From positions 1 to 64,000 of the forward strand of contig NADL03000221.1 in NCBI GenBank assembly GCA_002205965.3: a DNA stretch of 64,000 nucleotides. The letters run 5' to 3'. Under the pieces are notes generated by a model that had not been told where the DNA came from, ran no database searches, and saw only the letters and a program-made list of their open reading frames with translations. This document shows, one piece after another, positions 1-64,000 of this stretch. The position numbers and the translations under genes were made by a program. Position 1 is the first letter of the stretch. Each line of letters begins with the position of its first letter. The stretch is from Kappaphycus alvarezii (lineage: Eukaryota > Rhodophyta > Florideophyceae > Gigartinales > Solieriaceae).

Positions 1-752
1 AACTAGAAACCACATACGTATGATGGAATCACATAACTGATTTTTGGATGCAGTTGTACAAACCAATATCATAACTAGAAACCTCATACATATGATGAAA
101 TCACATAACCGATTTTTGGATGCAGCTGGATAAAACCCGTAATCATAACTAGAAACCTATACGTATGATGGATTCACATAACTGATTTTGGATGCAAACG
201 GACAACCGTAATCATAACTAGAATCCTCATACGTAATATAAAATCAAATACCTCTTTCTAGAGTCATCACAGTATTGCTATAATGATTCCTACTGTACAA
301 ACTCAAGTACAGTAAGAAGTACAGTACTTGGTATATTACGATATACAGTACGAAGTACAGTTCCTCATTTGGCACTAGTACAGTACGTGTACACCACTGC
401 ACAAAAGGTTTCTACTCTTAGCTGTACCACGTGTACATCACATACACAGCTGCCACCACGTACACGTGTACATAGCTTTCCTCAGCATATCTCTCATACA
501 GTATACTCATCATCCACTTATAGTACCCTACCCTACGTAAAATCACCCCATAAAACAACATTTTGCCCTCTAAATCGCTGATCTCTCAATATCATACTTT
601 CGTCCCTGGGAACTTTGGATTTCTTCCGAAATGCCTTAGGCCACCCTTCAATCAACACGTGTGCATGTGTACACGTGGAACAAGCCTCATGCCTCTTATG
701 AGATTTGGCACCGATGTGGGGTCATGTGATCATCTTGCCAAATCAACAAACA
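1..752 (-). repeat. Partial LTR, Copia-1 type, minus orientation
   Basis: This is the right-hand part of an LTR that continues off the left edge. It matches the minus-oriented Copia-1 LTRs further right: it holds about 3-4 units of the ~70-bp minisatellite (each with a TGCATCC core), the CACGTG-rich segment near 430-475, and the terminal segment ending in AAATCAACAAACA. One extra A sits in the last bases compared with the other copies. The next base is inside Copia-4 integrase coding sequence, so the LTR inserted there. It may be a solo LTR or the 5' LTR of an element lying to the left. Confidence 0.8.
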
Positions 753-2828
753 AATTATTCTTGGATATGCGGAAGCCAGCAAAGCTTACAAACTGTGGGA
801 TCCTGAATTACACAAGGTAGTTGTTTCCAGAGATGTCAGATTCAGTGAGAGCAAACCTGCCAGTCTGAAATAAATGAGAAAGAATCGGATGAGTATCTCG
901 CAATGAGCTCCGATGAGGATCTTGTAAGTCTCGGCGTTGAACATGATGCTCAAGTCCGGCATCCTACACCGGACACAGTCGAAATAAGTGCAGCTTCGAG
1001 ACAAGATATTCAGGGACAAGGGAATGACCAGGCTAATGTTGGAAACGACCCAACGGTCGCCGAAAACGTAGGTACAGATAACGAAATCCCTGAGCCCCCT
1101 GAGGTGTCTGTAGCTCCTCGGAGATCTGAAAGGATTCGAAGACCCAAATGCTTGGTGGAGATCAAACATATCCTTGACACCTAATGACACGGCTCTCGTT
1201 ACAAATGTTGTCAACATCTCGTACCGACACGCGGCGACAGGACCGGACGCAGACTTTTGGAAGTCCGCCATCGAGTCCGAGCGAGACTCGATCCTTCGGA
1301 ACAAAACATGGAAGTTAGTCCCACGTTTGGAGGCCTCAAACATTCTGACTCCAAAATGGGTGTTTGCAATAAAAGATGCCCAGGACTCCAACGGAGGCTT
1401 TTCCCGAAAATCGAAGGCGCGTCTTGTCGCTCGTGGTTTCCAACAGGTGAAAGGGGTAGATTATAATGAGACGTACGCCCCTGTCGTGAAGCTCACGTCA
1501 ATTCGGGTGCTTTTGGCACTTGTCGCACATCAGGACCTGGAGCTGCATCAAATGGACGTTAAGACGGCATTTCTGAACGGTGATGTGGAGAGGACGTGTA
1601 CATGGAACAGCCTGATGGATTTAAGGACGCCTCGAAACCAAATCATGTCTGCAAATTTCTGAAGGCCTTGTATGGTTTGAAACAGGCACATAGCGGTGGC
1701 ACCAGAAAATCGATGATTTTCTTGTTGATGGGCTCAAATTCAAAAGTAGCTAATGATCCCTGTGTTTATGTAAAATTTGACCCGACCTCCGACTCAATCA
1801 TGATTATCCTCCTGTATGTTGATGACTTGCTGCTTGCAGGAAACAACATGGAGGCGATTGCATGGATGAAGGGGGAGCTGAACCGCCGTTTTGAAATGAA
1901 AGATTTGGCGAAGCGAGAATGGTTGTTGGGCTTGAAATTTCTCGCCGGAGATCCGAACGATCCTTGTGTTTATCCAGCCACGTTTGTAGACAGCGTTTTA
2001 GAGCGATTTGGAATGCAGAATTGTAGACCTGTTCCAACTCCTATGAATCTAAACACTGACGAGTTGAACGTGGATCGGTCGGTAGATACGGGTAGTGATG
2101 CTCGGACAGATGCTCCATACAGGAGCGCCATTGGAGCTCTCATGTATTTGTCTGTTGGAACACGACCTGATATATCTTATGCGGTTGGCAAACTTGCACG
2201 TTTCTGCGAAGAACCAAGAGAGAAGCATTGGTTAGCAGTAAAAAGAGTGTTAAGGTATCTCGCTGGGACCAAAGATTTAGGTCTTGTGTTCCGAGGGAAT
2301 GCTGATCTGGGCTTGTCTGCATACTGTGACTCGGATTGGGCCGGAGATGTGTCCGATCGCAAATCGACGAGTGGTTTCGTGTTTCGCATGGCTGGAAGTG
2401 GGGTAAGTTGGTGCTCGCGAAAGCAAACGGTTGTCGCAGCTTCGTCATGTGAGGCCGAATACATTTCGTTAACTGCAGCAAGTAAAGAAGCAATATGGCT
2501 GAGACGTGTCGTTCGGGACATCCTTGAAACCTGGACATCGCTGGGCATGAAAGCACTTGGAATTGATCATGCTACTACAATATACAGCGATAACCAGGGG
2601 GCTATGGAGCTCGCTCGAAACGAGAGCACCAACAGACGCAACAAGCACATTGATATTGCATACCACTTTGTAAGAGATGCAGTTGTGCGTAAAGAGGTGG
2701 ACTTGGTGTACGTGCCAACAACTGAAAATGTTGCTGACGCTTTGACAAAACCACTAGGGCGAGTTCAGATGACAAAACTTGTTAGACTGATTGTGATGGG
2801 TAGTAAGGGGGAGCATGAATTAATGTAA
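753..2828 (+). pseudogene. Copia-4 pol remnant: integrase C-terminus, reverse transcriptase, RNase H
   Basis: Ty1/copia polyprotein of a family distinct from the other copies here. The first codons give the integrase C-terminal motif LGYAEASKAYKLWD, and a stop lies near 870. An acidic linker with a basic stretch (RRSERIRRP) runs to about 1165. RT follows from about 1240 (WVFAIKD, ARLVARGFQQ), with a frame change near 1596. The active-site motif YVDDLLLAG is intact near 1816. RNase H is intact to the stop (YCDSDWAG, SSCEAEY, DNQGAMELA, HIDIAYHFVRD). The RT segment around 1690-1760 and 1905-1975 also looks shortened compared with Copia-1. Gag, protease and most of integrase are missing because the LTR at 1-752 interrupts the left side. 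Not functional. Confidence 0.85.
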
Positions 2829-2841
2829 AAAACAATGTGAT

Positions 2842-2851
2842 CGAGGGGGAG
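2842..2851 (+). other. Polypurine tract of Copia-4
   Basis: CGAGGGGGAG lies 13 bases after the pol stop codon and directly before TGTTG, the start of the LTR. Its position and purine content fit the plus-strand primer of reverse transcription. Confidence 0.7.
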
Positions 2852-3955
2852 TGTTGAAAAAGGGATAGAATGCATGCGATCCCATGGTTTTTAGTTGCCA
2901 CCTGGACACGTGTACACTTGTAGCATGAAAAAGCGAGTTGCACCCTTCTTCTGTGTGTACACCTACTTCACGTGTAAAATGGGCCAAATCGAAAGTTGCC
3001 TGGGACGAAAGCCCATTTTCGGGCAACTCAAAATCACGGCGCATTTTGCCATTTTTCAAACCACTTGGTATTCTGCCCTCTGATTGGCTGCTAGATACGC
3101 CTCCATACCACTCACATCGCTCCAAGTGGCGATATCTGAGCTGATCATTGTGGAGCATTCTGACACTTGGCATGTTATGGTTGGTTGATGGTTTGTCTCT
3201 ATTCTAGGCTCAAAGTACTGTACCCATGTGTCATACGTGTACTGTCTCCTATGTGGCATACGTATACTGTCTCCTCTCTGTCGTACGTGTACAGTATTAT
3301 AGGTGTCGTACGTGTACAAGTAAACAGTGGTTTCTATATTTATCCTATAGTTGCCTGGACTGGCTGCATACAGTTTACACTATACTCATTATACTGGCTG
3401 CTACAAATCACTCTTGCACAAGTATGCAGCCAAAGTATGTTGATGCAGCCACGTTGCTTTTACAGTATTGCACGTATGGCACGTAAGGCTTAATTCACGT
3501 TGAACGGCCTGCATGAGATTTACGTACTGTTACGTAACAACGTGAGACAAGCCCGCCAAAAATTGTTTTCTACTTTTATGATATTTAAGTTCCGCCTTAA
3601 GTTCCCGCCTTTGGGTTCTGTTACAGGCCGAGAGATTACAGTTGCGTTGGCGGGTCACGTAAGGCATAATTCACGGGTTGACTGTTTTAGTGTACGTTTA
3701 CGTAACAGAACATGCATGGCTAGCATGCACGTAATGTTACTTACGTTTTGAATATCGGTAATTATGAATTTCCCGCGCATGCAAATCAGGGATTCTGAGG
3801 CATCTCGGCTTGGGTAGGCTATAGGATCAACAAAGATAGTACTGCAAATGTAGATTTTGCTACTTTCATTTTGCTTTCACAAAGCCGAAGTGAGTACGGC
3901 AAACAGTATATAGTTGTAGTCTAATAGCTCATCCAAGTAAAGAAGAGGCACGGAC
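2852..3955 (+). repeat. Copia-4 3' LTR and adjoining non-coding sequence
   Basis: The LTR starts with TGTTG right after the purine tract. The right border cannot be set because the second LTR is absent; it probably lies between about 3780 and 3950. Inside are imperfect repeats of a unit like TGTCGTACGTGTACAGT (3220-3320), a repeated 20-mer (3480-3499 and 3656-3675) and an AT-rich TTTATGATATTTAAG near 3575 that could be a promoter. No convincing gene is present. Confidence 0.6.
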
Positions 3956-4089
3956 TTGCCTTTGATTTCAACACCAACCTCACCCTTGCCGTTCATCTCC
4001 TTTCTGTTTCTTTCCATCTACACTCTTTCCCTACTTCCCTTTTCATTCTCTCTCCTCATCCCTCATCATCCCCTGTTAATTACATCAAT

Positions 4090-4851
4090 GCGCAGCATAT
4101 TTCTCCGTTTGATGCATGGAAATGATACGAGCTCGGAACTTGCGGCTATCCAAGCAGTGCGCATATCAAATGATATGTATGGTTCTGATATTCTTTCCGC
4201 CTTTGAAATGGCGAAGGGCTTCACAAGACCAGTCACTATATGCTCAAAAGTATCCGAACTAGATCCTGAGCTTCTGATGCACAGCTCCAGATCGAAGCTA
4301 AGCGCAAGCTCACAAGAATTCTCCGCTCCAAAGCTATTACTGATCTAAAGCTGTCTGTTGGTGATCTAGTTGAAGTTTTTGTCAAGAGTGACAAGGAGAA
4401 AAGAGGCAGATTGATTTCGCCAAGATCTGTTTTGGCAATTGATCGTTCATCTGGAACGGTCACAGTACCCGGCTCTTCCGGTCATACTATTAAGGCAGCT
4501 TTTGAAGATGTACGTCCCGCGCTCGAAAAAGACTCTTTCGCATTATTAATTCAAGAGAGCATTGACTTACTTGACAGAGAGGTCGCTCCGGCTCTTGATG
4601 AATCGTTCATAACTTCTTCAGAGGAACCAGATATATTGGATGGTAATGGTAAAGTTCCTGAAAACACTGGAGATTGTGACTCACTTCCTGTTCTACCTGT
4701 CTCTGGTGATCGAGTGGATGTTTTTTGGCCTCTAGAGAACCAATACTACTCCGGAGAAGTGACTTCGGTAACTGATGGAAGACATCATGTCACTTACGAT
4801 GACGGGGATACCGAGGAGTTGGATCTCAGCAAGGAAACATGGCGGCTCTGA
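4090..4851 (+). pseudogene. Retroelement integrase C-terminal region with Tudor-like tail
   Basis: Two frames with one frame change near 4280. The first part reads SNDMYGSDILSAFEMAKGFT. The second reads an integrase-type barrel (KLSVGDLVEVFVKSDKEKRG, then SSGTVTVPGSSGH), an acidic linker, and a final ~47-residue segment beginning GDRVDVFWPLENQYYSGEV and ending before TGA at 4851. That segment has the alternating strands of a Tudor/chromo-like barrel (VDVFWP, YYSGEV, HHVTYDDGDTEELDL). I recall similar tails on LTR-retroelement integrases but cannot assign the superfamily. No integrase catalytic core is visible upstream. Alternative: a host gene exon, which seems less likely given the surroundings. 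Confidence 0.45.
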
Positions 4852-5160
4852 TAGAGAGAACGAGGGAGAGCGCGAGCGAGCTAGGGAGAGCGAAACTGAG
4901 AGAGAGAAGCAGAAGAAGGAAAGAGAGCGAGGGACCAAGAACGTAAGATGAGAGTGGAGAAGGTGGTAGTGAACTTTACTCAGACAGAAGAACGAGGGAG
5001 GCCGGGGCTTATATAGACTTTGAGGCGAGTCGACTGAGTCTTCTGGATGATCGAAAGGAAGTTCCAGAAGCAGTATAGACGACGGTGAGAGGCTAACCCT
5101 AAACCTGCTTGAGCTGATCTAAAGTAGATCAGCTCTATCTTGCAGCACTGTACACTGCAT
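4852..5160. other. Non-coding purine-rich segment, probably part of the Tudor-tail element's 3' end
   Basis: After the stop codon comes a long purine-rich run (4852-4935, many GAGA and GAAG), then a TATA-like TTATATAG near 5009-5016, then an 11-bp perfect inverted repeat. The order (coding end, purine tract, promoter-like sequence) would fit a polypurine tract and 3' LTR interrupted by Copia-2 at 5161, but no second LTR is present to confirm it. Confidence 0.3.
5111..5135. repeat. Perfect 11-bp inverted repeat with 3-base loop
   Basis: Arms GAGCTGATCTA (5111-5121) and TAGATCAGCTC (5125-5135) are separated by AAG. In RNA this would be a stable hairpin. It lies 25 bases left of the Copia-2 LTR. 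Confidence 0.7.
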
Positions 5161-5660
5161 TGTTGGTGATTTTGTGAGACGATCACACACCCATCGCCTT
5201 GACTAGACGTCTCGCACGGAGGTTGGGAAGCTGTATATCTGTACACGTGGACACATGTGGTTCTGAAGGATATATGCCAATTTTACCCGAAAAACAAAGT
5301 TGCCGGGGACGAAAAGCCATTTTAGAGGGGTCGACGATAAATGCAAATTTTGCATAATTGTTGACAAGTGGAACTTGGCCATAATGCCTAGGCTAAGAAT
5401 TGCCTGCTTTAATCCTATTGGCTGATAGGTCAAATGCTGCAATTCTATTGGCTGGTGATGTACACGTGTAATGGCTGTAGAGGTGTAAGGGTTGACTTTG
5501 AGCTATTTTAGAGGGCAGAATGGTGTTTATGGGTCATTTTACATAGGGTAGGGCACTGTAAGTGGGTGAGGAGTATACTGTATAAGAGGTATGTCGAGGT
5601 AAGGTATGTACACGTGTACGTGGTGGCAGTTGTGTATGTGATGTGCACGTGGTACAGCAA
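5161..5660 (+). repeat. Copia-2 5' LTR, left part
   Basis: Starts TGTTGGTGAT and matches 17767-18280 (the 3' LTR) closely. It holds CACGTG-containing palindromes (GTACACGTGTAC near 5608) and a TATA-like CTGTATAAG near 5578. It ends at the AGCAA where Gypsy-1 inserted, and continues at 12286. Confidence 0.9.
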
Positions 5661-6169
5661 TGTGGGGGTTTGGGCGCACAAGAGGTAATCGATGGTTGAA
5701 CTGATGGTTGAAGCTTCCGGTGAACAGACCGAAGCTTCTGACCATGGTTTATATAGAGAAGAATTCAACGAGAGTGACAATGAATGGTAAGAAAACAATA
5801 CTAAATTCAAAGGTATTCTAGAAGAACAGGCCTAGGGGCGTAATACTACAAGGTTTTGAGAGTTCACCTAGTATATTGCGGTGAGACTGACAATATTGCC
5901 CATCATGGCAGAGTTCCATTGAATCCACTTGGCGAGACAGCACAAAGCACTTGCTGATTGGTCTTGCCTTGAAAGTATCTAGGAGTACGCCAGGTATCCA
6001 TAATGGCTTCGTCTGATGGTCTGTGGTATTGCGTTGCGTCGGTGCCAGATTACAGTACATTAGTTGCGCTGATGTCTCCTTACAGTGCTTATGTTGCACT
6101 GGTGCCTCTCTGCGGTGCTCATGCCGTTTGAAGGCTATTAGCGGGATACTACTGGGCATATTCGTCACA
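5661..6169 (-). repeat. Gypsy-1 3' LTR
   Basis: Nearly identical to 11782-12285, differing by a few single-base indels and substitutions. TATATAAA on the minus strand lies at 5755-5748. An imperfect inverted repeat around 5710-5740 (AAGCTTCCGG / CCGAAGCTT) follows it in the direction of transcription. Confidence 0.93.
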
Positions 6170-6181
6170 TCACATCCCCCT
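6170..6181 (-). other. Gypsy-1 polypurine tract
   Basis: On the minus strand AGGGGGATGTGA directly precedes the TGTGACGAAT that starts the 3' LTR. Position and base content fit the plus-strand primer. Confidence 0.65.
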
Positions 6182-6485
6182 AAGAAGAAGAATCGCCCCG
6201 ATTCTTGTAGGTCTTCAATATTTCTTGGCAGTTTTGAAGCTCTGTTTCACACAACCAGGAGTTTTCGTGATCTGGTACCCTTTCCATTTGATGAGATATT
6301 TGGTTTTTCTGTTTTGCTTCTTGTGTGCTAATATGGATTCGACTTCGTACTCTATGTGTCCATCCTGCGTTTTTATTGGCGGTGGAGGTGGGAGTTCTCG
6401 TCAAATTCATCTCGGAAGTACGGCTTAAGGAGGCTTGCGTGGAAAGCATTGTGAATTCCCTTATCAATCATTGGCTGGGAAAGAA

Positions 6486-7697
6486 TTAAGCGGTACGTGA
6501 CTCCGTTAATATTTTCCGATATTTCGAAAGATCCACAATACTTGGGTTAAGTTTACGAGATCCAGCGCCATCCTCCAGAGCTAGATTTTTAGTTGAAAGC
6601 CAGACTTTATCACCAACTTTGAACGTCGAAGGCCTCCTACTTTTGTTGACATAAGATGCTGTGGCATCGTTCGACCTCTTTATTTGTTCTTGGGCCCTTT
6701 TCAGTGATTCTCGCATAGCTTTGAGGAAGTTTGCCGCGGCTGGGTTTTCTGTGGCTAGTATGTCCAAAGGAACAGTTTTAGGGTGAATTCCGTAATTGAG
6801 AAAGAATGGGGAGAATGTTGTAGTTGCGTTAATCGAAGAGTTGTAGGCAACTTCAAAGTCGACCAAGTATTTGTCCCATTCGGATTTGTCGAAACTAACG
6901 AAGGAACGAATCATTTCCTCAATCTTTCGGTTCATCACTTCAGATTGCCCATCTGTCTGTGGATGGTATGCAAGAAGGGGATATTTTGGTACATAATAGG
7001 TGGAATAGACTTTTCCAAACTTGCTCATAAAATTGGATCTCTATCGCAAATGATATTTTCCGGGATTCCATGGTTTCTGTATATGTGGTCTTTAAAAAGG
7101 CTGGCAGTTGAAAGAGCATCTAGTTTTGGCTTTGTCGGATAATCCTTATCATTTTTGATAGTCGTTCAACGACCGTGAGTACTCCACCATTTCCGTTCCT
7201 TGATTTGGGAAGTGGTGTTGATGAAATCCATGGTTATGTGCGTCCACTTTGTTTTCGGGGGATCAAGAGGTTGTAAAAAGCCTGCAGGTTTCTGGTTGGC
7301 TTGCTTATCTTTCTGGCAATGACAAGAGCGAACGTACTGAATTACATCAGCCCGCAGGTTTTTCCAGTAAAACTTCGGTGATATTCTATTGATTGTTTTG
7401 GATATTCCCAGTGTCCAGTATTTGGAGTCGAATGGTAGTCATGCAATAACTTGGCTTTAAACGTTCCTTCTGGTATGCAAATTTTCCGTGTCTTAACAAA
7501 AGCGATCCCTTTCTTTGGAAAGGTGCGTTCGGATCTTTGTATTCGTCTTTGAGGCTTTCATCTAGGTTGTAGTCTTTCACAAGCTCTTCGAGTTCGGATG
7601 ATTCAAAAACGGAACAGTAACATTGTTTGATTCCGAAGATGTCTTCATTATTACTTCTTGGAGTAGCCTTTGTTTCGATGGTGGGGTGAGGGTGCAT
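6486..7697 (-). pseudogene. Gypsy-1 integrase
   Basis: The part closest to RNase H (7697-7386) is an N-terminal region with DYNLDESLKDEYKDPNAPF. From 7385 to about 7150 a frame reads RADVIQYVRSCHCQKDKQAN, the end of the HHCC zinc domain with one residue lost from its C-x2-C pair, then ITMDFI carrying the first catalytic Asp. From 7028 to 6486 the core continues (YHPQTDGQSEVMNRKIEEM with the catalytic Glu, then a basic region and KVGDKVWLSTKNL). At least three frame changes and stops break it. The order of motifs is typical of Ty3/gypsy integrase. Confidence 0.85.
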
Positions 7698-7773
7698 TCT
7701 GGGTTGTCTTGAAAGGGAATCGGCAACTATATTTGATTTCCCGGAGATGGTATAATCTTGAAATCAAAGTCAA

Positions 7774-8443
7774 CTAATCTTTCCAACCATATAACCTGTC
7801 TTGTGACAGATTATCTTGTGTCTCGAGGTATCTCAACGGGTAGTGGTCCGAATGAACAGTGAAGAAGTTACCATACAAGTATGCTCTCCACCACTTTAGG
7901 CAGTCGACAATGGCCAATAGCTCTCTTTCGTGGGCTGCATAATTCTGTTCGGCATCATTTAAAGTTCTGGATGCGAAAGCGACTGGCCTTTTCCTTCGCG
8001 GTTCCTTGTTCCAATACAGCACCAATTGCGTATTGGGAAGCATCTGTAGTGACATAGATCGGTAGACTTGAATCGAAATTTCGAAGGACTGGAGCGTTGC
8101 ACAATATTTTCTTCAGGGTTTGAAATGATTTTTCTTGAGTTTCTGTCCAATGAAAACAAACGTTCTTTGTCAACTCGGTAAGTGGTTTCGAAATTAAGGA
8201 ACAACCCTTAATAAACCGTCTATAATAGTTTACGAACCCCAAGAACGACTGAAGATGTTGTTTGTTCCGAGGCAGCGGCCATTCCATGACGGCTTTAATC
8301 TTGTTGGGATCCACAGCAATTCCTTCCTGGCATATAATGTGCCCAAGATACTCAACTTCTTTAACACCAAAGACACACTTTGACAATTTTGCGAATAATT
8401 TCTCCCTTCTAAGGATCTCTAATACTTCAGCGATGTGTTTCAA
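7774..8443 (-). pseudogene. Gypsy-1 RT thumb/connection and RNase H
   Basis: Minus-strand frames read HIAEVLEILRREKLFAKLSK, EVEYLGHIICQEGIAVDP and FLGFVNYYRRFIKG, the standard RT palm-to-thumb and connection motifs. RNase H follows with ASRTLNDAEQNYAAHERELL and FTVHSDHYPLRYL. A frame change near 7990-8030 splits the two parts. The family normally has both in one chain downstream of RT. Confidence 0.88.
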
Positions 8444-8455
8444 ATGTTCTTCCCA

Positions 8456-9100
8456 TGTCCTACTAATATAAGAATGTCATCCAGATATACGATAACAAAA
8501 ACGTCAAGTACATCTTTGAAAATGTCGTTCATTAGACCCATGAAAGTCGCTGGGGCATTTGTCAATCCAAATGGCAATACTAGAAATTCGAAATGTCCAT
8601 ATCTAGTTCTAAATGCCGTGAGGGTATTGAAGATTCATCCAGTCTGATCTGATGATAACCTGACCTCAGATCTATTTTAGAGAAGTACTTTGATCCTTTG
8701 AGCTGATCAAAGATATCGTCTATGCGCGGCAGTGGATAACTGTTCTTTACAGTAGCCGATTGAGTGCTCTGTAATCCACGCACATCCGCAATGAGCTGTC
8801 CCTCTTCGTCACGAAGAGAATTGGAGCCCCCCACGGGCTCTTGCCGGTCTAATGAAATCACTCTCCAGCAGCTCATCTAGCTGCTTGCGAAGCTCCCCAT
8901 TTCTTTGTCCGAAAGACGGTAGAGACCCTTTTTCTGGGCTTCGCTTCTTTTTCTAATTCAATCTTGAAATCATACTTTCGCTTCGGAGGGAGGCCTTTTG
9001 GAAGTCTGCTTGGGAATACATCCTCATACTTGGTAAGTATGTCTTGAATCTCTCCGGAATAGGTTTCCGTAGAATAGGACTTTGAACTTAGGGGTCTCAC
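8456..9100 (-). pseudogene. Gypsy-1 reverse transcriptase, N-terminal and catalytic part
   Basis: Begins in the protease-RT linker (DILTKYEDVFPSRLPKGLPP), then [20 protein letters not shown] and [12 protein letters not shown], with the first catalytic Asp in KIDL. YLDD is read at 8487-8476. Frame changes occur near 8640-8580 and just after YLDD, where bases are missing. Residues at the active site are present but the chain is broken. Confidence 0.87.
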
Positions 9101-9332
9101 AAGTACTGCATACGTCCCATAATTTTTTTCTAAATCAGTGAGTATTGAATTTGCGAGACGAAAGAATTCAATAGCCTTTCATTGGCTTCGATAACGTAAT
9201 TTTCATCCTTGTATTGAATGAAACTTGATTTTCGGTGGTGTCGATAATCGCTTTATGGGCTCCACACCATTCCTTCCCAAGATTGCATCATACCTCTTCA
9301 GGGACTTATGGCGAAGTACAGTGGTTCAAGTG

Positions 9333-9735
9333 TTATTTCTTTATCTGAACGATAACAGGACGCGGTGTTTCCATTAATTTTTGATCAACACCGTTCGCCA
9401 TTTCGGCAAGTTCTTTTGATTCTTCGGTTTTAATCTTATGGTGATCGCAAAATGATTCGCTGAGGAAGTTAACTTCACCGCCGGGGTCGATGAGAATTTT
9501 AGCTGGTCCATTGGAAATAACTCCTTTAACAATAAGAAGTCCCCGGTGGCGGCGTTGGAAGGTTGGGGTCGGTGTGGCCCTAACTAGTTCTTTGGATCTT
9601 ACTGTTGAAAGAATGAGATTTCTTTGATCTAGAACTGAATGCGGACCGTCAATCAGTTCTTCCGGGCTTTTGGGCAGTTCTTTGCTATGTGTCCTTTCTG
9701 TCTGCATCTTAGGCACAGTCCTTCACGCATGCATC
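9333..9735 (-). pseudogene. Gypsy-1 gag zinc knuckle and protease
   Basis: A CCHC knuckle (CLRCRQKGHIAKNC, spacing 2-4-4) is read at about 9715-9674 in one frame. The aspartic protease follows in another frame: GPAKILIDPGGEVNFLSESF. The catalytic triplet reads D-P-G where D-S-G or D-T-G is usual, so activity would be doubtful even in frame. Gag upstream lies in a third frame, so this is decay and not a single programmed shift. Confidence 0.8.
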
Positions 9736-9744
9736 TGTCGCGCT

Positions 9745-10585
9745 CTACCTTATCGAGTTCTGTAGATTCACATTTGATGACTCGACACCAGACTTCACTT
9801 CCACGTTTCCAATTTCCATCGGTACAGGACCATTACTTCCGGCAGATGAACTTCCATTCAGCAATTTTCCACCGGACTTGGTATTTCTCAGGGGTTCTGA
9901 ACGCCTGTACGCCGCTTCCACTCTTTCTGCATCTCCCATAAGATCGGAAAGCTTGGTGTATTCTTTCGTGCATAAGGTTTTCCAAATGTATGGTTTCAGG
10001 CCGCGTGAGTATCGATCTATTTGATCCTTCACTCCAATGTCTGGGATGTCCAATAAGATTTTGTTAAAATCATCATTAAACGTTGGAACGTCCTTGACTT
10101 GTTTCCAGCGAGCAGTTTGTCTCGGGCGATTTTTTCTTTGTTTATCGTCTCAAAACGATTGAGGAGAGCAGTCTTCAATTCCTTCCATGTTTGAATTTCC
10201 TTCCCCTCGGCACTCTTGGAATAGACCATCCACCATTCATGAGCATTTCCCGAAAGATAGCTCAGTGCAATGTTCATAGTTGCTTGCCCATCTGCTTCAC
10301 CAAGGTAATTCTCCATCTGCACGCACCAGCTTCCGACGGACCCTTTCCCACCGAAAGATCCCGGTTTATTCTTCTTGGGGGCGTCCTTTTTTCATTTTGA
10401 CTACTTGAGGTACCAGTATTGATCCTGACGAGAGATAGTTCATTCTCGAGGGCTCCTACCTTCTGAGCAGCATTATTGAGCTGATTCTGCTGCGCGGAGA
10501 TCTGATTATGGGCCTCTGTCAGCTGACGTTGAAGTTCGCTTACAGCTTGTGCGAGAGCCTCTACCGTAATTCCCGGAGTTTCCAT
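9745..10585 (-). pseudogene. Gypsy-1 gag
   Basis: Three overlapping frames. The first starts at ATG 10585 (METPGITVEALAQAVSELQ) with a coiled-coil-like region rich in Gln and Leu (about residues 8-50). The middle reads ALSYLSGNAHEWWMVYSKS, a typical retrotransposon gag motif. The last reads IDRYSRGLKPYIWKTLCT and KLSDLMGDAERVEAAYR. The knuckle follows in another frame. Gag would form the particle; this copy cannot. Confidence 0.85.
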
Positions 10586-11027
10586 GGTATTTTCCTATTG
10601 GTCGATAGAGTCACACGTGTGCTGTTGGTTTTTTCTTACTTTTAAATAGAAGTTTTCCAATTTGTTCGGCAAGAATCGGTCTGCACTGTCCGAGTTGGCA
10701 AGACCAGCAAAACACCAGTGAGAGGTCTCGAGTTCGAATCCCAGTCGATAACTTGGGAAAGTTGATTTTCTCTGACGTAAGGGTTTGACGTCAGTCACGT
10801 CGGGTGTGCTATAGTAGCCCTCCTTCCGATGCTTTACCAAACGGTTGTTTTCCTGTCTAGAACCTGGCGGCGATACGGACTTACAAGTCCTACTGCAAGG
10901 AACTGGGGAAAGCGAGTTTGTAAGGTAGCCACAGCGGGAGGGTGAACACAGCACAAACGGAGTCGGTTGAGAAAGCAACTTTTGTTTTTTTTCCTATTCG
11001 ACAAGGATAGGTTTATTCAAATACAAG
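10586..11027 (-). other. Gypsy-1 leader between zinc-finger ORF and gag
   Basis: About 440 bases with no supported coding sequence. This spacer sits where the Copia elements also have a non-coding leader between zinc-finger ORF and gag. It holds a tRNA-like B box on the plus strand (GAGTTCGAATCCC near 10729) that does not fold into a cloverleaf. Confidence 0.5.
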
Positions 11028-11653
11028 CTACTCAGACTTACGAGCAGTCTCGCGGTGACGACGGCCAAGACGGTGGCGCTCAAGGTCTGCCTTGCTCGGA
11101 ACTTCTATTTTGCAAATATTGCAGGTGTGCCTTGTCTTGTCAGCGCGGTGCTGATGCTTGCGGGAACGGAGATGCTCGAAGTACTGCACGCGGCCTGTGC
11201 AGGTGACTTGACAGTGACGGCAGTGGAAAGGAGACGATCGAGGGTTCTTGGTCATTCGAGGCCTCCTGACAGACTTCCGGATACGATGGTTGGCTGTCCT
11301 TTGGATAACGATAGAGGCGGCGTCAGGAAGAACAGGTAGGCCCTTCTTCGAAATCGTAGGCCTGGTGGTCGGTTTGGCCTTCCTTGATTTGACGGGCCTT
11401 GAGCGGGGGATCTCGGAAGCGCTGGTATCGGTGGAAGGGCCGACGGAAGTGCGAAAGCGGGAGGCAGCGGGGTTCTCGGTTCTTCGATTTCAATCCTAGT
11501 CGGTGTCCTTGGTTCTTGACCGTAACAGAACTTACTTACTTCTCGACAATTTTCCTCGAAAAATCCCTGTAAGTCCTTCTCGGTGTACTCGTCAGGCGAC
11601 GAAGGGCGGTCCCTGAAGTTGTGTTTTTCGGCACTGGGCGTTATCCGGAAGGA
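11028..11653 (-). pseudogene. Gypsy-1 5' ORF: double U1-like C2H2 zinc-finger protein
   Basis: From ATG 11255 to a stop at 11028 an intact 75-residue frame carries two fingers: C12-x2-C15-x12-H28-x5-H34 and C45-x2-C48-x12-H61-x5-H67. This is the U1-like/matrin/JAZ spacing. Upstream the same frame is open back to a TGA near 11491. Another frame, open from 11653, reads IEIEEPRTPLPPAFALPS at 11494-11441, which aligns without gaps to the Copia-1 zinc-finger protein. One frame change near 11440-11400 would therefore join a longer protein. No good ATG is seen for the long form; possible donors (GTAAG) and acceptors lie between 11530 and 11740, so the start may be spliced. JAZ-type pairs often bind double-stranded RNA; any role here is inference. 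Confidence 0.75.
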
Positions 11654-11771
11654 TCAGAGTAAAAACAAAATGTTAGTCTCCACTTGCAATCGGGCAGAAA
11701 GGCAAATCTAATAGAGATTTTAACTTACTGTCGGATTGGAAGAACTCGCAGTACTGACAAACTTTTGGCGA

Positions 11772-11779
11772 TGCTACCA
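11772..11779 (-). other. Gypsy-1 primer-binding site
   Basis: TGGTAGCA lies two bases inside the 5' LTR on the minus strand. It is complementary to the last 8 bases of animal initiator tRNA-Met (ending TGCTACCA). The match stops after 8 bases, so the tRNA assignment is tentative. Confidence 0.55.
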
Positions 11780-11781
11780 GA

Positions 11782-12285
11782 TGTGGGGGTTTGGGCGCAC
11801 AAGAGGTAATCGATGGTTGAACTGATGGTTGAAGCTTCCGGTGAACAGACCGGAGCTTCTGACCATGGTTTATATAGAGAAGAATTCAACGAGAGTGACA
11901 ATGAATGGTAAAAACAATACTAAATTCAAAGGTATTCTAGAAGAACAGGCCTAGGGGCGTAATACTACAAGGTTTGAGAGTTCACCTAGTATATTGCGGT
12001 GAGACTGACAATATTGCCCATCATGGCAGAGTTCCATTGATCCACTTGGCGAGACAGCACAAAGCACTTGCTGATTGGTCTTGCCTTGAAAGTATCTAGG
12101 GTACGCCAGGTATCCATAATGGCTTCGTCTGATTGGTCTGTGGTATTGCGTTGCGTCGGTGCCAGATTACAGTACATTAGTTGCGCTGATGTCTCCTTAC
12201 AGTGCTTATGTTGCACTGGTGCCTCTCTGCGGTGCTCATGCCGTTTGAAGGCTACTATTGGGATACTACTGGCATATTCGTCACA
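11782..12285 (-). repeat. Gypsy-1 5' LTR
   Basis: Pairs with 5661-6169. On the minus strand it starts TGTGACGAAT and ends CCCCCACA. Confidence 0.93.
11869..11876 (-). promoter_or_regulatory. TATA box of the Gypsy-1 5' LTR
   Basis: TATATAAA on the minus strand. About 10 bases downstream begins an inverted repeat (GAAGCTCCGG ... CCGGAAGCTTC), which would form a hairpin at or near the 5' end of the transcript. Confidence 0.6.
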
Positions 12286-13357
12286 AGCAAAGAGTAGAAA
12301 CCTTTGGTGCAGTGGTGTACACATACTGTACTGGTGTCAAGTTTCGTATTGAAACTCGTACTGTGCTTCTTACTGTTACCTCGTACTGTACTTCTTACTG
12401 CACTTGAGTTCGTACAGTAGGAGTTGGTTATGAAAATACTATCATGGCTACACCGCTCCGGTCTCTCCAGGTACAGTAGAATGCCTGCTGTATCCGCCGG
12501 CTGCATCCAAAATCAGTTTTGTGATTCTATAATACGTATGAGGTTTCTAGTTATGATTATGGTTAGTCCGGCTGCATCCGAAATCAGTTATGTGATTACC
12601 ATACGTATGAGGTTTGATGATTACGGTTTGCCGGCTGCATCCAAATCAGCTATGTGATTCTATAATACGTATGAGGTTTCTAATTATGATTACGGGTTAT
12701 CCGGCTGCATCCAAAATCAGTTGTGTGATTCTATAACACGTATGAGGTTTCTATTATGATTACGGTTTGCGGCTGCATCCAAAATCAGTTATGTGATTCT
12801 ACCATACGTATGAGGTTTCTGATTATGATTACGGTTTGCCGGCTGCATCCAAAATCAGCTATGTGATTCTATAATACGTATGAGGTTTCTAATTATGATT
12901 ACGGTTATCGGCTGCATCCAAAATCAGTTGTGTGATTCTATAACACGTATGAGTTTTCTGATTATGATTACGGTTTGCCGGCTGCATCCAAAATCAGTTG
13001 TGTGATTCCATAGATATGACGGGTTGAGTCCGTTATCTTGGCACAAAGAATTCGTTCGGATGAGTTTACAAAATAAGGTGCTGTATTGATGTGTGTATTT
13101 GGCCAAACTGTCTTACACGAGTTTGAGAACTTTGGAAGCAGTTCTAAAAATGCCCCAATTGAACGTTATTACTGGGCCAATATGTTTCAATCTGTCCAAA
13201 TGGTTCAGTTTCTATGTTTTTGTTAATGGACGCAGTGTTAGAGAGTAGTTGCAGGTTGTACTTAAGGTCAGAATTTTAGGTACCGAGTAAATTCTGGGTA
13301 GCCAAGCCCGCGCTTATCCTCTCTCCCACCAAACTTCCCCATCGCAACTCATCTTCA
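12286..13357 (+). repeat. Copia-2 5' LTR, right part
   Basis: Continues the LTR interrupted at 5660. It contains GTACTGTAC-type repeats (12310-12420) and eight units of a ~68-bp minisatellite (about 12490-13015), each with TGCATCCAAAATCAG and an ACGTATGA core. It ends ATCTTCA directly before the tRNA-binding site. Total LTR length without Gypsy-1 is about 1.57 kb. Confidence 0.88.
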
Positions 13358-13371
13358 GGCTATGGGCCCAG
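13358..13371 (+). other. Copia-2 primer-binding site
   Basis: GGCTATGGGCCCAG directly follows the LTR. It differs by one base from the Copia-1 site GGTTATGGGCCCAG, which pairs with the anticodon arm of initiator tRNA-Met. Confidence 0.75.
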
Positions 13372-13454
13372 TTCAACGCTATCTCTCTCTTTGATTCCCG
13401 TAAGTCGCCCTGTGTCGTTGTCCTGTTTCGTTTTGTTTGTCTCAGCTTGTTGAT

Positions 13455-14115
13455 ATGTCTCACGTTTCTGGTAAGTTATTTGAATAATTCCATTTCTTTG
13501 CACATCGAAGTGATTCTCTTTGCACCTTTTGGCTGGTCTAAAGACTTGTAATTCCATAAAGCTGTTACTGACGATCACTTCCACTATCTGTGCCTGCTTC
13601 TGCGGGTTGTGCTAGACTCGGAATTAGCCCTGGTGCCGCGAGAAACCCAGGGCTCCATCGGTCAGAGGTTTACCGTCAAGGAGGAGGAGGTGTGGAGAGG
13701 ATCGAGGTTATTGAAACCGACAACACCACCGCCGCCGACGCTCGCCCTTCCTGCCGCCCAGGAAGGATATAGGACCCCCGCAAGTCAGTACTCCACAGAA
13801 GCCGATTAGAAAAATTCAACGACTCTCGGCCAAGAAAGCCAAAGCGCTTGCCGATCGAGTCGCGAAGAGGGAGCTGAAGGCGAAGAAGCGAGTTCCGCCG
13901 AGGCACAAGAGGTACTGCAAGACCTGCCCGATTAGCTGCAATAGTGCTAAGACATTCTACGATCACGTACATTCTAAGGGTCATAATAGTAGAGTAGCCA
14001 ACAAAAAGGAGACCCCTAGGTGTACTGTTTGTGATAGAGTGTTCGACTCCACGAAGTTCTGAAACGCCACGAGAACGGGAAAGATCACTTGACAGTATTT
14101 TTGTCTCAGCAGTAA
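13455..14115 (+). pseudogene. Copia-2 5' ORF: double zinc-finger protein, broken
   Basis: Homologous to the intact ORF of copy A. A predicted first exon (13455-13470, ATG then four codons and one base) joins across a 145-base GT-AG intron to 13616, in frame with DSELALVPR. A proline-rich stretch (PPPPTLALP) follows, then a stop near 13808 after a small deletion. The frame resumes with a Lys/Arg-rich region and finger 1 (CKTCPISCNSAKTFYDHVHS, then KGH). Finger 2 keeps C-x2-C but is cut off by a frame change at 14055. Confidence 0.75.
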
Positions 14116-14277
14116 AAGGGATCCTATACTTTGGTTAAAGCGAGTGCTCGGCCTTTGCATTTAGCTTAGAGTTTCGTGTGCTGTGTTCTTATAGAGGTGG
14201 GCTTGCCATTGCAAGGGACTATCGGTCCCCGGTTTGGGATTTTCGAACAGAACACGAGCATCTCTAATCTATTTGCA

Positions 14278-14563
14278 ATGAGTAGCGGAGAAGATCAAGG
14301 AGGAGGGTCAATGAAGATAGAGAAGCTGACGGATACGAATTTTTATGTGTGGAAGCAGAAAATACAGCTACTTTTGGCACTGCGAGATGTAGAACAGTAC
14401 ATAACAGATGATACCGTCCCTGCTGATGAAAATTCTTCACGTACAGGACATGGAAGCAGGGAGATCGAAAAGCCAGAGCAATCATAGGGCTGTCTCTTTC
14501 TGATGTCCATTTGGACCATGTAAGAGATGCTGTTACTGCCAAGGGTATTGTGGGATGCTATTC
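14278..14563 (+). pseudogene. Copia-2 first gag module, Copia-1-like fragment
   Basis: ATG at 14278 starts MSSGEDQGGGSMKIEKLTD and continues very close to Copia-1 gag (FYVWKQKIQLLLALRDVEQY) for about 280 bases. It breaks near 14430 and ends at 14563, where a short piece of Copia-1 LTR begins. A second, different gag follows at 14752, so this is a duplicated, truncated gag N-terminus. Confidence 0.8.
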
Positions 14564-14584
14564 TGTTGTTGATTTGGCAAGACG
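14564..14584 (+). repeat. 21-base copy of the Copia-1 LTR start
   Basis: These 21 bases equal the first 21 bases of the copy A 3' LTR (24948-24968), beginning TGTTGTTGATTTGG. They sit between the truncated first gag and the Copia-2 leader. Confidence 0.75.
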
Positions 14585-14638
14585 TGTCTTTGAGTAAACG
14601 CTGCAAACTTCGTATAGGGAAAAGGCTTGCCGTGACAA

Positions 14639-14653
14639 GCGACTATCGGTCGC
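14639..14653 (+). ncRNA. Leader hairpin before second Copia-2 gag (covariant form)
   Basis: GCGAC-TATCG-GTCGC: a 5-bp stem with a 5-base loop, about 100 bases before the gag ATG. The equivalent Copia-1 hairpin is GGGAC-TATCG-GTCCC. The second base pair is swapped from G-C to C-G and the loop is unchanged. Confidence 0.6.
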
Positions 14654-14751
14654 CGGCTTGGGATACCCGAACAGAGGACTTTGTATACTCACTGCATACG
14701 TGGTAATAGAGGTTTCAGACACAAAGGGTCTTGGATAAAAAAAACATAGTC

Positions 14752-15480
14752 ATGGACGATCGCGGAGGCGGAGTTCGAATTGAAAAGCTCACTAACAATA
14801 ATTTCCATGTTTGGAAGCAGAAGGTGCAGCTTCTTCTCGCTCTCCGGGAGCTTGATGACTACATTGTGGATGATCCGCCTGAGGAATCGGATGATAGGGC
14901 TCTCAAATCATGGACTCGGGCCGACCGCAAAGCACGGGCGCTCATCGGGTTGTCCCTTTCTGATGAGCACCTTGAGCATGTCCATACTCCGCAACTGCAA
15001 AGGAGATGTGGACTATTATTCTCAACAAGTTTGGAGAGGCACACACTCCTCAATAAACTTGCGGCTCGACGCCGGTTTTACACCGCGGCTATGGATGGTA
15101 ATGAGAGAGTTCTGCAGTACGTTAACCGTGTATAACACAGTTGGCAGCGACCCTGAAATCCATGGATGTGACTATCGATGACAAGAGATAGCCATGGCTG
15201 TGCTTAACGGATTGCCACCCCGTTTTGAAAATCTCATCGTTGCCTTGGATGCGCTCGACAATGAGGACAGGTTGTTTACTTTGGAATTTGTGAAGAGCCG
15301 GTTGTTGCAGGAAGAGGAGCGTGCTCAAATGAGAAGTCAAAGGGACAAAATCTAATTGCTGGCTCATATCCAATGCCCGTCCGAATGACTACGGAGGTAA
15401 TGCAAGACAGCTGCACTGTACGAACTGCGGTCATTCTGCGGTCACACCGCGGACAGGTGCTGGGGCAAAGATGTGAACGG
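14752..15480 (+). pseudogene. Copia-2 gag
   Basis: ATG at 14752 gives MDDRGGGVRIEKLTNNNFHV, then QLLLALRELDDYIVDD, RADRKARALIGLSLSDEHLE and HTLLNKLAARRRFYTAAMDG: a Copia gag about two thirds identical in these motifs to copy A. Frame changes occur near 14990, 15125 and 15350. The CCHC knuckle near 15418-15475 keeps C-x2-C-G-H but is split before its last Cys. This is the family's own gag, as opposed to the Copia-1-like piece upstream. Confidence 0.8.
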
Positions 15481-15589
15481 TAGGGCGCCCGGAAGCTCCA
15501 AGGGCTATCGTGCATCCGGTTCTCGTAGTGCCAGAGCATCTAATAATCATCGAAACGAGAAAAATCGCCCCAGAGGAGATCAGAAGGCG

Positions 15590-16917
15590 TTCGTAGGTGC
15601 AAATGTATTTGATTCGACTGATTCTCATCCTTCAGCTGATAGTGGGCCATCGTTGATGATGAAATTGTTTGCCTCATGTCACGAATTAAACAGGCCGGGA
15701 TTTCGGCCGGAACTTCCTCCTGGTACGCAGATTCCGCATGTACTTCCCATATGACTTACGATAGGAGTGTTTTCACGAATTATACCGAATTTTCTGCAGC
15801 CTCAGTCGAAATGGGAACTAAAGCCCGGGCTAAGATTGGTGGGCGAGGTGACGTGGAGCTCACATTATTAGTAGATGGTTCTCGAAAGCGGTGTATTCTG
15901 CGAGATGTTGTCCACGTTCCTAGTTTCGAATACTCTCTCATATCTGTAGGCAAAGCGGACATAGAAGGGATCAAAACTGTATTTGAGAACAAAGCTTTGC
16001 AGATGACTAAGAATGGGAGAGTTGTAGCAACTGGAAAAATGCTGTGCAATAGCCTTCTTTATGCTATCGACATAGTCCAGAAGATACCAAATGATACCTT
16101 GTACTCTGCGAAAGTCATCACACTCTCGACATGTCACGAGAGAATGGCTCATGTAAGCAAGCAGGGCATTGAATCTATGGTAAGGAACAATGTTGTGGAC
16201 GGCGTGCAGATCAGTGGCTCGAAGACATCCGAAATATGCTCCTCATGCGTTCATGGAAAGGCTCATCGTTCTGCAGTGCCGAAGAAACGCACGACTGGTA
16301 GAGCTGAAGCGATGTTAGACCTTGTTCACAGTGACGTGTGTGGACCTATGGAGGTTTCTTCTGTTGGAGGTGCACGATACTTTGTGACCTTCACGGACGA
16401 TCACTCTTCCTGGGTTACCGTCTACATGATGCGGCGAAAGTCAGAGGTCTTTGATAAATATAAACTGTTCCAAGCTCGTAGCGAAGCCCATACTGGGCGT
16501 CGCATTGGCATTCTTCGTTCAGATCAAGGGGAGAATATATGTCCACTGCATTCAAAGACTACCTTGCCGAGCGCGGCACAAAACATGAGCTTAGTGCAGT
16601 GGAGTCACCTGAACAGAATGGTGTTTCAGAGCGGCTGAACCGAACACTTCTGGATCTGGTTCGATCTATGCTACATGCAAAGAGTCTGCCAAAACAGTTC
16701 TGGGCCGAAGCTCTGGCGACTGCTGTATACATCCGAAACAGAGTTACAACTCGGTCAATTCCAAGCCACACAACCCCGCATCATATATGGTACGGTCGCA
16801 AGCCCAATTTGTCGCACCTTCGTACGTTCGGAAGCAAATGTTGGTACACCGTCCCAGCAAGTCAGTTGACTAAGCTTGACAACCGAGCACGGGAAGCAAT
16901 TATGCTTGGATATGCGG
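15590..16917 (+). pseudogene. Copia-2 protease and integrase
   Basis: From about 15676 a 320-residue frame reads protease (WYADSACTSHMT, where D-S-A replaces the usual D-S-G), the pre-integrase zinc region (CHERMAHV, then CSSCVHGKAH) and the integrase core (LVHSDVCGPMEVSS with Asp 1, GILRSDQGE with Asp 2). A frame change near 16535 leads to SPEQNGVSERLNRTLLDLVR with the catalytic Glu. It stops being collinear at 16917 (LGYAE), where the coding sequence jumps to the end of RT. Confidence 0.83.
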
Positions 16918-17747
16918 AAAAGGTCGTCCAAGCTAGTCTGTATATCGCAGAAGGCGTATGCCGAATCCGTACTGAAACGTTTTGGAATGTTCAGTTGTAA
17001 TTACGTGACTACACCAATGGAACAGGGATTCCACCCCGAGTCTTCAACAAGCCCGTACTGCGATGTCCCGTATCGACAGATCATCGGCTGTCTGATGTTC
17101 CTGATGGTTGGTTCTCGTCCAGAGTTAGCCTACGCCGTTGGAAAAATGTCTCAACACTGTGAGAAGCCTCGCGAGGACCACTGGCAGGCCGCGAAAAGGG
17201 TTTTGAGGTTCATCAAATGAAAACTCTCAACTGGTGTAGTCCTAAACGGAAATCTCTCAGTGGGTACCTCGAAGGCTTTAGTGATGCGGACTGGGTGGCT
17301 GCTTGAACTCAAGAAAGTCCACCAGCGGCTATGTCTTCAAGCTTTGTGGTGGAGCCGTCAGCTGGTCGTCGAGGAGGCAAACGGTTGTTGCAAAGTCTAC
17401 CTGCGAAGCAGAGTACATCGCGCTTTGTGATGCCTGCAAAGAAGCCGCCTGGCTAAGATGACTTCTGGCAGATGCATTGGGAAAATCAGAAGATGGTACT
17501 GTTACAATCGGCTGTGATAATACAGGAACAATATATTCTTTGCAGGCAACGAGGGGGTCAACCGGCGTAACAAGCATATCGATATCTCATACCACTTTGT
17601 CAGAGTGCTATCCATCGCAATATCGTTTCCCTCTTCCGTGTACCGTCTTCCGAAATGCCAGCAGATATACTAACGAAGCCTCTTGGACGACTTTCGTTCA
17701 ATAAATGTGTGAGGTTTCTGGGACTTGGCGATCTGCGCGATGCTTAG
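16918..17747 (+). pseudogene. Copia-2 RT C-terminus and RNase H
   Basis: After the deletion junction near 16917 the frame reads KLVCISQKAYAESVLKRFGM, CDVPYRQIIGCLMFLMVGSR and KPREDHWQAAKRVLRFIK, which lie after the RT active site in intact copies. The YVDD core, roughly 1.2 kb in copy A, is absent. RNase H follows in pieces ([20 protein letters not shown] in shifted frames, [18 protein letters not shown]), with several frame changes before a TAG at 17745. Confidence 0.82.
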
Positions 17748-17756
17748 GGCATGTGA

Positions 17757-17766
17757 TCGAGGGGGG
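17757..17766 (+). other. Copia-2 polypurine tract
   Basis: ATCGAGGGGGG (17756-17766) lies directly before TGTTGGTG, the start of the 3' LTR. Confidence 0.75.
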
Positions 17767-18480
17767 TGTTGGTGATTTTGTGAGACGATCACACACCCAT
17801 CGCCTTGACTAGACGTCTCGCACGGAGGTTGGGAAGCTGTATATCTGTACACGTGGACAAATGTGGTTCTGAAGGATAATATATGCCAAATTTACCCGAA
17901 AAACAAAGTTGCCGGGACGAAAAGCCATTTTCGAGGGGTCGACGATAAATGCAAATTTTGCATAATTGTTGACAAGTGGAACTTGGCCCATAATGCCTAG
18001 GCTAAGAATTGCCTGCTTTAATCCTATTGGCTGATAGGTCAAATGCTGCAATTCTATTGGCTGGTGATGTACACGTGTAATGGCTGTAGAGGTGTAAGGG
18101 TTGACTTTGAGCTATTTTAGAGGGCAGAATGGTGTTTATGGGGTCATTTTACATAGGGTAGGGCACTGTAAGTGGGTGAGGAGTATACTGTATAAGAGGT
18201 ATGTCGAGGTAAGGTATGTACACGTGTACGTGGTGGCAGTTGTGTATGTGATGTACACGTGGTACAGCAAAGAGTAGAAACCTTTGGTGCAGTGGTGTAC
18301 ACATACTGTACTGGTGTCAAGTTTCGTACTGTACCTCGTACTGTGCTCCTTACTGTACCTCGTACTGTACTTCTTACTGCACTTGAGTTCGTACAGTGGG
18401 AGTTGGTTATGAAAATACTATCATGGCTGCACCGCTCCGGTCTCTCCAGGTACAGTAGAATGCCTGCTGTATCCGCCGGC
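17767..18480 (+). repeat. Copia-2 3' LTR, truncated
   Basis: Matches 5161-5660 plus 12291-12500 continuously, so it preserves the Gypsy-1 empty site. It ends at GTATCCGCCGGC, just before the minisatellite, where the copy A LTR begins. Confidence 0.9.
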
Positions 18481-18760
18481 TGTTGTTGATTTTGCAAGAC
18501 GATCACATGACCCCACATCGGTGCCAAATCTCATAAGAGGCATGAGGCATGTTCCACGTGTACACATGCACACGTGTTGAATGAAGGACGGCCCTAAGGC
18601 ATTCCGGAAGAAATCCAGAGTTCCCAGGGACGAAAGTACGATCTTGAGAGATCAGCGATTTAGAGGGCAAAATGTTGTTTATGGGGCGATTTTACGTAGG
18701 GTAGGGTACTATAAGTGGATGATGAGTATACTGTATGATAGATATGCTGAGGAAAGCTAT

Positions 18761-18772
18761 GTACACGTGTAC
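18761..18772. promoter_or_regulatory. GTACACGTGTAC palindrome with CACGTG core
   Basis: A perfect 12-base palindrome. A second CACGTG (in GTACACGTGGTAC) lies about 33 bases downstream, and CCACGTG plus CACACGTG lie near 18553-18577. CACGTG is the E-box/G-box core bound by bHLH and bZIP factors. A role as an LTR enhancer is inference. Confidence 0.4.
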
Positions 18773-18989
18773 GTGGTGGCAGTTGTGTATGTGATGTACA
18801 CGTGGTACAGCTAAGAGTAGAAACTTTTTGTGCAGTGTTGTACACGTACTGTACTAGTGCCAAATGAGGAACTGTACTTCGCACTGTACATCGTAATATA
18901 CCAAGTACTGTACTCCTTACTGTACTTGGTTTGTACAGTAGGAATCAATTATGGCAATACTGTCATGACTCCTAGAAAGAGGTATTTGA

Positions 18990-19560
18990 TTTTATATTAC
19001 GTATGAGGTTTCTAGTTATGATTACGGGTTTATCCAGCTGCATCCAAAAATCGGTTATGTGATTTCATCATACGTATGAGGTTTCTAGTTATGATATTGG
19101 TTTGTACAACTGCATCCAAAAATCAGTTATGTGATTCATCATACGTATGAGGTTTCTAGTTATGATTGGTTTTACACTGCATCCAAAAATCAGTTATGTG
19201 ATTCATCATACGTATGAGGTTTCTAGTTATGATATTGGTTTGTACAACTGCATCCAAAAATCAGTTATGTGATTCCATCATACGTATGAGGTTTCTAGTT
19301 ATGGATTGTACACTGCATCCAAAAATCAGTTATGTGATTCCATCATACGTATGTGGTTTCTAGTTTGATATGGTTTGTACAACTGCATCCAAAAATCAGT
19401 TATGTGATTCCATCATGTATGTGGTTCTATTATGATGAAGATTGGACAACTGCATCCAAAAATCAGTTATGTGATTCCATCATATGTATGAGGTTCGTAA
19501 TTATGATGAAGATTGGACCGACTGCATCCAAAAATCAGTTATGTGATTCTATTTTACGTA
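18990..19560 (+). repeat. LTR minisatellite, ~68-72-bp unit, 8 copies
   Basis: Each unit has TGCATCCAAAAATCAG, TTATGTGATTCC, CATACGTATGAGG (with a palindrome) and TCTAGTTATGAT. The 3' LTR of the same element (about 25490-25975) has 7 units, so the number changes between LTRs. Confidence 0.88.
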
Positions 19561-19906
19561 TGACGGATTGAGTCCGTTATTTTGGCACAAGGGAATTCGT
19601 TTCCGGTAAGTCTGCAAAATAAGGTACTGTATTGATGTGTGTATTGGGCCAACCTATTTACACAAATTTGTCAACTTTGGAAGCAGTTCCAAATTTGCCC
19701 CTAATGACTGTTATCACCGGGCCAAGATCTTGAAATCCGCTCAAATGGCTCAGTTTGTGGGATTCTGTTAGTGGACGCAGTGAGTTAGAAAGTAGTTGTA
19801 GGTTGTACTTAAGGCCAGGATTTTAGAGTTCCGAGTAAATTCTGGGTAGCCAAGCCCGCAACTTCATCCGTCCAGCAAAGTCCTTCACCCTCTCCGATTC
19901 CCATTA

Positions 19907-19920
19907 GGTTATGGGCCCAG
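19907..19920 (+). other. Copy A primer-binding site (initiator tRNA-Met anticodon arm)
   Basis: GGTTATGGGCCCAG directly follows the LTR. It is the exact complement of CUGGGCCCAUAACC in the anticodon arm of animal initiator tRNA-Met, as in Drosophila copia, which is primed by a cleaved half tRNA. The plant version of the arm would pair with one base fewer at the end. The site is repeated unchanged in copies B-F. Confidence 0.85.
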
Positions 19921-20002
19921 TTCAACGCCGTCTCTTTCTCTGAACCCCGTAAGTCGCCGTGTGTTGCTGCATTGTTTTCTTGTCTATCTCAGTCTCTTGA
20001 TT

Positions 20003-20668
20003 ATGTCTACTCGTTCCGGTAAGCTATTTGAATAATTCCATTTCTTTGCACATCGAAGTGATTCTCTTTGCACCTTTTGGTTGGTCTAAAGACTCATAAT
20101 CCCAAAAGCTGTTACTGACGATCACTTCCACTTTTGTGCCTGCTTTTGCGGGGTTGTGCTAGACTCGGAATTAGCCCTGGTGCCCCGAGTGCCCAGGGCT
20201 GCGACAGTTAGGACTTTGCCATCTGTGGGGAGGACAGTTGTGGAATCGATCGAAGTACTCGAACCAGAAGGACCGCCGCCGAAGACGCTCGCGCTTCCCT
20301 CGTCTAGGGAAAGGTATAGGATCCCTCGTAAGTCAGTACCTCTGGATAAGCCAATAAAGAAAGTTCAACGCCTCTCGGCAAAGAAAGCTAAAGCCCTCGC
20401 CGATCGAGTTGCCAAGAAGGAACTAAAGGCTAAACGAAGAGTTCCGCCGAGGAACAAGAGGTACTGCAAGCTCTGTGATATTAGCTGCAATAGCGCACAG
20501 ACATTCTACGATCACATCAATTCTAAGGGTCATAGGACTAGAGAGAAAAACAAGAAAAAGACCCCTAGGTGTACTGCTTGTGATAGAGTGTTCGATTCCC
20601 ACGAGGTTCTCAAGCGTCACGAGAACGGGAAGGAACACTTGAAAGTAGTTTTGTCCCAGAGAATTTAA
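20003..20668 (+). CDS. Copia-1 5' ORF, copy A: double U1-like C2H2 zinc-finger protein (spliced)
   Basis: Predicted join of 20003-20018 and 20163-20668, 173 residues. ATG plus four codons end at a GTAAGC donor; the acceptor TGCTAG at 20162 restores frame into DSELALVPRV. Residues 26-52 are acidic and proline-rich (IEVLEPEGPPPKTLALPS). Residues 66-105 are Lys/Arg-rich and could serve nuclear entry or nucleic acid binding. Finger 1: C107, C110, H123, H129. Finger 2: C142, C145, H158, H164. Both are C-x2-C-x12-H-x5-H, the U1-like/JAZ type. It lies between the tRNA site and gag, outside the usual copia gene set. The frame is also intact in copy C. Function is unknown; regulation of splicing, export or packaging of element RNA is possible. 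Confidence 0.8.
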
Positions 20669-20766
20669 AGAGATCCATTTGTTTGTTTGAAGCGACGTCT
20701 TTGGCCTTTGCTTTAGTCTAGAGTTTCGTGTGCTGTGTTCTTATAGAGGTGGGCTTGCCACTACAA

Positions 20767-20781
20767 GGGACTATCGGTCCC
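20767..20781 (+). ncRNA. Leader hairpin before Copia-1 gag
   Basis: GGGAC-TATCG-GTCCC about 50 bases before the gag ATG, inside a well-kept leader (CTTGCC...CAAG just upstream is a possible second stem). It is kept in copies A, B, C and E; D and F lost bases in the 3' arm. The Copia-2 version changes both arms together. Confidence 0.55.
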
Positions 20782-20828
20782 CGGCTTGGGATCTTCGAAC
20801 AGAACATTAGCACCTCTAGAATATTGCA

Positions 20829-23800
20829 ATGAGTAGCGGAGAAGATCAAGGAGGAGGATCGATGAAGATCGAAAAGCTCACGGATACCAATTTCTACGTG
20901 TGGAAACAGAAGATTCAGCTCCTGTTGGCCCTTCGCGATGTGGAACAGTATATTACTGATGGCACCGTTCCTGAAGATGAACAATCTTCCACTTACAAGG
21001 CATGGAAGCAAGGGGATCGAAAGGCCCGGGCCATCATCGGCCTGTCGCTGTCCGATGATCACCTGGATCATGTGAGAGATGCTGTCACAGCCAAAGAAAT
21101 GTGGGACGCCATCTTGGAAGTTTTTGAGCGCCACACATTACTAAATAAGCTGGCGGCCCGGAGAGACTTCTACACGGTCACCATGCTAGACAATGAGAAA
21201 GTTTTGCCATACATAGGACGTGTGCGACACCTAGCAGCTCGCTTAAAGTCAATGGGAGTCATCATTGATGACAAGGAAATGGCTATGGCAGTTCTCAATG
21301 GTCTTCCGCAGAGGTTTCAAAATCTCATTGTAGCGCTTGACGCTCTTGGATCCGAAGATAACACGTTCGGAGTAGAATATGTAAAAAGTCGCCTGCTCCA
21401 AGAGGAGCAACGTGCATCGATGAGCTTACTAGAAGGCAGAATCCGCCAAGGTCTGCTCTTATTGGGCACATCCCTGAGGCAAGGCGTGTTTCGACTTTGA
21501 CATGCACCAACTGTGGTCACAATGGACACTCCGCTGCCCGCTGCTGGGGAAAGGACATCAACGGAAGGCGACCACCGCCACCTGACCGGTTCCTACGTAG
21601 ACAGTCACAGAAGCCTACTGCGATGATTGCTCAAGAGCAAGAAGATCTGGAAATTAATGAAGTCGAGTACATATGTCTGATGAACAAGGTAGATAACTCT
21701 GGTATCAACATAACCTCAAACACTTGGCTTATCGACTCTGGATGCTCCGCGCACATGACATTTGACAAGAGACTGTTCTCCGACTACAGGGAGGTCTCAA
21801 ACAGCCGCGTAGAAATGGGAACAAAAGCGTGTGCAGTAGTAGCTGGAGTCGGGACCGTCCCCATTACGCTTTTAGTGACGGAGTTCAAAAGTCATGCAAG
21901 CTCACCAATGTGCTGCACGTTCCAAGCTTTGCTTTTTCCCTAATTCTGTACGTAAGATGGTCGATAATGGATTTGACGTTGAGTTCGTTCGTGACAAGTG
22001 CACTGTGAAGAGGAGTGACTGCATCGTGGCTACTGCCACAAGTCGAGGAGAGCTGTATGTGCTTGACACATGTAACGAGGTTCATTCGGCGCACAAAGCC
22101 TCTTTGAAGACATGGCATGAAAGATTGGCCACGTTCACACTCAAGGAATATTGTCCATGGCTCGTAAGAACGTGGTAAGTGGACTTCATATCTCCTCTTC
22201 AGATATAACAAGAGACGCTAGCTCATCTTCTGACTGTGAATCTGTGACATGTGATGCGTGTGTGTTAGGAAAAGCAACTCGTGCTGTGATTCCTAAACAG
22301 CGCTCTGGAGGCAGGGCCAAACATTTGCTAGACTTGGTCCATTCGGACGTCTGCGGCCCACTCCAAGTACAGTCAGTAGGTGGTGCTAGATACTTTGTCA
22401 CTTTTATCGATGACCACTCAAACTGGAGTGTTGTCTATCCGATGAAGAGTAAAGATGAAACGTTCCATTTTTATCAGAAGTTTGCCCAATATGCCTTCAC
22501 ACACACTGGTCAACGCGTGAAAGTGCTTCGATCTGATCGTGGTGGAGAGTATCTTTCTTCAGAGTTCCAATCCTTTCTATCGTCACAAGGAACTGTTCAT
22601 CAAACGACCGCTGCATACACACCTGAACAGAATGGTGTGGCAGAACGGCTCAATCGTACCCTGATTGATCTCGTCAGGTCTATGCTGTCCCATATGAAGG
22701 TTCCGAAAGCTTTCTGGGCTGAAGCTCTTGATAACGCAGTTTACGTTCGCAATCGTGTCACGACAAGAGCTTTGGGTGGTCTCGTTACTCCATTTCACCT
22801 ATGGATGAAGAAAAAGCCCGATGTATCTCACCTACGTGTGTTTGGATGTCAATGCTGGTACAAGGTGCCTGGTAATGAGGTGCGTAAACTTGACGACCGC
22901 GCAACAACGGGAATGTTTGTTGGGTATCCGCCGGGAACTAAGGCCTACAAAATTTGGGATGACAATTTACATCGCATTGTTATTTCCAGGGATGTGCAGT
23001 TCGATGAGTCGAGACCAGGGGCTTGCTCTTACGATGAACATTTTTCCGATGATAATGACGTGGACGTTGACCCAGTGGAGGCGACCGATACTGACGAAAT
23101 TGAGTCTGAAACATCTAATGGTGATAATGAACATGGCATTGAAACAGGGTCACCGGCGGAGGTTGAGAACTTTCAAAGTCAAGGTATTGAGCCCGACTCA
23201 ACTAATGAGACTTTGCAACCAGAAGAAGTGAGTGGTGAGCAAGATGCTGGTCCCGGCGATGTGGAACCTCGCCGCTCCACTCGTTCACGACGCCCACCCC
23301 GACAGTGGTGGACAGGCCTGGTGGGAACCAGCTTACTCACACCTTCCTGTGGCGACATCAACATACCGAACTCCTTTAAAGAGGCGATGGGTGGACCACA
23401 ACCACAGTTCTGGCAGAAAGCGATTGATAAGGAGCTAGAGTCCCAACGCAAAAACAAAACCTGGGCACTAGTTCCACGATCGGAAGGTGCCAATATTCTA
23501 ACTTCTCGCTGGGTATTTACTGTAAAGGACATGCCGGACGATAACGGCACGTTGACTCAAAAGGGAAAAGGTCGCCTGGTTGTGCGGGGCTTTCAACAAA
23601 TTGAGGGGATTGATTACTCAGAGACTTTTGCGCCGGTGATCAAATTTACAACGATTCGATTGTTGTTGGCGATTGTAGCCCACTTCGATTTAGAGCTTCA
23701 TCAAATGGACGTGGTCACGGCCTTTCTGAACGGTGACTTAGAAGAGGATATTTATATGGAGCAGCCTGAAGGTATCGTTGACTCTTCCAGGCCCAATCAT

Positions 23801-24928
23801 GTTTGCAAACTTCTCAAGGCTATCTATGGTCTTAAGCAAGCGAGTCGACAATGGCACAAAAAGATTGACGATTTCCTTATTCACACGCTTGGCTTCAAGA
23901 CTACGAGAAGTGACGCCTGTCTATATACAAACATATCAGAAAAAGGCGTTATGCTGATTGCCCTATATGTGGATGACTTGCTTCTTGCGGGAAGTGACCT
24001 GAAAGCCGTGACCTGGATGAAAGGTGAACTGAACAAGAGATTTGAGATGAAAGATTTAGGCGAGGCCAAAAAGTGCATTGGGCTTGAAATAAGTAGAAAA
24101 AGGGTCCCTAGACGGATCTATATCTCGCAGACAGAGTATGCCAAGTCCATTTTGAAACGTTTTGGTATGGCCAGTTGCAATCCCGTGAGGACTCCGATGG
24201 AACAAGGATTACACCCTGAGATGTCAACTAGCCCGTATTGCGATGTACCATATCGACAGATCATTGGCTGCTTAATGTTTCTTATGGTAGGGTCACGTCC
24301 AGATCTTGCATATGTGGTGGGAAAACTGTCCCAACACTGTGAGAACCCTCGCGAGGACCACTGGCAAGCAGCCAAACGAGTTCTGAGATATATCAAAGGA
24401 ACGCTCTCACTAGGTGTAATTCTAGATGGAAATCTCCCAGTGCAAACTCTAGAGGGCTTCAGCGATGCAGACTGGGGTGGTTGCTTGGACTCGAGAAAGT
24501 CCACCAGTGGATATGTGTTCAAACTGTGTGGGGGAGCTATTAGTTGGTCATCTAGGAGACAAACGGTCGTTGCGAAATCCACATGCGAAGCGGAGTATAT
24601 TGCACTGTGTGAGGCTTGCAAAGAGGCAGCTTGGCTCAGGTGCCTTCTTGCAGACGCATTGGGAAAGTCGAAAGACAGCACAGTTACAATCGGGTGTGAT
24701 AATGCTGGTACAATAGCGTTTGCGGGTAACGAAGGAGTGAACAGGCGAAATAAGCACATTGACATATCATATCATTTTGTCCGAGATGCTGTGACTCGAA
24801 AGATTGTTTCACTGTTTCACGTACCTTCTACAGATATGCCAGCAGATATACTCACCAAGCCTCTTGGTCGCATTCAATTCATACAATGCATAAAATCTCT
24901 AGGCCTCGGAGAGCTGCACGATGCTTAG
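20829..24928 (+). pseudogene. Copy A gag-pol
   Basis: Gag from ATG 20829 (MSSGEDQGGG, WKQKIQLLLALRD, HTLLNKLAARRDFYTV). Frame is lost near 21425 where an A is missing, returns for the knuckle and protease (CTNCGHNGHSAARC, WLIDSGCSAHMT; 21497-21870), is lost again near 21880 and 21945, and once more near 22125. From 22151 to the TAG at 24926 one open frame covers integrase, RT (YVDD at 23966) and RNase H (SDADWGG near 24460). In family members gag and pol share one frame. This copy cannot make the whole chain. Confidence 0.9.
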
Positions 24929-24939
24929 GTCATGTAATC

Positions 24940-24947
24940 GAGGGGGG
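24940..24947 (+). other. Copy A polypurine tract
   Basis: GAGGGGGG directly before the TGTTGTTG of the 3' LTR; the same tract adjoins the LTRs of copies B-G. Confidence 0.78.
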
Positions 24948-26316
24948 TGTTGTTGATTTGGCAAGACGATCACATGACCCCACATCGGTGCCAAACCTCA
25001 TAAGAGGCATGAGGCATGTTCCACGTGTACACATGCACACGTGTCGAATGAAGGGTGGCGCTAAGGCATTCCGGAAGAAATCCAAAGTTCCCAGGGACGA
25101 AAGTACGATTTTGAGAGATCAGCGATTTAGAGGGCAAAATGTTGTTTATGGGGTGATTTTACGTAGGGTAGGGTACTATAAGTGGATGATGAGTATACTG
25201 TATGAGAGATATGCTGAGGAAAGCTATGTACACGTGTACGTGGTGGCAGTTGTGTATGTGATGTACACGTGGTACAGCTAAGAGAGAAACCTTTTTGTGC
25301 AGTGTTGTACACGTACTGTACTAGTGCCAAATGAGGAACTGTACTTCGCACTGTACATCGTAATATACCAAGTACTGTACTCCTTACTATACCTGAGTTT
25401 GTACAGTAGGAATCAATTATGGCAATACTGTCATGACTGCTAGAAAGAGGTATTTGATTTTATATATGTATGAGGATTCTAGTTATGATTAGGGTTTTAT
25501 CCAGCTGCATCCAAAAATCGGTTATGTGATTTCATCATATGTATGAGGTTTCTAGTTATGATTGGTTTTATCCAGCTGCATCCAAAAATCAGTTATGTGA
25601 TTCCATCATACGTATGTGGTTTCTAGTTATGATATTGGTTTGTACAACTGCATCCAAAAATCAGTTATGTGATTCCATCATACGTATGTGGTTTCTAGTT
25701 ATGATATTGGTTTGTACAACTGCATCCAAAAATCAGTTATGTGATTCCATCATACGTATGTGGTTTCTAGTTATGATATTGGTTTGTACAACTGCATCCA
25801 AAAATCAGTTATGTGATTCCATCATATGTATGTGGTTCGTATTATGATGAAGATTGACGACTGCATCCAAAAATCAGTTATGTGATTCCATCATATGTAT
25901 GAGGTTCGTAATTATGATGAAGATTGGACCGACTGCATCCAAAAATCAGTTATGTGATTCTATTATACGTATGACGGATTGAGTCCGTTATTTTGGCACA
26001 AGGGAATTCGTTTCCGGTAAGTCTGCAAAATAAGGTACTGTATTGATGTGTGTATTGGGCCAACCTATTTACACAAATTTGTCAACTTTGGAAGCAGTTC
26101 CAAATTTGCCCCTAATGACTGTTATCACCGGGCCAAGATCTTGAAATCCGCTCAAATGGCTCAGTTTGGGGATTCTGTTAGTGGACGCAGTGAGTTAGAA
26201 AGTAGTTGTAGGTTGTACTTAAGGCCAGGATTTTAGAGTTCCGAGTAAATTCTGGGTAGCCAAGCCCGCAACTTCATCCGTCCAGCAAAGTCCTTCACCC
26301 TCTCCGATTCCCATTA
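24948..26316 (+). repeat. Copy A 3' LTR
   Basis: Matches 18481-19906 apart from scattered substitutions, indels and one fewer minisatellite unit. It ends CCCATTA and is followed directly by gag coding sequence of another copy. Confidence 0.92.
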
Positions 26317-28521
26317 TATTCTAGAGGTGTTTGAGCGACATATGCTGCTGAACAAGTTGGCTGCTCGTAGAGAGTTTTACACTGTCAGTGTGCTAGAAAA
26401 TGAGAAGGTGCTTCCGTATATCGGACGTGTGAGACACCTGGCGGCTCGTTTGAAGTCCATGGGGGTCGTTATCGATGACAAATAGATGGCTATGGCAGCG
26501 CTTAACGGCCTTCCACGCGTTTTCACAGCCTCATTGTTGCTCTGGACGCTCTTGGATCTGAAGACAACTCCTTTGGAGTGGAGTATGTCAAAAGTCGTCT
26601 ACTTCAAGAGGAACAACGAGCTTCAATGAAGTCGTCCAGGCGACAGATGACTTCAAGTTCCGCCCTTATTGGCAATGTTTTTGAAGGAAGGCGCCAGTCT
26701 TCCTTGACGTGCACTAATTGTGGTCACACCGGACACACCGCCTCCCGTTGCTGGGGAAAGGATGTTAATGGAAAGCGACCTTCTCCACCCGAACGATTTC
26801 AGCGGAGGCAATTACAGAAGCCAACGGCGAATGATCGCTCAAGAAAAGGATGGCTCGGAAGTGAATGAGGTGGAGTATATTTGTCTGGTGAACAAAGCGG
26901 ATAAGTCTAACGTTAAAATAACCTCTAACACATGGCTTATAGATTCCGGGTGCTCCGCCCACATGACGTTTGACAAAAGCCTCTTTACAGACTACCGTGA
27001 GGTCTCGAACACCCGCGTTGAGATGGGAACCAAGGCTTGTGCGATTGTGGCTGGAGTCGGGAGCATTCATTTGATGCTATCAGTGAACGGCATTGAAAAA
27101 TCTTGTAAGCTCAGCAATGTGCTACACGTTCCCAGTTTTGCCTTTTCTTCTAATTTCAGTACGCCAGATGGTCGACAATGGACTTGATGTTCAGTTTGTT
27201 CGTGACAAGTGTACTGTAAAGAGAAAAATGACTGTACTGTGCAACCGCGACAAGTAAAGAAGAGCTCTACGTGCTTGATACGTGTGATATGACTCATTCC
27301 GCTCACAAAGCCTCCTTGAAGACGTGGCACGAAAGACTTGCCACAGTTCATACTAAAGGAATCTTGTCTATGTCTCGCAAGAACGTGGTAAGTGGACTTC
27401 ATCTTTCTTCTTCAAATGATACCAAAGATACTGGCTCATCTTCTGACTGTGATTCCGTGAAATGGATGCTTGTGTGGTAGGAAAAGCAACTCGTGCTGTA
27501 ATTCCCAAACATCGCTCAGAGGTAGGGCAAAGCAGCTGCTAGACTTAGTCCATTCGGACGTCTGTGGCCCACTCCAAACACAGTCATTAGGTGGTGCGAG
27601 ATACTTTGTACGTTCATCGATGATTACTCCAACTGGAGCGTTGTCTATCCGATGAAAAGTAAAGATGAAACTTTCGAGTTCTATAAGAAGTTTGCCAATT
27701 ATGCCCTTACGCATACCGGTCAGCGAGTGAAAGTGTTTCGTTCAGATCGTGGAGGGGAGTATCTTTCCTCGCAGTTCCAATCCTTCTTATCGTCACAAGA
27801 ACGGTTCATCAAACGACCGCCGCTTACACGCCTGAAACAAATGGCGTCGCAGAACGGTTCAACCGTACATTGATAGATCTGGTTCGGTCTATGCTGTCCC
27901 ACATGCAGGTTCCAAAGTCATTTTGGGCTGAAGCCCTAGACAATGCCGTGTATGTGCGGAATCGTGTAACAACCAGAGCCTTGGAAGTTCCATTACGCCT
28001 CATCAACTTGTGGATGAGGATAAACCAGATGTGTCTCACTTGAGGGTATTTGGCTGCCAATGCTGGTACAAACTGCATGCCCATGAGTGCAGAAACTTGA
28101 TGAACGTGCATGAAAGGAATGTTTCTTGGATACCCAGCCGGAACGAAGGCCTATAAGGTATGGGATGACGAACTGAATCGCGTAGTTATTTCACGAAATG
28201 TGCAGTTTGATGAAATCCAGGCGAGGCCTTGTTCGGTTGACGACAATACATCGCATCAAAATGACGAAAATTTTGAGCCAGAGGATGTGAGCGTTGCTGA
28301 CGAAACTGACCCCGATACTTTAATGGCAAATATCGGTGAAAATGGCAACTCTGGTCATTGGAAGGTCAAAATGAGCCCGTTCTAAATCCAAATATGAACC
28401 CAGAGCCCCGGATGCGAGCTTGGAACCAGAGCATACAAGTGGTGCAGACGGAGATGGACCTAGCAATGTACCACTTCGCAGATCAGGTCGATCACGTCGC
28501 CCACCAAGACAATGGTGGAAG
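26317..28521 (+). pseudogene. Copia-1-like gag-pol fragment, divergent copy
   Basis: Starts inside gag (ILEVFERHMLLNKLAARREF) and runs through a stop near 26484, the knuckle (CTNCGHTGHTASRC), protease (WLIDSGCSAHMT), the pre-integrase region (WHERLA, then ASRK-type linker), the integrase core (LVHSDVCGPLQTQ, FRSDRGGEY) and the linker after integrase (around 28500). At least six frame changes occur. It differs at many codons from copies A-G, so it belongs to an older or sister lineage. It is bounded by the copy A LTR on the left and cut by a minus-oriented LTR at 28522. RT and RNase H are absent. Confidence 0.85.
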
Positions 28522-29703
28522 TGAAGATGAGTTGCGATGGGGAAGGCTGGTGGGAGAGAGGATGAAGCTGCGGGCTTGGCTACCCAGAATTTACTCGGTA
28601 CTCTAAAATTCTGACCTTAAGTACAACCTGCAACTACTCTCTAACTCACTGCGTCCATTTAACAAAAACATAGAAACTGAACCATTTGGACAGATTGAAA
28701 CATATTAGCCGAGTAATAACGTTCAATTGGGGCATTTTTAGAACTGCTTCCAAAGTTGTCAAATTCATGTAGACAGTTTGGCCCAATACACACATCAATA
28801 CAGCACCTTATTTTTGTAAACTCATCCAAATCGAATTCTTTTGTGCCAAGATAACGGACTCAACCCGTCATACGTATTATGGAATCACACAACTGATTTT
28901 GGATGCAGCCGGCAAACCGTAATCATAATCAGAAACCTCATACGTGCTATAGAATCACATAGTGATTTTGGATGCAGCCGGATAACCCGTAATCATAATT
29001 AGAAACCTCATACGTAAATGGAATCACACAACTGATTTTGGATGCAGCCGGATAACTCGTAATCATAATTAGAAACCTCATACGTGTTATAGAATCACAT
29101 AACTGATTTGGATGCAGCCGGCAAACCGTAATCATAATCAGAAACCCTCATACGTATGGTAGAATCACATAACTGATTTCGGATGCAGCCGGACTAACCA
29201 TAACCAAACTAGAAACCTCATACGTATTATAGAATCACAAAACTGATTTTGGATGCAGCCGGGGATACAGCAGGCATTCTACTGTTACCTGGAGAGACCG
29301 AGCGGTGTAGCCATGATAGTATTTTCATAACCAACTCCCACTGTACGAAACCCAAGTGCAGTAAGAAGTACAGTACGAGGTACAGTAAGAAGCACAGTAC
29401 GAGGTACAGTAAGAAGCACAGTACGACGTACAATACGAAACTTGACACCAGTACAGTATGTGTACACCACTGCACCAAAGGTTTCTACTCTTTGCTGTAC
29501 CACGTGTACATCACATACACAACTGCCACCACGTCCACGAGTACATAGCTTTCCTCAGCATATCTCTCATACAGTATACTCATCATCCACTTATAGTACC
29601 CTACCCTACGTAAAATCACCCCATAAACAACATTTTACCCTCTAAGTCGCTGACCTCTCAAAATCGTACTTTCGTCCCTGGGAACTTTGGATTTCTCCGA
29701 AAC
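28522..29703 (-). repeat. Chimeric LTR: Copia-2 type joined to Copia-1 type
   Basis: Begins TGAAGATGAG, the reverse complement of the Copia-2 LTR end, and carries Copia-2-type minisatellite (about 28875-29260) and GTAC repeats to about 29490. From about 29550 it matches Copia-1 (AGCTTTCCTCAGCATATC). The switch lies in a stretch both families share (CCACGTGTACATCACATACA). The LTR is broken at GAAAC 29699-29703 by copy B and resumes at 37304. Confidence 0.78.
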
Positions 29704-30992
29704 TAATGGGAATCGGGGAGGGTGAAGGACTTTGCGGACGGATGAAGTTGCGGGCTTGGCTACCCAGAATTTACTCGGAACTCTAAAATCTGGCCTTAAG
29801 TACAGCCTACAACTACTTCTAACTCACTGCGTCCACTAACAGAATCCCGCAAACATTGCCATTTGAGCGGATTTCAAGATCTTGGCCCGGTGATAACAGT
29901 CATTAGGGCAAATTTGGAACTGCTTCCGAAGTTGACAATTTGTGTAAATAGGTTGGCCCAATACACACATCAATACAGTACCTTATTTTGCAGACTTATC
30001 GGAACGAATTCCTTGTGCCAAAATAACGGACTCAATCCGTCATACGTTAATAGAATCACATAACTGATTTTGGATGCAGTCGGTCCAATCTTCATCATAA
30101 TTAAACCTCATACATATGATGGAATCACATAACTGATTTTTGGATGCAGTCGGTCCAATCTTCATCATAATTACGAACCTCATACATATGATGGAATCAC
30201 ATAACTGATTTTTGGATGCAGTTGTACAAACCAATATCATAACTAGAAACCACATACGTATGATGGAATCACATAACTGATTTTTGGATGCAGTTGTACA
30301 AACCAATATCATAACTAGAAACCACATACGTATGATGGAATCACATAACTGATTTTTGGATGCAGCTGGTAAACCAATCATAACTAGAAACCTCATACAT
30401 ATGATGAAATCACATAACCGATTTTTGGATGCAGCTGGATAAAACCCTTAATCATAACTAGAATCCTCATACATAATATAAAATCAAATACCTCTTTCTA
30501 GCAGTCATGACAGTATTGCCATAATTGATTCCTACTGTACAAACTCAGGTACAGTAAGGAGTACAGTACTTGGTATATTACGATGTACAGTGCGAAGTAC
30601 AGTTCCTCATTTGGCACTAGTACAGTACGTGTACAACACTGCACAAAAAGGTTTCTCTCTTAGCTGTACCACGTGTACATCACATACACAACTGCCACCA
30701 CGTACACGTGTACATAGCTTTCCTCAGCATATCTCTCATACAGTATACTCATCATCCACTTATAGTACCCTACCCTACGTAAAATCACCCCATAAACAAC
30801 ATTTTGCCCTCTAAATCGCTGATCTCTCAAAATCGTACTTTCGTCCCTGGGAACTTTGGATTTCTTCCGGAATGCCTTAGCGCCACCCTTCATTCGACAC
30901 GTGTGCATGTGTACACGTGGAACATGCCTCATGCCTCTTATGAGTTTGGCACCGATGTGGGGTCATGTGATCGTCTTGCCAAATCAACAACA
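29704..30992 (-). repeat. Copy B 3' LTR
   Basis: Full-type LTR that includes the CACGTG-rich region (30660-30720). On the plus strand it ends AACAACA before the purine tract complement CCCCCCCTCG. Confidence 0.92.
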
Positions 30993-31012
30993 CCCCCCCT
31001 CGATTACATGAC

Positions 31013-34000
31013 CTAAGCATCGTGCAGCTCTCCGAGGCCTAGAGATTTTATGCATTTATGATTGAATGCGACCAAGAGGCTTGGTGAGTATATCTGCTGG
31101 CATATCTGTAGAAGGTACGTGAAACAGTGAAACAATCTTTCGAGTCACAGCATCTCGGACAAAATGATATGATATGTCAATGTGCTTATTTCGCCTGTTC
31201 ACTCCTTCGTTACCCGCAAACGCTATTGTACCAGCATTATCACACCCGATTGTAACTGTGCTGTCTTTCGACTTTCCCAATGCGTCTGCAAGAAGGCACC
31301 TGAGCCAAGCTGCCTCTTTGCAAGCCTCACACAGTGCAATATACTCCGCTTCGCATGTGGATTTCGCAACGACCGTTTGTCTCCTAGATGACCAACTAAT
31401 AGCTCCCCCACACAGTTTGAACACATATCCACTGGTGGACTTTCTCGAGTCCAAGCAACCACCCCAGTCTGCATCGCTGAAGCCCTCTAGAGTTTGCACT
31501 GGGAGATTTCCATCTAGAATTACACCTAGTGAGAGCGTTCCTTTGATATATCTCAGAACTCGTTTGGCTGCTTGCCAGTGGTCCTCGCGAGGGTTCTCAC
31601 AGTGTTGGGACAGTTTTCCCACCACATATGCAAGATCTGGACGTGACCCTACCATAAGAAACATTAAGCAGCCAATGATCTGTCGATATGGTACATCGCA
31701 ATACGGGCTAGTTGACATCTCAGGGTGTAATCCTTGTTCCATCGGAGTCCTCACGGGATTGCAACTGGCCATACCAAAACGTTTCAAAATGGACTTGGCA
31801 TACTCTGTCTGCGAGATATAGATCCGTCTAGGGACCCTTTTTCTACTTATTTCAAGCCCAATGCACTTTTTGGCCTCGCCTAAATCTTTCATCTCAAATC
31901 TCTTGTTCAGTTCACCTTTCATCCAGGTCACGGCTTTCAGGTCACTTCCCGCAAGAAGCAAGTCATCCACATATAGGGCAATCAGCATAACGCCTTTTTC
32001 TGATATGTTTGTATATAGACAGGCGTCACTTCTCGTAGTCTTGAAGCCAAGCGTGTGAATAAGGAAATCGTCAATCTTTTTGTGCCATTGTCGACTCGCT
32101 TGCTTAAGACCATAGATAGCCTTGAGAAGTTTGCAAACATGATTGGGCCTGGAAGAGTCAACGATACCTTCAGGCTGCTCCATATAAATATCCTCTTCTA
32201 AGTCACCGTTCAGAAAGGCCGTGACCACGTCCATTTGATGAAGCTCTAAATCGAAGTGGGCTACAATCGCCAACAACAATCGAATCGTTGTAAATTTGAT
32301 CACCGGCGCAAAAGTCTCTGAGTAATCAATCCCCTCAATTTGTTGAAAGCCCCGCACAACCAGGCGACCTTTTCCCTTTTGAGTCAACGTGCCGTTATCG
32401 TCCGGCATGTCCTTTACAGTAAATACCCAGCGAGAAGTTAGAATATTGGCACCTTCCGATCGTGGAACTAGTGCCCAGGTTTTGTTTTTGCGTTGGGACT
32501 CTAGCTCCTTATCAATCGCTTTCTGCCAGAACTGTGGTTGTGGTCCACCCATCGCCTCTTTAAAGGAGTTCGGTATGTTGATGTCGCCACAGGAAGGTGT
32601 GAGTAAGCTGGTTCCCACCAGGCCTGTCCACCACTGTCGGGGTGGGCGTCGTGAACGAGTGGAGCGGCGAGGTTCCACATCGCCGGGACCAGCATCTTGC
32701 TCACCACTCACTTCTTCTGGTTGCAAAGTCTCATTAGTTGAGTCGGGCTCAATACCTTGACTTTGAAAGTTCTCAACCTCCGCCGGTGACCCTGTTTCAA
32801 TGCCATGTTCATTATCACCATTAGATGTTTCAGACTCAATTTCGTCAGTATCGGTCGCCTCCACTGGGTCAACGTCCATCATTATCATCGGAAAATGTTC
32901 ATCGTAAGAGCAAGCCCCTGGTCTCGACTCATCGAACTGCACATCCCTGGAAATAACAATGCGATGTAAATTGTCATCCCAAATTTTGTAGGCCTTAGTT
33001 CCCGGCGGATACCCAACAAACATTCCCGTTGTTGCGCGGTCGTCAAGTTTACGCACCTCATTACCAGGCACCTTGTACCAGCATTGACATCCAAACACAC
33101 GTAGGTGAGATACATCGGGCTTTTTCTTCATCCATAGGTGAAATGGAGTAACGAGACCACCCAAAGCTCTTGTCGTGACACGATTGCGAACGTAAACTGC
33201 GTTATCAAGAGCTTCAGCCCAGAAAGCTTTCGGAACCTTCATATGGGACAGCATAGACCTGACGAGATCAATCAGGGTACGATTGAGCCGTTCTGCCACA
33301 CCATTCTGTTCAGGTGTGTATGCAGCGGTCGTTTGATGAACAGTTCCTTGTGACGATAGAAAGGATTGGAACTCTGAAGAAAGATACTCTCCTCCACGAT
33401 CAGATCGAAGCACTTTCACGCGTTGACCAGTGTGTGTGAAGGCATATTGGGCAAACTTCTGATAAAAATGGAACGTTTCATCTTTACTCTTCATCGGATA
33501 GACAACACTCCAGTTTGAGTGGTCATCGATAAAAGTGACAAAGTATCTAGCACCACCTACTGACTGTACTTGGAGTGGGCCGCAGACGTCCGAATGGACC
33601 AAGTCTAGCAAATGTTTGGCCCTGCCTCCAGAGCGCTGTTTAGGAATCACAGCACGAGTTGCTTTTCCTAACACACACGCATCACATGTCACAGATTCAC
33701 AGTCAGAAGATGAGCTAGCGTCTCTTGTTATATCTGAAGAGGAGATATGAAGTCCACTTACCACGTTCTTACGAGCCATGGACAATATTCCTTGAGTGTG
33801 AACGTGGGCCAATCTTTCATGCCATGTCTTCAAAGAGGCTTTGTGCGCCGAATGAACCTCGTTACATGTGTCAAGCACATACAGCTCTCCTCGACTTGTG
33901 GCAGTAGCCACGATGCAGTCACTCCTCTTCACAGTGCACTTGTCACGAACGAACTCAACGTCAAATCCATTATCGACCATCTTACGTAGAGATTAGGGAA

Positions 34001-35106
34001 AAAGCAAAGCTTGGAACGTGCAGCACATTGGTGAGCTTGCATGACTTTTGAACTCCGTTCACTAAAAGCGTAATGGGACGGTCCCGACTCCAGCTACTAC
34101 TGCACACGCTTTTGTTCCCATTTCTACGCGGCTGTTTGAGACCTCCCTGTAGTCGGAGAACAGTCTCTTGTCAAATGTCATGTGCGGAGCATCCAGAGTC
34201 GATAAGCCAAGTGTTTGAGGTTATGTTGATACCAGAGTTATCTACCTTGTTCATCAGACATATGTACTCGACTTCATTAATTTCCAGATCTTCTTGCTCT
34301 TGAGCAATCATCGCAGTAGGCTTCTGTGACTGTCTACGTAGGAACCGGTCAGGTGGCGGTGGTCGCCTTCCGTTGATGTCCTTTCCCCAGCAGCGGGCAG
34401 CGGAGTGTCCATTGTGACCACAGTTGGTGCATGTCAAAGTCGAAACACGCCTTGCCTCAGGGATGTGCCCAATAAGAGCAGAACTTGGCGGATTCTGCCT
34501 TCTAGTAAGCTTCATCGATGCACGTTGCTCCTCTTGGAGCAGGCGACTTTTTACATATTCTACTCCGAACGTGTTATCTTCGGATCCAAGAGCGTCAAGC
34601 GCTACAATGAGATTTTGAAACCTCTGCGGAAGACCATTGAGAACTGCCATAGCCATTTCCTTGTCATCAATGATGACTCCCATTGACTTTAAGCGAGCTG
34701 CTAGGTGTCGCACACGTCCTATGTATGGCAAAACTTTCTCATTGTCTAGCATGGTGACCGTGTAGAAGTCTCTCCGGGCCGCCAGCTTATTTAGTAATGT
34801 GTGGCGCTCAAAAACTTCCAAGATGGCGTCCCACATTTCTTTGGCTGTGACAGCATCTCTCACATGATCCAGGTGATCATCGGACAGCGACAGGCCGATG
34901 ATGGCCCGGGCCTTTCGATCCCCTTGCTTCCATGCCTTGTAAGTGGAAGATTGTTCATCTTCAGGAACGGTGCCATCAGTAATATACTGTTCCACATCGC
35001 GAAGGGCCAACAGGAGCTGAATCTTCTGTTTCCACACGTAGAAATTGGTATCCGTGAGCTTTTCGATCTTCATCGATCCTCCTCCTTGATCTTCTCCGCT
35101 ACTCAT
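31013..35106 (-). pseudogene. Copy B gag-pol
   Basis: Gag, knuckle and the start of protease are open from ATG 35106 to about 34190, ending just after WLIDSGCSAH where two bases are missing compared with copy A. Further small losses near 34075 and 33990 lead to a 974-residue frame (33980-31056) covering the pre-integrase region, integrase, linker, RT (YVDD) and RNase H. The last residues are altered by a base loss near 31055. Its gag-knuckle junction is undamaged, unlike copies A and E. Confidence 0.9.
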
Positions 35107-35266
35107 TGCAATATTCTAGAGGTGCTAATGTTCTGTTCGAAGATCCCAAGCCGGGGACCGATAGTCCCTTGTAGTGGCAAGCCCACCTCTATAAGAACAC
35201 AGCACACGAAACTCTAGACTAAAGCAAAGGCCAAAGACGTCGCTTCAAACAAACAAATGGATCTCT

Positions 35267-35931
35267 TTAAATTCTCTGGGACAAAACTACTTTCAAGTGT
35301 TCCTTCCCGTTCTCGTGACGCTTGAGAACCTCGTGGGAATCGAACACTCTATCACAAGCAGTACACCTAGGGGTCTTTTTCTTTTTTTCTCTCTAGTCCT
35401 ATGACCCTTAGAATTGATGTGATCGTAGAATGTCTGTGCGCTATTGCAGCTAATATCACAGAGCTTGCAGTACCTCTTGTTCCTCGGCGGAACTCTTCGT
35501 TTAGCCTTTAGTTCCTTCTTGGCAACTCGATCGGCGAGGGCTTTAGCTTTCTTTGCCGAGAGGCGTTGAACTTTCTTTATTGGCTTATCCAGAGGTACTG
35601 ACTTACGAGGGATCCTATACCTTTCCCTAGACGAGGGAAGCGCGAGCGTCTTCGGCGGCGGTCCTTCTGGTTCGAGTACTTCGATCGATTCCACAACTGT
35701 CCTCCCCACAGATGGCAAAGTCCTAACTGTCGCAGCCCTGGGCACTCGGGGCACCAGGGCTAATTCCGAGTCTAGCACAACCCCGCAAAAGCAGGCACAA
35801 AAGTGGAAGTGATCGTCAGTAACAGCTTTTGGGATTATGAGTCTTTAGACCAACCAAAAGGTGCAAAGAGAATCACTTCGATGTGCAAAGAAATGGAATT
35901 ATTCAAATAGCTTACCGGAACGAGTAGACAT
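35267..35931 (-). pseudogene. Copy B 5' zinc-finger ORF, broken before finger 2
   Basis: Predicted first exon 35931-35916, second exon from 35771. Finger 1 is intact. A one-base loss in the T-rich stretch near 35385 shifts the frame, so finger 2 is not read in frame. Confidence 0.78.
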
Positions 35932-36027
35932 AATCAAGAGACTGAGATAGACAAGAAAACAATGCAGCAACACACGGCGACTTACGGGGTTCAGAGAAAG
36001 AGACGGCGTTGAACTGGGCCCATAACC

Positions 36028-37303
36028 TAATGGGAATCGGAGAGGGTGAAGGACTTTGCTGGACGGATGAAGTTGCGGGCTTGGCTACCCAGAATTTACT
36101 CGGAACTCTAAAATCCTGGCCTTAAGTACAACCTACAACTACTTTCTAACTCACTGCGTCCACTAACAGAATCCCACAAACTGAGCCATTTGAGCGGATT
36201 TCAAGATCTTGGCCCGGTGATAACAGTCATTAGGGGCAATTTGGAACTGCTTCCAAAGTTGACAAATTTGTGTAAATAGGTTGGCCCAATACACACATCA
36301 ATACAGTACCTTATTTTGCAGACTTACCGGAACGAATTCCCTTGTGCCAAATAACGGACTCAATCCGTCATACGTAAATAGAATCACATAACTGATTTTG
36401 GATGCAGTCGGTCCAATCTTCATCATAATTAGAACCTCATACATATGATGGAATCACATAACTGATTTTGGATGCAGTCGGTCCAATCTTCATCATAATT
36501 ACGAACCTCATACATATGATGGAATCACATAACTGATTTTTGGATGCAGTCGTCCAATCTTCATCATAATTACGAACCTCATACATCTGATGGAATCACA
36601 TAACTGATTTTTGGATGCAGTGTACAAACCATATCATAACTAGAACCTCATACATATGATGGAATCACATAACTGATTTTTGGATGCAGTTGTACAAACC
36701 AATATCATAACTAGAAACCACATACGTATGATGGAATCACATAACTGATTTTTGGATGCAGTTGTACAAACCAATATCATAACTAGAAACCACATACGTA
36801 TGATGGAATCACATAACTGATTTTTGGATGCAGTTGTACAAACCAATATCATAACTAGAACCACATACGTATGATGGAATCACATAACTGATTTTTGGAT
36901 GCAGTTGTACAAACCAATATCAAACTAGAAACCTCATACATATGATGAAATCACATAACCGATTTTTGGATGCAGCTGGATAAAACCGTAATCATAACTA
37001 GAATCCTCATACATAATATAAATCAAATACCTCTTTCTAGCAGTCATGACAGTATTGCCATAATTGATTCCTACTGTACTTACCCTACGTAAAATCACCC
37101 CATAAACAACATTTTGCCCTCAAAGTCGCTGACCGCTCAAAATCGTACTTTCGTCCCTGGGAACTTTGGATTTCTTTCGGAATGCCTTAGGGCCACCCTT
37201 CATTCAACACGTGTGCATGTGTACACGTGGAACATGCCTCATGCCTCTTATGAGATTTGGCACCGATGTGGGGTCATGTGATCGTCTTGCCAAATCAACA
37301 ACA
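36028..37303 (-). repeat. Copy B 5' LTR with promoter-region deletion
   Basis: Lacks about 230 bases present in the full LTRs: ...CTACTGTAC joins TTACCCTACG near 37076. The lost part holds the GTACACGTGTAC palindromes and the TATA-like ACTATAAG. The same junction occurs in the LTRs at 48436 and 60858. The tRNA site lies at 36014-36027. Confidence 0.88.
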
Positions 37304-37428
37304 GAAACGCCTTACGGCCACCCTTCAATCAACACGTGTGCATGTGTACACGTGGAACATGCCTCATGCCTCTTATGAGGTTTGGCACCGATGTGGGGTC
37401 ATGTGATCGTCTTGCCAAATCATCAACA
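37304..37428 (-). repeat. LTR remnant, rest of the LTR split by copy B
   Basis: Starts with the GAAAC duplication and continues as the terminal 120 bases of a Copia-1 LTR. It serves as the outer end of the 3' LTR of copy C. The same remnant follows at 49714 and 62062. Confidence 0.87.
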
Positions 37429-37447
37429 CCCCCCTCGATTACATGAC

Positions 37448-40400
37448 CTAAGCATCCTGCAGCTCTCCGAGGCCTAGAGATTTTATGCAATTTATGAATA
37501 GAATGCGACCAAGAGGCTTGGTGAGTATATCTGCTGGCATATCTGTAGAAGGTACGTGAAACAGTGACACAATCTTTCGAGTCACAGCATCTCGGACAAA
37601 ATGATATGATATGTCAATGTGCTTATTTCGCCTGTTCACTCCTTCGTTACCCGCAAACGCTATTGTACCAGCATTATCACACACGATTGTAACTGTGCTG
37701 TCTAGAGTTTCCCAATGCGTCTGCAAGAAGGCACCTGAGCCAAGCTGCCTCTTTGCAAGCCTGACACAGTGCAATATATTCCGCTTCGCATGTGATTTCG
37801 CAACGACCGTTTGTCTCCTAGACGACCAACTAATAGCTCCCCCACACAGTTTGAACACATATCCACTGGTGGACTTTCTAGAGTCCAAGCAACCACCCAG
37901 TCTGCATCGCTGAAGCCCTCTAGAGTTTGCACTGGGAGATTTCCATCGAGAACTACACCTAGTGACAGCGTTCCTTTGATATATCTCAGAACTTTTGGCT
38001 GCTTGCCAGTGGTCCTCGCGAGGGTTCTCACAGTGTTGGGACAGTTTTCCCACCACATATGCAAGATCTGGACGTGACCCTACCATAAGAAACATTAAGC
38101 AGCCAATGATCTGTCGATATGGTACATCGCAATACGGCTAGTTGACGTCTCAGGGTGTAATCCTTGTTCCATCGGAGTCCTCACGGGATTGCAACTGGAC
38201 ATACCAAAACGTTTCAAAATGGACTTAGCATACTCTGTATGCGAGATATAGATCCGTCTAGGGACCCTTTTTCTACTTATTTCAAGCCCAATGCACTTTT
38301 TGGCCTCGCCTAAATCTTTCATCTCAAATCTCTTGTTCAGTTCACCTTTCATCCAGGTCACGGCTTTCAGGTCACTTCCCGCAAGAAGCAAGTCATCCAC
38401 ATATAGGGCAATCAGCATAACGCCTTTTTCTGATATGTTTGTATATAGACAGGCGTCACTTCTCGTAGTCTTGAAGCCAAGCGTGTGAATAAGGAAATCG
38501 TCAATCTTTTTGTGCCATTGTCGACTCGCTTGCTTAAGACCATAGATAGCCTTGAGAAGTTTGCAAACATGATTGGGCCTGGAAGAGTCAACGATACCTT
38601 CAGGCTGCTCCATATAAATATCCTCTTCTAAGTCACCGTTCAGAAAGGCCGTGACCACGTCCATTTGATGAAGCTCTAAATCGAAGTGGGCTACAATCGC
38701 CAACAACAATCGAATCGTTGTAAATTTGATCACCGGCGCAAAAGTCTGTGAGTAATCAATCCCCTCAATTTTTGAAAGCCCCGCACAACCAGGCGACCTT
38801 TTCCCTTTTGATCAACGTGCCGTTATCGTCCGGCATGTCCTTTACAGTAAATACCCAGCGAGAAGTTAGAATATTGGCACCTTCCGATCGTGGCACTAGT
38901 GCCCAGGTTCTGTTTTTGCGTTGGGACTCTAGCTCCTTATCAATCGCTTTCTGCCAGAACTGTGGTTGTGGTCCATCCATCGCCTCTTTAAAGAGTTCGG
39001 TATGTTGATGTCGCCACAGGAAGGTGTGAGTAAGCTGGTTCCCACCAGGCCTGTCCACCACTGTCGGGGTGGGCGTCGTGAACGAGTGGAGCGGCGAGGT
39101 TCCACATCGCCGGAACCAGCATCTTGCTCACCACTCACTTCTCTGGTTGCAAAGTCTCATTAGTTGAGTCGGGCTCAATACCTTGACTTTGAAAGTTCTC
39201 AACCTCCACCGGTGACCCTGTTTCAATGCCATGTTCATTATCACCATTAGATGTTTCAGACTCAATTTCGTCATATGGTCGCCTCCTCTGGGTCAACGTC
39301 CACGTCATTATCATCGGAAAAATGTTCATCGTAAGAGCAAGCCCCTGGTCTCGACTCATCGAACTGCACATCCCTGGAAATAACAATGCGATGTAATTGT
39401 CATCCCAAATTTTGTAGGCCTTAGTTCCCGGCGGATACCCAACAAACATTCCCGTTGTTGCGCGGTCGACAAGTTTACGCACCTCATTACCAGGCACCTT
39501 GTACCAGCATTGACATCCAAACACACGTAGGTGAGATACATCTGGCCTTTTCTTCATCCATAGGTGAAATGGAGTAACGAGACCACCCAAAGCTCTTGTC
39601 GTGACACGATTGCGAACGTAAACTGCGTTATCCAGAGCTTCAGCCCAGAAAGCTTTTGGAACCTTCATATGGGACAGCATAGACCTGACGAGATCAATCA
39701 GGGTACGATTGAGCCGTTCTGCCACACCATTCTGTTCAGGTGTGTATGCAGCGGTCGTTTGATGAACAGTTCCTTGTGACGATAGAAAGGATTGGAACTC
39801 TGAAGAAAGATACTCTCCACCACGATCAGATCGAAGCACTTTCACGCGTTGACCAGTGTGTGTGAAGGCATATTGGGCAAACTTCTGATAAAAATGGAAC
39901 GTTTCATCTTTACTCTTCATCGGATAGACAACACTCCAGTTTGAGTGGTCATCGATAAAAGTGACAAAGTATCTAGCACCACCTACTGACTGTACTTGGA
40001 GTGGGCCGCAGACGTCCGAATGGACCAAGTCTAGCAAATGTTTGGCCCTGCCTCCAGAGCGCTGTTTAGGAATCACAGCACGAGTTGCTTTCCTAACACA
40101 CACGCATCACATGTCACAGATTCACAGTCACAAGATGAGCTAGCGTCTCTTGTTATATCTGAAGAGGAGATATGAAGTCCACTTGCCACGTTCTTACGAG
40201 CCATGGACAATATTCCTTGAGTGTGAACGTGGGCCAATCTTTCATGCCATGTCTTCAAAGAGGCTTTGTGCGCCGAATGAACCTCGTTACATGTGTCAAG
40301 CACATACAGCTCTCCTCGATTTGTGGCAGTAGCCACGATGCAGTCACTCCTCTTCACAGTGCACTTGTCACGAACGAACTCAACGTCAAATCCATTATCG

Positions 40401-41532
40401 ACCATCTTACGTATAGAATTAGGGAAAAAGCAAAGCTTGGAACGTGCAGCACATTGGTGAGCTTGCATGACTTTTGAACTCCGTTCACTACAAGCGTAAT
40501 GAGGACGGTCCCGACTCCAGCTACTACTGCATACGCTTTTGTTCCCATTTCTACGCGGCTTTTGAGACCTCCCTGTAGTCGGAGAACAGTCTCTTGTCAA
40601 ATGTCATTTGCACGGAGCATCCAGAGTCGATAAGCCAAGTGTTTGACGTTATGTTGATACCACAGTTATCTACCTTGTTCATCAGACATATGTACTCGAC
40701 TTCATTAATTTCCAGATCTTCTTGCTCTTGAGCAATCATCGCAGTAGGCTTCTGTGACTGTCTACGTAGGAACCGGTCAGGTGGCGGTGGTCGCCTTCCG
40801 TTGATGTCCTTTCCCCAGCAGCGGGCAGCGGAGTGTCCATTGTGACCACAGTTGGTGCATGTCAAAGTCGAAACACGCCTTGCCTCAGGGATGTGCCCAA
40901 TAAGAGCAGAACTTGGCGGATTATGCCTTCTAGTAAGCTTCATCGATGCACGTTGCTCCTCTTGGAGCAGGCGACTTTTTACATATTCTACTCCGAACGT
41001 GTTATCTTCGGATCCAAGAGCGTCAAGCGCTACAATGAGATTTTGAAACCTCTGCGGAAGACCATTGAGAACTGCCATAGCCATTTCCTTGTCATCAATG
41101 ATGACTCCCATTGACTTTAAGCGAGCTGCTAGGTGTCGCACACGTCCTATGTACGGCAAAACTTTCTCATTGTCTAGCATGGTGACCGTGTAGAAGTCTC
41201 TCCGGGCCGCCAGCTTATTTAGTAATGTGTGGCGCTCAAAAACTTCCAAGATGGCGTCCCACATTTCTTTGGCTGTGACAGCATCTCTCACATGATCCGG
41301 TGACCATCAGACAGCGACAGGCCGATGATGGCCCGAGCCTTTCGATCCCCTTGCTTCCATGCCTTGTAAGTGGAAGATTGTTCATCTTCAGGAACGGTGC
41401 CATCAGTAATGTGCTGTTCCACATCGCGAAGGGCCAACAGGAGCTCAATCTTCTGTTTCACACGTAGAAATTGGTATCCGTGAGCTTTTCGATCTTCATC
41501 GATCCTCCTCCTTGATCTTCTCCGCTACTCAT
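37448..41532 (-). pseudogene. Copy C gag-pol
   Basis: Minus strand from gag ATG 41532 to TAG 37448. It belongs to the second Copia-1 sublineage (KKRPDVSHL, YISHTEYAKSILKRFGMSSC). Gag is broken near 41300 (base losses after LGLSLS). Then a 246-residue frame runs from the gag middle through knuckle and protease; the protease has CSVQMT, with His of the usual SAHMT changed. Further breaks lie near 40555, 40450, 40100, 39400, 39275, 39140, 38990, 38775 and 38140. YVDD is present near 38400. No large deletion. Confidence 0.88.
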
Positions 41533-41670
41533 TGCAATATTCTAGAGGTGCTAATGTTCTGTTCGAAGATCCCAAGCCGGGGACCGATAGTCCCTTGTAG
41601 TGGCAAGCCCACCTCTATAAGAACACAGCACACGAAACTCTAGACTAAAGCAAAGGCCAAAGACGTCGCT

Positions 41671-42357
41671 TCAAACAAACAAATGGATCTCTTTAAATTC
41701 TCTGGACAAAACTACTTTCAAGTGTTCCTTCCCGTTCTCGTGACGCTTGAGAACCTCGTGGGAATCGAGCACTCTATCACAAGCAGTACACCTAGGGGTC
41801 TTTTTCTTGTTTTTCTCTCTAGTTCGATGACCCTTAGAATTGATGTGATCGTAGAATGTCTGTACGCTATTGCAGCTAATATCACAGAGCTTGCAGTACC
41901 TCTTGTTCCTCGGCGGAACTCTTCGTTTAGCCTTTAGTTCCTTCTTGGCAACTCGATCGGCGAGGGCTTTAGCTTTCTTTGCCGAGAGGCGTTGAACTTT
42001 CTTTATTGGCTTATCCAGAGGTACTGACTTACGAGGGATCCTATACCTTTCCCTAGACGAGGGAAGCGCGAGCGTCTTCGGCGGCGGTCCTTCTAGTTCG
42101 AGTACTTCGATCGATTCCACAACTGTCCTCCCCACAGATGGCAAAGTCCTAACTGTCGCAGCCCTGAGCACTCGGGGCACCAGGGCTAATTCCGAGTCTA
42201 GCACAACCCAGAAAAAGCAGGCACAAAAGTGGAAGTGATCGTCAGTAACAGCTTTTGGGATTATGAGTCTTTAGACCAACCAAAAGGTGCAAAAAGAATC
42301 ACTTCGATGTGCAAAGAAATGGAATTATTCAAATAGCTTACCGGAACGATTAGACAT
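41671..42357 (-). CDS. Copy C 5' ORF: double U1-like zinc-finger protein, intact
   Basis: Predicted join of 42357-42342 and 42197-41671. The first exon encodes five residues like copy A (MSNRS), and the intron is 144 bases. Both fingers are complete. A base loss near 41704 changes the last few residues (ending EFKEIHLFV), so the C-terminus is slightly longer than in copy A. Keeping this frame open while gag-pol beside it has about ten lesions is notable, although C is a young copy overall. Confidence 0.75.
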
Positions 42358-42453
42358 AATCAAGAGACTGAGATAGACAAAAAAACAATGTAGCAACACA
42401 CGGCGACTTACGGGGTTCAGAGAAAGAGACGGCGTTAAACTGGGCCCATAACC

Positions 42454-43610
42454 TAATGGGAATCGGAGAGGGTGAAGGACTTTGCTGGACGGATGAAGTT
42501 GCGGGCTTGGCTACCCAGAATTTACTCGGAACTCTAAAATCCTGACCTTAAGTACAACCTATAACTATTTTCTAACTCACTGCGTCCATTAACAGAATCC
42601 CACAAACTGAGCCATTTGAGCGGATTTCAAGATATTGGCCCGGTGATAACAGTATTTGGGGCAATTTTGGAACTGCTTCCAAAGTTGACAAATTTGTGTA
42701 AAATAGGTTGGCCCAATACACACATCAATACAGTACCTTATTTTGCAGACTTATCGGAACGAATTCCCTTGTGCCAAAATAACGGACTCAATCCGTCATA
42801 CGTAAATAGATTCACATAACTGATTTTGGATGCAGTCGGTCCAATCTTCATGATAATTACGAACCTCGTACATATGATGAATCACATAACTGATTTTTGG
42901 ATGCAGTTGTACAAATCAGTGTCATAACTAGAAACCACATACGTATGATGGAATCACATAACTGATTTTTGGATGCAGCTGGATAAAACCCATAATCATA
43001 ACTAGAAACCTCATACGTATGATGGATTCACATAACTGATTTTTCGGATGCAGACGGACAATCCGTAATCATAACTAGAAACCTGATACGTAATATAAAA
43101 TCAAATATCTCTTTCTAGGAATCATGACAGTACTGCCATAATCGATTCCTACTGTACAAACTCAAGTACAGTAAGAAGTACAGTACTGGGTATATTACGA
43201 TTTTCAGTGCGAAGTAAAGTTCCTCATTTGGCACTAGTACAGTACGTGTACACCACTGCACAAAAGGTTTCTACTCTTAGCTGTACCACGTGTACATCAC
43301 ATACACAACTGTAAGAACGTACACGTGTACATAGCTTTCCTCAGCATATCTCTCATACAGTATACTCATCATCCACTTATAGTACCCTACCCTACGTAAA
43401 ATCACCCCATAAACAACATTTTACCCTCTAAGTCGCTGACCTCTCAAAATCGTACTTTCGTCCCTGGGAACTTTGGATTTCTTCCGAAACGCCTTAGGGC
43501 CACCCTTCAATCAACACGTGTGCATGTGTACACGTGGAACATGCCTCATGCCTCTTATGAGGTTTGGCACCGATGTGGGGTCATGTGATCGTCTTGCCAA
43601 ATCATCAACA
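42454..43610 (-). repeat. Shared LTR: 5' LTR of copy C and 3' LTR of copy D
   Basis: One LTR lies between two internal regions. On the left it adjoins the copy C tRNA site (42440-42453), and on the right the purine tract complement of copy D (CCCCCTCG). It has only about four minisatellite units (42800-43050) and keeps the CACGTG region. Confidence 0.88.
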
Positions 43611-43628
43611 CCCCCTCGATTACATGAC

Positions 43629-46600
43629 CTAAGCATCGTGCAGCTCTCCGAGGCCTAGAGATTTTATGCAATTTATGAATAGAATGCGACCAAGAGGCTT
43701 GGTGAGTATATCTGCGGGCATATCTGTAGAAGGTACGTGAAACAGTGAAACAATTTTTCGAGTCACAGCATCTCGGACAAAATGATATGATATGTCAATG
43801 TGCTTATTTCGCCTGTTCACTCCTTCGTTACCCGCAAACGCTATTGTACCAGCATTATCACACCCGATTGTAACTGTGCTGTCTTTCGACTTTCCCAATG
43901 CGTCTGCAAGAAGGCACCTGAGCCAAGCTGCCTCTTTGCAAGCCTGACACAGTGCAATATATTCCGCTTCGCATGTGGATTTCGCAACGACCGTTTGTCT
44001 CCTAGACGACAGTGTTGGGACAGTTTTCCCACCACATATGCAAGATCTGGACGTGACCCTACCATAAGAAACATTAAGCAGCCAATGATCTGTCGATATG
44101 GTACATCGCAATACGGGCTAGTTGACGTCTCAGGGTGTAATCCTTGTTCCATCGGAGTCCTCACGGGATTGCAACTGGACATACCAAAACGTTTCAAAAT
44201 GGACTTAGCATACTCTATATGCGAGATATAGATCCGTCTAGGGACCCTTTTTCTACTTATTTCAAGCCCAATGCACTTTTTGGCCTCGCCTAAATCTTTC
44301 ATCTCAAATCTCTTGTTCAGTTCACCTTTCATCCAGGTCACGGCTTTCAGGTCACTTCCCGCAAGAAGCAAGTCATCCACATATAGGGCAATCAGCATAA
44401 CGCCTTTTTCTGATATGTTTGTATATAGACAGGCGTCACTTCTCGTAGTCGTGAAGCCAAGCGTGTGAATAAGGAAATCGTCTATCTTTTTGTGCCATTG
44501 TCGACTCGCTTGCTTAAGACCATAGATAGCCTTGAGAAGTTTGCAAACATGATTGGGCCTGGAAGAGTCAACGATACCTTCAGGCTGCTCCATATAAATA
44601 TCCTCTTCTAAGTCACCGTTCAGAAAGGCCGTGACCACTTCCATTTGATGAAGCTCTAAATCGAAGTGGGCTACAATCGCCAACAACAATCGAATCGTTG
44701 TAAATTTGATCACCGGCGCAAAAGTCTGTGAGTAATCAATCCCCTCAATTTGTTGAAAGCCCCGCACAACCAGGCGACCTTTTCCCTTTTGAATCAACGT
44801 GCCGTTAACGTCCGGCATGTCCTTCACAGTAAATACCCAGCGAGAAGTTAGAATATTGGCACCTTCCGATCGTGGCACTAGTGCCCAGGTTCTGTTTTTG
44901 CGTTGGGACTCTAGCTCCTTATCAATCGCTTTCTGCCAGAACTTGGTTGTGGTCCATCCATCGCCTCTTTAAAGTAGTTCAGTATGTTGATGTCGCCACA
45001 GGAAGGTGTGAGTAAGCTGGTTCCCACCAGGCCTGTCCACCACTGTCGGGGTGGGCGTCGTGAACGAGTGGAGCGGCGAGGTTCCACATCGCCGGAACCA
45101 GCATCTTGCTCACCACTCACTTCTCTGGTTGCAAAGTCTCATTAGTTGAGTCGGGCTCAATACCTTGACTTTGAAAGTTCTCAACCTCCACTGGTGACCC
45201 TGTTTCAACGCCATGTTCATTATCACCATTAGATGTTTCAGACTCAATTTCGTCACTATTGGTCGCCTCCTCTGGGTCAACGTCCACGTCATTATCATCG
45301 GAAAAATGTTCAGCGTAAGAGCAAGCCCTGGTCTCGACTCATCGAACTGCACATCTCTGGAAATAACAATGCGATGTAGATTGTCATCCCAAATTTTGTA
45401 GGCCTTAGTTCCGGCGGATACCCAAAAAAAATTACCGTTGTTGCGCGGTCGACAAGTTTACGCACCTCATTACCAGGCACCTTGTACCAGCATTGACATC
45501 CAAACACACGTAGGTGAGATACATCGGGCCTTTTCTTCATCCATAGGTGAAATGGAGTAACGAGACCACCCAAAGCTCTTGTCGTGACACGATTGCGAAC
45601 GTAAACTGCGGTATCCAGAGCTTCAGCCCAGAAAGCTTTCGGAACCTTCATATGGGACAGCATAGACCTGACGAGATCAATCAGGGTACGATTGAGCCGT
45701 TCTGCCACACCATTCTGTTCAGGTGTGTATGCAGCGGTCGTTTGATGAACAGTTCCTTGTGACGATAGAAAGGATTGGAACTCTGAAGAAAGATACTCTC
45801 CACCACGATCAGAACGAAGCACTTTCACGCGTTGACCAGTGTGTGTGAAGGCATATTGGGCAAACTTCTGATAAAAATGGAACGTTTCATCTTTACTCTT
45901 CATCGGATAGACAACACTCCAGTTTGAGTGGTCATCGATAAAAGTGACAAAGTATCTAGCACCACCTACTGACTGTACTTGGAGTGGGCCGCAGACGTCC
46001 GAATGGACCAAGTCTAGCAAATGTTTGGCCCTGCCTCCAGAGCGCTGTTTAGGAATCACAGCACGAGTTGCTTTCCTAACACACACGCATCACATGTCAC
46101 AGATTCACAGTCACAAGATGAGCTAGCGTCTCTTGTTATATCTGAAGAGGAGATATGAAGTCCACTTGCCACGTTCTTACGAGCCATGGACAATATTCCT
46201 TGAGTGTGAACGTGGGCCAATCTTTCATGCCATGTCTTCAAAGAGGCTTTGTGCGCCGAATGAACCTCGTTACATGTGTCAAGCACATACAGCTCTCCTC
46301 GATTGTGGCAGTAGCCACGATGCAGTCACTCCTCTTCACAGTGCACTTGTCACGAACGAACTCAACGTCAAATCCATTATCGACCATCTTACGTATAGAA
46401 ATTAGGGAAAAAGCAAAGCTTGGAACGTGCAGCACATTGGTGAGCTTGCATGACTTTTGAACTCCGTTCACTACAAGCGTAATGAGGAGCGGTCCCGACT
46501 CCAGCTACTACTGCATACGCTTTTGTTCCCATTTCTACGCGGCTTTTGAGACCTCCCTGTAGTCGGAGAACAGTCTCTTGTCAAATGTCATGTGCGCGGA

Positions 46601-47518
46601 GCATCCAGAGTCGATAAGCCAAGTGTTTGACGTTATGTTGATACCACAGTTATCTACCTTGTTCATCAGACATATGTACTCGACTTCATTAATTTCCAGA
46701 TCTTCTTGCTCTTGAGCAATCATCGCAGTAGGCTTCTGTGACTGTCTTACGTAGGAACCGGTCAGGTGGCGGTGGTCGCCTTCCGTTGATGTCCTTTCCC
46801 CAGCAGCGGGCAGCGGAGTGTCCATTGTGACCACAGTTGGTGCATGTCAAAGTCGAAACACGCCTTGCCTCAGGGATGTGCCCAATAAGAGCAGAACTTG
46901 GCGGATTCTGCCTTCTAGTAAGCTTCATCGATGCACGTTGCTCCTCTTGGAGCAGGCGACTTTTTACATATTCTACTCCGAACGTGTTATCTTCGGATCC
47001 AAGAGCGTCAAGCGCTACAATGAGATTTTGAAACCTCTGCGGAAGACCATTGAGAACTGCCATAGCCATTTCCTTGTCATCAATGATGACTCCCATTGAC
47101 TTTAAGCGAGCTGCTAGGTGTCGCACACGTCCTATGTACGGCAAAACTTTCTCATTGTCTAGCATGGTGACCGTGTAGAAGTCTCTCCGGGCCGCCAGCT
47201 TATTTAGTAATGTGTGGCGCTCAAAAACTTCCAAGATGGCGTCCCACATTTCTTTGGCTGTGACAGCATCTCTCACATGATCCAGGTGATCATCAGACAG
47301 CGACAGGCCGATGATGGCCCGGGCCTTTCGATCCCCTTGCTTCCATGCCTTGTAAGTGGAAGATTGTTCATCTTCAGGAACGGTGCCATCAGTAATTACT
47401 GTTCCACATCGCGAAGGGCCAACAGGAGCTCAATCTTCTGTTTCCACACGTAGAAATTGGTATCCGTGAGCTTTTCGATCTTCATCGATCCTCCTCCTTG
47501 ATCTTCTCCGCTACTCAT
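43629..47518 (-). pseudogene. Copy D gag-pol with RNase H deletion
   Basis: Minus strand from gag ATG 47518. Gag is interrupted near 47395. Knuckle and protease are split near 46745 and 46490, and integrase near 46310, 46075 and 45330-45410. RT is open with YVDD near 44394. After KLSQHC a 208-base deletion (compared with copy A 24341-24548) removes the first RNase H catalytic Asp region and shifts frame at about 44010. The RNase H remainder is open in the other frame to TAG 43629. Second sublineage, nearly identical to F. Confidence 0.88.
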
Positions 47519-47677
47519 TGCAATATTCTAGAGGTGCTAATGTTCTGTTCGAAGATCCCAAGCCGGGGACCGATAGTCCTTGTAGTGGCAAGCCCACCTC
47601 TATAAGAACACAGCACACGAAACTCTAGACTAAAGCAAAGGCCAAAGACGTCGCTTCAAACAAACAAATGGATCTCT

Positions 47678-48340
47678 TTAAATTCTCTGGGACAAAACTA
47701 CTTTCAAGTGTTCCTTCCCGTTCTCGTGACGCTTGAGAACCTCGTGGGAATCGAACACTCTATCACAAGCAGTACACCTAGGGGTCTTTTTCTTGTTTTT
47801 CTCTCTAGTCTATGACCCTTAGAATTGATGTGATCGTAGAATGTCTGTGCGCTATTGCAGCTAATATCACAGAGCTTGCAGTACCTCTTGTTCCTCGGCG
47901 GAACTCTTCGTTTAGCCTTTAGTTCCTTCTTGGCAACTCGATCGGCGAGGGCTTTAGCTTTCTTTGCCGAGAGGCGTTGAACTTTCTTTATTGGCTTATC
48001 CAGAGGTACTGACTTACGAGGGATTCTATACCTTTCCCTAGACGAGGGAAGCGCGAGCGTCTTCGGCGGCGGTCCTTCTGGTTCGAGTACTTCGATCGAT
48101 TCCACAACTGTCCCCCCACAGATGGCAAAGTCCTAACTGTCGCAGCCCTGGGCACTCGGGGCACCAGGGCTAATTCCGAGTCTAGCACAACCCCGCAAAA
48201 GCAGGCACAAAAGTGGAAGTGATCGTCAGTAACAGCTTTTGGGATTATGAGTCTTTAGACCAACCAAAAGGTGCAAAGAGAATCACTTCGATGTGCAAGA
48301 AATGGAATTATTCAAATAGCTTACCGGAACGAGTAGACAT
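47678..48340 (-). pseudogene. Copy D 5' zinc-finger ORF, broken
   Basis: First exon 48340-48325 is present. A two-base loss near 48112 shifts the N-terminal part, and a one-base loss near 47811 shifts finger 2. Finger 1 is readable from an internal frame only. Confidence 0.76.
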
Positions 48341-48435
48341 AATCAAGAGACGAGATAGACAAGAAAACAATGCAGCAACACAGGGCGACTTACGGGGTTC
48401 AGAGAAAGAGACGGCGTTGAACTGGGCCCATAACC

Positions 48436-49713
48436 TAATGGGAATCGGGAGGGTGAAGGACTTTGCTGGACGGATGAAGTTGCGGGCTTGGCTACCCAGA
48501 ATTTACTCGGAACTCTAAAATCCTGGCCTTAAGTACACCTACAAACTATTCCTAACTCACTGCGTCCACTAACAGAATCCGCAAACATTGCCATTTTGAG
48601 CGGATTTCAAGATCTTGGCCCGGTGATAACAGTCATTAGGGGCAATTTGGAACTGCTTCCAAAGTTGACACATTTTGTGTAAATAGGTTGGCCCAATACA
48701 CACATCAATACAGTACCTTATTTTGCAGGACTTATCGGAACCGAATTCCCTTGTGCCAAATAACGGACTCAATCCGTCATACGTAATAGAATCACATAAC
48801 TGATTTTTGGATGCAGTCGGTCCAATCTTCATCATAATAGGAACCTCATACATATGATGGAATCACATAACTGATTTTTGGATGCAGTCGGTCCAATCTT
48901 CATCATAATTACGAACCTCATACATATGATGGAATCACATAACTGATTTTTGGATGCAGTGTCAATCTTATCATAATTAGAACCTCATACATATGATGGA
49001 ATCACATAACTGATTTTTGGATGCAGTGGTCCAAACTTCAATCATAACTAAACCTCATACATATGATGGAATCACATAACTGATTTTTGGATGCAGTTGT
49101 ACAAACCAATATCATAACTAGAAACCACATACGTATGATGGAATCACATAACTGATTTTTGGATGCAGCTGGATAAAACCGTATCATAACTAGAAACCTC
49201 ATACGTATGATGGAATCACATAACTGATTTTTGGATGCAGTTGTACAAACCAATATCATAACTAGAAACCACATACGTATGATGGAATCACATAACTGAT
49301 TTTTGGATGCAGTTGTACAAACCAATATCATAACTAGAAACCTCATACATATGATGAAATCACATAACCGATTTTTGGATGCAGCTGGATAAAACCCGTA
49401 ATCATAACTAGAATCCTCATACATAATATAAATCAAATACCTCTTTCTAGCAGTCATGACAGTATTGCCATAATTGATTCCTACTGTACTTACCCTACGT
49501 AAAATCACCCCATAAACAACATTTTGCCCTCAAAGTCGCTGACCGCTCAAAATCGTACTTTCGTCCCTGGGAACTTTGGATTTCTTTCGGAATGCCTTAG
49601 GGCCACCCTTCATTCAACACGTGTGCATGTGTACACGTGGAACATGCCTCATGCCTCTTATGAGATTTGGCACCGATGTGGGGTCATGTGATCGTCTTGC
49701 CAAATCAACAACA
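48436..49713 (-). repeat. Copy D 5' LTR with promoter-region deletion
   Basis: Same CTACTGTAC/TTACCCTACG junction (near 49487) as the copy B 5' LTR, and about nine minisatellite units (48790-49390). It is followed by GAAAC. The tRNA site is 48422-48435. Confidence 0.88.
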
Positions 49714-49839
49714 GAAACGCCTTACGGCCACCCTTCAATTCAACACGTGTGCATGTGTACACGTGGAACATGCCTCATGCCTCTTATGAGGTTTGGCACC
49801 GATGTGGGGTCATGTGATCGTCTTGCCAAATCAACAACA
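49714..49839 (-). repeat. LTR remnant beginning GAAAC, second copy
   Basis: Equivalent to 37304-37428. It forms the outer end of the copy E 3' LTR. Confidence 0.86.
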
Positions 49840-49858
49840 CCCCCCTCGATTACATGAC

Positions 49859-52800
49859 CTAAGCATCGTGCAGCTCTCCGAGGCCTAGAGATTTTATGCA
49901 TTGTATGAATTGAATGCGACCAAGAGGCTTGGTGAGTATATCTGCTGGCATATCTGTAGAAGGTACGTGAAACAGTGAAACAATCTTTCGAGTCACAGCA
50001 TCTCGGACAAAATGATATGATATGTCAATGTGCTTATTTCGCCTGTTCACTCCTTCGTTACCCGCAAACGCTATTGTACCAGCATTATCACACCCGATTG
50101 TAACTGTGCTGTCTTTCGACTTTCCCAATGCGTCTGCAAGAAGGCACCTGAGCCAAGCTGCCTCTTTGCAAGCCTCACACAGTGCAATATACTCCGCTTC
50201 GCATGTGGATTTCGCAACGACCGTTTGTCTCCTAGATGACCAACTAATAGCTCCCCCACACAGTTTGAACACATATCCACTGGTGGACTTTCTCGAGTCC
50301 AAGCAACCACCCCAGTCTGCATCGCTGAAGCCCTCTAGAGTTTGCACTGGGAGATTTCCATCTAGAATTACACCTAGTGAGAGCGTTCCTTTGATATATC
50401 TCAGAACTCGTTTGGCTGCTTGCCAGTGGTCCTCGCGAGGGTTCTCACAGTGTTGGGACAGTTTTCCCACCACATATGCAAGATCTGGACGTGACCCTAC
50501 CATAAGAAACATTAAGCAGCCAATGATCTGTCGATATGGTACATCGCAATACGGGCTAGTTGACATCTCAGGGTGTAATCCTTGTTCCATCGGAGTCCTC
50601 ACGGGATTGCAACTGGCCATACCAAAACGTTTCAAAATGGACTTGGCATACTCTGTCTGCGAGATATAGATCCGTCTAGGGACCCTTTTTCTACTTATTT
50701 CAAGCCCAATGCACTTTTTGGCCTCGCCTAAATCTTTCATCTCAAATCTCTTGTTCAGTTCACCTTTCATCCAGGTCACGGCTTTCAGGTCACTTCCCGC
50801 AAGAAGCAAGTCATCCACATATAGGGCAATCAGCATAACGCCTTTTTCTGATATGTTTGTATATAGACAGGCGTCACTTCTCGTAGTCTTGAAGCCAAGC
50901 GTGTGAATAAGGAAATCGTCAATCTTTTTGTGCCATTGTCGACTCGCTTGCTTAAGACCATAGATAGCCTTGAGAAGTTTGCAAACATGATTGGGCCTGG
51001 AAGAGTCAACGATACCTTCAGGCTGCTCCATATAAATATCCTCTTCTAAGTCACCGTTCAGAAAGGCCGTGACCACGTCCATTTGATGAAGCTCTAAATC
51101 GAAGTGGGCTACAATCGCCAACAACAATCGAATCGTTGTAAATTTGATCACCGGCGCAAAAGTCTCTGAGTAATCAATCCCCTCAATTTGTTGAAAGCCC
51201 CGCACAACCAGGCGACCTTTTCCCTTTTGAGTCAACGTGCCGTTATCGTCCGGCATGTCCTTTACAGTAAATACCCAGCGAGAAGTTAGAATATTGGCAC
51301 CTTCCGATCGTGGAACTAGTGCCCAGGTTTTGTTTTTGCGTTGGGACTCTAGCTCCTTATCAATCGCTTTCTGCCAGAACTGTGGTTGTGGTCCACCCAT
51401 CGCCTCTTTAAAGGAGTTCGGTATGTTGATGTCGCCACAGGAAGGTGTGAGTAAGCTGGTTCCCACCAGGCCTGTCCACCACTGTCGGGGTGGGCGTCGT
51501 GAACGAGTGGAGCGGCGAGGTTCCACATCGCCGGGACCAGCATCTTGCTCACCACTCACTTCTTCTGGTTGCAAAGTCTCATTAGTTGAGTCGGGCTCAA
51601 TACCTTGACTTTGAAAGTTCTCAACCTCCGCCGGTGACCCTGTTTCAATGCCATGTTCATTATCACCATTAGATGTTTCAGACTCAATTTCGTCAGTATC
51701 GGTCGCCTCCACTGGGTCAACGTCCACGTCATTATCATCGGAAAAATGTTCATCGTAAGAGCAAGCCCCTGGTCTCGACTCATCGAACTGCACATCCCTG
51801 GAAATAACAATGCGATGTAAATTGTCATCCCAAATTTTGTAGGCCTTAGTTCCCGGCGGATACCCAACAAACATTCCCGTTGTTGCGCGGTCGTCAAGTT
51901 TACGCACCTCATTACCAGGCACCTTGTACCAGCATTGACATCCAAACACACGTAGGTGAGATACATCGGGCTTTTTCTTCATCCATAGGTGAAATGGAGT
52001 AACGAGACCACCCAAAGCTCTTGTCGTGACACGATTGCGAACGTAAACTGCGTTATCAAGAGCTTCAGCCCAGAAAGCTTTCGGAACCTTCATATGGGAC
52101 AGCATAGACCTGACGAGATCAATCAGGGTACGATTGAGCCGTTCTGCCACACCATTCTGTTCAGGTGTGTATGCAGCGGTCGTTTGATGAACAGTTCCTT
52201 GTGACGATAGAAAGGATTGGAACTCTGAAGAAAGATACTCTCCTCCACGATCAGATCGAAGCACTTTCACGCGTTGACCAGTGTGTGTGAAGGCATATTG
52301 GGCAAACTTCTGATAAAAATGGAACGTTTCATCTTTACTCTTCATCGGATAGACAACACTCCAGTTTGAGTGGTCATCGATAAAAGTGACAAAGTATCTA
52401 GCACCACCTACTGACTGTACTTGGAGTGGGCCGCAGACGTCCGAATGGACCAAGTCTAGCAAATGTTTGGCCCTGCCTCCAGAGCGCTGTTTAGGAATCA
52501 CAGCACGAGTTGCTTTTCCTAACACACACGCATCACATGTCACAGATTCACAGTCAGAAGATGAGCTAGCGTCTCTTGTTATATCTGAAGAGGAGATATG
52601 AAGTCCACTTACCACGTTCTTACGAGCCATGGACAATATTCCTTGAGTGTGAACGTGGGCCAATCTTTCATGCCATGTCTTCAAAGAGGCTTTGTGCGCC
52701 GAATGAACCTCGTTACATGTGTCAAGCACATACAGCTCTCCTCGACTTGTGGCAGTAGCCACGATGCAGTCACTCCTCTTCACAGTGCACTTGTCACGAA

Positions 52801-53960
52801 CGAACTCAACGTCAAATCCATTATCGACCATCTTACGTACAGAGATTAGGGAAAAAGCAAAGCTTGGAACGTGCAGCACATTGGTGAGCTTGCATGACTT
52901 TTGAACTCCGCTCACTAAAAGCGTAATGGGGACGGTCCCGACTCCAGCTACTACTGCACACGCTTTTGTTCCCATTTCTACGCGGCTGTTTGAGACCTCC
53001 CTGTAGTCGGAGAACAGTCTCTTGTCAAATGTCATGTGTGCGGAGCATCCAGAGTCGATAAGCCAAGTGTTTGAGGTTATGTTGATACCAGAGTTATCTA
53101 CCTTGTTCATCAGACATATGTACTCGACTTCATTAATTTCCAGATCTTCTTGCTCTTGAGCAATCATCGCAGTAGGCTTCTGTGACTGTATACGTAGGAA
53201 CCGGTCAGGTGGCGGTGGTCGCCTTCCGTTGATGTCCTTTCCCCAGCAGCGGGCAGCGGAGTGTCCATTGTGACCACAGTTGGTGCATGTCAAAGTCGAA
53301 ACACGCCTTGCCTCAGGGATGTGCCCAATAAGAGCAGACTTGGCGGATTCTGCCTTCTAGTAAGCTCATCGATGCACGTTGCTCCTCTTGGAGCAGGCGA
53401 CTTTTTACATATTCTACTCCGAACGTGTTATCTTCGGATCCAAGAGCGTCAAGCGCTACAATGAGATTTTGAAACCTCTGCGGAAGACCATTGAGAACTG
53501 CCATAGCCATTTCCTTGTCATCAATGATGACTCCCATTGACTTTAAGCGAGCTGCTAGGTGTCGCACACGTCCTATGTATGGCAAAACTTTCTCATTGTC
53601 TAGCATGGTGACCGTGTAGAAGTCTCTCCGGGCCGCCAGCTTATTTAGTAATGTGTGGCGCTCAAAAACTTCCAAGATGGCGTCCCACATTTCTTTGGCT
53701 GTGACAGCATCTCTCACATGATCCAGGTGATCATCGGACAGCGACAGGCCGATGATGGCCCGGGCCTTTCGATCCCCTTGCTTCCATGCCTTGTAAGTGG
53801 AAGATTGTTCATCTTCAGGAACGGTGCCATCAGTAATATACTGTTCCACATCGCGAAGGGCCAACAGGAGCTGAATCTTCTGTTTCCACACGTAGAAATT
53901 GGTATCCGTGAGCTTTTCGATCTTCATCGATCCTCCTCCTTGATCTTCTCCGCTACTCAT
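49859..53960 (-). pseudogene. Copy E gag-pol, least damaged copy
   Basis: Gag is open from ATG 53960 to 53313. Two single-base losses near 53367 and 53337 break the frame between gag and the knuckle. From 53293 to 49859 one open frame of 1144 residues holds, in order: CCHC knuckle (residues 3-16), protease D80-S-G, the HHCC-type pre-integrase region (WHERLAHVH, then CDACVLGK), a DD35E integrase core with acidic residues near 284, 347 and 383, a basic linker (RRSTRSRRPPRQWW), RT with YVDD at about 825 (50821-50810), and RNase H with SDADWGG at about 990. The order (integrase before RT) is that of Ty1/copia. It shares its first base loss with copy A. Confidence 0.9.
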
Positions 53961-54120
53961 TGCAATATTCTAGAGGTGCTAATGTTCTGTTCGAAGATCC
54001 CAAGCCGGGGACCGATAGTCCCTTGTAGTGGCAAGCCCACCTCTATAAGAACACAGCACACGAAACTCTAGACTAAAGCAAAGGCCAAAGACGTCGCTTC
54101 AAACAAACAAATGGATCTCT

Positions 54121-54785
54121 TTAAATTCTCTGGGACAAAACTACTTTCAAGTGTTCCTTCCCGTTCTCGTGACGCTTGAGAACCTCGTGGGAATCGAACA
54201 CTCTATCACAAGCAGTACACCTAGGGGTCTTTTTCTTGTTTTTCTCTCTAGTCCTATGACCCTTAGAATTGATGTGATCGTAGAATGTCTGTGCGCTATT
54301 GCAGCTAATATCACAGAGCTTGCAGTACCTCTTGTTCCTCGGCGGAACTCTTCGTTTGCCTTTAGTTCCTTCTTGGCAACTCGATCGGCGAGGGCTTTAG
54401 CTTTCTTTGCCGAGAGGCGTTGAACTTTCTTTATTGGCTTATCCAGAGGTACTGACTTACGAGGGATCCTATACCTTTCCCTAGACGAGGGAAGCGCGAG
54501 CGTCTTCGGCGGCGGTCCTTCTGGTTCGAGTACTTCGATCGATTCCACAACTGTCCTCCCCACAGATGGCAAAGTCCTAACTGTCGCAGCCCTGGGCACT
54601 CGGGGCACCAGGGCTAATTCCGAGTCTAGCACAACCCCGCAAAAGCAGGCACAAAAGTGGAAGTGATCGTCAGTAACAGCTTTTGGGATTATGAGTCTTT
54701 AGACCAACCAAAAGGTGCAAAGAGAATCACTTCGATGTGCAAAGAAATGGAATTATTCAAATAGCTTACCGGAACGAGTAGACAT
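54121..54785 (-). pseudogene. Copy E 5' zinc-finger ORF, broken
   Basis: First exon 54785-54770, second from 54625. A one-base loss in the basic region near 54358 shifts the frame before finger 1, so neither finger is read. Confidence 0.77.
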
Positions 54786-54877
54786 AATCAAGAGACTGAG
54801 ATAGACAAGAAAACAATGCACACACGGCGACTTACGGGGTTCAGAGAAAGAGACGGCGTTGAACTGGGCCCATAACC

Positions 54878-56036
54878 TAATGGGAATCGGAGAGGGTGAA
54901 GGACTTTGCTGGACGGATGAAGTTGCGGGCTTGGCTACCCAGAATTTACTCGGAACTCTAAAATCCTGGCCTTAAGTACAACCTACAACTACTTTCTAAC
55001 TCACTGCGTCCACTAACAGAATCCCACAAACTGAGCCATTTGAGCGGATTTCAAGATCTTGGCCCGGTGATAACAGTCATTAGGGGCAAATTTGGAACTG
55101 CTTCCAAAGTTGACAAATTTGTGTAAATAGGTTGGCCCAATACACACATCAATACAGTACCTTATTTTGCAGACTTACCGGAAACGAATTCCCTTGTGCC
55201 AAAATAACGGACTCAATCCGTCATACGTAAAATAGAATCACATAACTGATTTTTGGATGCAGTCGGTCCAATCTTCATCATAATTACGAACCTCATACAT
55301 ATGATGGAATCACATAACTGATTTTTGGATGCAGTTGTACAAACCAATATCATAACTAGAAACCACATACGTATGATGGAATCACATAACTGATTTTTGG
55401 ATGCAGCTGGATAAAACCCGTAATCATAACTAGAAACCTCATACATATGATGAAATCACATAACGATTTTTGGATGCAGCTGGATAAAACCCTTAATCAT
55501 AACTAGAATCCTCATACATAATATAAAATCAAATACCTCTTTCTAGCAGTCATGACAGTATTGCCATAATTGATTCCTACTGTACAAACTCAGGTATAGT
55601 AAGGAGAGTACTTGGTATATTACGATGTACAGTGCGAAGTACAGTTCCTCATTTGGCACTAGTACAGTACGTGTACAACACTGCACAAAAAGGTTTCTTC
55701 TCTTAGCTGTACCACGTGTACATCACATACACAACTGCCACCACGTACACGTGTACATAGCTTTCCTCAGCATATCTCTCATACAGTATACTCATCATCC
55801 ACTTATAGTACCCTACCCTACGTAAAATCACCCCATAAACAACATTTTGCCCTCTAAATCGCTGATCTCTCAAAATCGTACTTTCGTCCCTGGGAACTTT
55901 GGATTTCTTCCGGAATGCCTTAGCGCCACCCTTCATTCGACACGTGTGCATGTGTACACGTGGAACATGCCTCATGCCTCTTATGAGGTTTGGCACCGAT
56001 GTGGGGTCATGTGATCGTCTTGCCAAATCAACAACA
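54878..56036 (-). repeat. Shared LTR: 5' LTR of copy E and 3' LTR of copy F
   Basis: Equivalent in place to 42454-43610. It has four minisatellite units, keeps the CACGTG region (55710-55770), and has tRNA site 54864-54877 on its left. Confidence 0.88.
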
Positions 56037-56055
56037 CCCCCCTCGATTACATGAC

Positions 56056-59000
56056 CTAAGCATCGTGCAGCTCTCCGAGGCCTAGAGATTTTATGCATTG
56101 TATGAATTGAATGCGACCAAGAGGCTTGGTGAGTATATCTGCTGGCATATCTGTAGAAGGTACGTGAAACAGTGAAACAATCTTTCGAGTCACAGCATCT
56201 CGGACAAAATGATATGATATGTCAATGTGCTTATTTCGCCTGTTCACTCCTTCGTTACCCGCAAACGCTATTGTACCAGCATTATCACACCCGATTGTAA
56301 CTGTGCTGTCTTTCGACTTTCCCAATGCGTCTGCAAGAAGGCACCTGAGCCAAGCTGCCTCTTTGCAAGCCTCACACAGTGCAATATATTCCGCTTCGCA
56401 TGTGGATTTCGCAACGACCGTTTGTCTCCTAGACGACAGTGTTGGGACAGTTTTCCCACCACATATGCAAGATCTGGACGTGACCCTACCATAAGAAACA
56501 TTAAGCAGCCAATGATCTGTCGATATGGTACATCGCAATACGGGCTAGTTGACGTCTCAGGGTGTAATCCTTGTTCCATCGGAGTCCTCACGGGATTGCA
56601 ACTGGACATACCAAAACGTTTCAAAATGGACTTAGCATACTCTATATGCGAGATATAGATCCGTCTAGGGACCCTTTTTCTACTTATTTCAAGCCCAATG
56701 CACTTTTTGGCCTCGCCTAAATCTTTCATCTCAAATCTCTTGTTCAGTTCACCTTTCATCCAGGTCACGGCTTTCAGGTCACTTCCCGCAAGAAGCAAGT
56801 CATCCACATATAGGGCAATCAGCATAACGCCTTTTTCTGATATGTTTGTATATAGACAGGCGTCACTTCTCGTAGTCGTGAAGCCAAGCGTGTGAATAAG
56901 GAAATCGTCTATCTTTTTGTGCCATTGTCGACTCGCTTGCTTAAGACCATAGATAGCCTTGAGAAGTTTGCAAACATGATTGGGCCTGGAAGAGTCAACG
57001 ATACCTTCAGGCTGCTCCATATAAATATCCTCTTCTAAGTCACCGTTCAGAAAGGCCGTGACCACTTCCATTTGATGAAGCTCTAAATCGAAGTGGGCTA
57101 CAATCGCCAACAACAATCGAATCGTTGTAAATTTGATCACCGGCGCAAAAGTCTGTGAGTAATCAATCCCCTCAATTTGTTGAAAGCCCCGCACAACCAG
57201 GCGACCTTTTCCCTTTTGAATCAACGTGCCGTTAACGTCCGGCATGTCCTTCACAGTAAATACCCAGCGAGAAGTTAGAATATTGGCACCTTCCGATCGT
57301 GGCACTAGTGCCCAGGTTCTGTTTTTGCGTTGGGACTCTAGCTCCTTATCAATCGCTTTCTGCCAGAACTTTGGTTGTGGTCCATCCATCGCCTCTTTAA
57401 AGTAGTTCAGTATGTTGATGTCGCCACAGGAAGGTGTGAGTAAGCTGGTTCCCACCAGGCCTGTCCACCACTGTCGGGGTGGGCGTCGTGAACGAGTGGA
57501 GCGGCGAGGTTCCACATCGCCGGAACCAGCATCTTGCTCACCACTCACTTTCTCTGGTTGCAAAGTCTCATTAGTTGAGTCGGGCTCAATACCTTGACTT
57601 TGAAAGTTCTCAACCTCCACTGGTGACCCTGTTTCAACGCCATGTTCATTATCACCATTAGATGTTTCAGACTCAATTTCGTCACTATTGGTCGCCTCCT
57701 CTGGGTCAACGTCCACGTCATTATCATCGGAAAAATGTTCAGCGTAAGAGCAAGCCCCTGGTCTCGACTCATCGAACTGCACATCTCTGGAAATAACAAT
57801 GCGATGTAGATTGTCATCCCAAATTTTGTAGGCCTTAGTTCTCGGCGGATACCCAAAAAAAATTACCGTTGTTGCGCGGTCGACAAGTTTACGCACCTCA
57901 TTACCAGGCACCTTGTACCAGCATTGACATCCAAACACACGTAGGTGAGATACATCGGGCCTTTTCTTCATCCATAGGTGAAATGGAGTAACGAGACCAC
58001 CCAAAGCTCTTGTCGTGACACGATTGCGAACGTAAACTGCGGTATCCAGAGCTTCAGCCCAGAAAGCTTTCGGAACCTTCATATGGGACAGCATAGACCT
58101 GACGAGATCAATCAGGGTACGATTGAGCCGTTCTGCCACACCATTCTGTTCAGGTGTGTATGCAGCGGTCGTTTGATGAACAGTTCCTTGTGACGATAGA
58201 AAGGATTGGAACTCTGAAGAAAGATACTCTCCACCACGATCAGAACGAAGCACTTTCACGCGTTGACCAGTGTGTGTGAAGGCATATTGGGCAAACTTCT
58301 GATAAAAATGGAACGTTTCATCTTTACTCTTCATCGGATAGACAACACTCCAGTTTGAGTGGTCATCGATAAAAGTGACAAAGTATCTAGCACCACCTAC
58401 TGACTGTACTTGGAGTGGGCCGCAGACGTCCGAATGGACCAAGTCTAGCAAATGTTTGGCCCTGCCTCCAGAGCGCTGTTTAGGAATCACAGCACGAGTT
58501 GCTTTCCTAACACACACGCATCACATGTCACAGATTCACAGTCACAAGATGAGCTAGCGTCTCTTGTTATATCTGAAGAGGAGATATGAAGTCCACTTGC
58601 CACGTTCTTACGAGCCATGGACAATATTCCTTGAGTGTGAACGTGGCCAATCTTTCATGCCATGTCTTCAAAGAGGCTTTGTGCGCCGAATGAACCTCGT
58701 TACATGTGTCAAGCACATACAGCTCTCCTCGATTTGTGGCAGTAGCCACGATGCAGTACTCCTCTTCACAGTGCACTTGTCACGAACGAACTCAACGTCA
58801 AATCCATTATCGACCATCTTACGTATAGAAATTAGGGAAAAAGCAAAGCTTGGAACGTGCAGCACATTGGTGAGCTTGCATGACTTTTGAACTCCGTTCA
58901 CTACAAGCGTAATGAGGACGGTCCCGACTCCAGCTACTACTGCATACGCTTTTGTTCCCATTTCTACGCGGCTTTTGAGACCTCCCTGTAGTCGGAGAAC

Positions 59001-59942
59001 AGTCTCTTGTCAAATGTCATTTGCACGGAGCATCCAGAGTCGATAAGCCAAGTGTTTGACGTTATGTTGATACCACAGTTATCTACCTTGTTCATCAGAC
59101 ATATGTACTCGACTTCATTAATTTCCAGATCTTCTTCTCTTGAGCAATCATCGCAGTAGGCTTCTGTGACTGTCTACGTAGGAACCGTCAGGTGGCGGTG
59201 GTCGCCTTCCGTTGATGTCCTTTCCCCAGCAGCGGGCAGCGGAGTGTCCATTGTGACCACAGTTGGTGCATGTCAAAGTCGAAACACGCCTTGCCTCAGG
59301 GATGTGCCCAATAAGAGCAGAACTTGGCGGATTCTGCCTTCTAGTAAGCTTCATCGATGCACGTTGCTCCTCTTGGAGCAGGCGACTTTTTACATATTCT
59401 ACTCCGAACGTGTTATCTTCGGATCCAAGAGCGTCAAGCGCTACAATGAGATTTTGAAACCTCTGCGGAAGACCATTGAGAACTGCCATAGCCATTTCCT
59501 TGTCATCAATGATGACTCCCATTGACTTTAAGCGAGCTGCTAGGTGTCGCACACGTCCTATGTACGGCAAAACTTTCTCATTGTCTAGCATGGTGACCGT
59601 GTAGAAGTCTCTCCGGGCCGCCAGCTTATTTAGTAATGTGTGGCGCTCAAAAACTTCCAAGATGGCGTCCCACATTTCTTTGGCTGTGACAGCATCTCTC
59701 ACATGATCCGGTGACCATCAGACAGCGACAGGCCGATGATGGCCCGGCCTTTCGATCCCCTTGCTTCCATGCCTTGTAAGTGGAAGATTGTTCATCTTCA
59801 GGAACGGTGCCATCAGTAATGTGCTGTTCCACATCGCGAAGGGCCAACAGGAGCTCAATCTTCTGTTTCACACGTAGAAATTGGTATCCGTGAGCTTTTC
59901 GATCTTCATCGATCCTCCTCCTTGATCTTCTCCGCTACTCAT
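56056..59942 (-). pseudogene. Copy F gag-pol with RNase H deletion
   Basis: Carries the same 208-base RNase H deletion as copy D (junction near 56440) and the same substitutions (for example GFTTTRSD, YISHIEYAKS, ILNYFKEAM). Its integrase-linker-RT stretch is one 749-residue open frame (58517-56268), better kept than in D. The knuckle-protease region is split near 59190 and 59135, and gag near 59745 and 59710. YVDD lies near 56813. Confidence 0.88.
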
Positions 59943-60100
59943 TGCAATATTCTAGAGGTGCTAATGTTCTGTTCGAAGATCCCAAGCCGGGGACCGATAG
60001 TCTTGTAGTGGCAAGCCCACCTCTATAAAAACACAGCACACGAAACTCTAGACTAAAGCAAAGGCCAAAGACGTCGCTTCAAACAAACAAATGGATCTCT

Positions 60101-60762
60101 TTAAATTCTCTGGGACAAAACTACTTTCAAGTGTTCCTTCCCGTTCTCGTGACGCTTGAGAACCTCGTGGGAATCGAGCACTCTATCACAAGCAGTACAC
60201 CTAGGGTCTTTTTCTTTTTTTCTCTCTAGTTCGATGACCCTTAGAATTGATGTGATCGTAGAATGTCTGTGCGCTATTGCAGCTAATATCACAGAGCTTG
60301 CAGTACCTCTTGTTCCTCGGCGGGACTCTTCGTTTAGCCTTTAGTTCCTTCTTGGCAACTCGATCGGCGAGGGCTTTAGCTTTCTTTGCCGAGAGGCGTT
60401 GAACTTTCTTTATTGGCTTATCCAGAATACTGACTTACGAGGGATCTATACCTTTCCCTAGACGAGGGAAGCGCGAACGTCTTCGGCGGCGGTCCTTCTG
60501 GTTCGAGTACTTCGATCGATTCCACAACTGTCCTCCCCACAGATGGCAAAGTCCTAACTGTCGCAGCCCTGGGCACTCGGGGCACCAGGGCTAATTCCGA
60601 GTCTATCACAACCCCGCAAAAGCAGGCACAAAAGTGGAAGTGATCGTCAGTAACAGCTTTTGGGATTATGAGTCTTTAGACCAACCAAAAGGTGCAAAGA
60701 GAATCACTTCGATGTGCATAGAAATGGAATTATTCAAATAGCTTACCGGAACGAGTAGACAT
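60101..60762 (-). pseudogene. Copy F 5' zinc-finger ORF, broken
   Basis: First exon 60762-60747. Losses near 60425-60447 and 60205-60215 leave the N-terminal part, finger 1 and finger 2 in different frames. Finger 2 (CTACDRVLDSHEVLKRHENG, then KEH) is open to the normal stop. Confidence 0.76.
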
Positions 60763-60857
60763 AATCAAGAGACGAGATAGACAAGAAAACAATGCAGCAA
60801 CACAGGGCGACTTACGGGGTTCAGAGAAAGAGACGGCGTTGAACTGGGCCCATAACC

Positions 60858-62061
60858 TAATGGGAATCGGGAGGGTGAAGGACTTTGCCGGACGGATGAA
60901 GTTGCGGGCTTGGCTACCCAGAATTTACTCGGAACTCTAAAATCTTGGCCTTAAATACAGCCTACAACTACTTCCTAACTCACTGCGTCCACTAACAGAA
61001 TCCCGCAAACCATTGCCATTTGAGCGGATTTCAAGATCTTGGCCGGTGATAACAGTCATTAGGGCAATTTCGGAACTCTTCCGAAGTTGACACATTTGTG
61101 TAAATAGGTTGGCCCATACACACATCAATACAGTACCTTATTTTGCAGGCTTATCGGAACCGAATTTCCTTGTGCCAGAATAACGGACTCAATCCGTCAT
61201 ACGTATAATAGAATCACATAACTGATTTTGGATGCAGTCGGTCCAATCTTCATCATAATTAGGAACCTCATACATATGATGGAATCACATAACTGATTTT
61301 GGATGCAGTCGGTCCAATCTTCATCATAATTACGAACCTCATACATCTGATGGAATCACATAACTGATTTTGGATGCAGTGTACAACCATCATAATTAGA
61401 AACCTCATACATCTGATGGAATCACATAACTGATTTTTGGATGCAGTCGGTCCAATCTTCATCATAACTAGAACCTCATACATATGATGGAATCACATAA
61501 CTGATTTTTGGATGCAGTGTACAAACCAATATCATAACTAGAAACCACATACGTATGATGGAATCACATAACTGATTTTTTGGATGCAGTTGTACAAACC
61601 AATATCATAACTAGAAACCACATACGTATGATGGAATCACATAACTGATTTTGGATGCAGTTGTACAAACCAATATCATAACTAGAAACCTCATACATAT
61701 GATGAAATCACTAACCGATTTTTGGATGCAGCTGGATAAAACCGTAATCATAACTAGAATCCTCATACATAATATAAATCAAATACCTCTTTCTAGCAGT
61801 CATGACAGTATTGCCATAATTGATTCCTACTGTACTTACCCTACGTAAAATCACCCCATAAACAACATTTTGCCCTCAAAGTCGCTGACCGCTCAAAATC
61901 GTACTTTTCGTCCCTGGGAACTTTGGATTTCTTTCGGAATGCCTTAGGGCCACCCTTCATTCAACACGTGTGCATGTTACACGTGGAACATGCCTCATGC
62001 CTCTCTTATGAGATTTTGCACCGATGTGGGTCATGTTGATCGTCTTGCCAAATCAACAACA
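60858..62061 (-). repeat. Copy F 5' LTR with promoter-region deletion
   Basis: Third LTR with the CTACTGTAC/TTACCCTACG junction (near 61835). It is followed by GAAAC. The tRNA site is 60844-60857. Confidence 0.88.
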
Positions 62062-62184
62062 GAAACGCCTTACGGCCACCCTTCAATCAACACGTGTGCA
62101 TGTGTACACGTGGAACATGCTCATGCCTCTTATGAGGTTTGGCACGATGTGGGGTCATGTGATCGTCTTGCCAAATCAACAACA
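62062..62184 (-). repeat. LTR remnant beginning GAAAC, third copy
   Basis: Equivalent to 37304-37428 and 49714-49839, with a few extra single-base losses. It adjoins copy G. Confidence 0.85.
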
Positions 62185-62203
62185 CCCCCCTCGATTACAT
62201 GAC

Positions 62204-64000
62204 CTAAGCATCGTGCAGCTCTCCGAGGCCTAGAGATTTTATGCATTGTATGAATTGAATGCGACCAAGAGGCTTGGTGAGTATATCTGCTGGCATATCT
62301 GTAGAAGGTACGTGAAACAGTGAAACAATCTTTCGAGTCACAGCATCTCGGACAAAATGATATGATATGTCAATGTGCTTATTTCGCCTGTTCACTCCTT
62401 CGTTACCCGCAAACGCTATTGTACCAGCATTATCACACCCGATTGTAACTGTGCTGTCTTTCGACTTTCCCAATGCGTCTGCAAGAAGGCACCTGAGCCA
62501 AGCTGCCTCTTTGCAAGCCTCACACAGTGCAATATACTCCGCTTCGCATGTGGATTTCGCAACGACCGTTTGTCTCCTAGATGACCAACTAATAGCTCCC
62601 CCACACAGTTTGAACACATATCCACTGGTGGACTTTCTCGAGTCCAAGCAACCACCCCAGTCTGCATCGCTGAAGCCCTCTAGAGTTTGCACTGGGAGAT
62701 TTCCATCTAGAATTACACCTAGTGAGAGCGTTCCTTTGATATATCTCAGAACTCGTTTGGCTGCTTGCCAGTGGTCCTCGCGAGGGTTCTCACAGTGTTG
62801 GGACAGTTTTCCCACCACATATGCAAGATCTGGACGTGACCCTACCATAAGAAACATTAAGCAGCCAATGATCTGTCGATATGGTACATCGCAATACGGG
62901 CTAGTTGACATCTCAGGGTGTAATCCTTGTTCCATCGGAGTCCTCACGGGATTGCAACTGGCCATACCAAAACGTTTCAAAATGGACTTGGCATACTCTG
63001 TCTGCGAGATATAGATCCGTCTAGGGACCCTTTTTCTACTTATTTCAAGCCCAATGCACTTTTTGGCCTCGCCTAAATCTTTCATCTCAAATCTCTTGTT
63101 CAGTTCACCTTTCATCCAGGTCACGGCTTTCAGGTCACTTCCCGCAAGAAGCAAGTCATCCACATATAGGGCAATCAGCATAACGCCTTTTTCTGATATG
63201 TTTGTATATAGACAGGCGTCACTTCTCGTAGTCTTGAAGCCAAGCGTGTGAATAAGGAAATCGTCAATCTTTTTGTGCCATTGTCGACTCGCTTGCTTAA
63301 GACCATAGATAGCCTTGAGAAGTTTGCAAACATGATTGGGCCTGGAAGAGTCAACGATACCTTCAGGCTGCTCCATATAAATATCCTCTTCTAAGTCACC
63401 GTTCAGAAAGGCCGTGACCACGTCCATTTGATGAAGCTCTAAATCGAAGTGGGCTACAATCGCCAACAACAATCGAATCGTTGTAAATTTGATCACCGGC
63501 GCAAAAGTCTCTGAGTAATCAATCCCCTCAATTTGTTGAAAGCCCCGCACAACCAGGCGACCTTTTCCCTTTTGAGTCAACGTGCCGTTATCGTCCGGCA
63601 TGTCCTTTACAGTAAATACCCAGCGAGAAGTTAGAATATTGGCACCTTCCGATCGTGGAACTAGTGCCCAGGTTTTGTTTTTGCGTTGGGACTCTAGCTC
63701 CTTATCAATCGCTTTCTGCCAGAACTGTGGTTGTGGTCCACCCATCGCCTCTTTAAAGGAGTTCGGTATGTTGATGTCGCCACAGGAAGGTGTGAGTAAG
63801 CTGGTTCCCACCAGGCCTGTCCACCACTGTCGGGGTGGGCGTCGTGAACGAGTGGAGCGGCGAGGTTCCACATCGCCGGGACCAGCATCTTGCTCACCAC
63901 TCACTTCTTCTGGTTGCAAAGTCTCATTAGTTGAGTCGGGCTCAATACCTTGACTTTGAAAGTTCTCAACCTCCGCCGGTGACCCTGTTTCAATGCCATG
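62204..64000 (-). CDS. Copy G pol, partial: linker, RT and RNase H, runs off the window
   Basis: Open from the right edge to TAG 62204. It reads the post-integrase linker (RRSTRSRRPPRQWW), RT (YVDD near 63166) and complete RNase H ([39 protein letters not shown]). The sequence is nearly identical to copies A, B and E. Because the rest lies outside the window, whether the gene is whole is unknown. Confidence 0.85.
   Translation of the reverse strand, partial: HGIETGSPAEVENFQSQGIEPDSTNETLQPEEVSGEQDAGPGDVEPRRSTRSRRPPRQWWTGLVGTSLLTPSCGDINIPNSFKEAMGGPQPQFWQKAIDKELESQRKNKTWALVPRSEGANILTSRWVFTVKDMPDDNGTLTQKGKGRLVVRGFQQIEGIDYSETFAPVIKFTTIRLLLAIVAHFDLELHQMDVVTAFLNGDLEEDIYMEQPEGIVDSSRPNHVCKLLKAIYGLKQASRQWHKKIDDFLIHTLGFKTTRSDACLYTNISEKGVMLIALYVDDLLLAGSDLKAVTWMKGELNKRFEMKDLGEAKKCIGLEISRKRVPRRIYISQTEYAKSILKRFGMASCNPVRTPMEQGLHPEMSTSPYCDVPYRQIIGCLMFLMVGSRPDLAYVVGKLSQHCENPREDHWQAAKRVLRYIKGTLSLGVILDGNLPVQTLEGFSDADWGGCLDSRKSTSGYVFKLCGGAISWSSRRQTVVAKSTCEAEYIALCEACKEAAWLRCLLADALGKSKDSTVTIGCDNAGTIAFAGNEGVNRRNKHIDISYHFVRDAVTRKIVSLFHVPSTDMPADILTKPLGRIQFIQCIKSLGLGELHDA

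Follow-up and report, generated by a model that had tools for sequence, protein, structure and literature searches.

A related two-finger gene upstream of gag in Ty1/copia and Ty3/gypsy retrotransposons of Kappaphycus alvarezii, probably expressed by leader splicing and leaky scanning

In Kappaphycus alvarezii, a Copia family and a chromodomain-containing Gypsy element carry a related open reading frame (ORF1) between the primer site and gag, and we consider it likely that in Copia-1, Copia-2 and Gypsy-1 this homologous gene is expressed by splicing of the leader combined with leaky scanning to gag. The copia and gypsy superfamilies are set apart by both gene order and sequence, and the basic replication scheme is the main thing they have in common. 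The occurrence of ORF1 in both points to gene flow or parallel capture between them.

The whole stretch of DNA that was analysed, here called the window, comprises 64,000 nt (contig NADL03000221.1 of assembly GCA_002205965.3, positions 1 to 64,000, forward strand) and contains the following parts of the two elements.

18481..26316, forward strand: Copia-1a element, from self-comparison, ends read from the sequence; LTRs at about 18481-19906 (5') and 24948-26316 (3')
19907..19924, forward strand: primer-site-like sequence adjoining the LTR end, which we take to resemble the copia primer site
5661..12285, reverse strand: Gypsy-1 element; LTRs at about 11782-12285 and 5661-6169
8583-8876, reverse strand: RVT_1 piece of Gypsy-1 (26.8 bits, below the cut-off of 29.6)
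within 7958-8476, reverse strand: RT_RNaseH_2 match of Gypsy-1
within 7169-7438, reverse strand: Integrase_H2C2 match of Gypsy-1
within 6218-6400, reverse strand: Chromo match of Gypsy-1 (31.8 against a cut-off of 25.1)

The gag-pol genes had been assigned to different superfamilies in an earlier note on this DNA, and both domain order and profile matches bear this out. Copia-1 is of the Ty1/copia type, with rve (residues 71-167) preceding RVT_2 (444-693) among its profile matches, and its copy at 34171-35115 matches Retrotran_gag_2, i.e. a copia-type gag. Gypsy-1 is a Ty3/gypsy chromovirus, with RT and RNase H before the integrase and a chromodomain at the end of pol; it is inserted inside the 5' LTR of Copia-2, with AGCAA on both flanks. 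Searches with the Copia pol matched four remote plasmid records, and no relatives of the Copia pol or gag were found in IMG/VR.

In both types, as claimed before, ORF1 is preceded by a primer-site-like sequence and followed by gag. Its product is a basic protein, about 170-205 residues long, in which a Pro-rich EP..PPP..LALP..IPR motif and then a basic region precede two C2H2 fingers. The two C-x2-C-x12-H-x5-H fingers reported earlier can be read in Copia-1 and Gypsy-1 at the positions claimed, and Pfam places them in the JAZ/zf-met type, both ORFs passing at least one curated cut-off: Copia-1 exceeds those of zf-C2H2_jaz and zf-met (53.4 and 42.2 bits), and Gypsy-1 that of zf-met only (47.6 bits; zf-C2H2_jaz reaches 20.5 against a cut-off of 22.6). 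For Copia-2 the ORF itself is present, but its frame is broken inside finger 2, and the remaining piece falls just below both cut-offs. The coordinates first proposed do not delimit continuous single frames in Copia-1, Copia-2 or Gypsy-1. The parts of ORF1 are as follows.

20003..20018, forward strand: proposed exon 1 of Copia-1 ORF1, holding the sole ATG between the primer site and gag
20163..20668, forward strand: main part of Copia-1 ORF1, with fingers at about 20462-20533 and 20567-20638
13455..14115, forward strand: Copia-2 ORF1, frame-broken
11252..11653, reverse strand: frame of the N-terminal motif of Gypsy-1 ORF1
11028..11489, reverse strand: frame of the Gypsy-1 fingers, at about 11228-11154 and 11129-11055

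In Copia-1 a frame of 10 codons starts with the ATG at 20003; the one that encodes the fingers begins at 20090. In the window copy of Gypsy-1 the N-terminal motif and the fingers lie in different frames. We considered this frame change as the normal structure of the Gypsy ORF1 and rejected it: since 16 of the 28 readable genomic copies possess the motif and the fingers in a single frame of 204-208 aa, the break is a feature of the copy in the window.

Each of the six Copia-1 copies in the window that retain the region has ORF1, and in a search of the genome all 150 scored candidates matched, for the Copia and for the Gypsy ORF1 alike, so that it is no accident of a single copy. The suggestion that ORF1 should be sought next to gag elsewhere in the genome was rewarded, with gag found downstream in 27/28 readable Gypsy and 8/8 fetched Copia loci, counts that are not independent, as many fetched loci are near-identical. 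Absence of the ORF from other Gypsy-1 copies, raised earlier as a possible objection, was not observed: other copies carry it. In Copia, where alone it was measured, ORF1 exhibits purifying selection, with dN/dS of 0.21 (NG86) or 0.35 (YN00) over 161 codons, those with gaps or stops being excluded; the corresponding gag values were saturated.

The resemblance of the two ORF1 types had been said to go beyond the fingers, and this is corroborated by a profile-profile alignment with an E-value of 1e-14, as well as by the N-terminal parts alone, which score 27.2, a value that none of 200 column shuffles reached (highest 18.9). The gap-free 18-residue alignment of Copia-1 to Gypsy-1 indeed contains 10 identical positions, counted by eye. 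With metagenome proteins, which lacked gag-pol context and are termed Copia-type or Gypsy-type by similarity to the ORFs of the window, scores of the Copia-type proteins under the Gypsy profile rise to 40.8 bits and those of the Gypsy-type proteins under the Copia profile to 55.3, and the best PDB chains, reaching 20.9 and 17.5 bits, respectively, are surpassed by 18 of the 23 full-length Copia-type and 8 of the 10 Gypsy-type proteins. Sequence searches of the PDB with ORF1 returned only weak generic fingers, and no ORF1 relatives were found in IMG/VR or in GTDB contigs. That the two ORFs are unrelated C2H2 genes of like make-up, whose likeness outside the fingers stems from Pro-rich composition, appears distinctly improbable: although the N-terminal similarity is short (HHalign probability only 34%) and fingers easily look alike, as illustrated by the apparently unrelated finger protein P0044, which obtains 24.9 bits under the Gypsy profile and so outscores 8 of the 23 Copia-type proteins, the column shuffles preserve composition and never reach the N-terminal score, the motif, the basic region and the fingers follow in identical order in both types, and a third family, represented by P0040, attains 52.9 and 27.2 bits under the two profiles.

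How the gene came to reside in both superfamilies is less certain. In a tree of 34 of the 44 proteins returned by the searches, the Copia-type and Gypsy-type ORF1 form separate groups divided by a branch with support of 99/98 and long stems, and the split between them is old. JAZ-type fingers are common host domains, and together with the long-stemmed tree this is compatible with two independent captures, in the copia and in the gypsy lineage, from one JAZ/zf-met host family; the AUG-poor leader described below would then have evolved twice, as ribosomes would have to pass any ORF placed before gag. We regard such a double capture as rather doubtful, considering that the N-terminal motif is also common to both types and that a joint profile search, in which 8000 candidates limited by shared words were scored, revealed no clear host family: 34 of the 36 resulting proteins are ORF1-like, the exceptions being P0043 (a fragment, E = 9e-4) and P0044 (E = 3.6). 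Nor did any unrelated protein match the two ORFs better than these match each other, a case that the earlier note had allowed for with host genes, within searches bounded by shared words and the content of the PDB. A more far-reaching reading, which we regard as somewhat less likely than not, is that a dedicated mobile cassette, consisting of an RNA-binding two-finger gene and its splicing and leaky-scanning leader, passed at an early date between Ty1/copia and Ty3/gypsy elements, perhaps involving the P0040 family; if so, the gene now exists in many copies of both superfamilies within one genome.

The leaders in which ORF1 is embedded possess an unusual composition. When both strands of the window are ranked for ATG-free runs, the top nine are all ORF1 leaders, seven of Copia (774-823 nt) and two of Gypsy (667 and 608 nt), and the next longest measures 397 nt. 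Neither these leaders nor the Gypsy leader intron had been part of the initial observation. The relevant features are listed below.

20006..20828, forward strand: Copia-1 ATG-free run of 823 nt, ending at the gag ATG (20829)
13458..14277, forward strand: Copia-2 ATG-free run of 820 nt, ending at the gag-like ATG (14278)
35107..35928, reverse strand: ATG-free ORF1 leader of another Copia-1 copy
41533-42354, 47519-48337, 53961-54782 and 59943-60716: ORF1 leaders of further Copia-1 copies
10586..11863, reverse strand: Gypsy leader, with ATG-free runs of 608 and 667 nt around a single ATG (11255); gag ATG at 10585
11634..11728, reverse strand: Gypsy leader intron (GTAAGT..CTAAC..CAG)
20019..20162, forward strand: leader intron predicted for Copia, or else a conserved stretch of structured RNA
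20726..20828, forward strand: conserved block with a hairpin just 5' of gag, 90% identical between Copia-1 and Copia-2

The upstream ORF and spacer of Copia-1 and Copia-2 contain no ATG, which did not occur in any of 2000 shuffles of each. The Copia leaders are thus AUG-free in the manner of RTBV, and that of Gypsy keeps one in-frame ATG before the fingers, conserved in 28/28 readable loci. Internal Met is absent from all 23 full-length Copia-type proteins (the window's own being P0001), and when the set is widened to 32 Copia-type entries five occur in total, in P0038, P0039 and P0042, which are broken or cut. Much of the effect is due to the lack of Met codons, because codon choice alone would yield zero out-of-frame ATGs with P = 0.11 under the ORF's own usage and 0.013 under that of gag-pol. 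As read from the sequence, the start context is moderate for the Copia ORF1 AUG, weak for the Gypsy in-frame AUG and optimal for the Gypsy gag AUG. Taken together, the AUG-free leaders show the pattern expected if ribosomes reach gag by leaky scanning through ORF1.

The Gypsy intron splits the ORF1 start codon as A|TG, with A at 11729 and TG at 11633 and 11632, and in 27 of 30 loci an intron of 93-97 bp does so. A search for the spliced junction gave three matches (one in the reversed control), two of which, L012 and L040, are natural genomic copies without exactly the intron stretch; the third, L041, is unrelated. In Copia the leader intron is only predicted. Its GT..AG pair is retained in 7/7 window copies and 8/8 fetched loci, and the stretch is 95% identical between Copia-1 and Copia-2 and folds with a z-score of -3.4; one Copia-1 copy in the window has an extra ATG within it.

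We propose the following mechanism. ORF1 and gag would be encoded on one common LTR transcript. In Gypsy, splicing would create the ORF1 AUG and unspliced RNA would serve gag, while in Copia the AUG is present before splicing and the frame would be opened by removal of the predicted intron. As hardly any AUG occurs in the 820-1,270 nt that precede gag, ribosomes that miss the start of ORF1 could continue scanning until they meet that of gag. A weaker rival, which we consider unlikely, is that gag is translated by internal ribosome entry at the pre-gag block and that the Copia ORF1 has no intron and starts at a non-AUG codon, as does RTBV ORF I at AUU (PMC5902531). The conservation of the block, a compensatory pair that differs in the hairpin of a third leader at 14641, and the lack of any intronless Copia copy in the genome junction search agree with it, but internal entry needs no AUG-free leader, whereas the Copia run fills precisely the distance between the AUG of ORF1 and that of gag; moreover, in predicted folds the block is just 0.5-1.6 sd better than shuffles, and by eye no comparable block was seen in Gypsy. 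Rfam yielded no match in the window at the gathering score (three in 13300-20900, at E up to 5, are all far below it), and ARAGORN found no tRNA.

As to function, we favour binding of the ORF1 protein to the structured RNA, dsRNA or RNA-DNA hybrid of the element, in the nucleus or particle, and as a second choice it may protect from silencing. A homologous pre-gag gene with a similar AUG-poor design in both superfamilies points to a shared need, perhaps RNA handling or anti-silencing. Since intronless Gypsy copies exist in nature, the splicing switch is open to direct testing, and hidden pre-gag genes could be sought in other genomes by the simple signature of an AUG desert.

Among known systems, RTBV provides a precedent for scanning through AUG-free ORFs, small ORFs of this kind occupying about 900 nt before its gag-pol-like ORF (PMC5902531); the elements described here differ in being LTR retrotransposons, in the zinc fingers of ORF1 and in the Gypsy AUG that splicing would create. 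The earlier note knew of no standard copia or gypsy element with such a gene, but extra ORFs before gag do have precedents: the gypsy-type rice elements Retrosat2, RIRE3 and RIRE8 carry ORF0 between the 5' LTR and gag-pol (PMC3485330), and the Ogre-type Mtr70 has an ORF of 1527 bp upstream of GAG (PMC2533021). A zinc-finger match is not mentioned for ORF0 in PMC3485330; both comparisons are by description. Mtr70 also possesses an intron, which lies in POL (PMC2533021), whereas here the intron is in the leader and the element has a chromodomain. JAZ (ZNF346) and zf-met proteins share the finger type of ORF1 by Pfam, and ORF1 differs from them in having two fingers and a Pro-rich N-terminal motif. 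Bdelloid LTR retrotransposons and Penelope-like elements have common ORF3 types, for which exchange was favoured over host capture (PMC5408684); this likewise is one accessory ORF type across very unlike retroelements, except that ORF3 products are enzymes, env-like or coiled-coil proteins, while ORF1 is a finger gene located 5' of gag.

The studied part of the window consists of retrotransposons throughout, and the placing of the two hosts of the accessory ORF (ORF1, between primer site and gag) in different superfamilies was borne out by Pfam, Copia-1 being a copia and Gypsy-1 a chromodomain gypsy element. ORF1 is present in a plus-strand Copia-1 copy (Copia-1a), in five other Copia-1 copies of the window, all on the minus strand, in the related Copia-2 placed ahead of Copia-1a, and in Gypsy-1, which interrupts the 5' LTR of Copia-2 and has an LTR pair that is 97.8% identical:

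about 18481-19906 and 24948-26316, plus strand: LTRs of Copia-1a
5661-12285, minus strand: Gypsy-1, AGCAA at either flank, ends read from the sequence

The Copia LTRs contain minisatellites (12497-13012 and 18998-19563; units of ~67-70 bp, 7.5-8.1 copies). At 14555-14760 within Copia-2, a Copia-1-like gag start is followed by ~20 nt similar to the beginning of the LTR, then by another pre-gag block and another, more diverged gag, an arrangement that looks like a recombinant between two elements. A tRNA-like stretch (ggtctcgagttcgaatccc) between the Gypsy ORF1 and gag (10680-10765, plus strand), in which ARAGORN finds no tRNA, is perhaps a SINE in opposite orientation. The Copia-1 ORF1 copies at 30040-61835 (minus strand) are evenly spaced by ~6.0-6.4 kb, as are those of contigs C489, C199, C293 and C867 (~6.3 or 4 kb), which suggests arrays of tandem elements with shared LTRs, or else an effect of assembly. 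Two small records annotated as plasmids of Kitasatospora and Streptomyces (NZ_CP115454.1 and NZ_CP115302.1) hold a copia-like pol, 37% identical to that of Copia-1 at 95% query coverage, perhaps through eukaryotic contamination.

The finger spacing claimed earlier is found in both fingers of Copia-1 and of Gypsy-1; Copia-1 exceeds the Pfam cut-offs for zf-C2H2_jaz and zf-met, and Gypsy-1 that for zf-met. Among 5.8 billion proteins the Copia ORF1 retrieved 13, counting the window's own, and the Gypsy ORF1 10. Of 8000 candidates scored with a joint profile, 36 matched with E no higher than 10, including a third type (P0040) that combines LPPIPRLALPPP with two fingers. Compared profile to profile, the Copia and Gypsy sets match with E 1e-14 and a probability of 98.4%, and their fingers alone with E 1.7e-12. 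That the likeness exceeds the fingers, as the earlier note proposed, is upheld by the N-terminal parts, compared alone after truncating both alignments ahead of finger 1: they score 27.2 (E 4e-4, but HHalign probability 34%), a value reached by 0 of 200 column shuffles (maximum 18.9), and a reversed control gives 10.2. The Gypsy profile scores Copia-type proteins at up to 40.8 bits (best PDB chain 20.9) and the Copia profile scores Gypsy-type proteins at up to 55.3 bits (best PDB chain 17.5), with 18 of 23 and 8 of 10, respectively, above the best PDB score; P0044, an apparently unrelated finger protein, reaches 24.9 bits under the Gypsy profile. In the ORF1 tree a single branch (99/98) separates 23 Copia-type from 10 Gypsy-type proteins, those from metagenomes being typed by similarity alone, and from this two-sided split with long stems we infer an old common ancestor.

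The presence of ORF1 is no accident of a single copy. In the assembly containing the window (336 Mb, 884 contigs), all 150 scored candidates match the Copia ORF1 (2380 at a loose first look), and the Gypsy ORF1, whose absence from other copies had been named as grounds against the proposal, is likewise matched by 150 of 150 (1906 at a loose first look). The 30 Gypsy loci fetched are the best matches, many near-identical and the window copy among them; 28 give a stop-free two-finger reading, of which 27 have a gag match downstream and 16 hold motif and fingers in a single frame of 204-208 aa. The window's own Gypsy-1 ORF1 is frame-broken. Between Copia-1 and Copia-2, dN/dS of ORF1 is 0.21 (NG86) or 0.35 (YN00) over 161 codons.

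Downstream of the ORF1 AUG and as far as that of gag, neither Copia-1 (20005-20828) nor Copia-2 (13458-14277) has an ATG in any frame; their shuffled leaders have 8.4 and 9.1 on average, and zero in 0 of 2000 each. This run measures 822-823 nt in 8/8 fetched Copia loci, and one Copia-1 copy of the window has an extra ATG in its leader. When ATG-free runs on both strands of the 64-kb window are ranked by length, the first nine places go to seven Copia leaders, of which the Copia-1 copies are not independent of one another, and two Gypsy runs, the next longest being 397 nt:

823, 822, 822, 822, 820, 819 and 774 nt: Copia leaders
667 and 608 nt: Gypsy runs

Internal Met is absent from all 23 full-length Copia-type proteins, although the gag-pol rate would predict 91 in total. 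As a counterpoint, missing Met codons account for much of the ATG depletion, since synonymous codon choice alone yields zero out-of-frame ATG with P 0.11 under the ORF's own codon usage and 0.013 under that of gag-pol. In the 10 Gypsy-type proteins internal Met occurs 10 times, nine of them in a single conserved column ahead of the fingers. An in-frame ATG lies 33 nt upstream of finger 1 in all 28 readable Gypsy loci, with no further ATG in the ~600 nt before it in 27; one locus has an ATG within the fingers, and in 25 the gag ATG is the first past ORF1. By reading, the start context is moderate at the ORF1 AUG of Copia, weak at the in-frame AUG of Gypsy and optimal at the gag AUG of Gypsy, which would fit leaky scanning. 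A pre-gag hairpin, GGGAC..GTCCC in Copia-1 and Copia-2 (20764-20784 and 14212-14232), recurs in a third leader (14636-14656) as GCGAC..GTCGC, one compensatory pair apart.

Most single-frame Gypsy ORF1 copies start with GTG-CC instead of ATG, preceded by CAG. Upstream lies a donor, GACA|GTAAGT (one donor exon ends GAAA), and a CTAAC-like branch site is located 41-45 bases 5' of the acceptor; removal of the predicted intron, 93-97 nt long, joins A and TG into a start codon. The donor/acceptor pair is kept in 27 of 30 loci, and two (L016 and L017) do not match this form. In L012 exactly the intron stretch is absent, the primer region and ORF1 start being retained, and the frame from the joined ATG is broken after 127 aa. 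A genome-wide junction search gave three matches (L012, L040 and one unrelated), and the reversed pattern one; L040, a diverged member, has a 196-aa frame, with the following ATG 1000 nt further. Intronless copies of this kind would be expected from reverse transcription of spliced RNA.

A similar intron is predicted in Copia at 20019-20162, where its removal would put the ORF1 AUG in frame with the fingers. Its borders are kept in 7/7 window copies and 8/8 fetched loci, and a junction search of the genome, allowing up to 2 mismatches, found no intronless Copia copy. The segment may be no intron at all. Copia-1 and Copia-2 share 95% identity there, compared with 75-83% for the coding parts, and the segment is predicted to fold well (z -3.4); it may carry a signal for packaging or export, and the absence of spliced Copia copies would then be explained as well.

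We propose as most likely that a single LTR transcript would serve both ORF1 and gag, with splicing creating the ORF1 start in Gypsy and, by prediction, opening the ORF1 frame in Copia; some ribosomes would initiate at ORF1 and the remainder continue scanning to gag. The ORF1 product is basic and has JAZ-type fingers; JAZ has dsRNA-binding fingers linked with nuclear localization, according to a title cited in PMC5966945. The protein might handle RNA in the nucleus or particle, or protect from silencing.

A literature search covering few subscription papers found no C2H2 ORF before gag, no pre-gag gene common to copia and gypsy, and no LTR retrotransposon with an AUG-free ORF ahead of gag. In the accessible parts of the sources, PMC7264820, which reviews the additional ORFs of plant elements, contains neither 'zinc finger' nor 'leaky', and PMC9289625, PMC2774666, PMC6431247, PMC2806351 and PMC8220671 present no gene resembling ORF1. 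Extra ORFs ahead of gag have already been published (PMC3485330 and PMC2533021), as has the sharing of accessory ORFs by unlike retroelements (PMC5408684). Leaky scanning, which we infer past ORF1 to gag in these elements, is described as shown for RTBV, through comparable AUG-free ORFs (PMC5902531).
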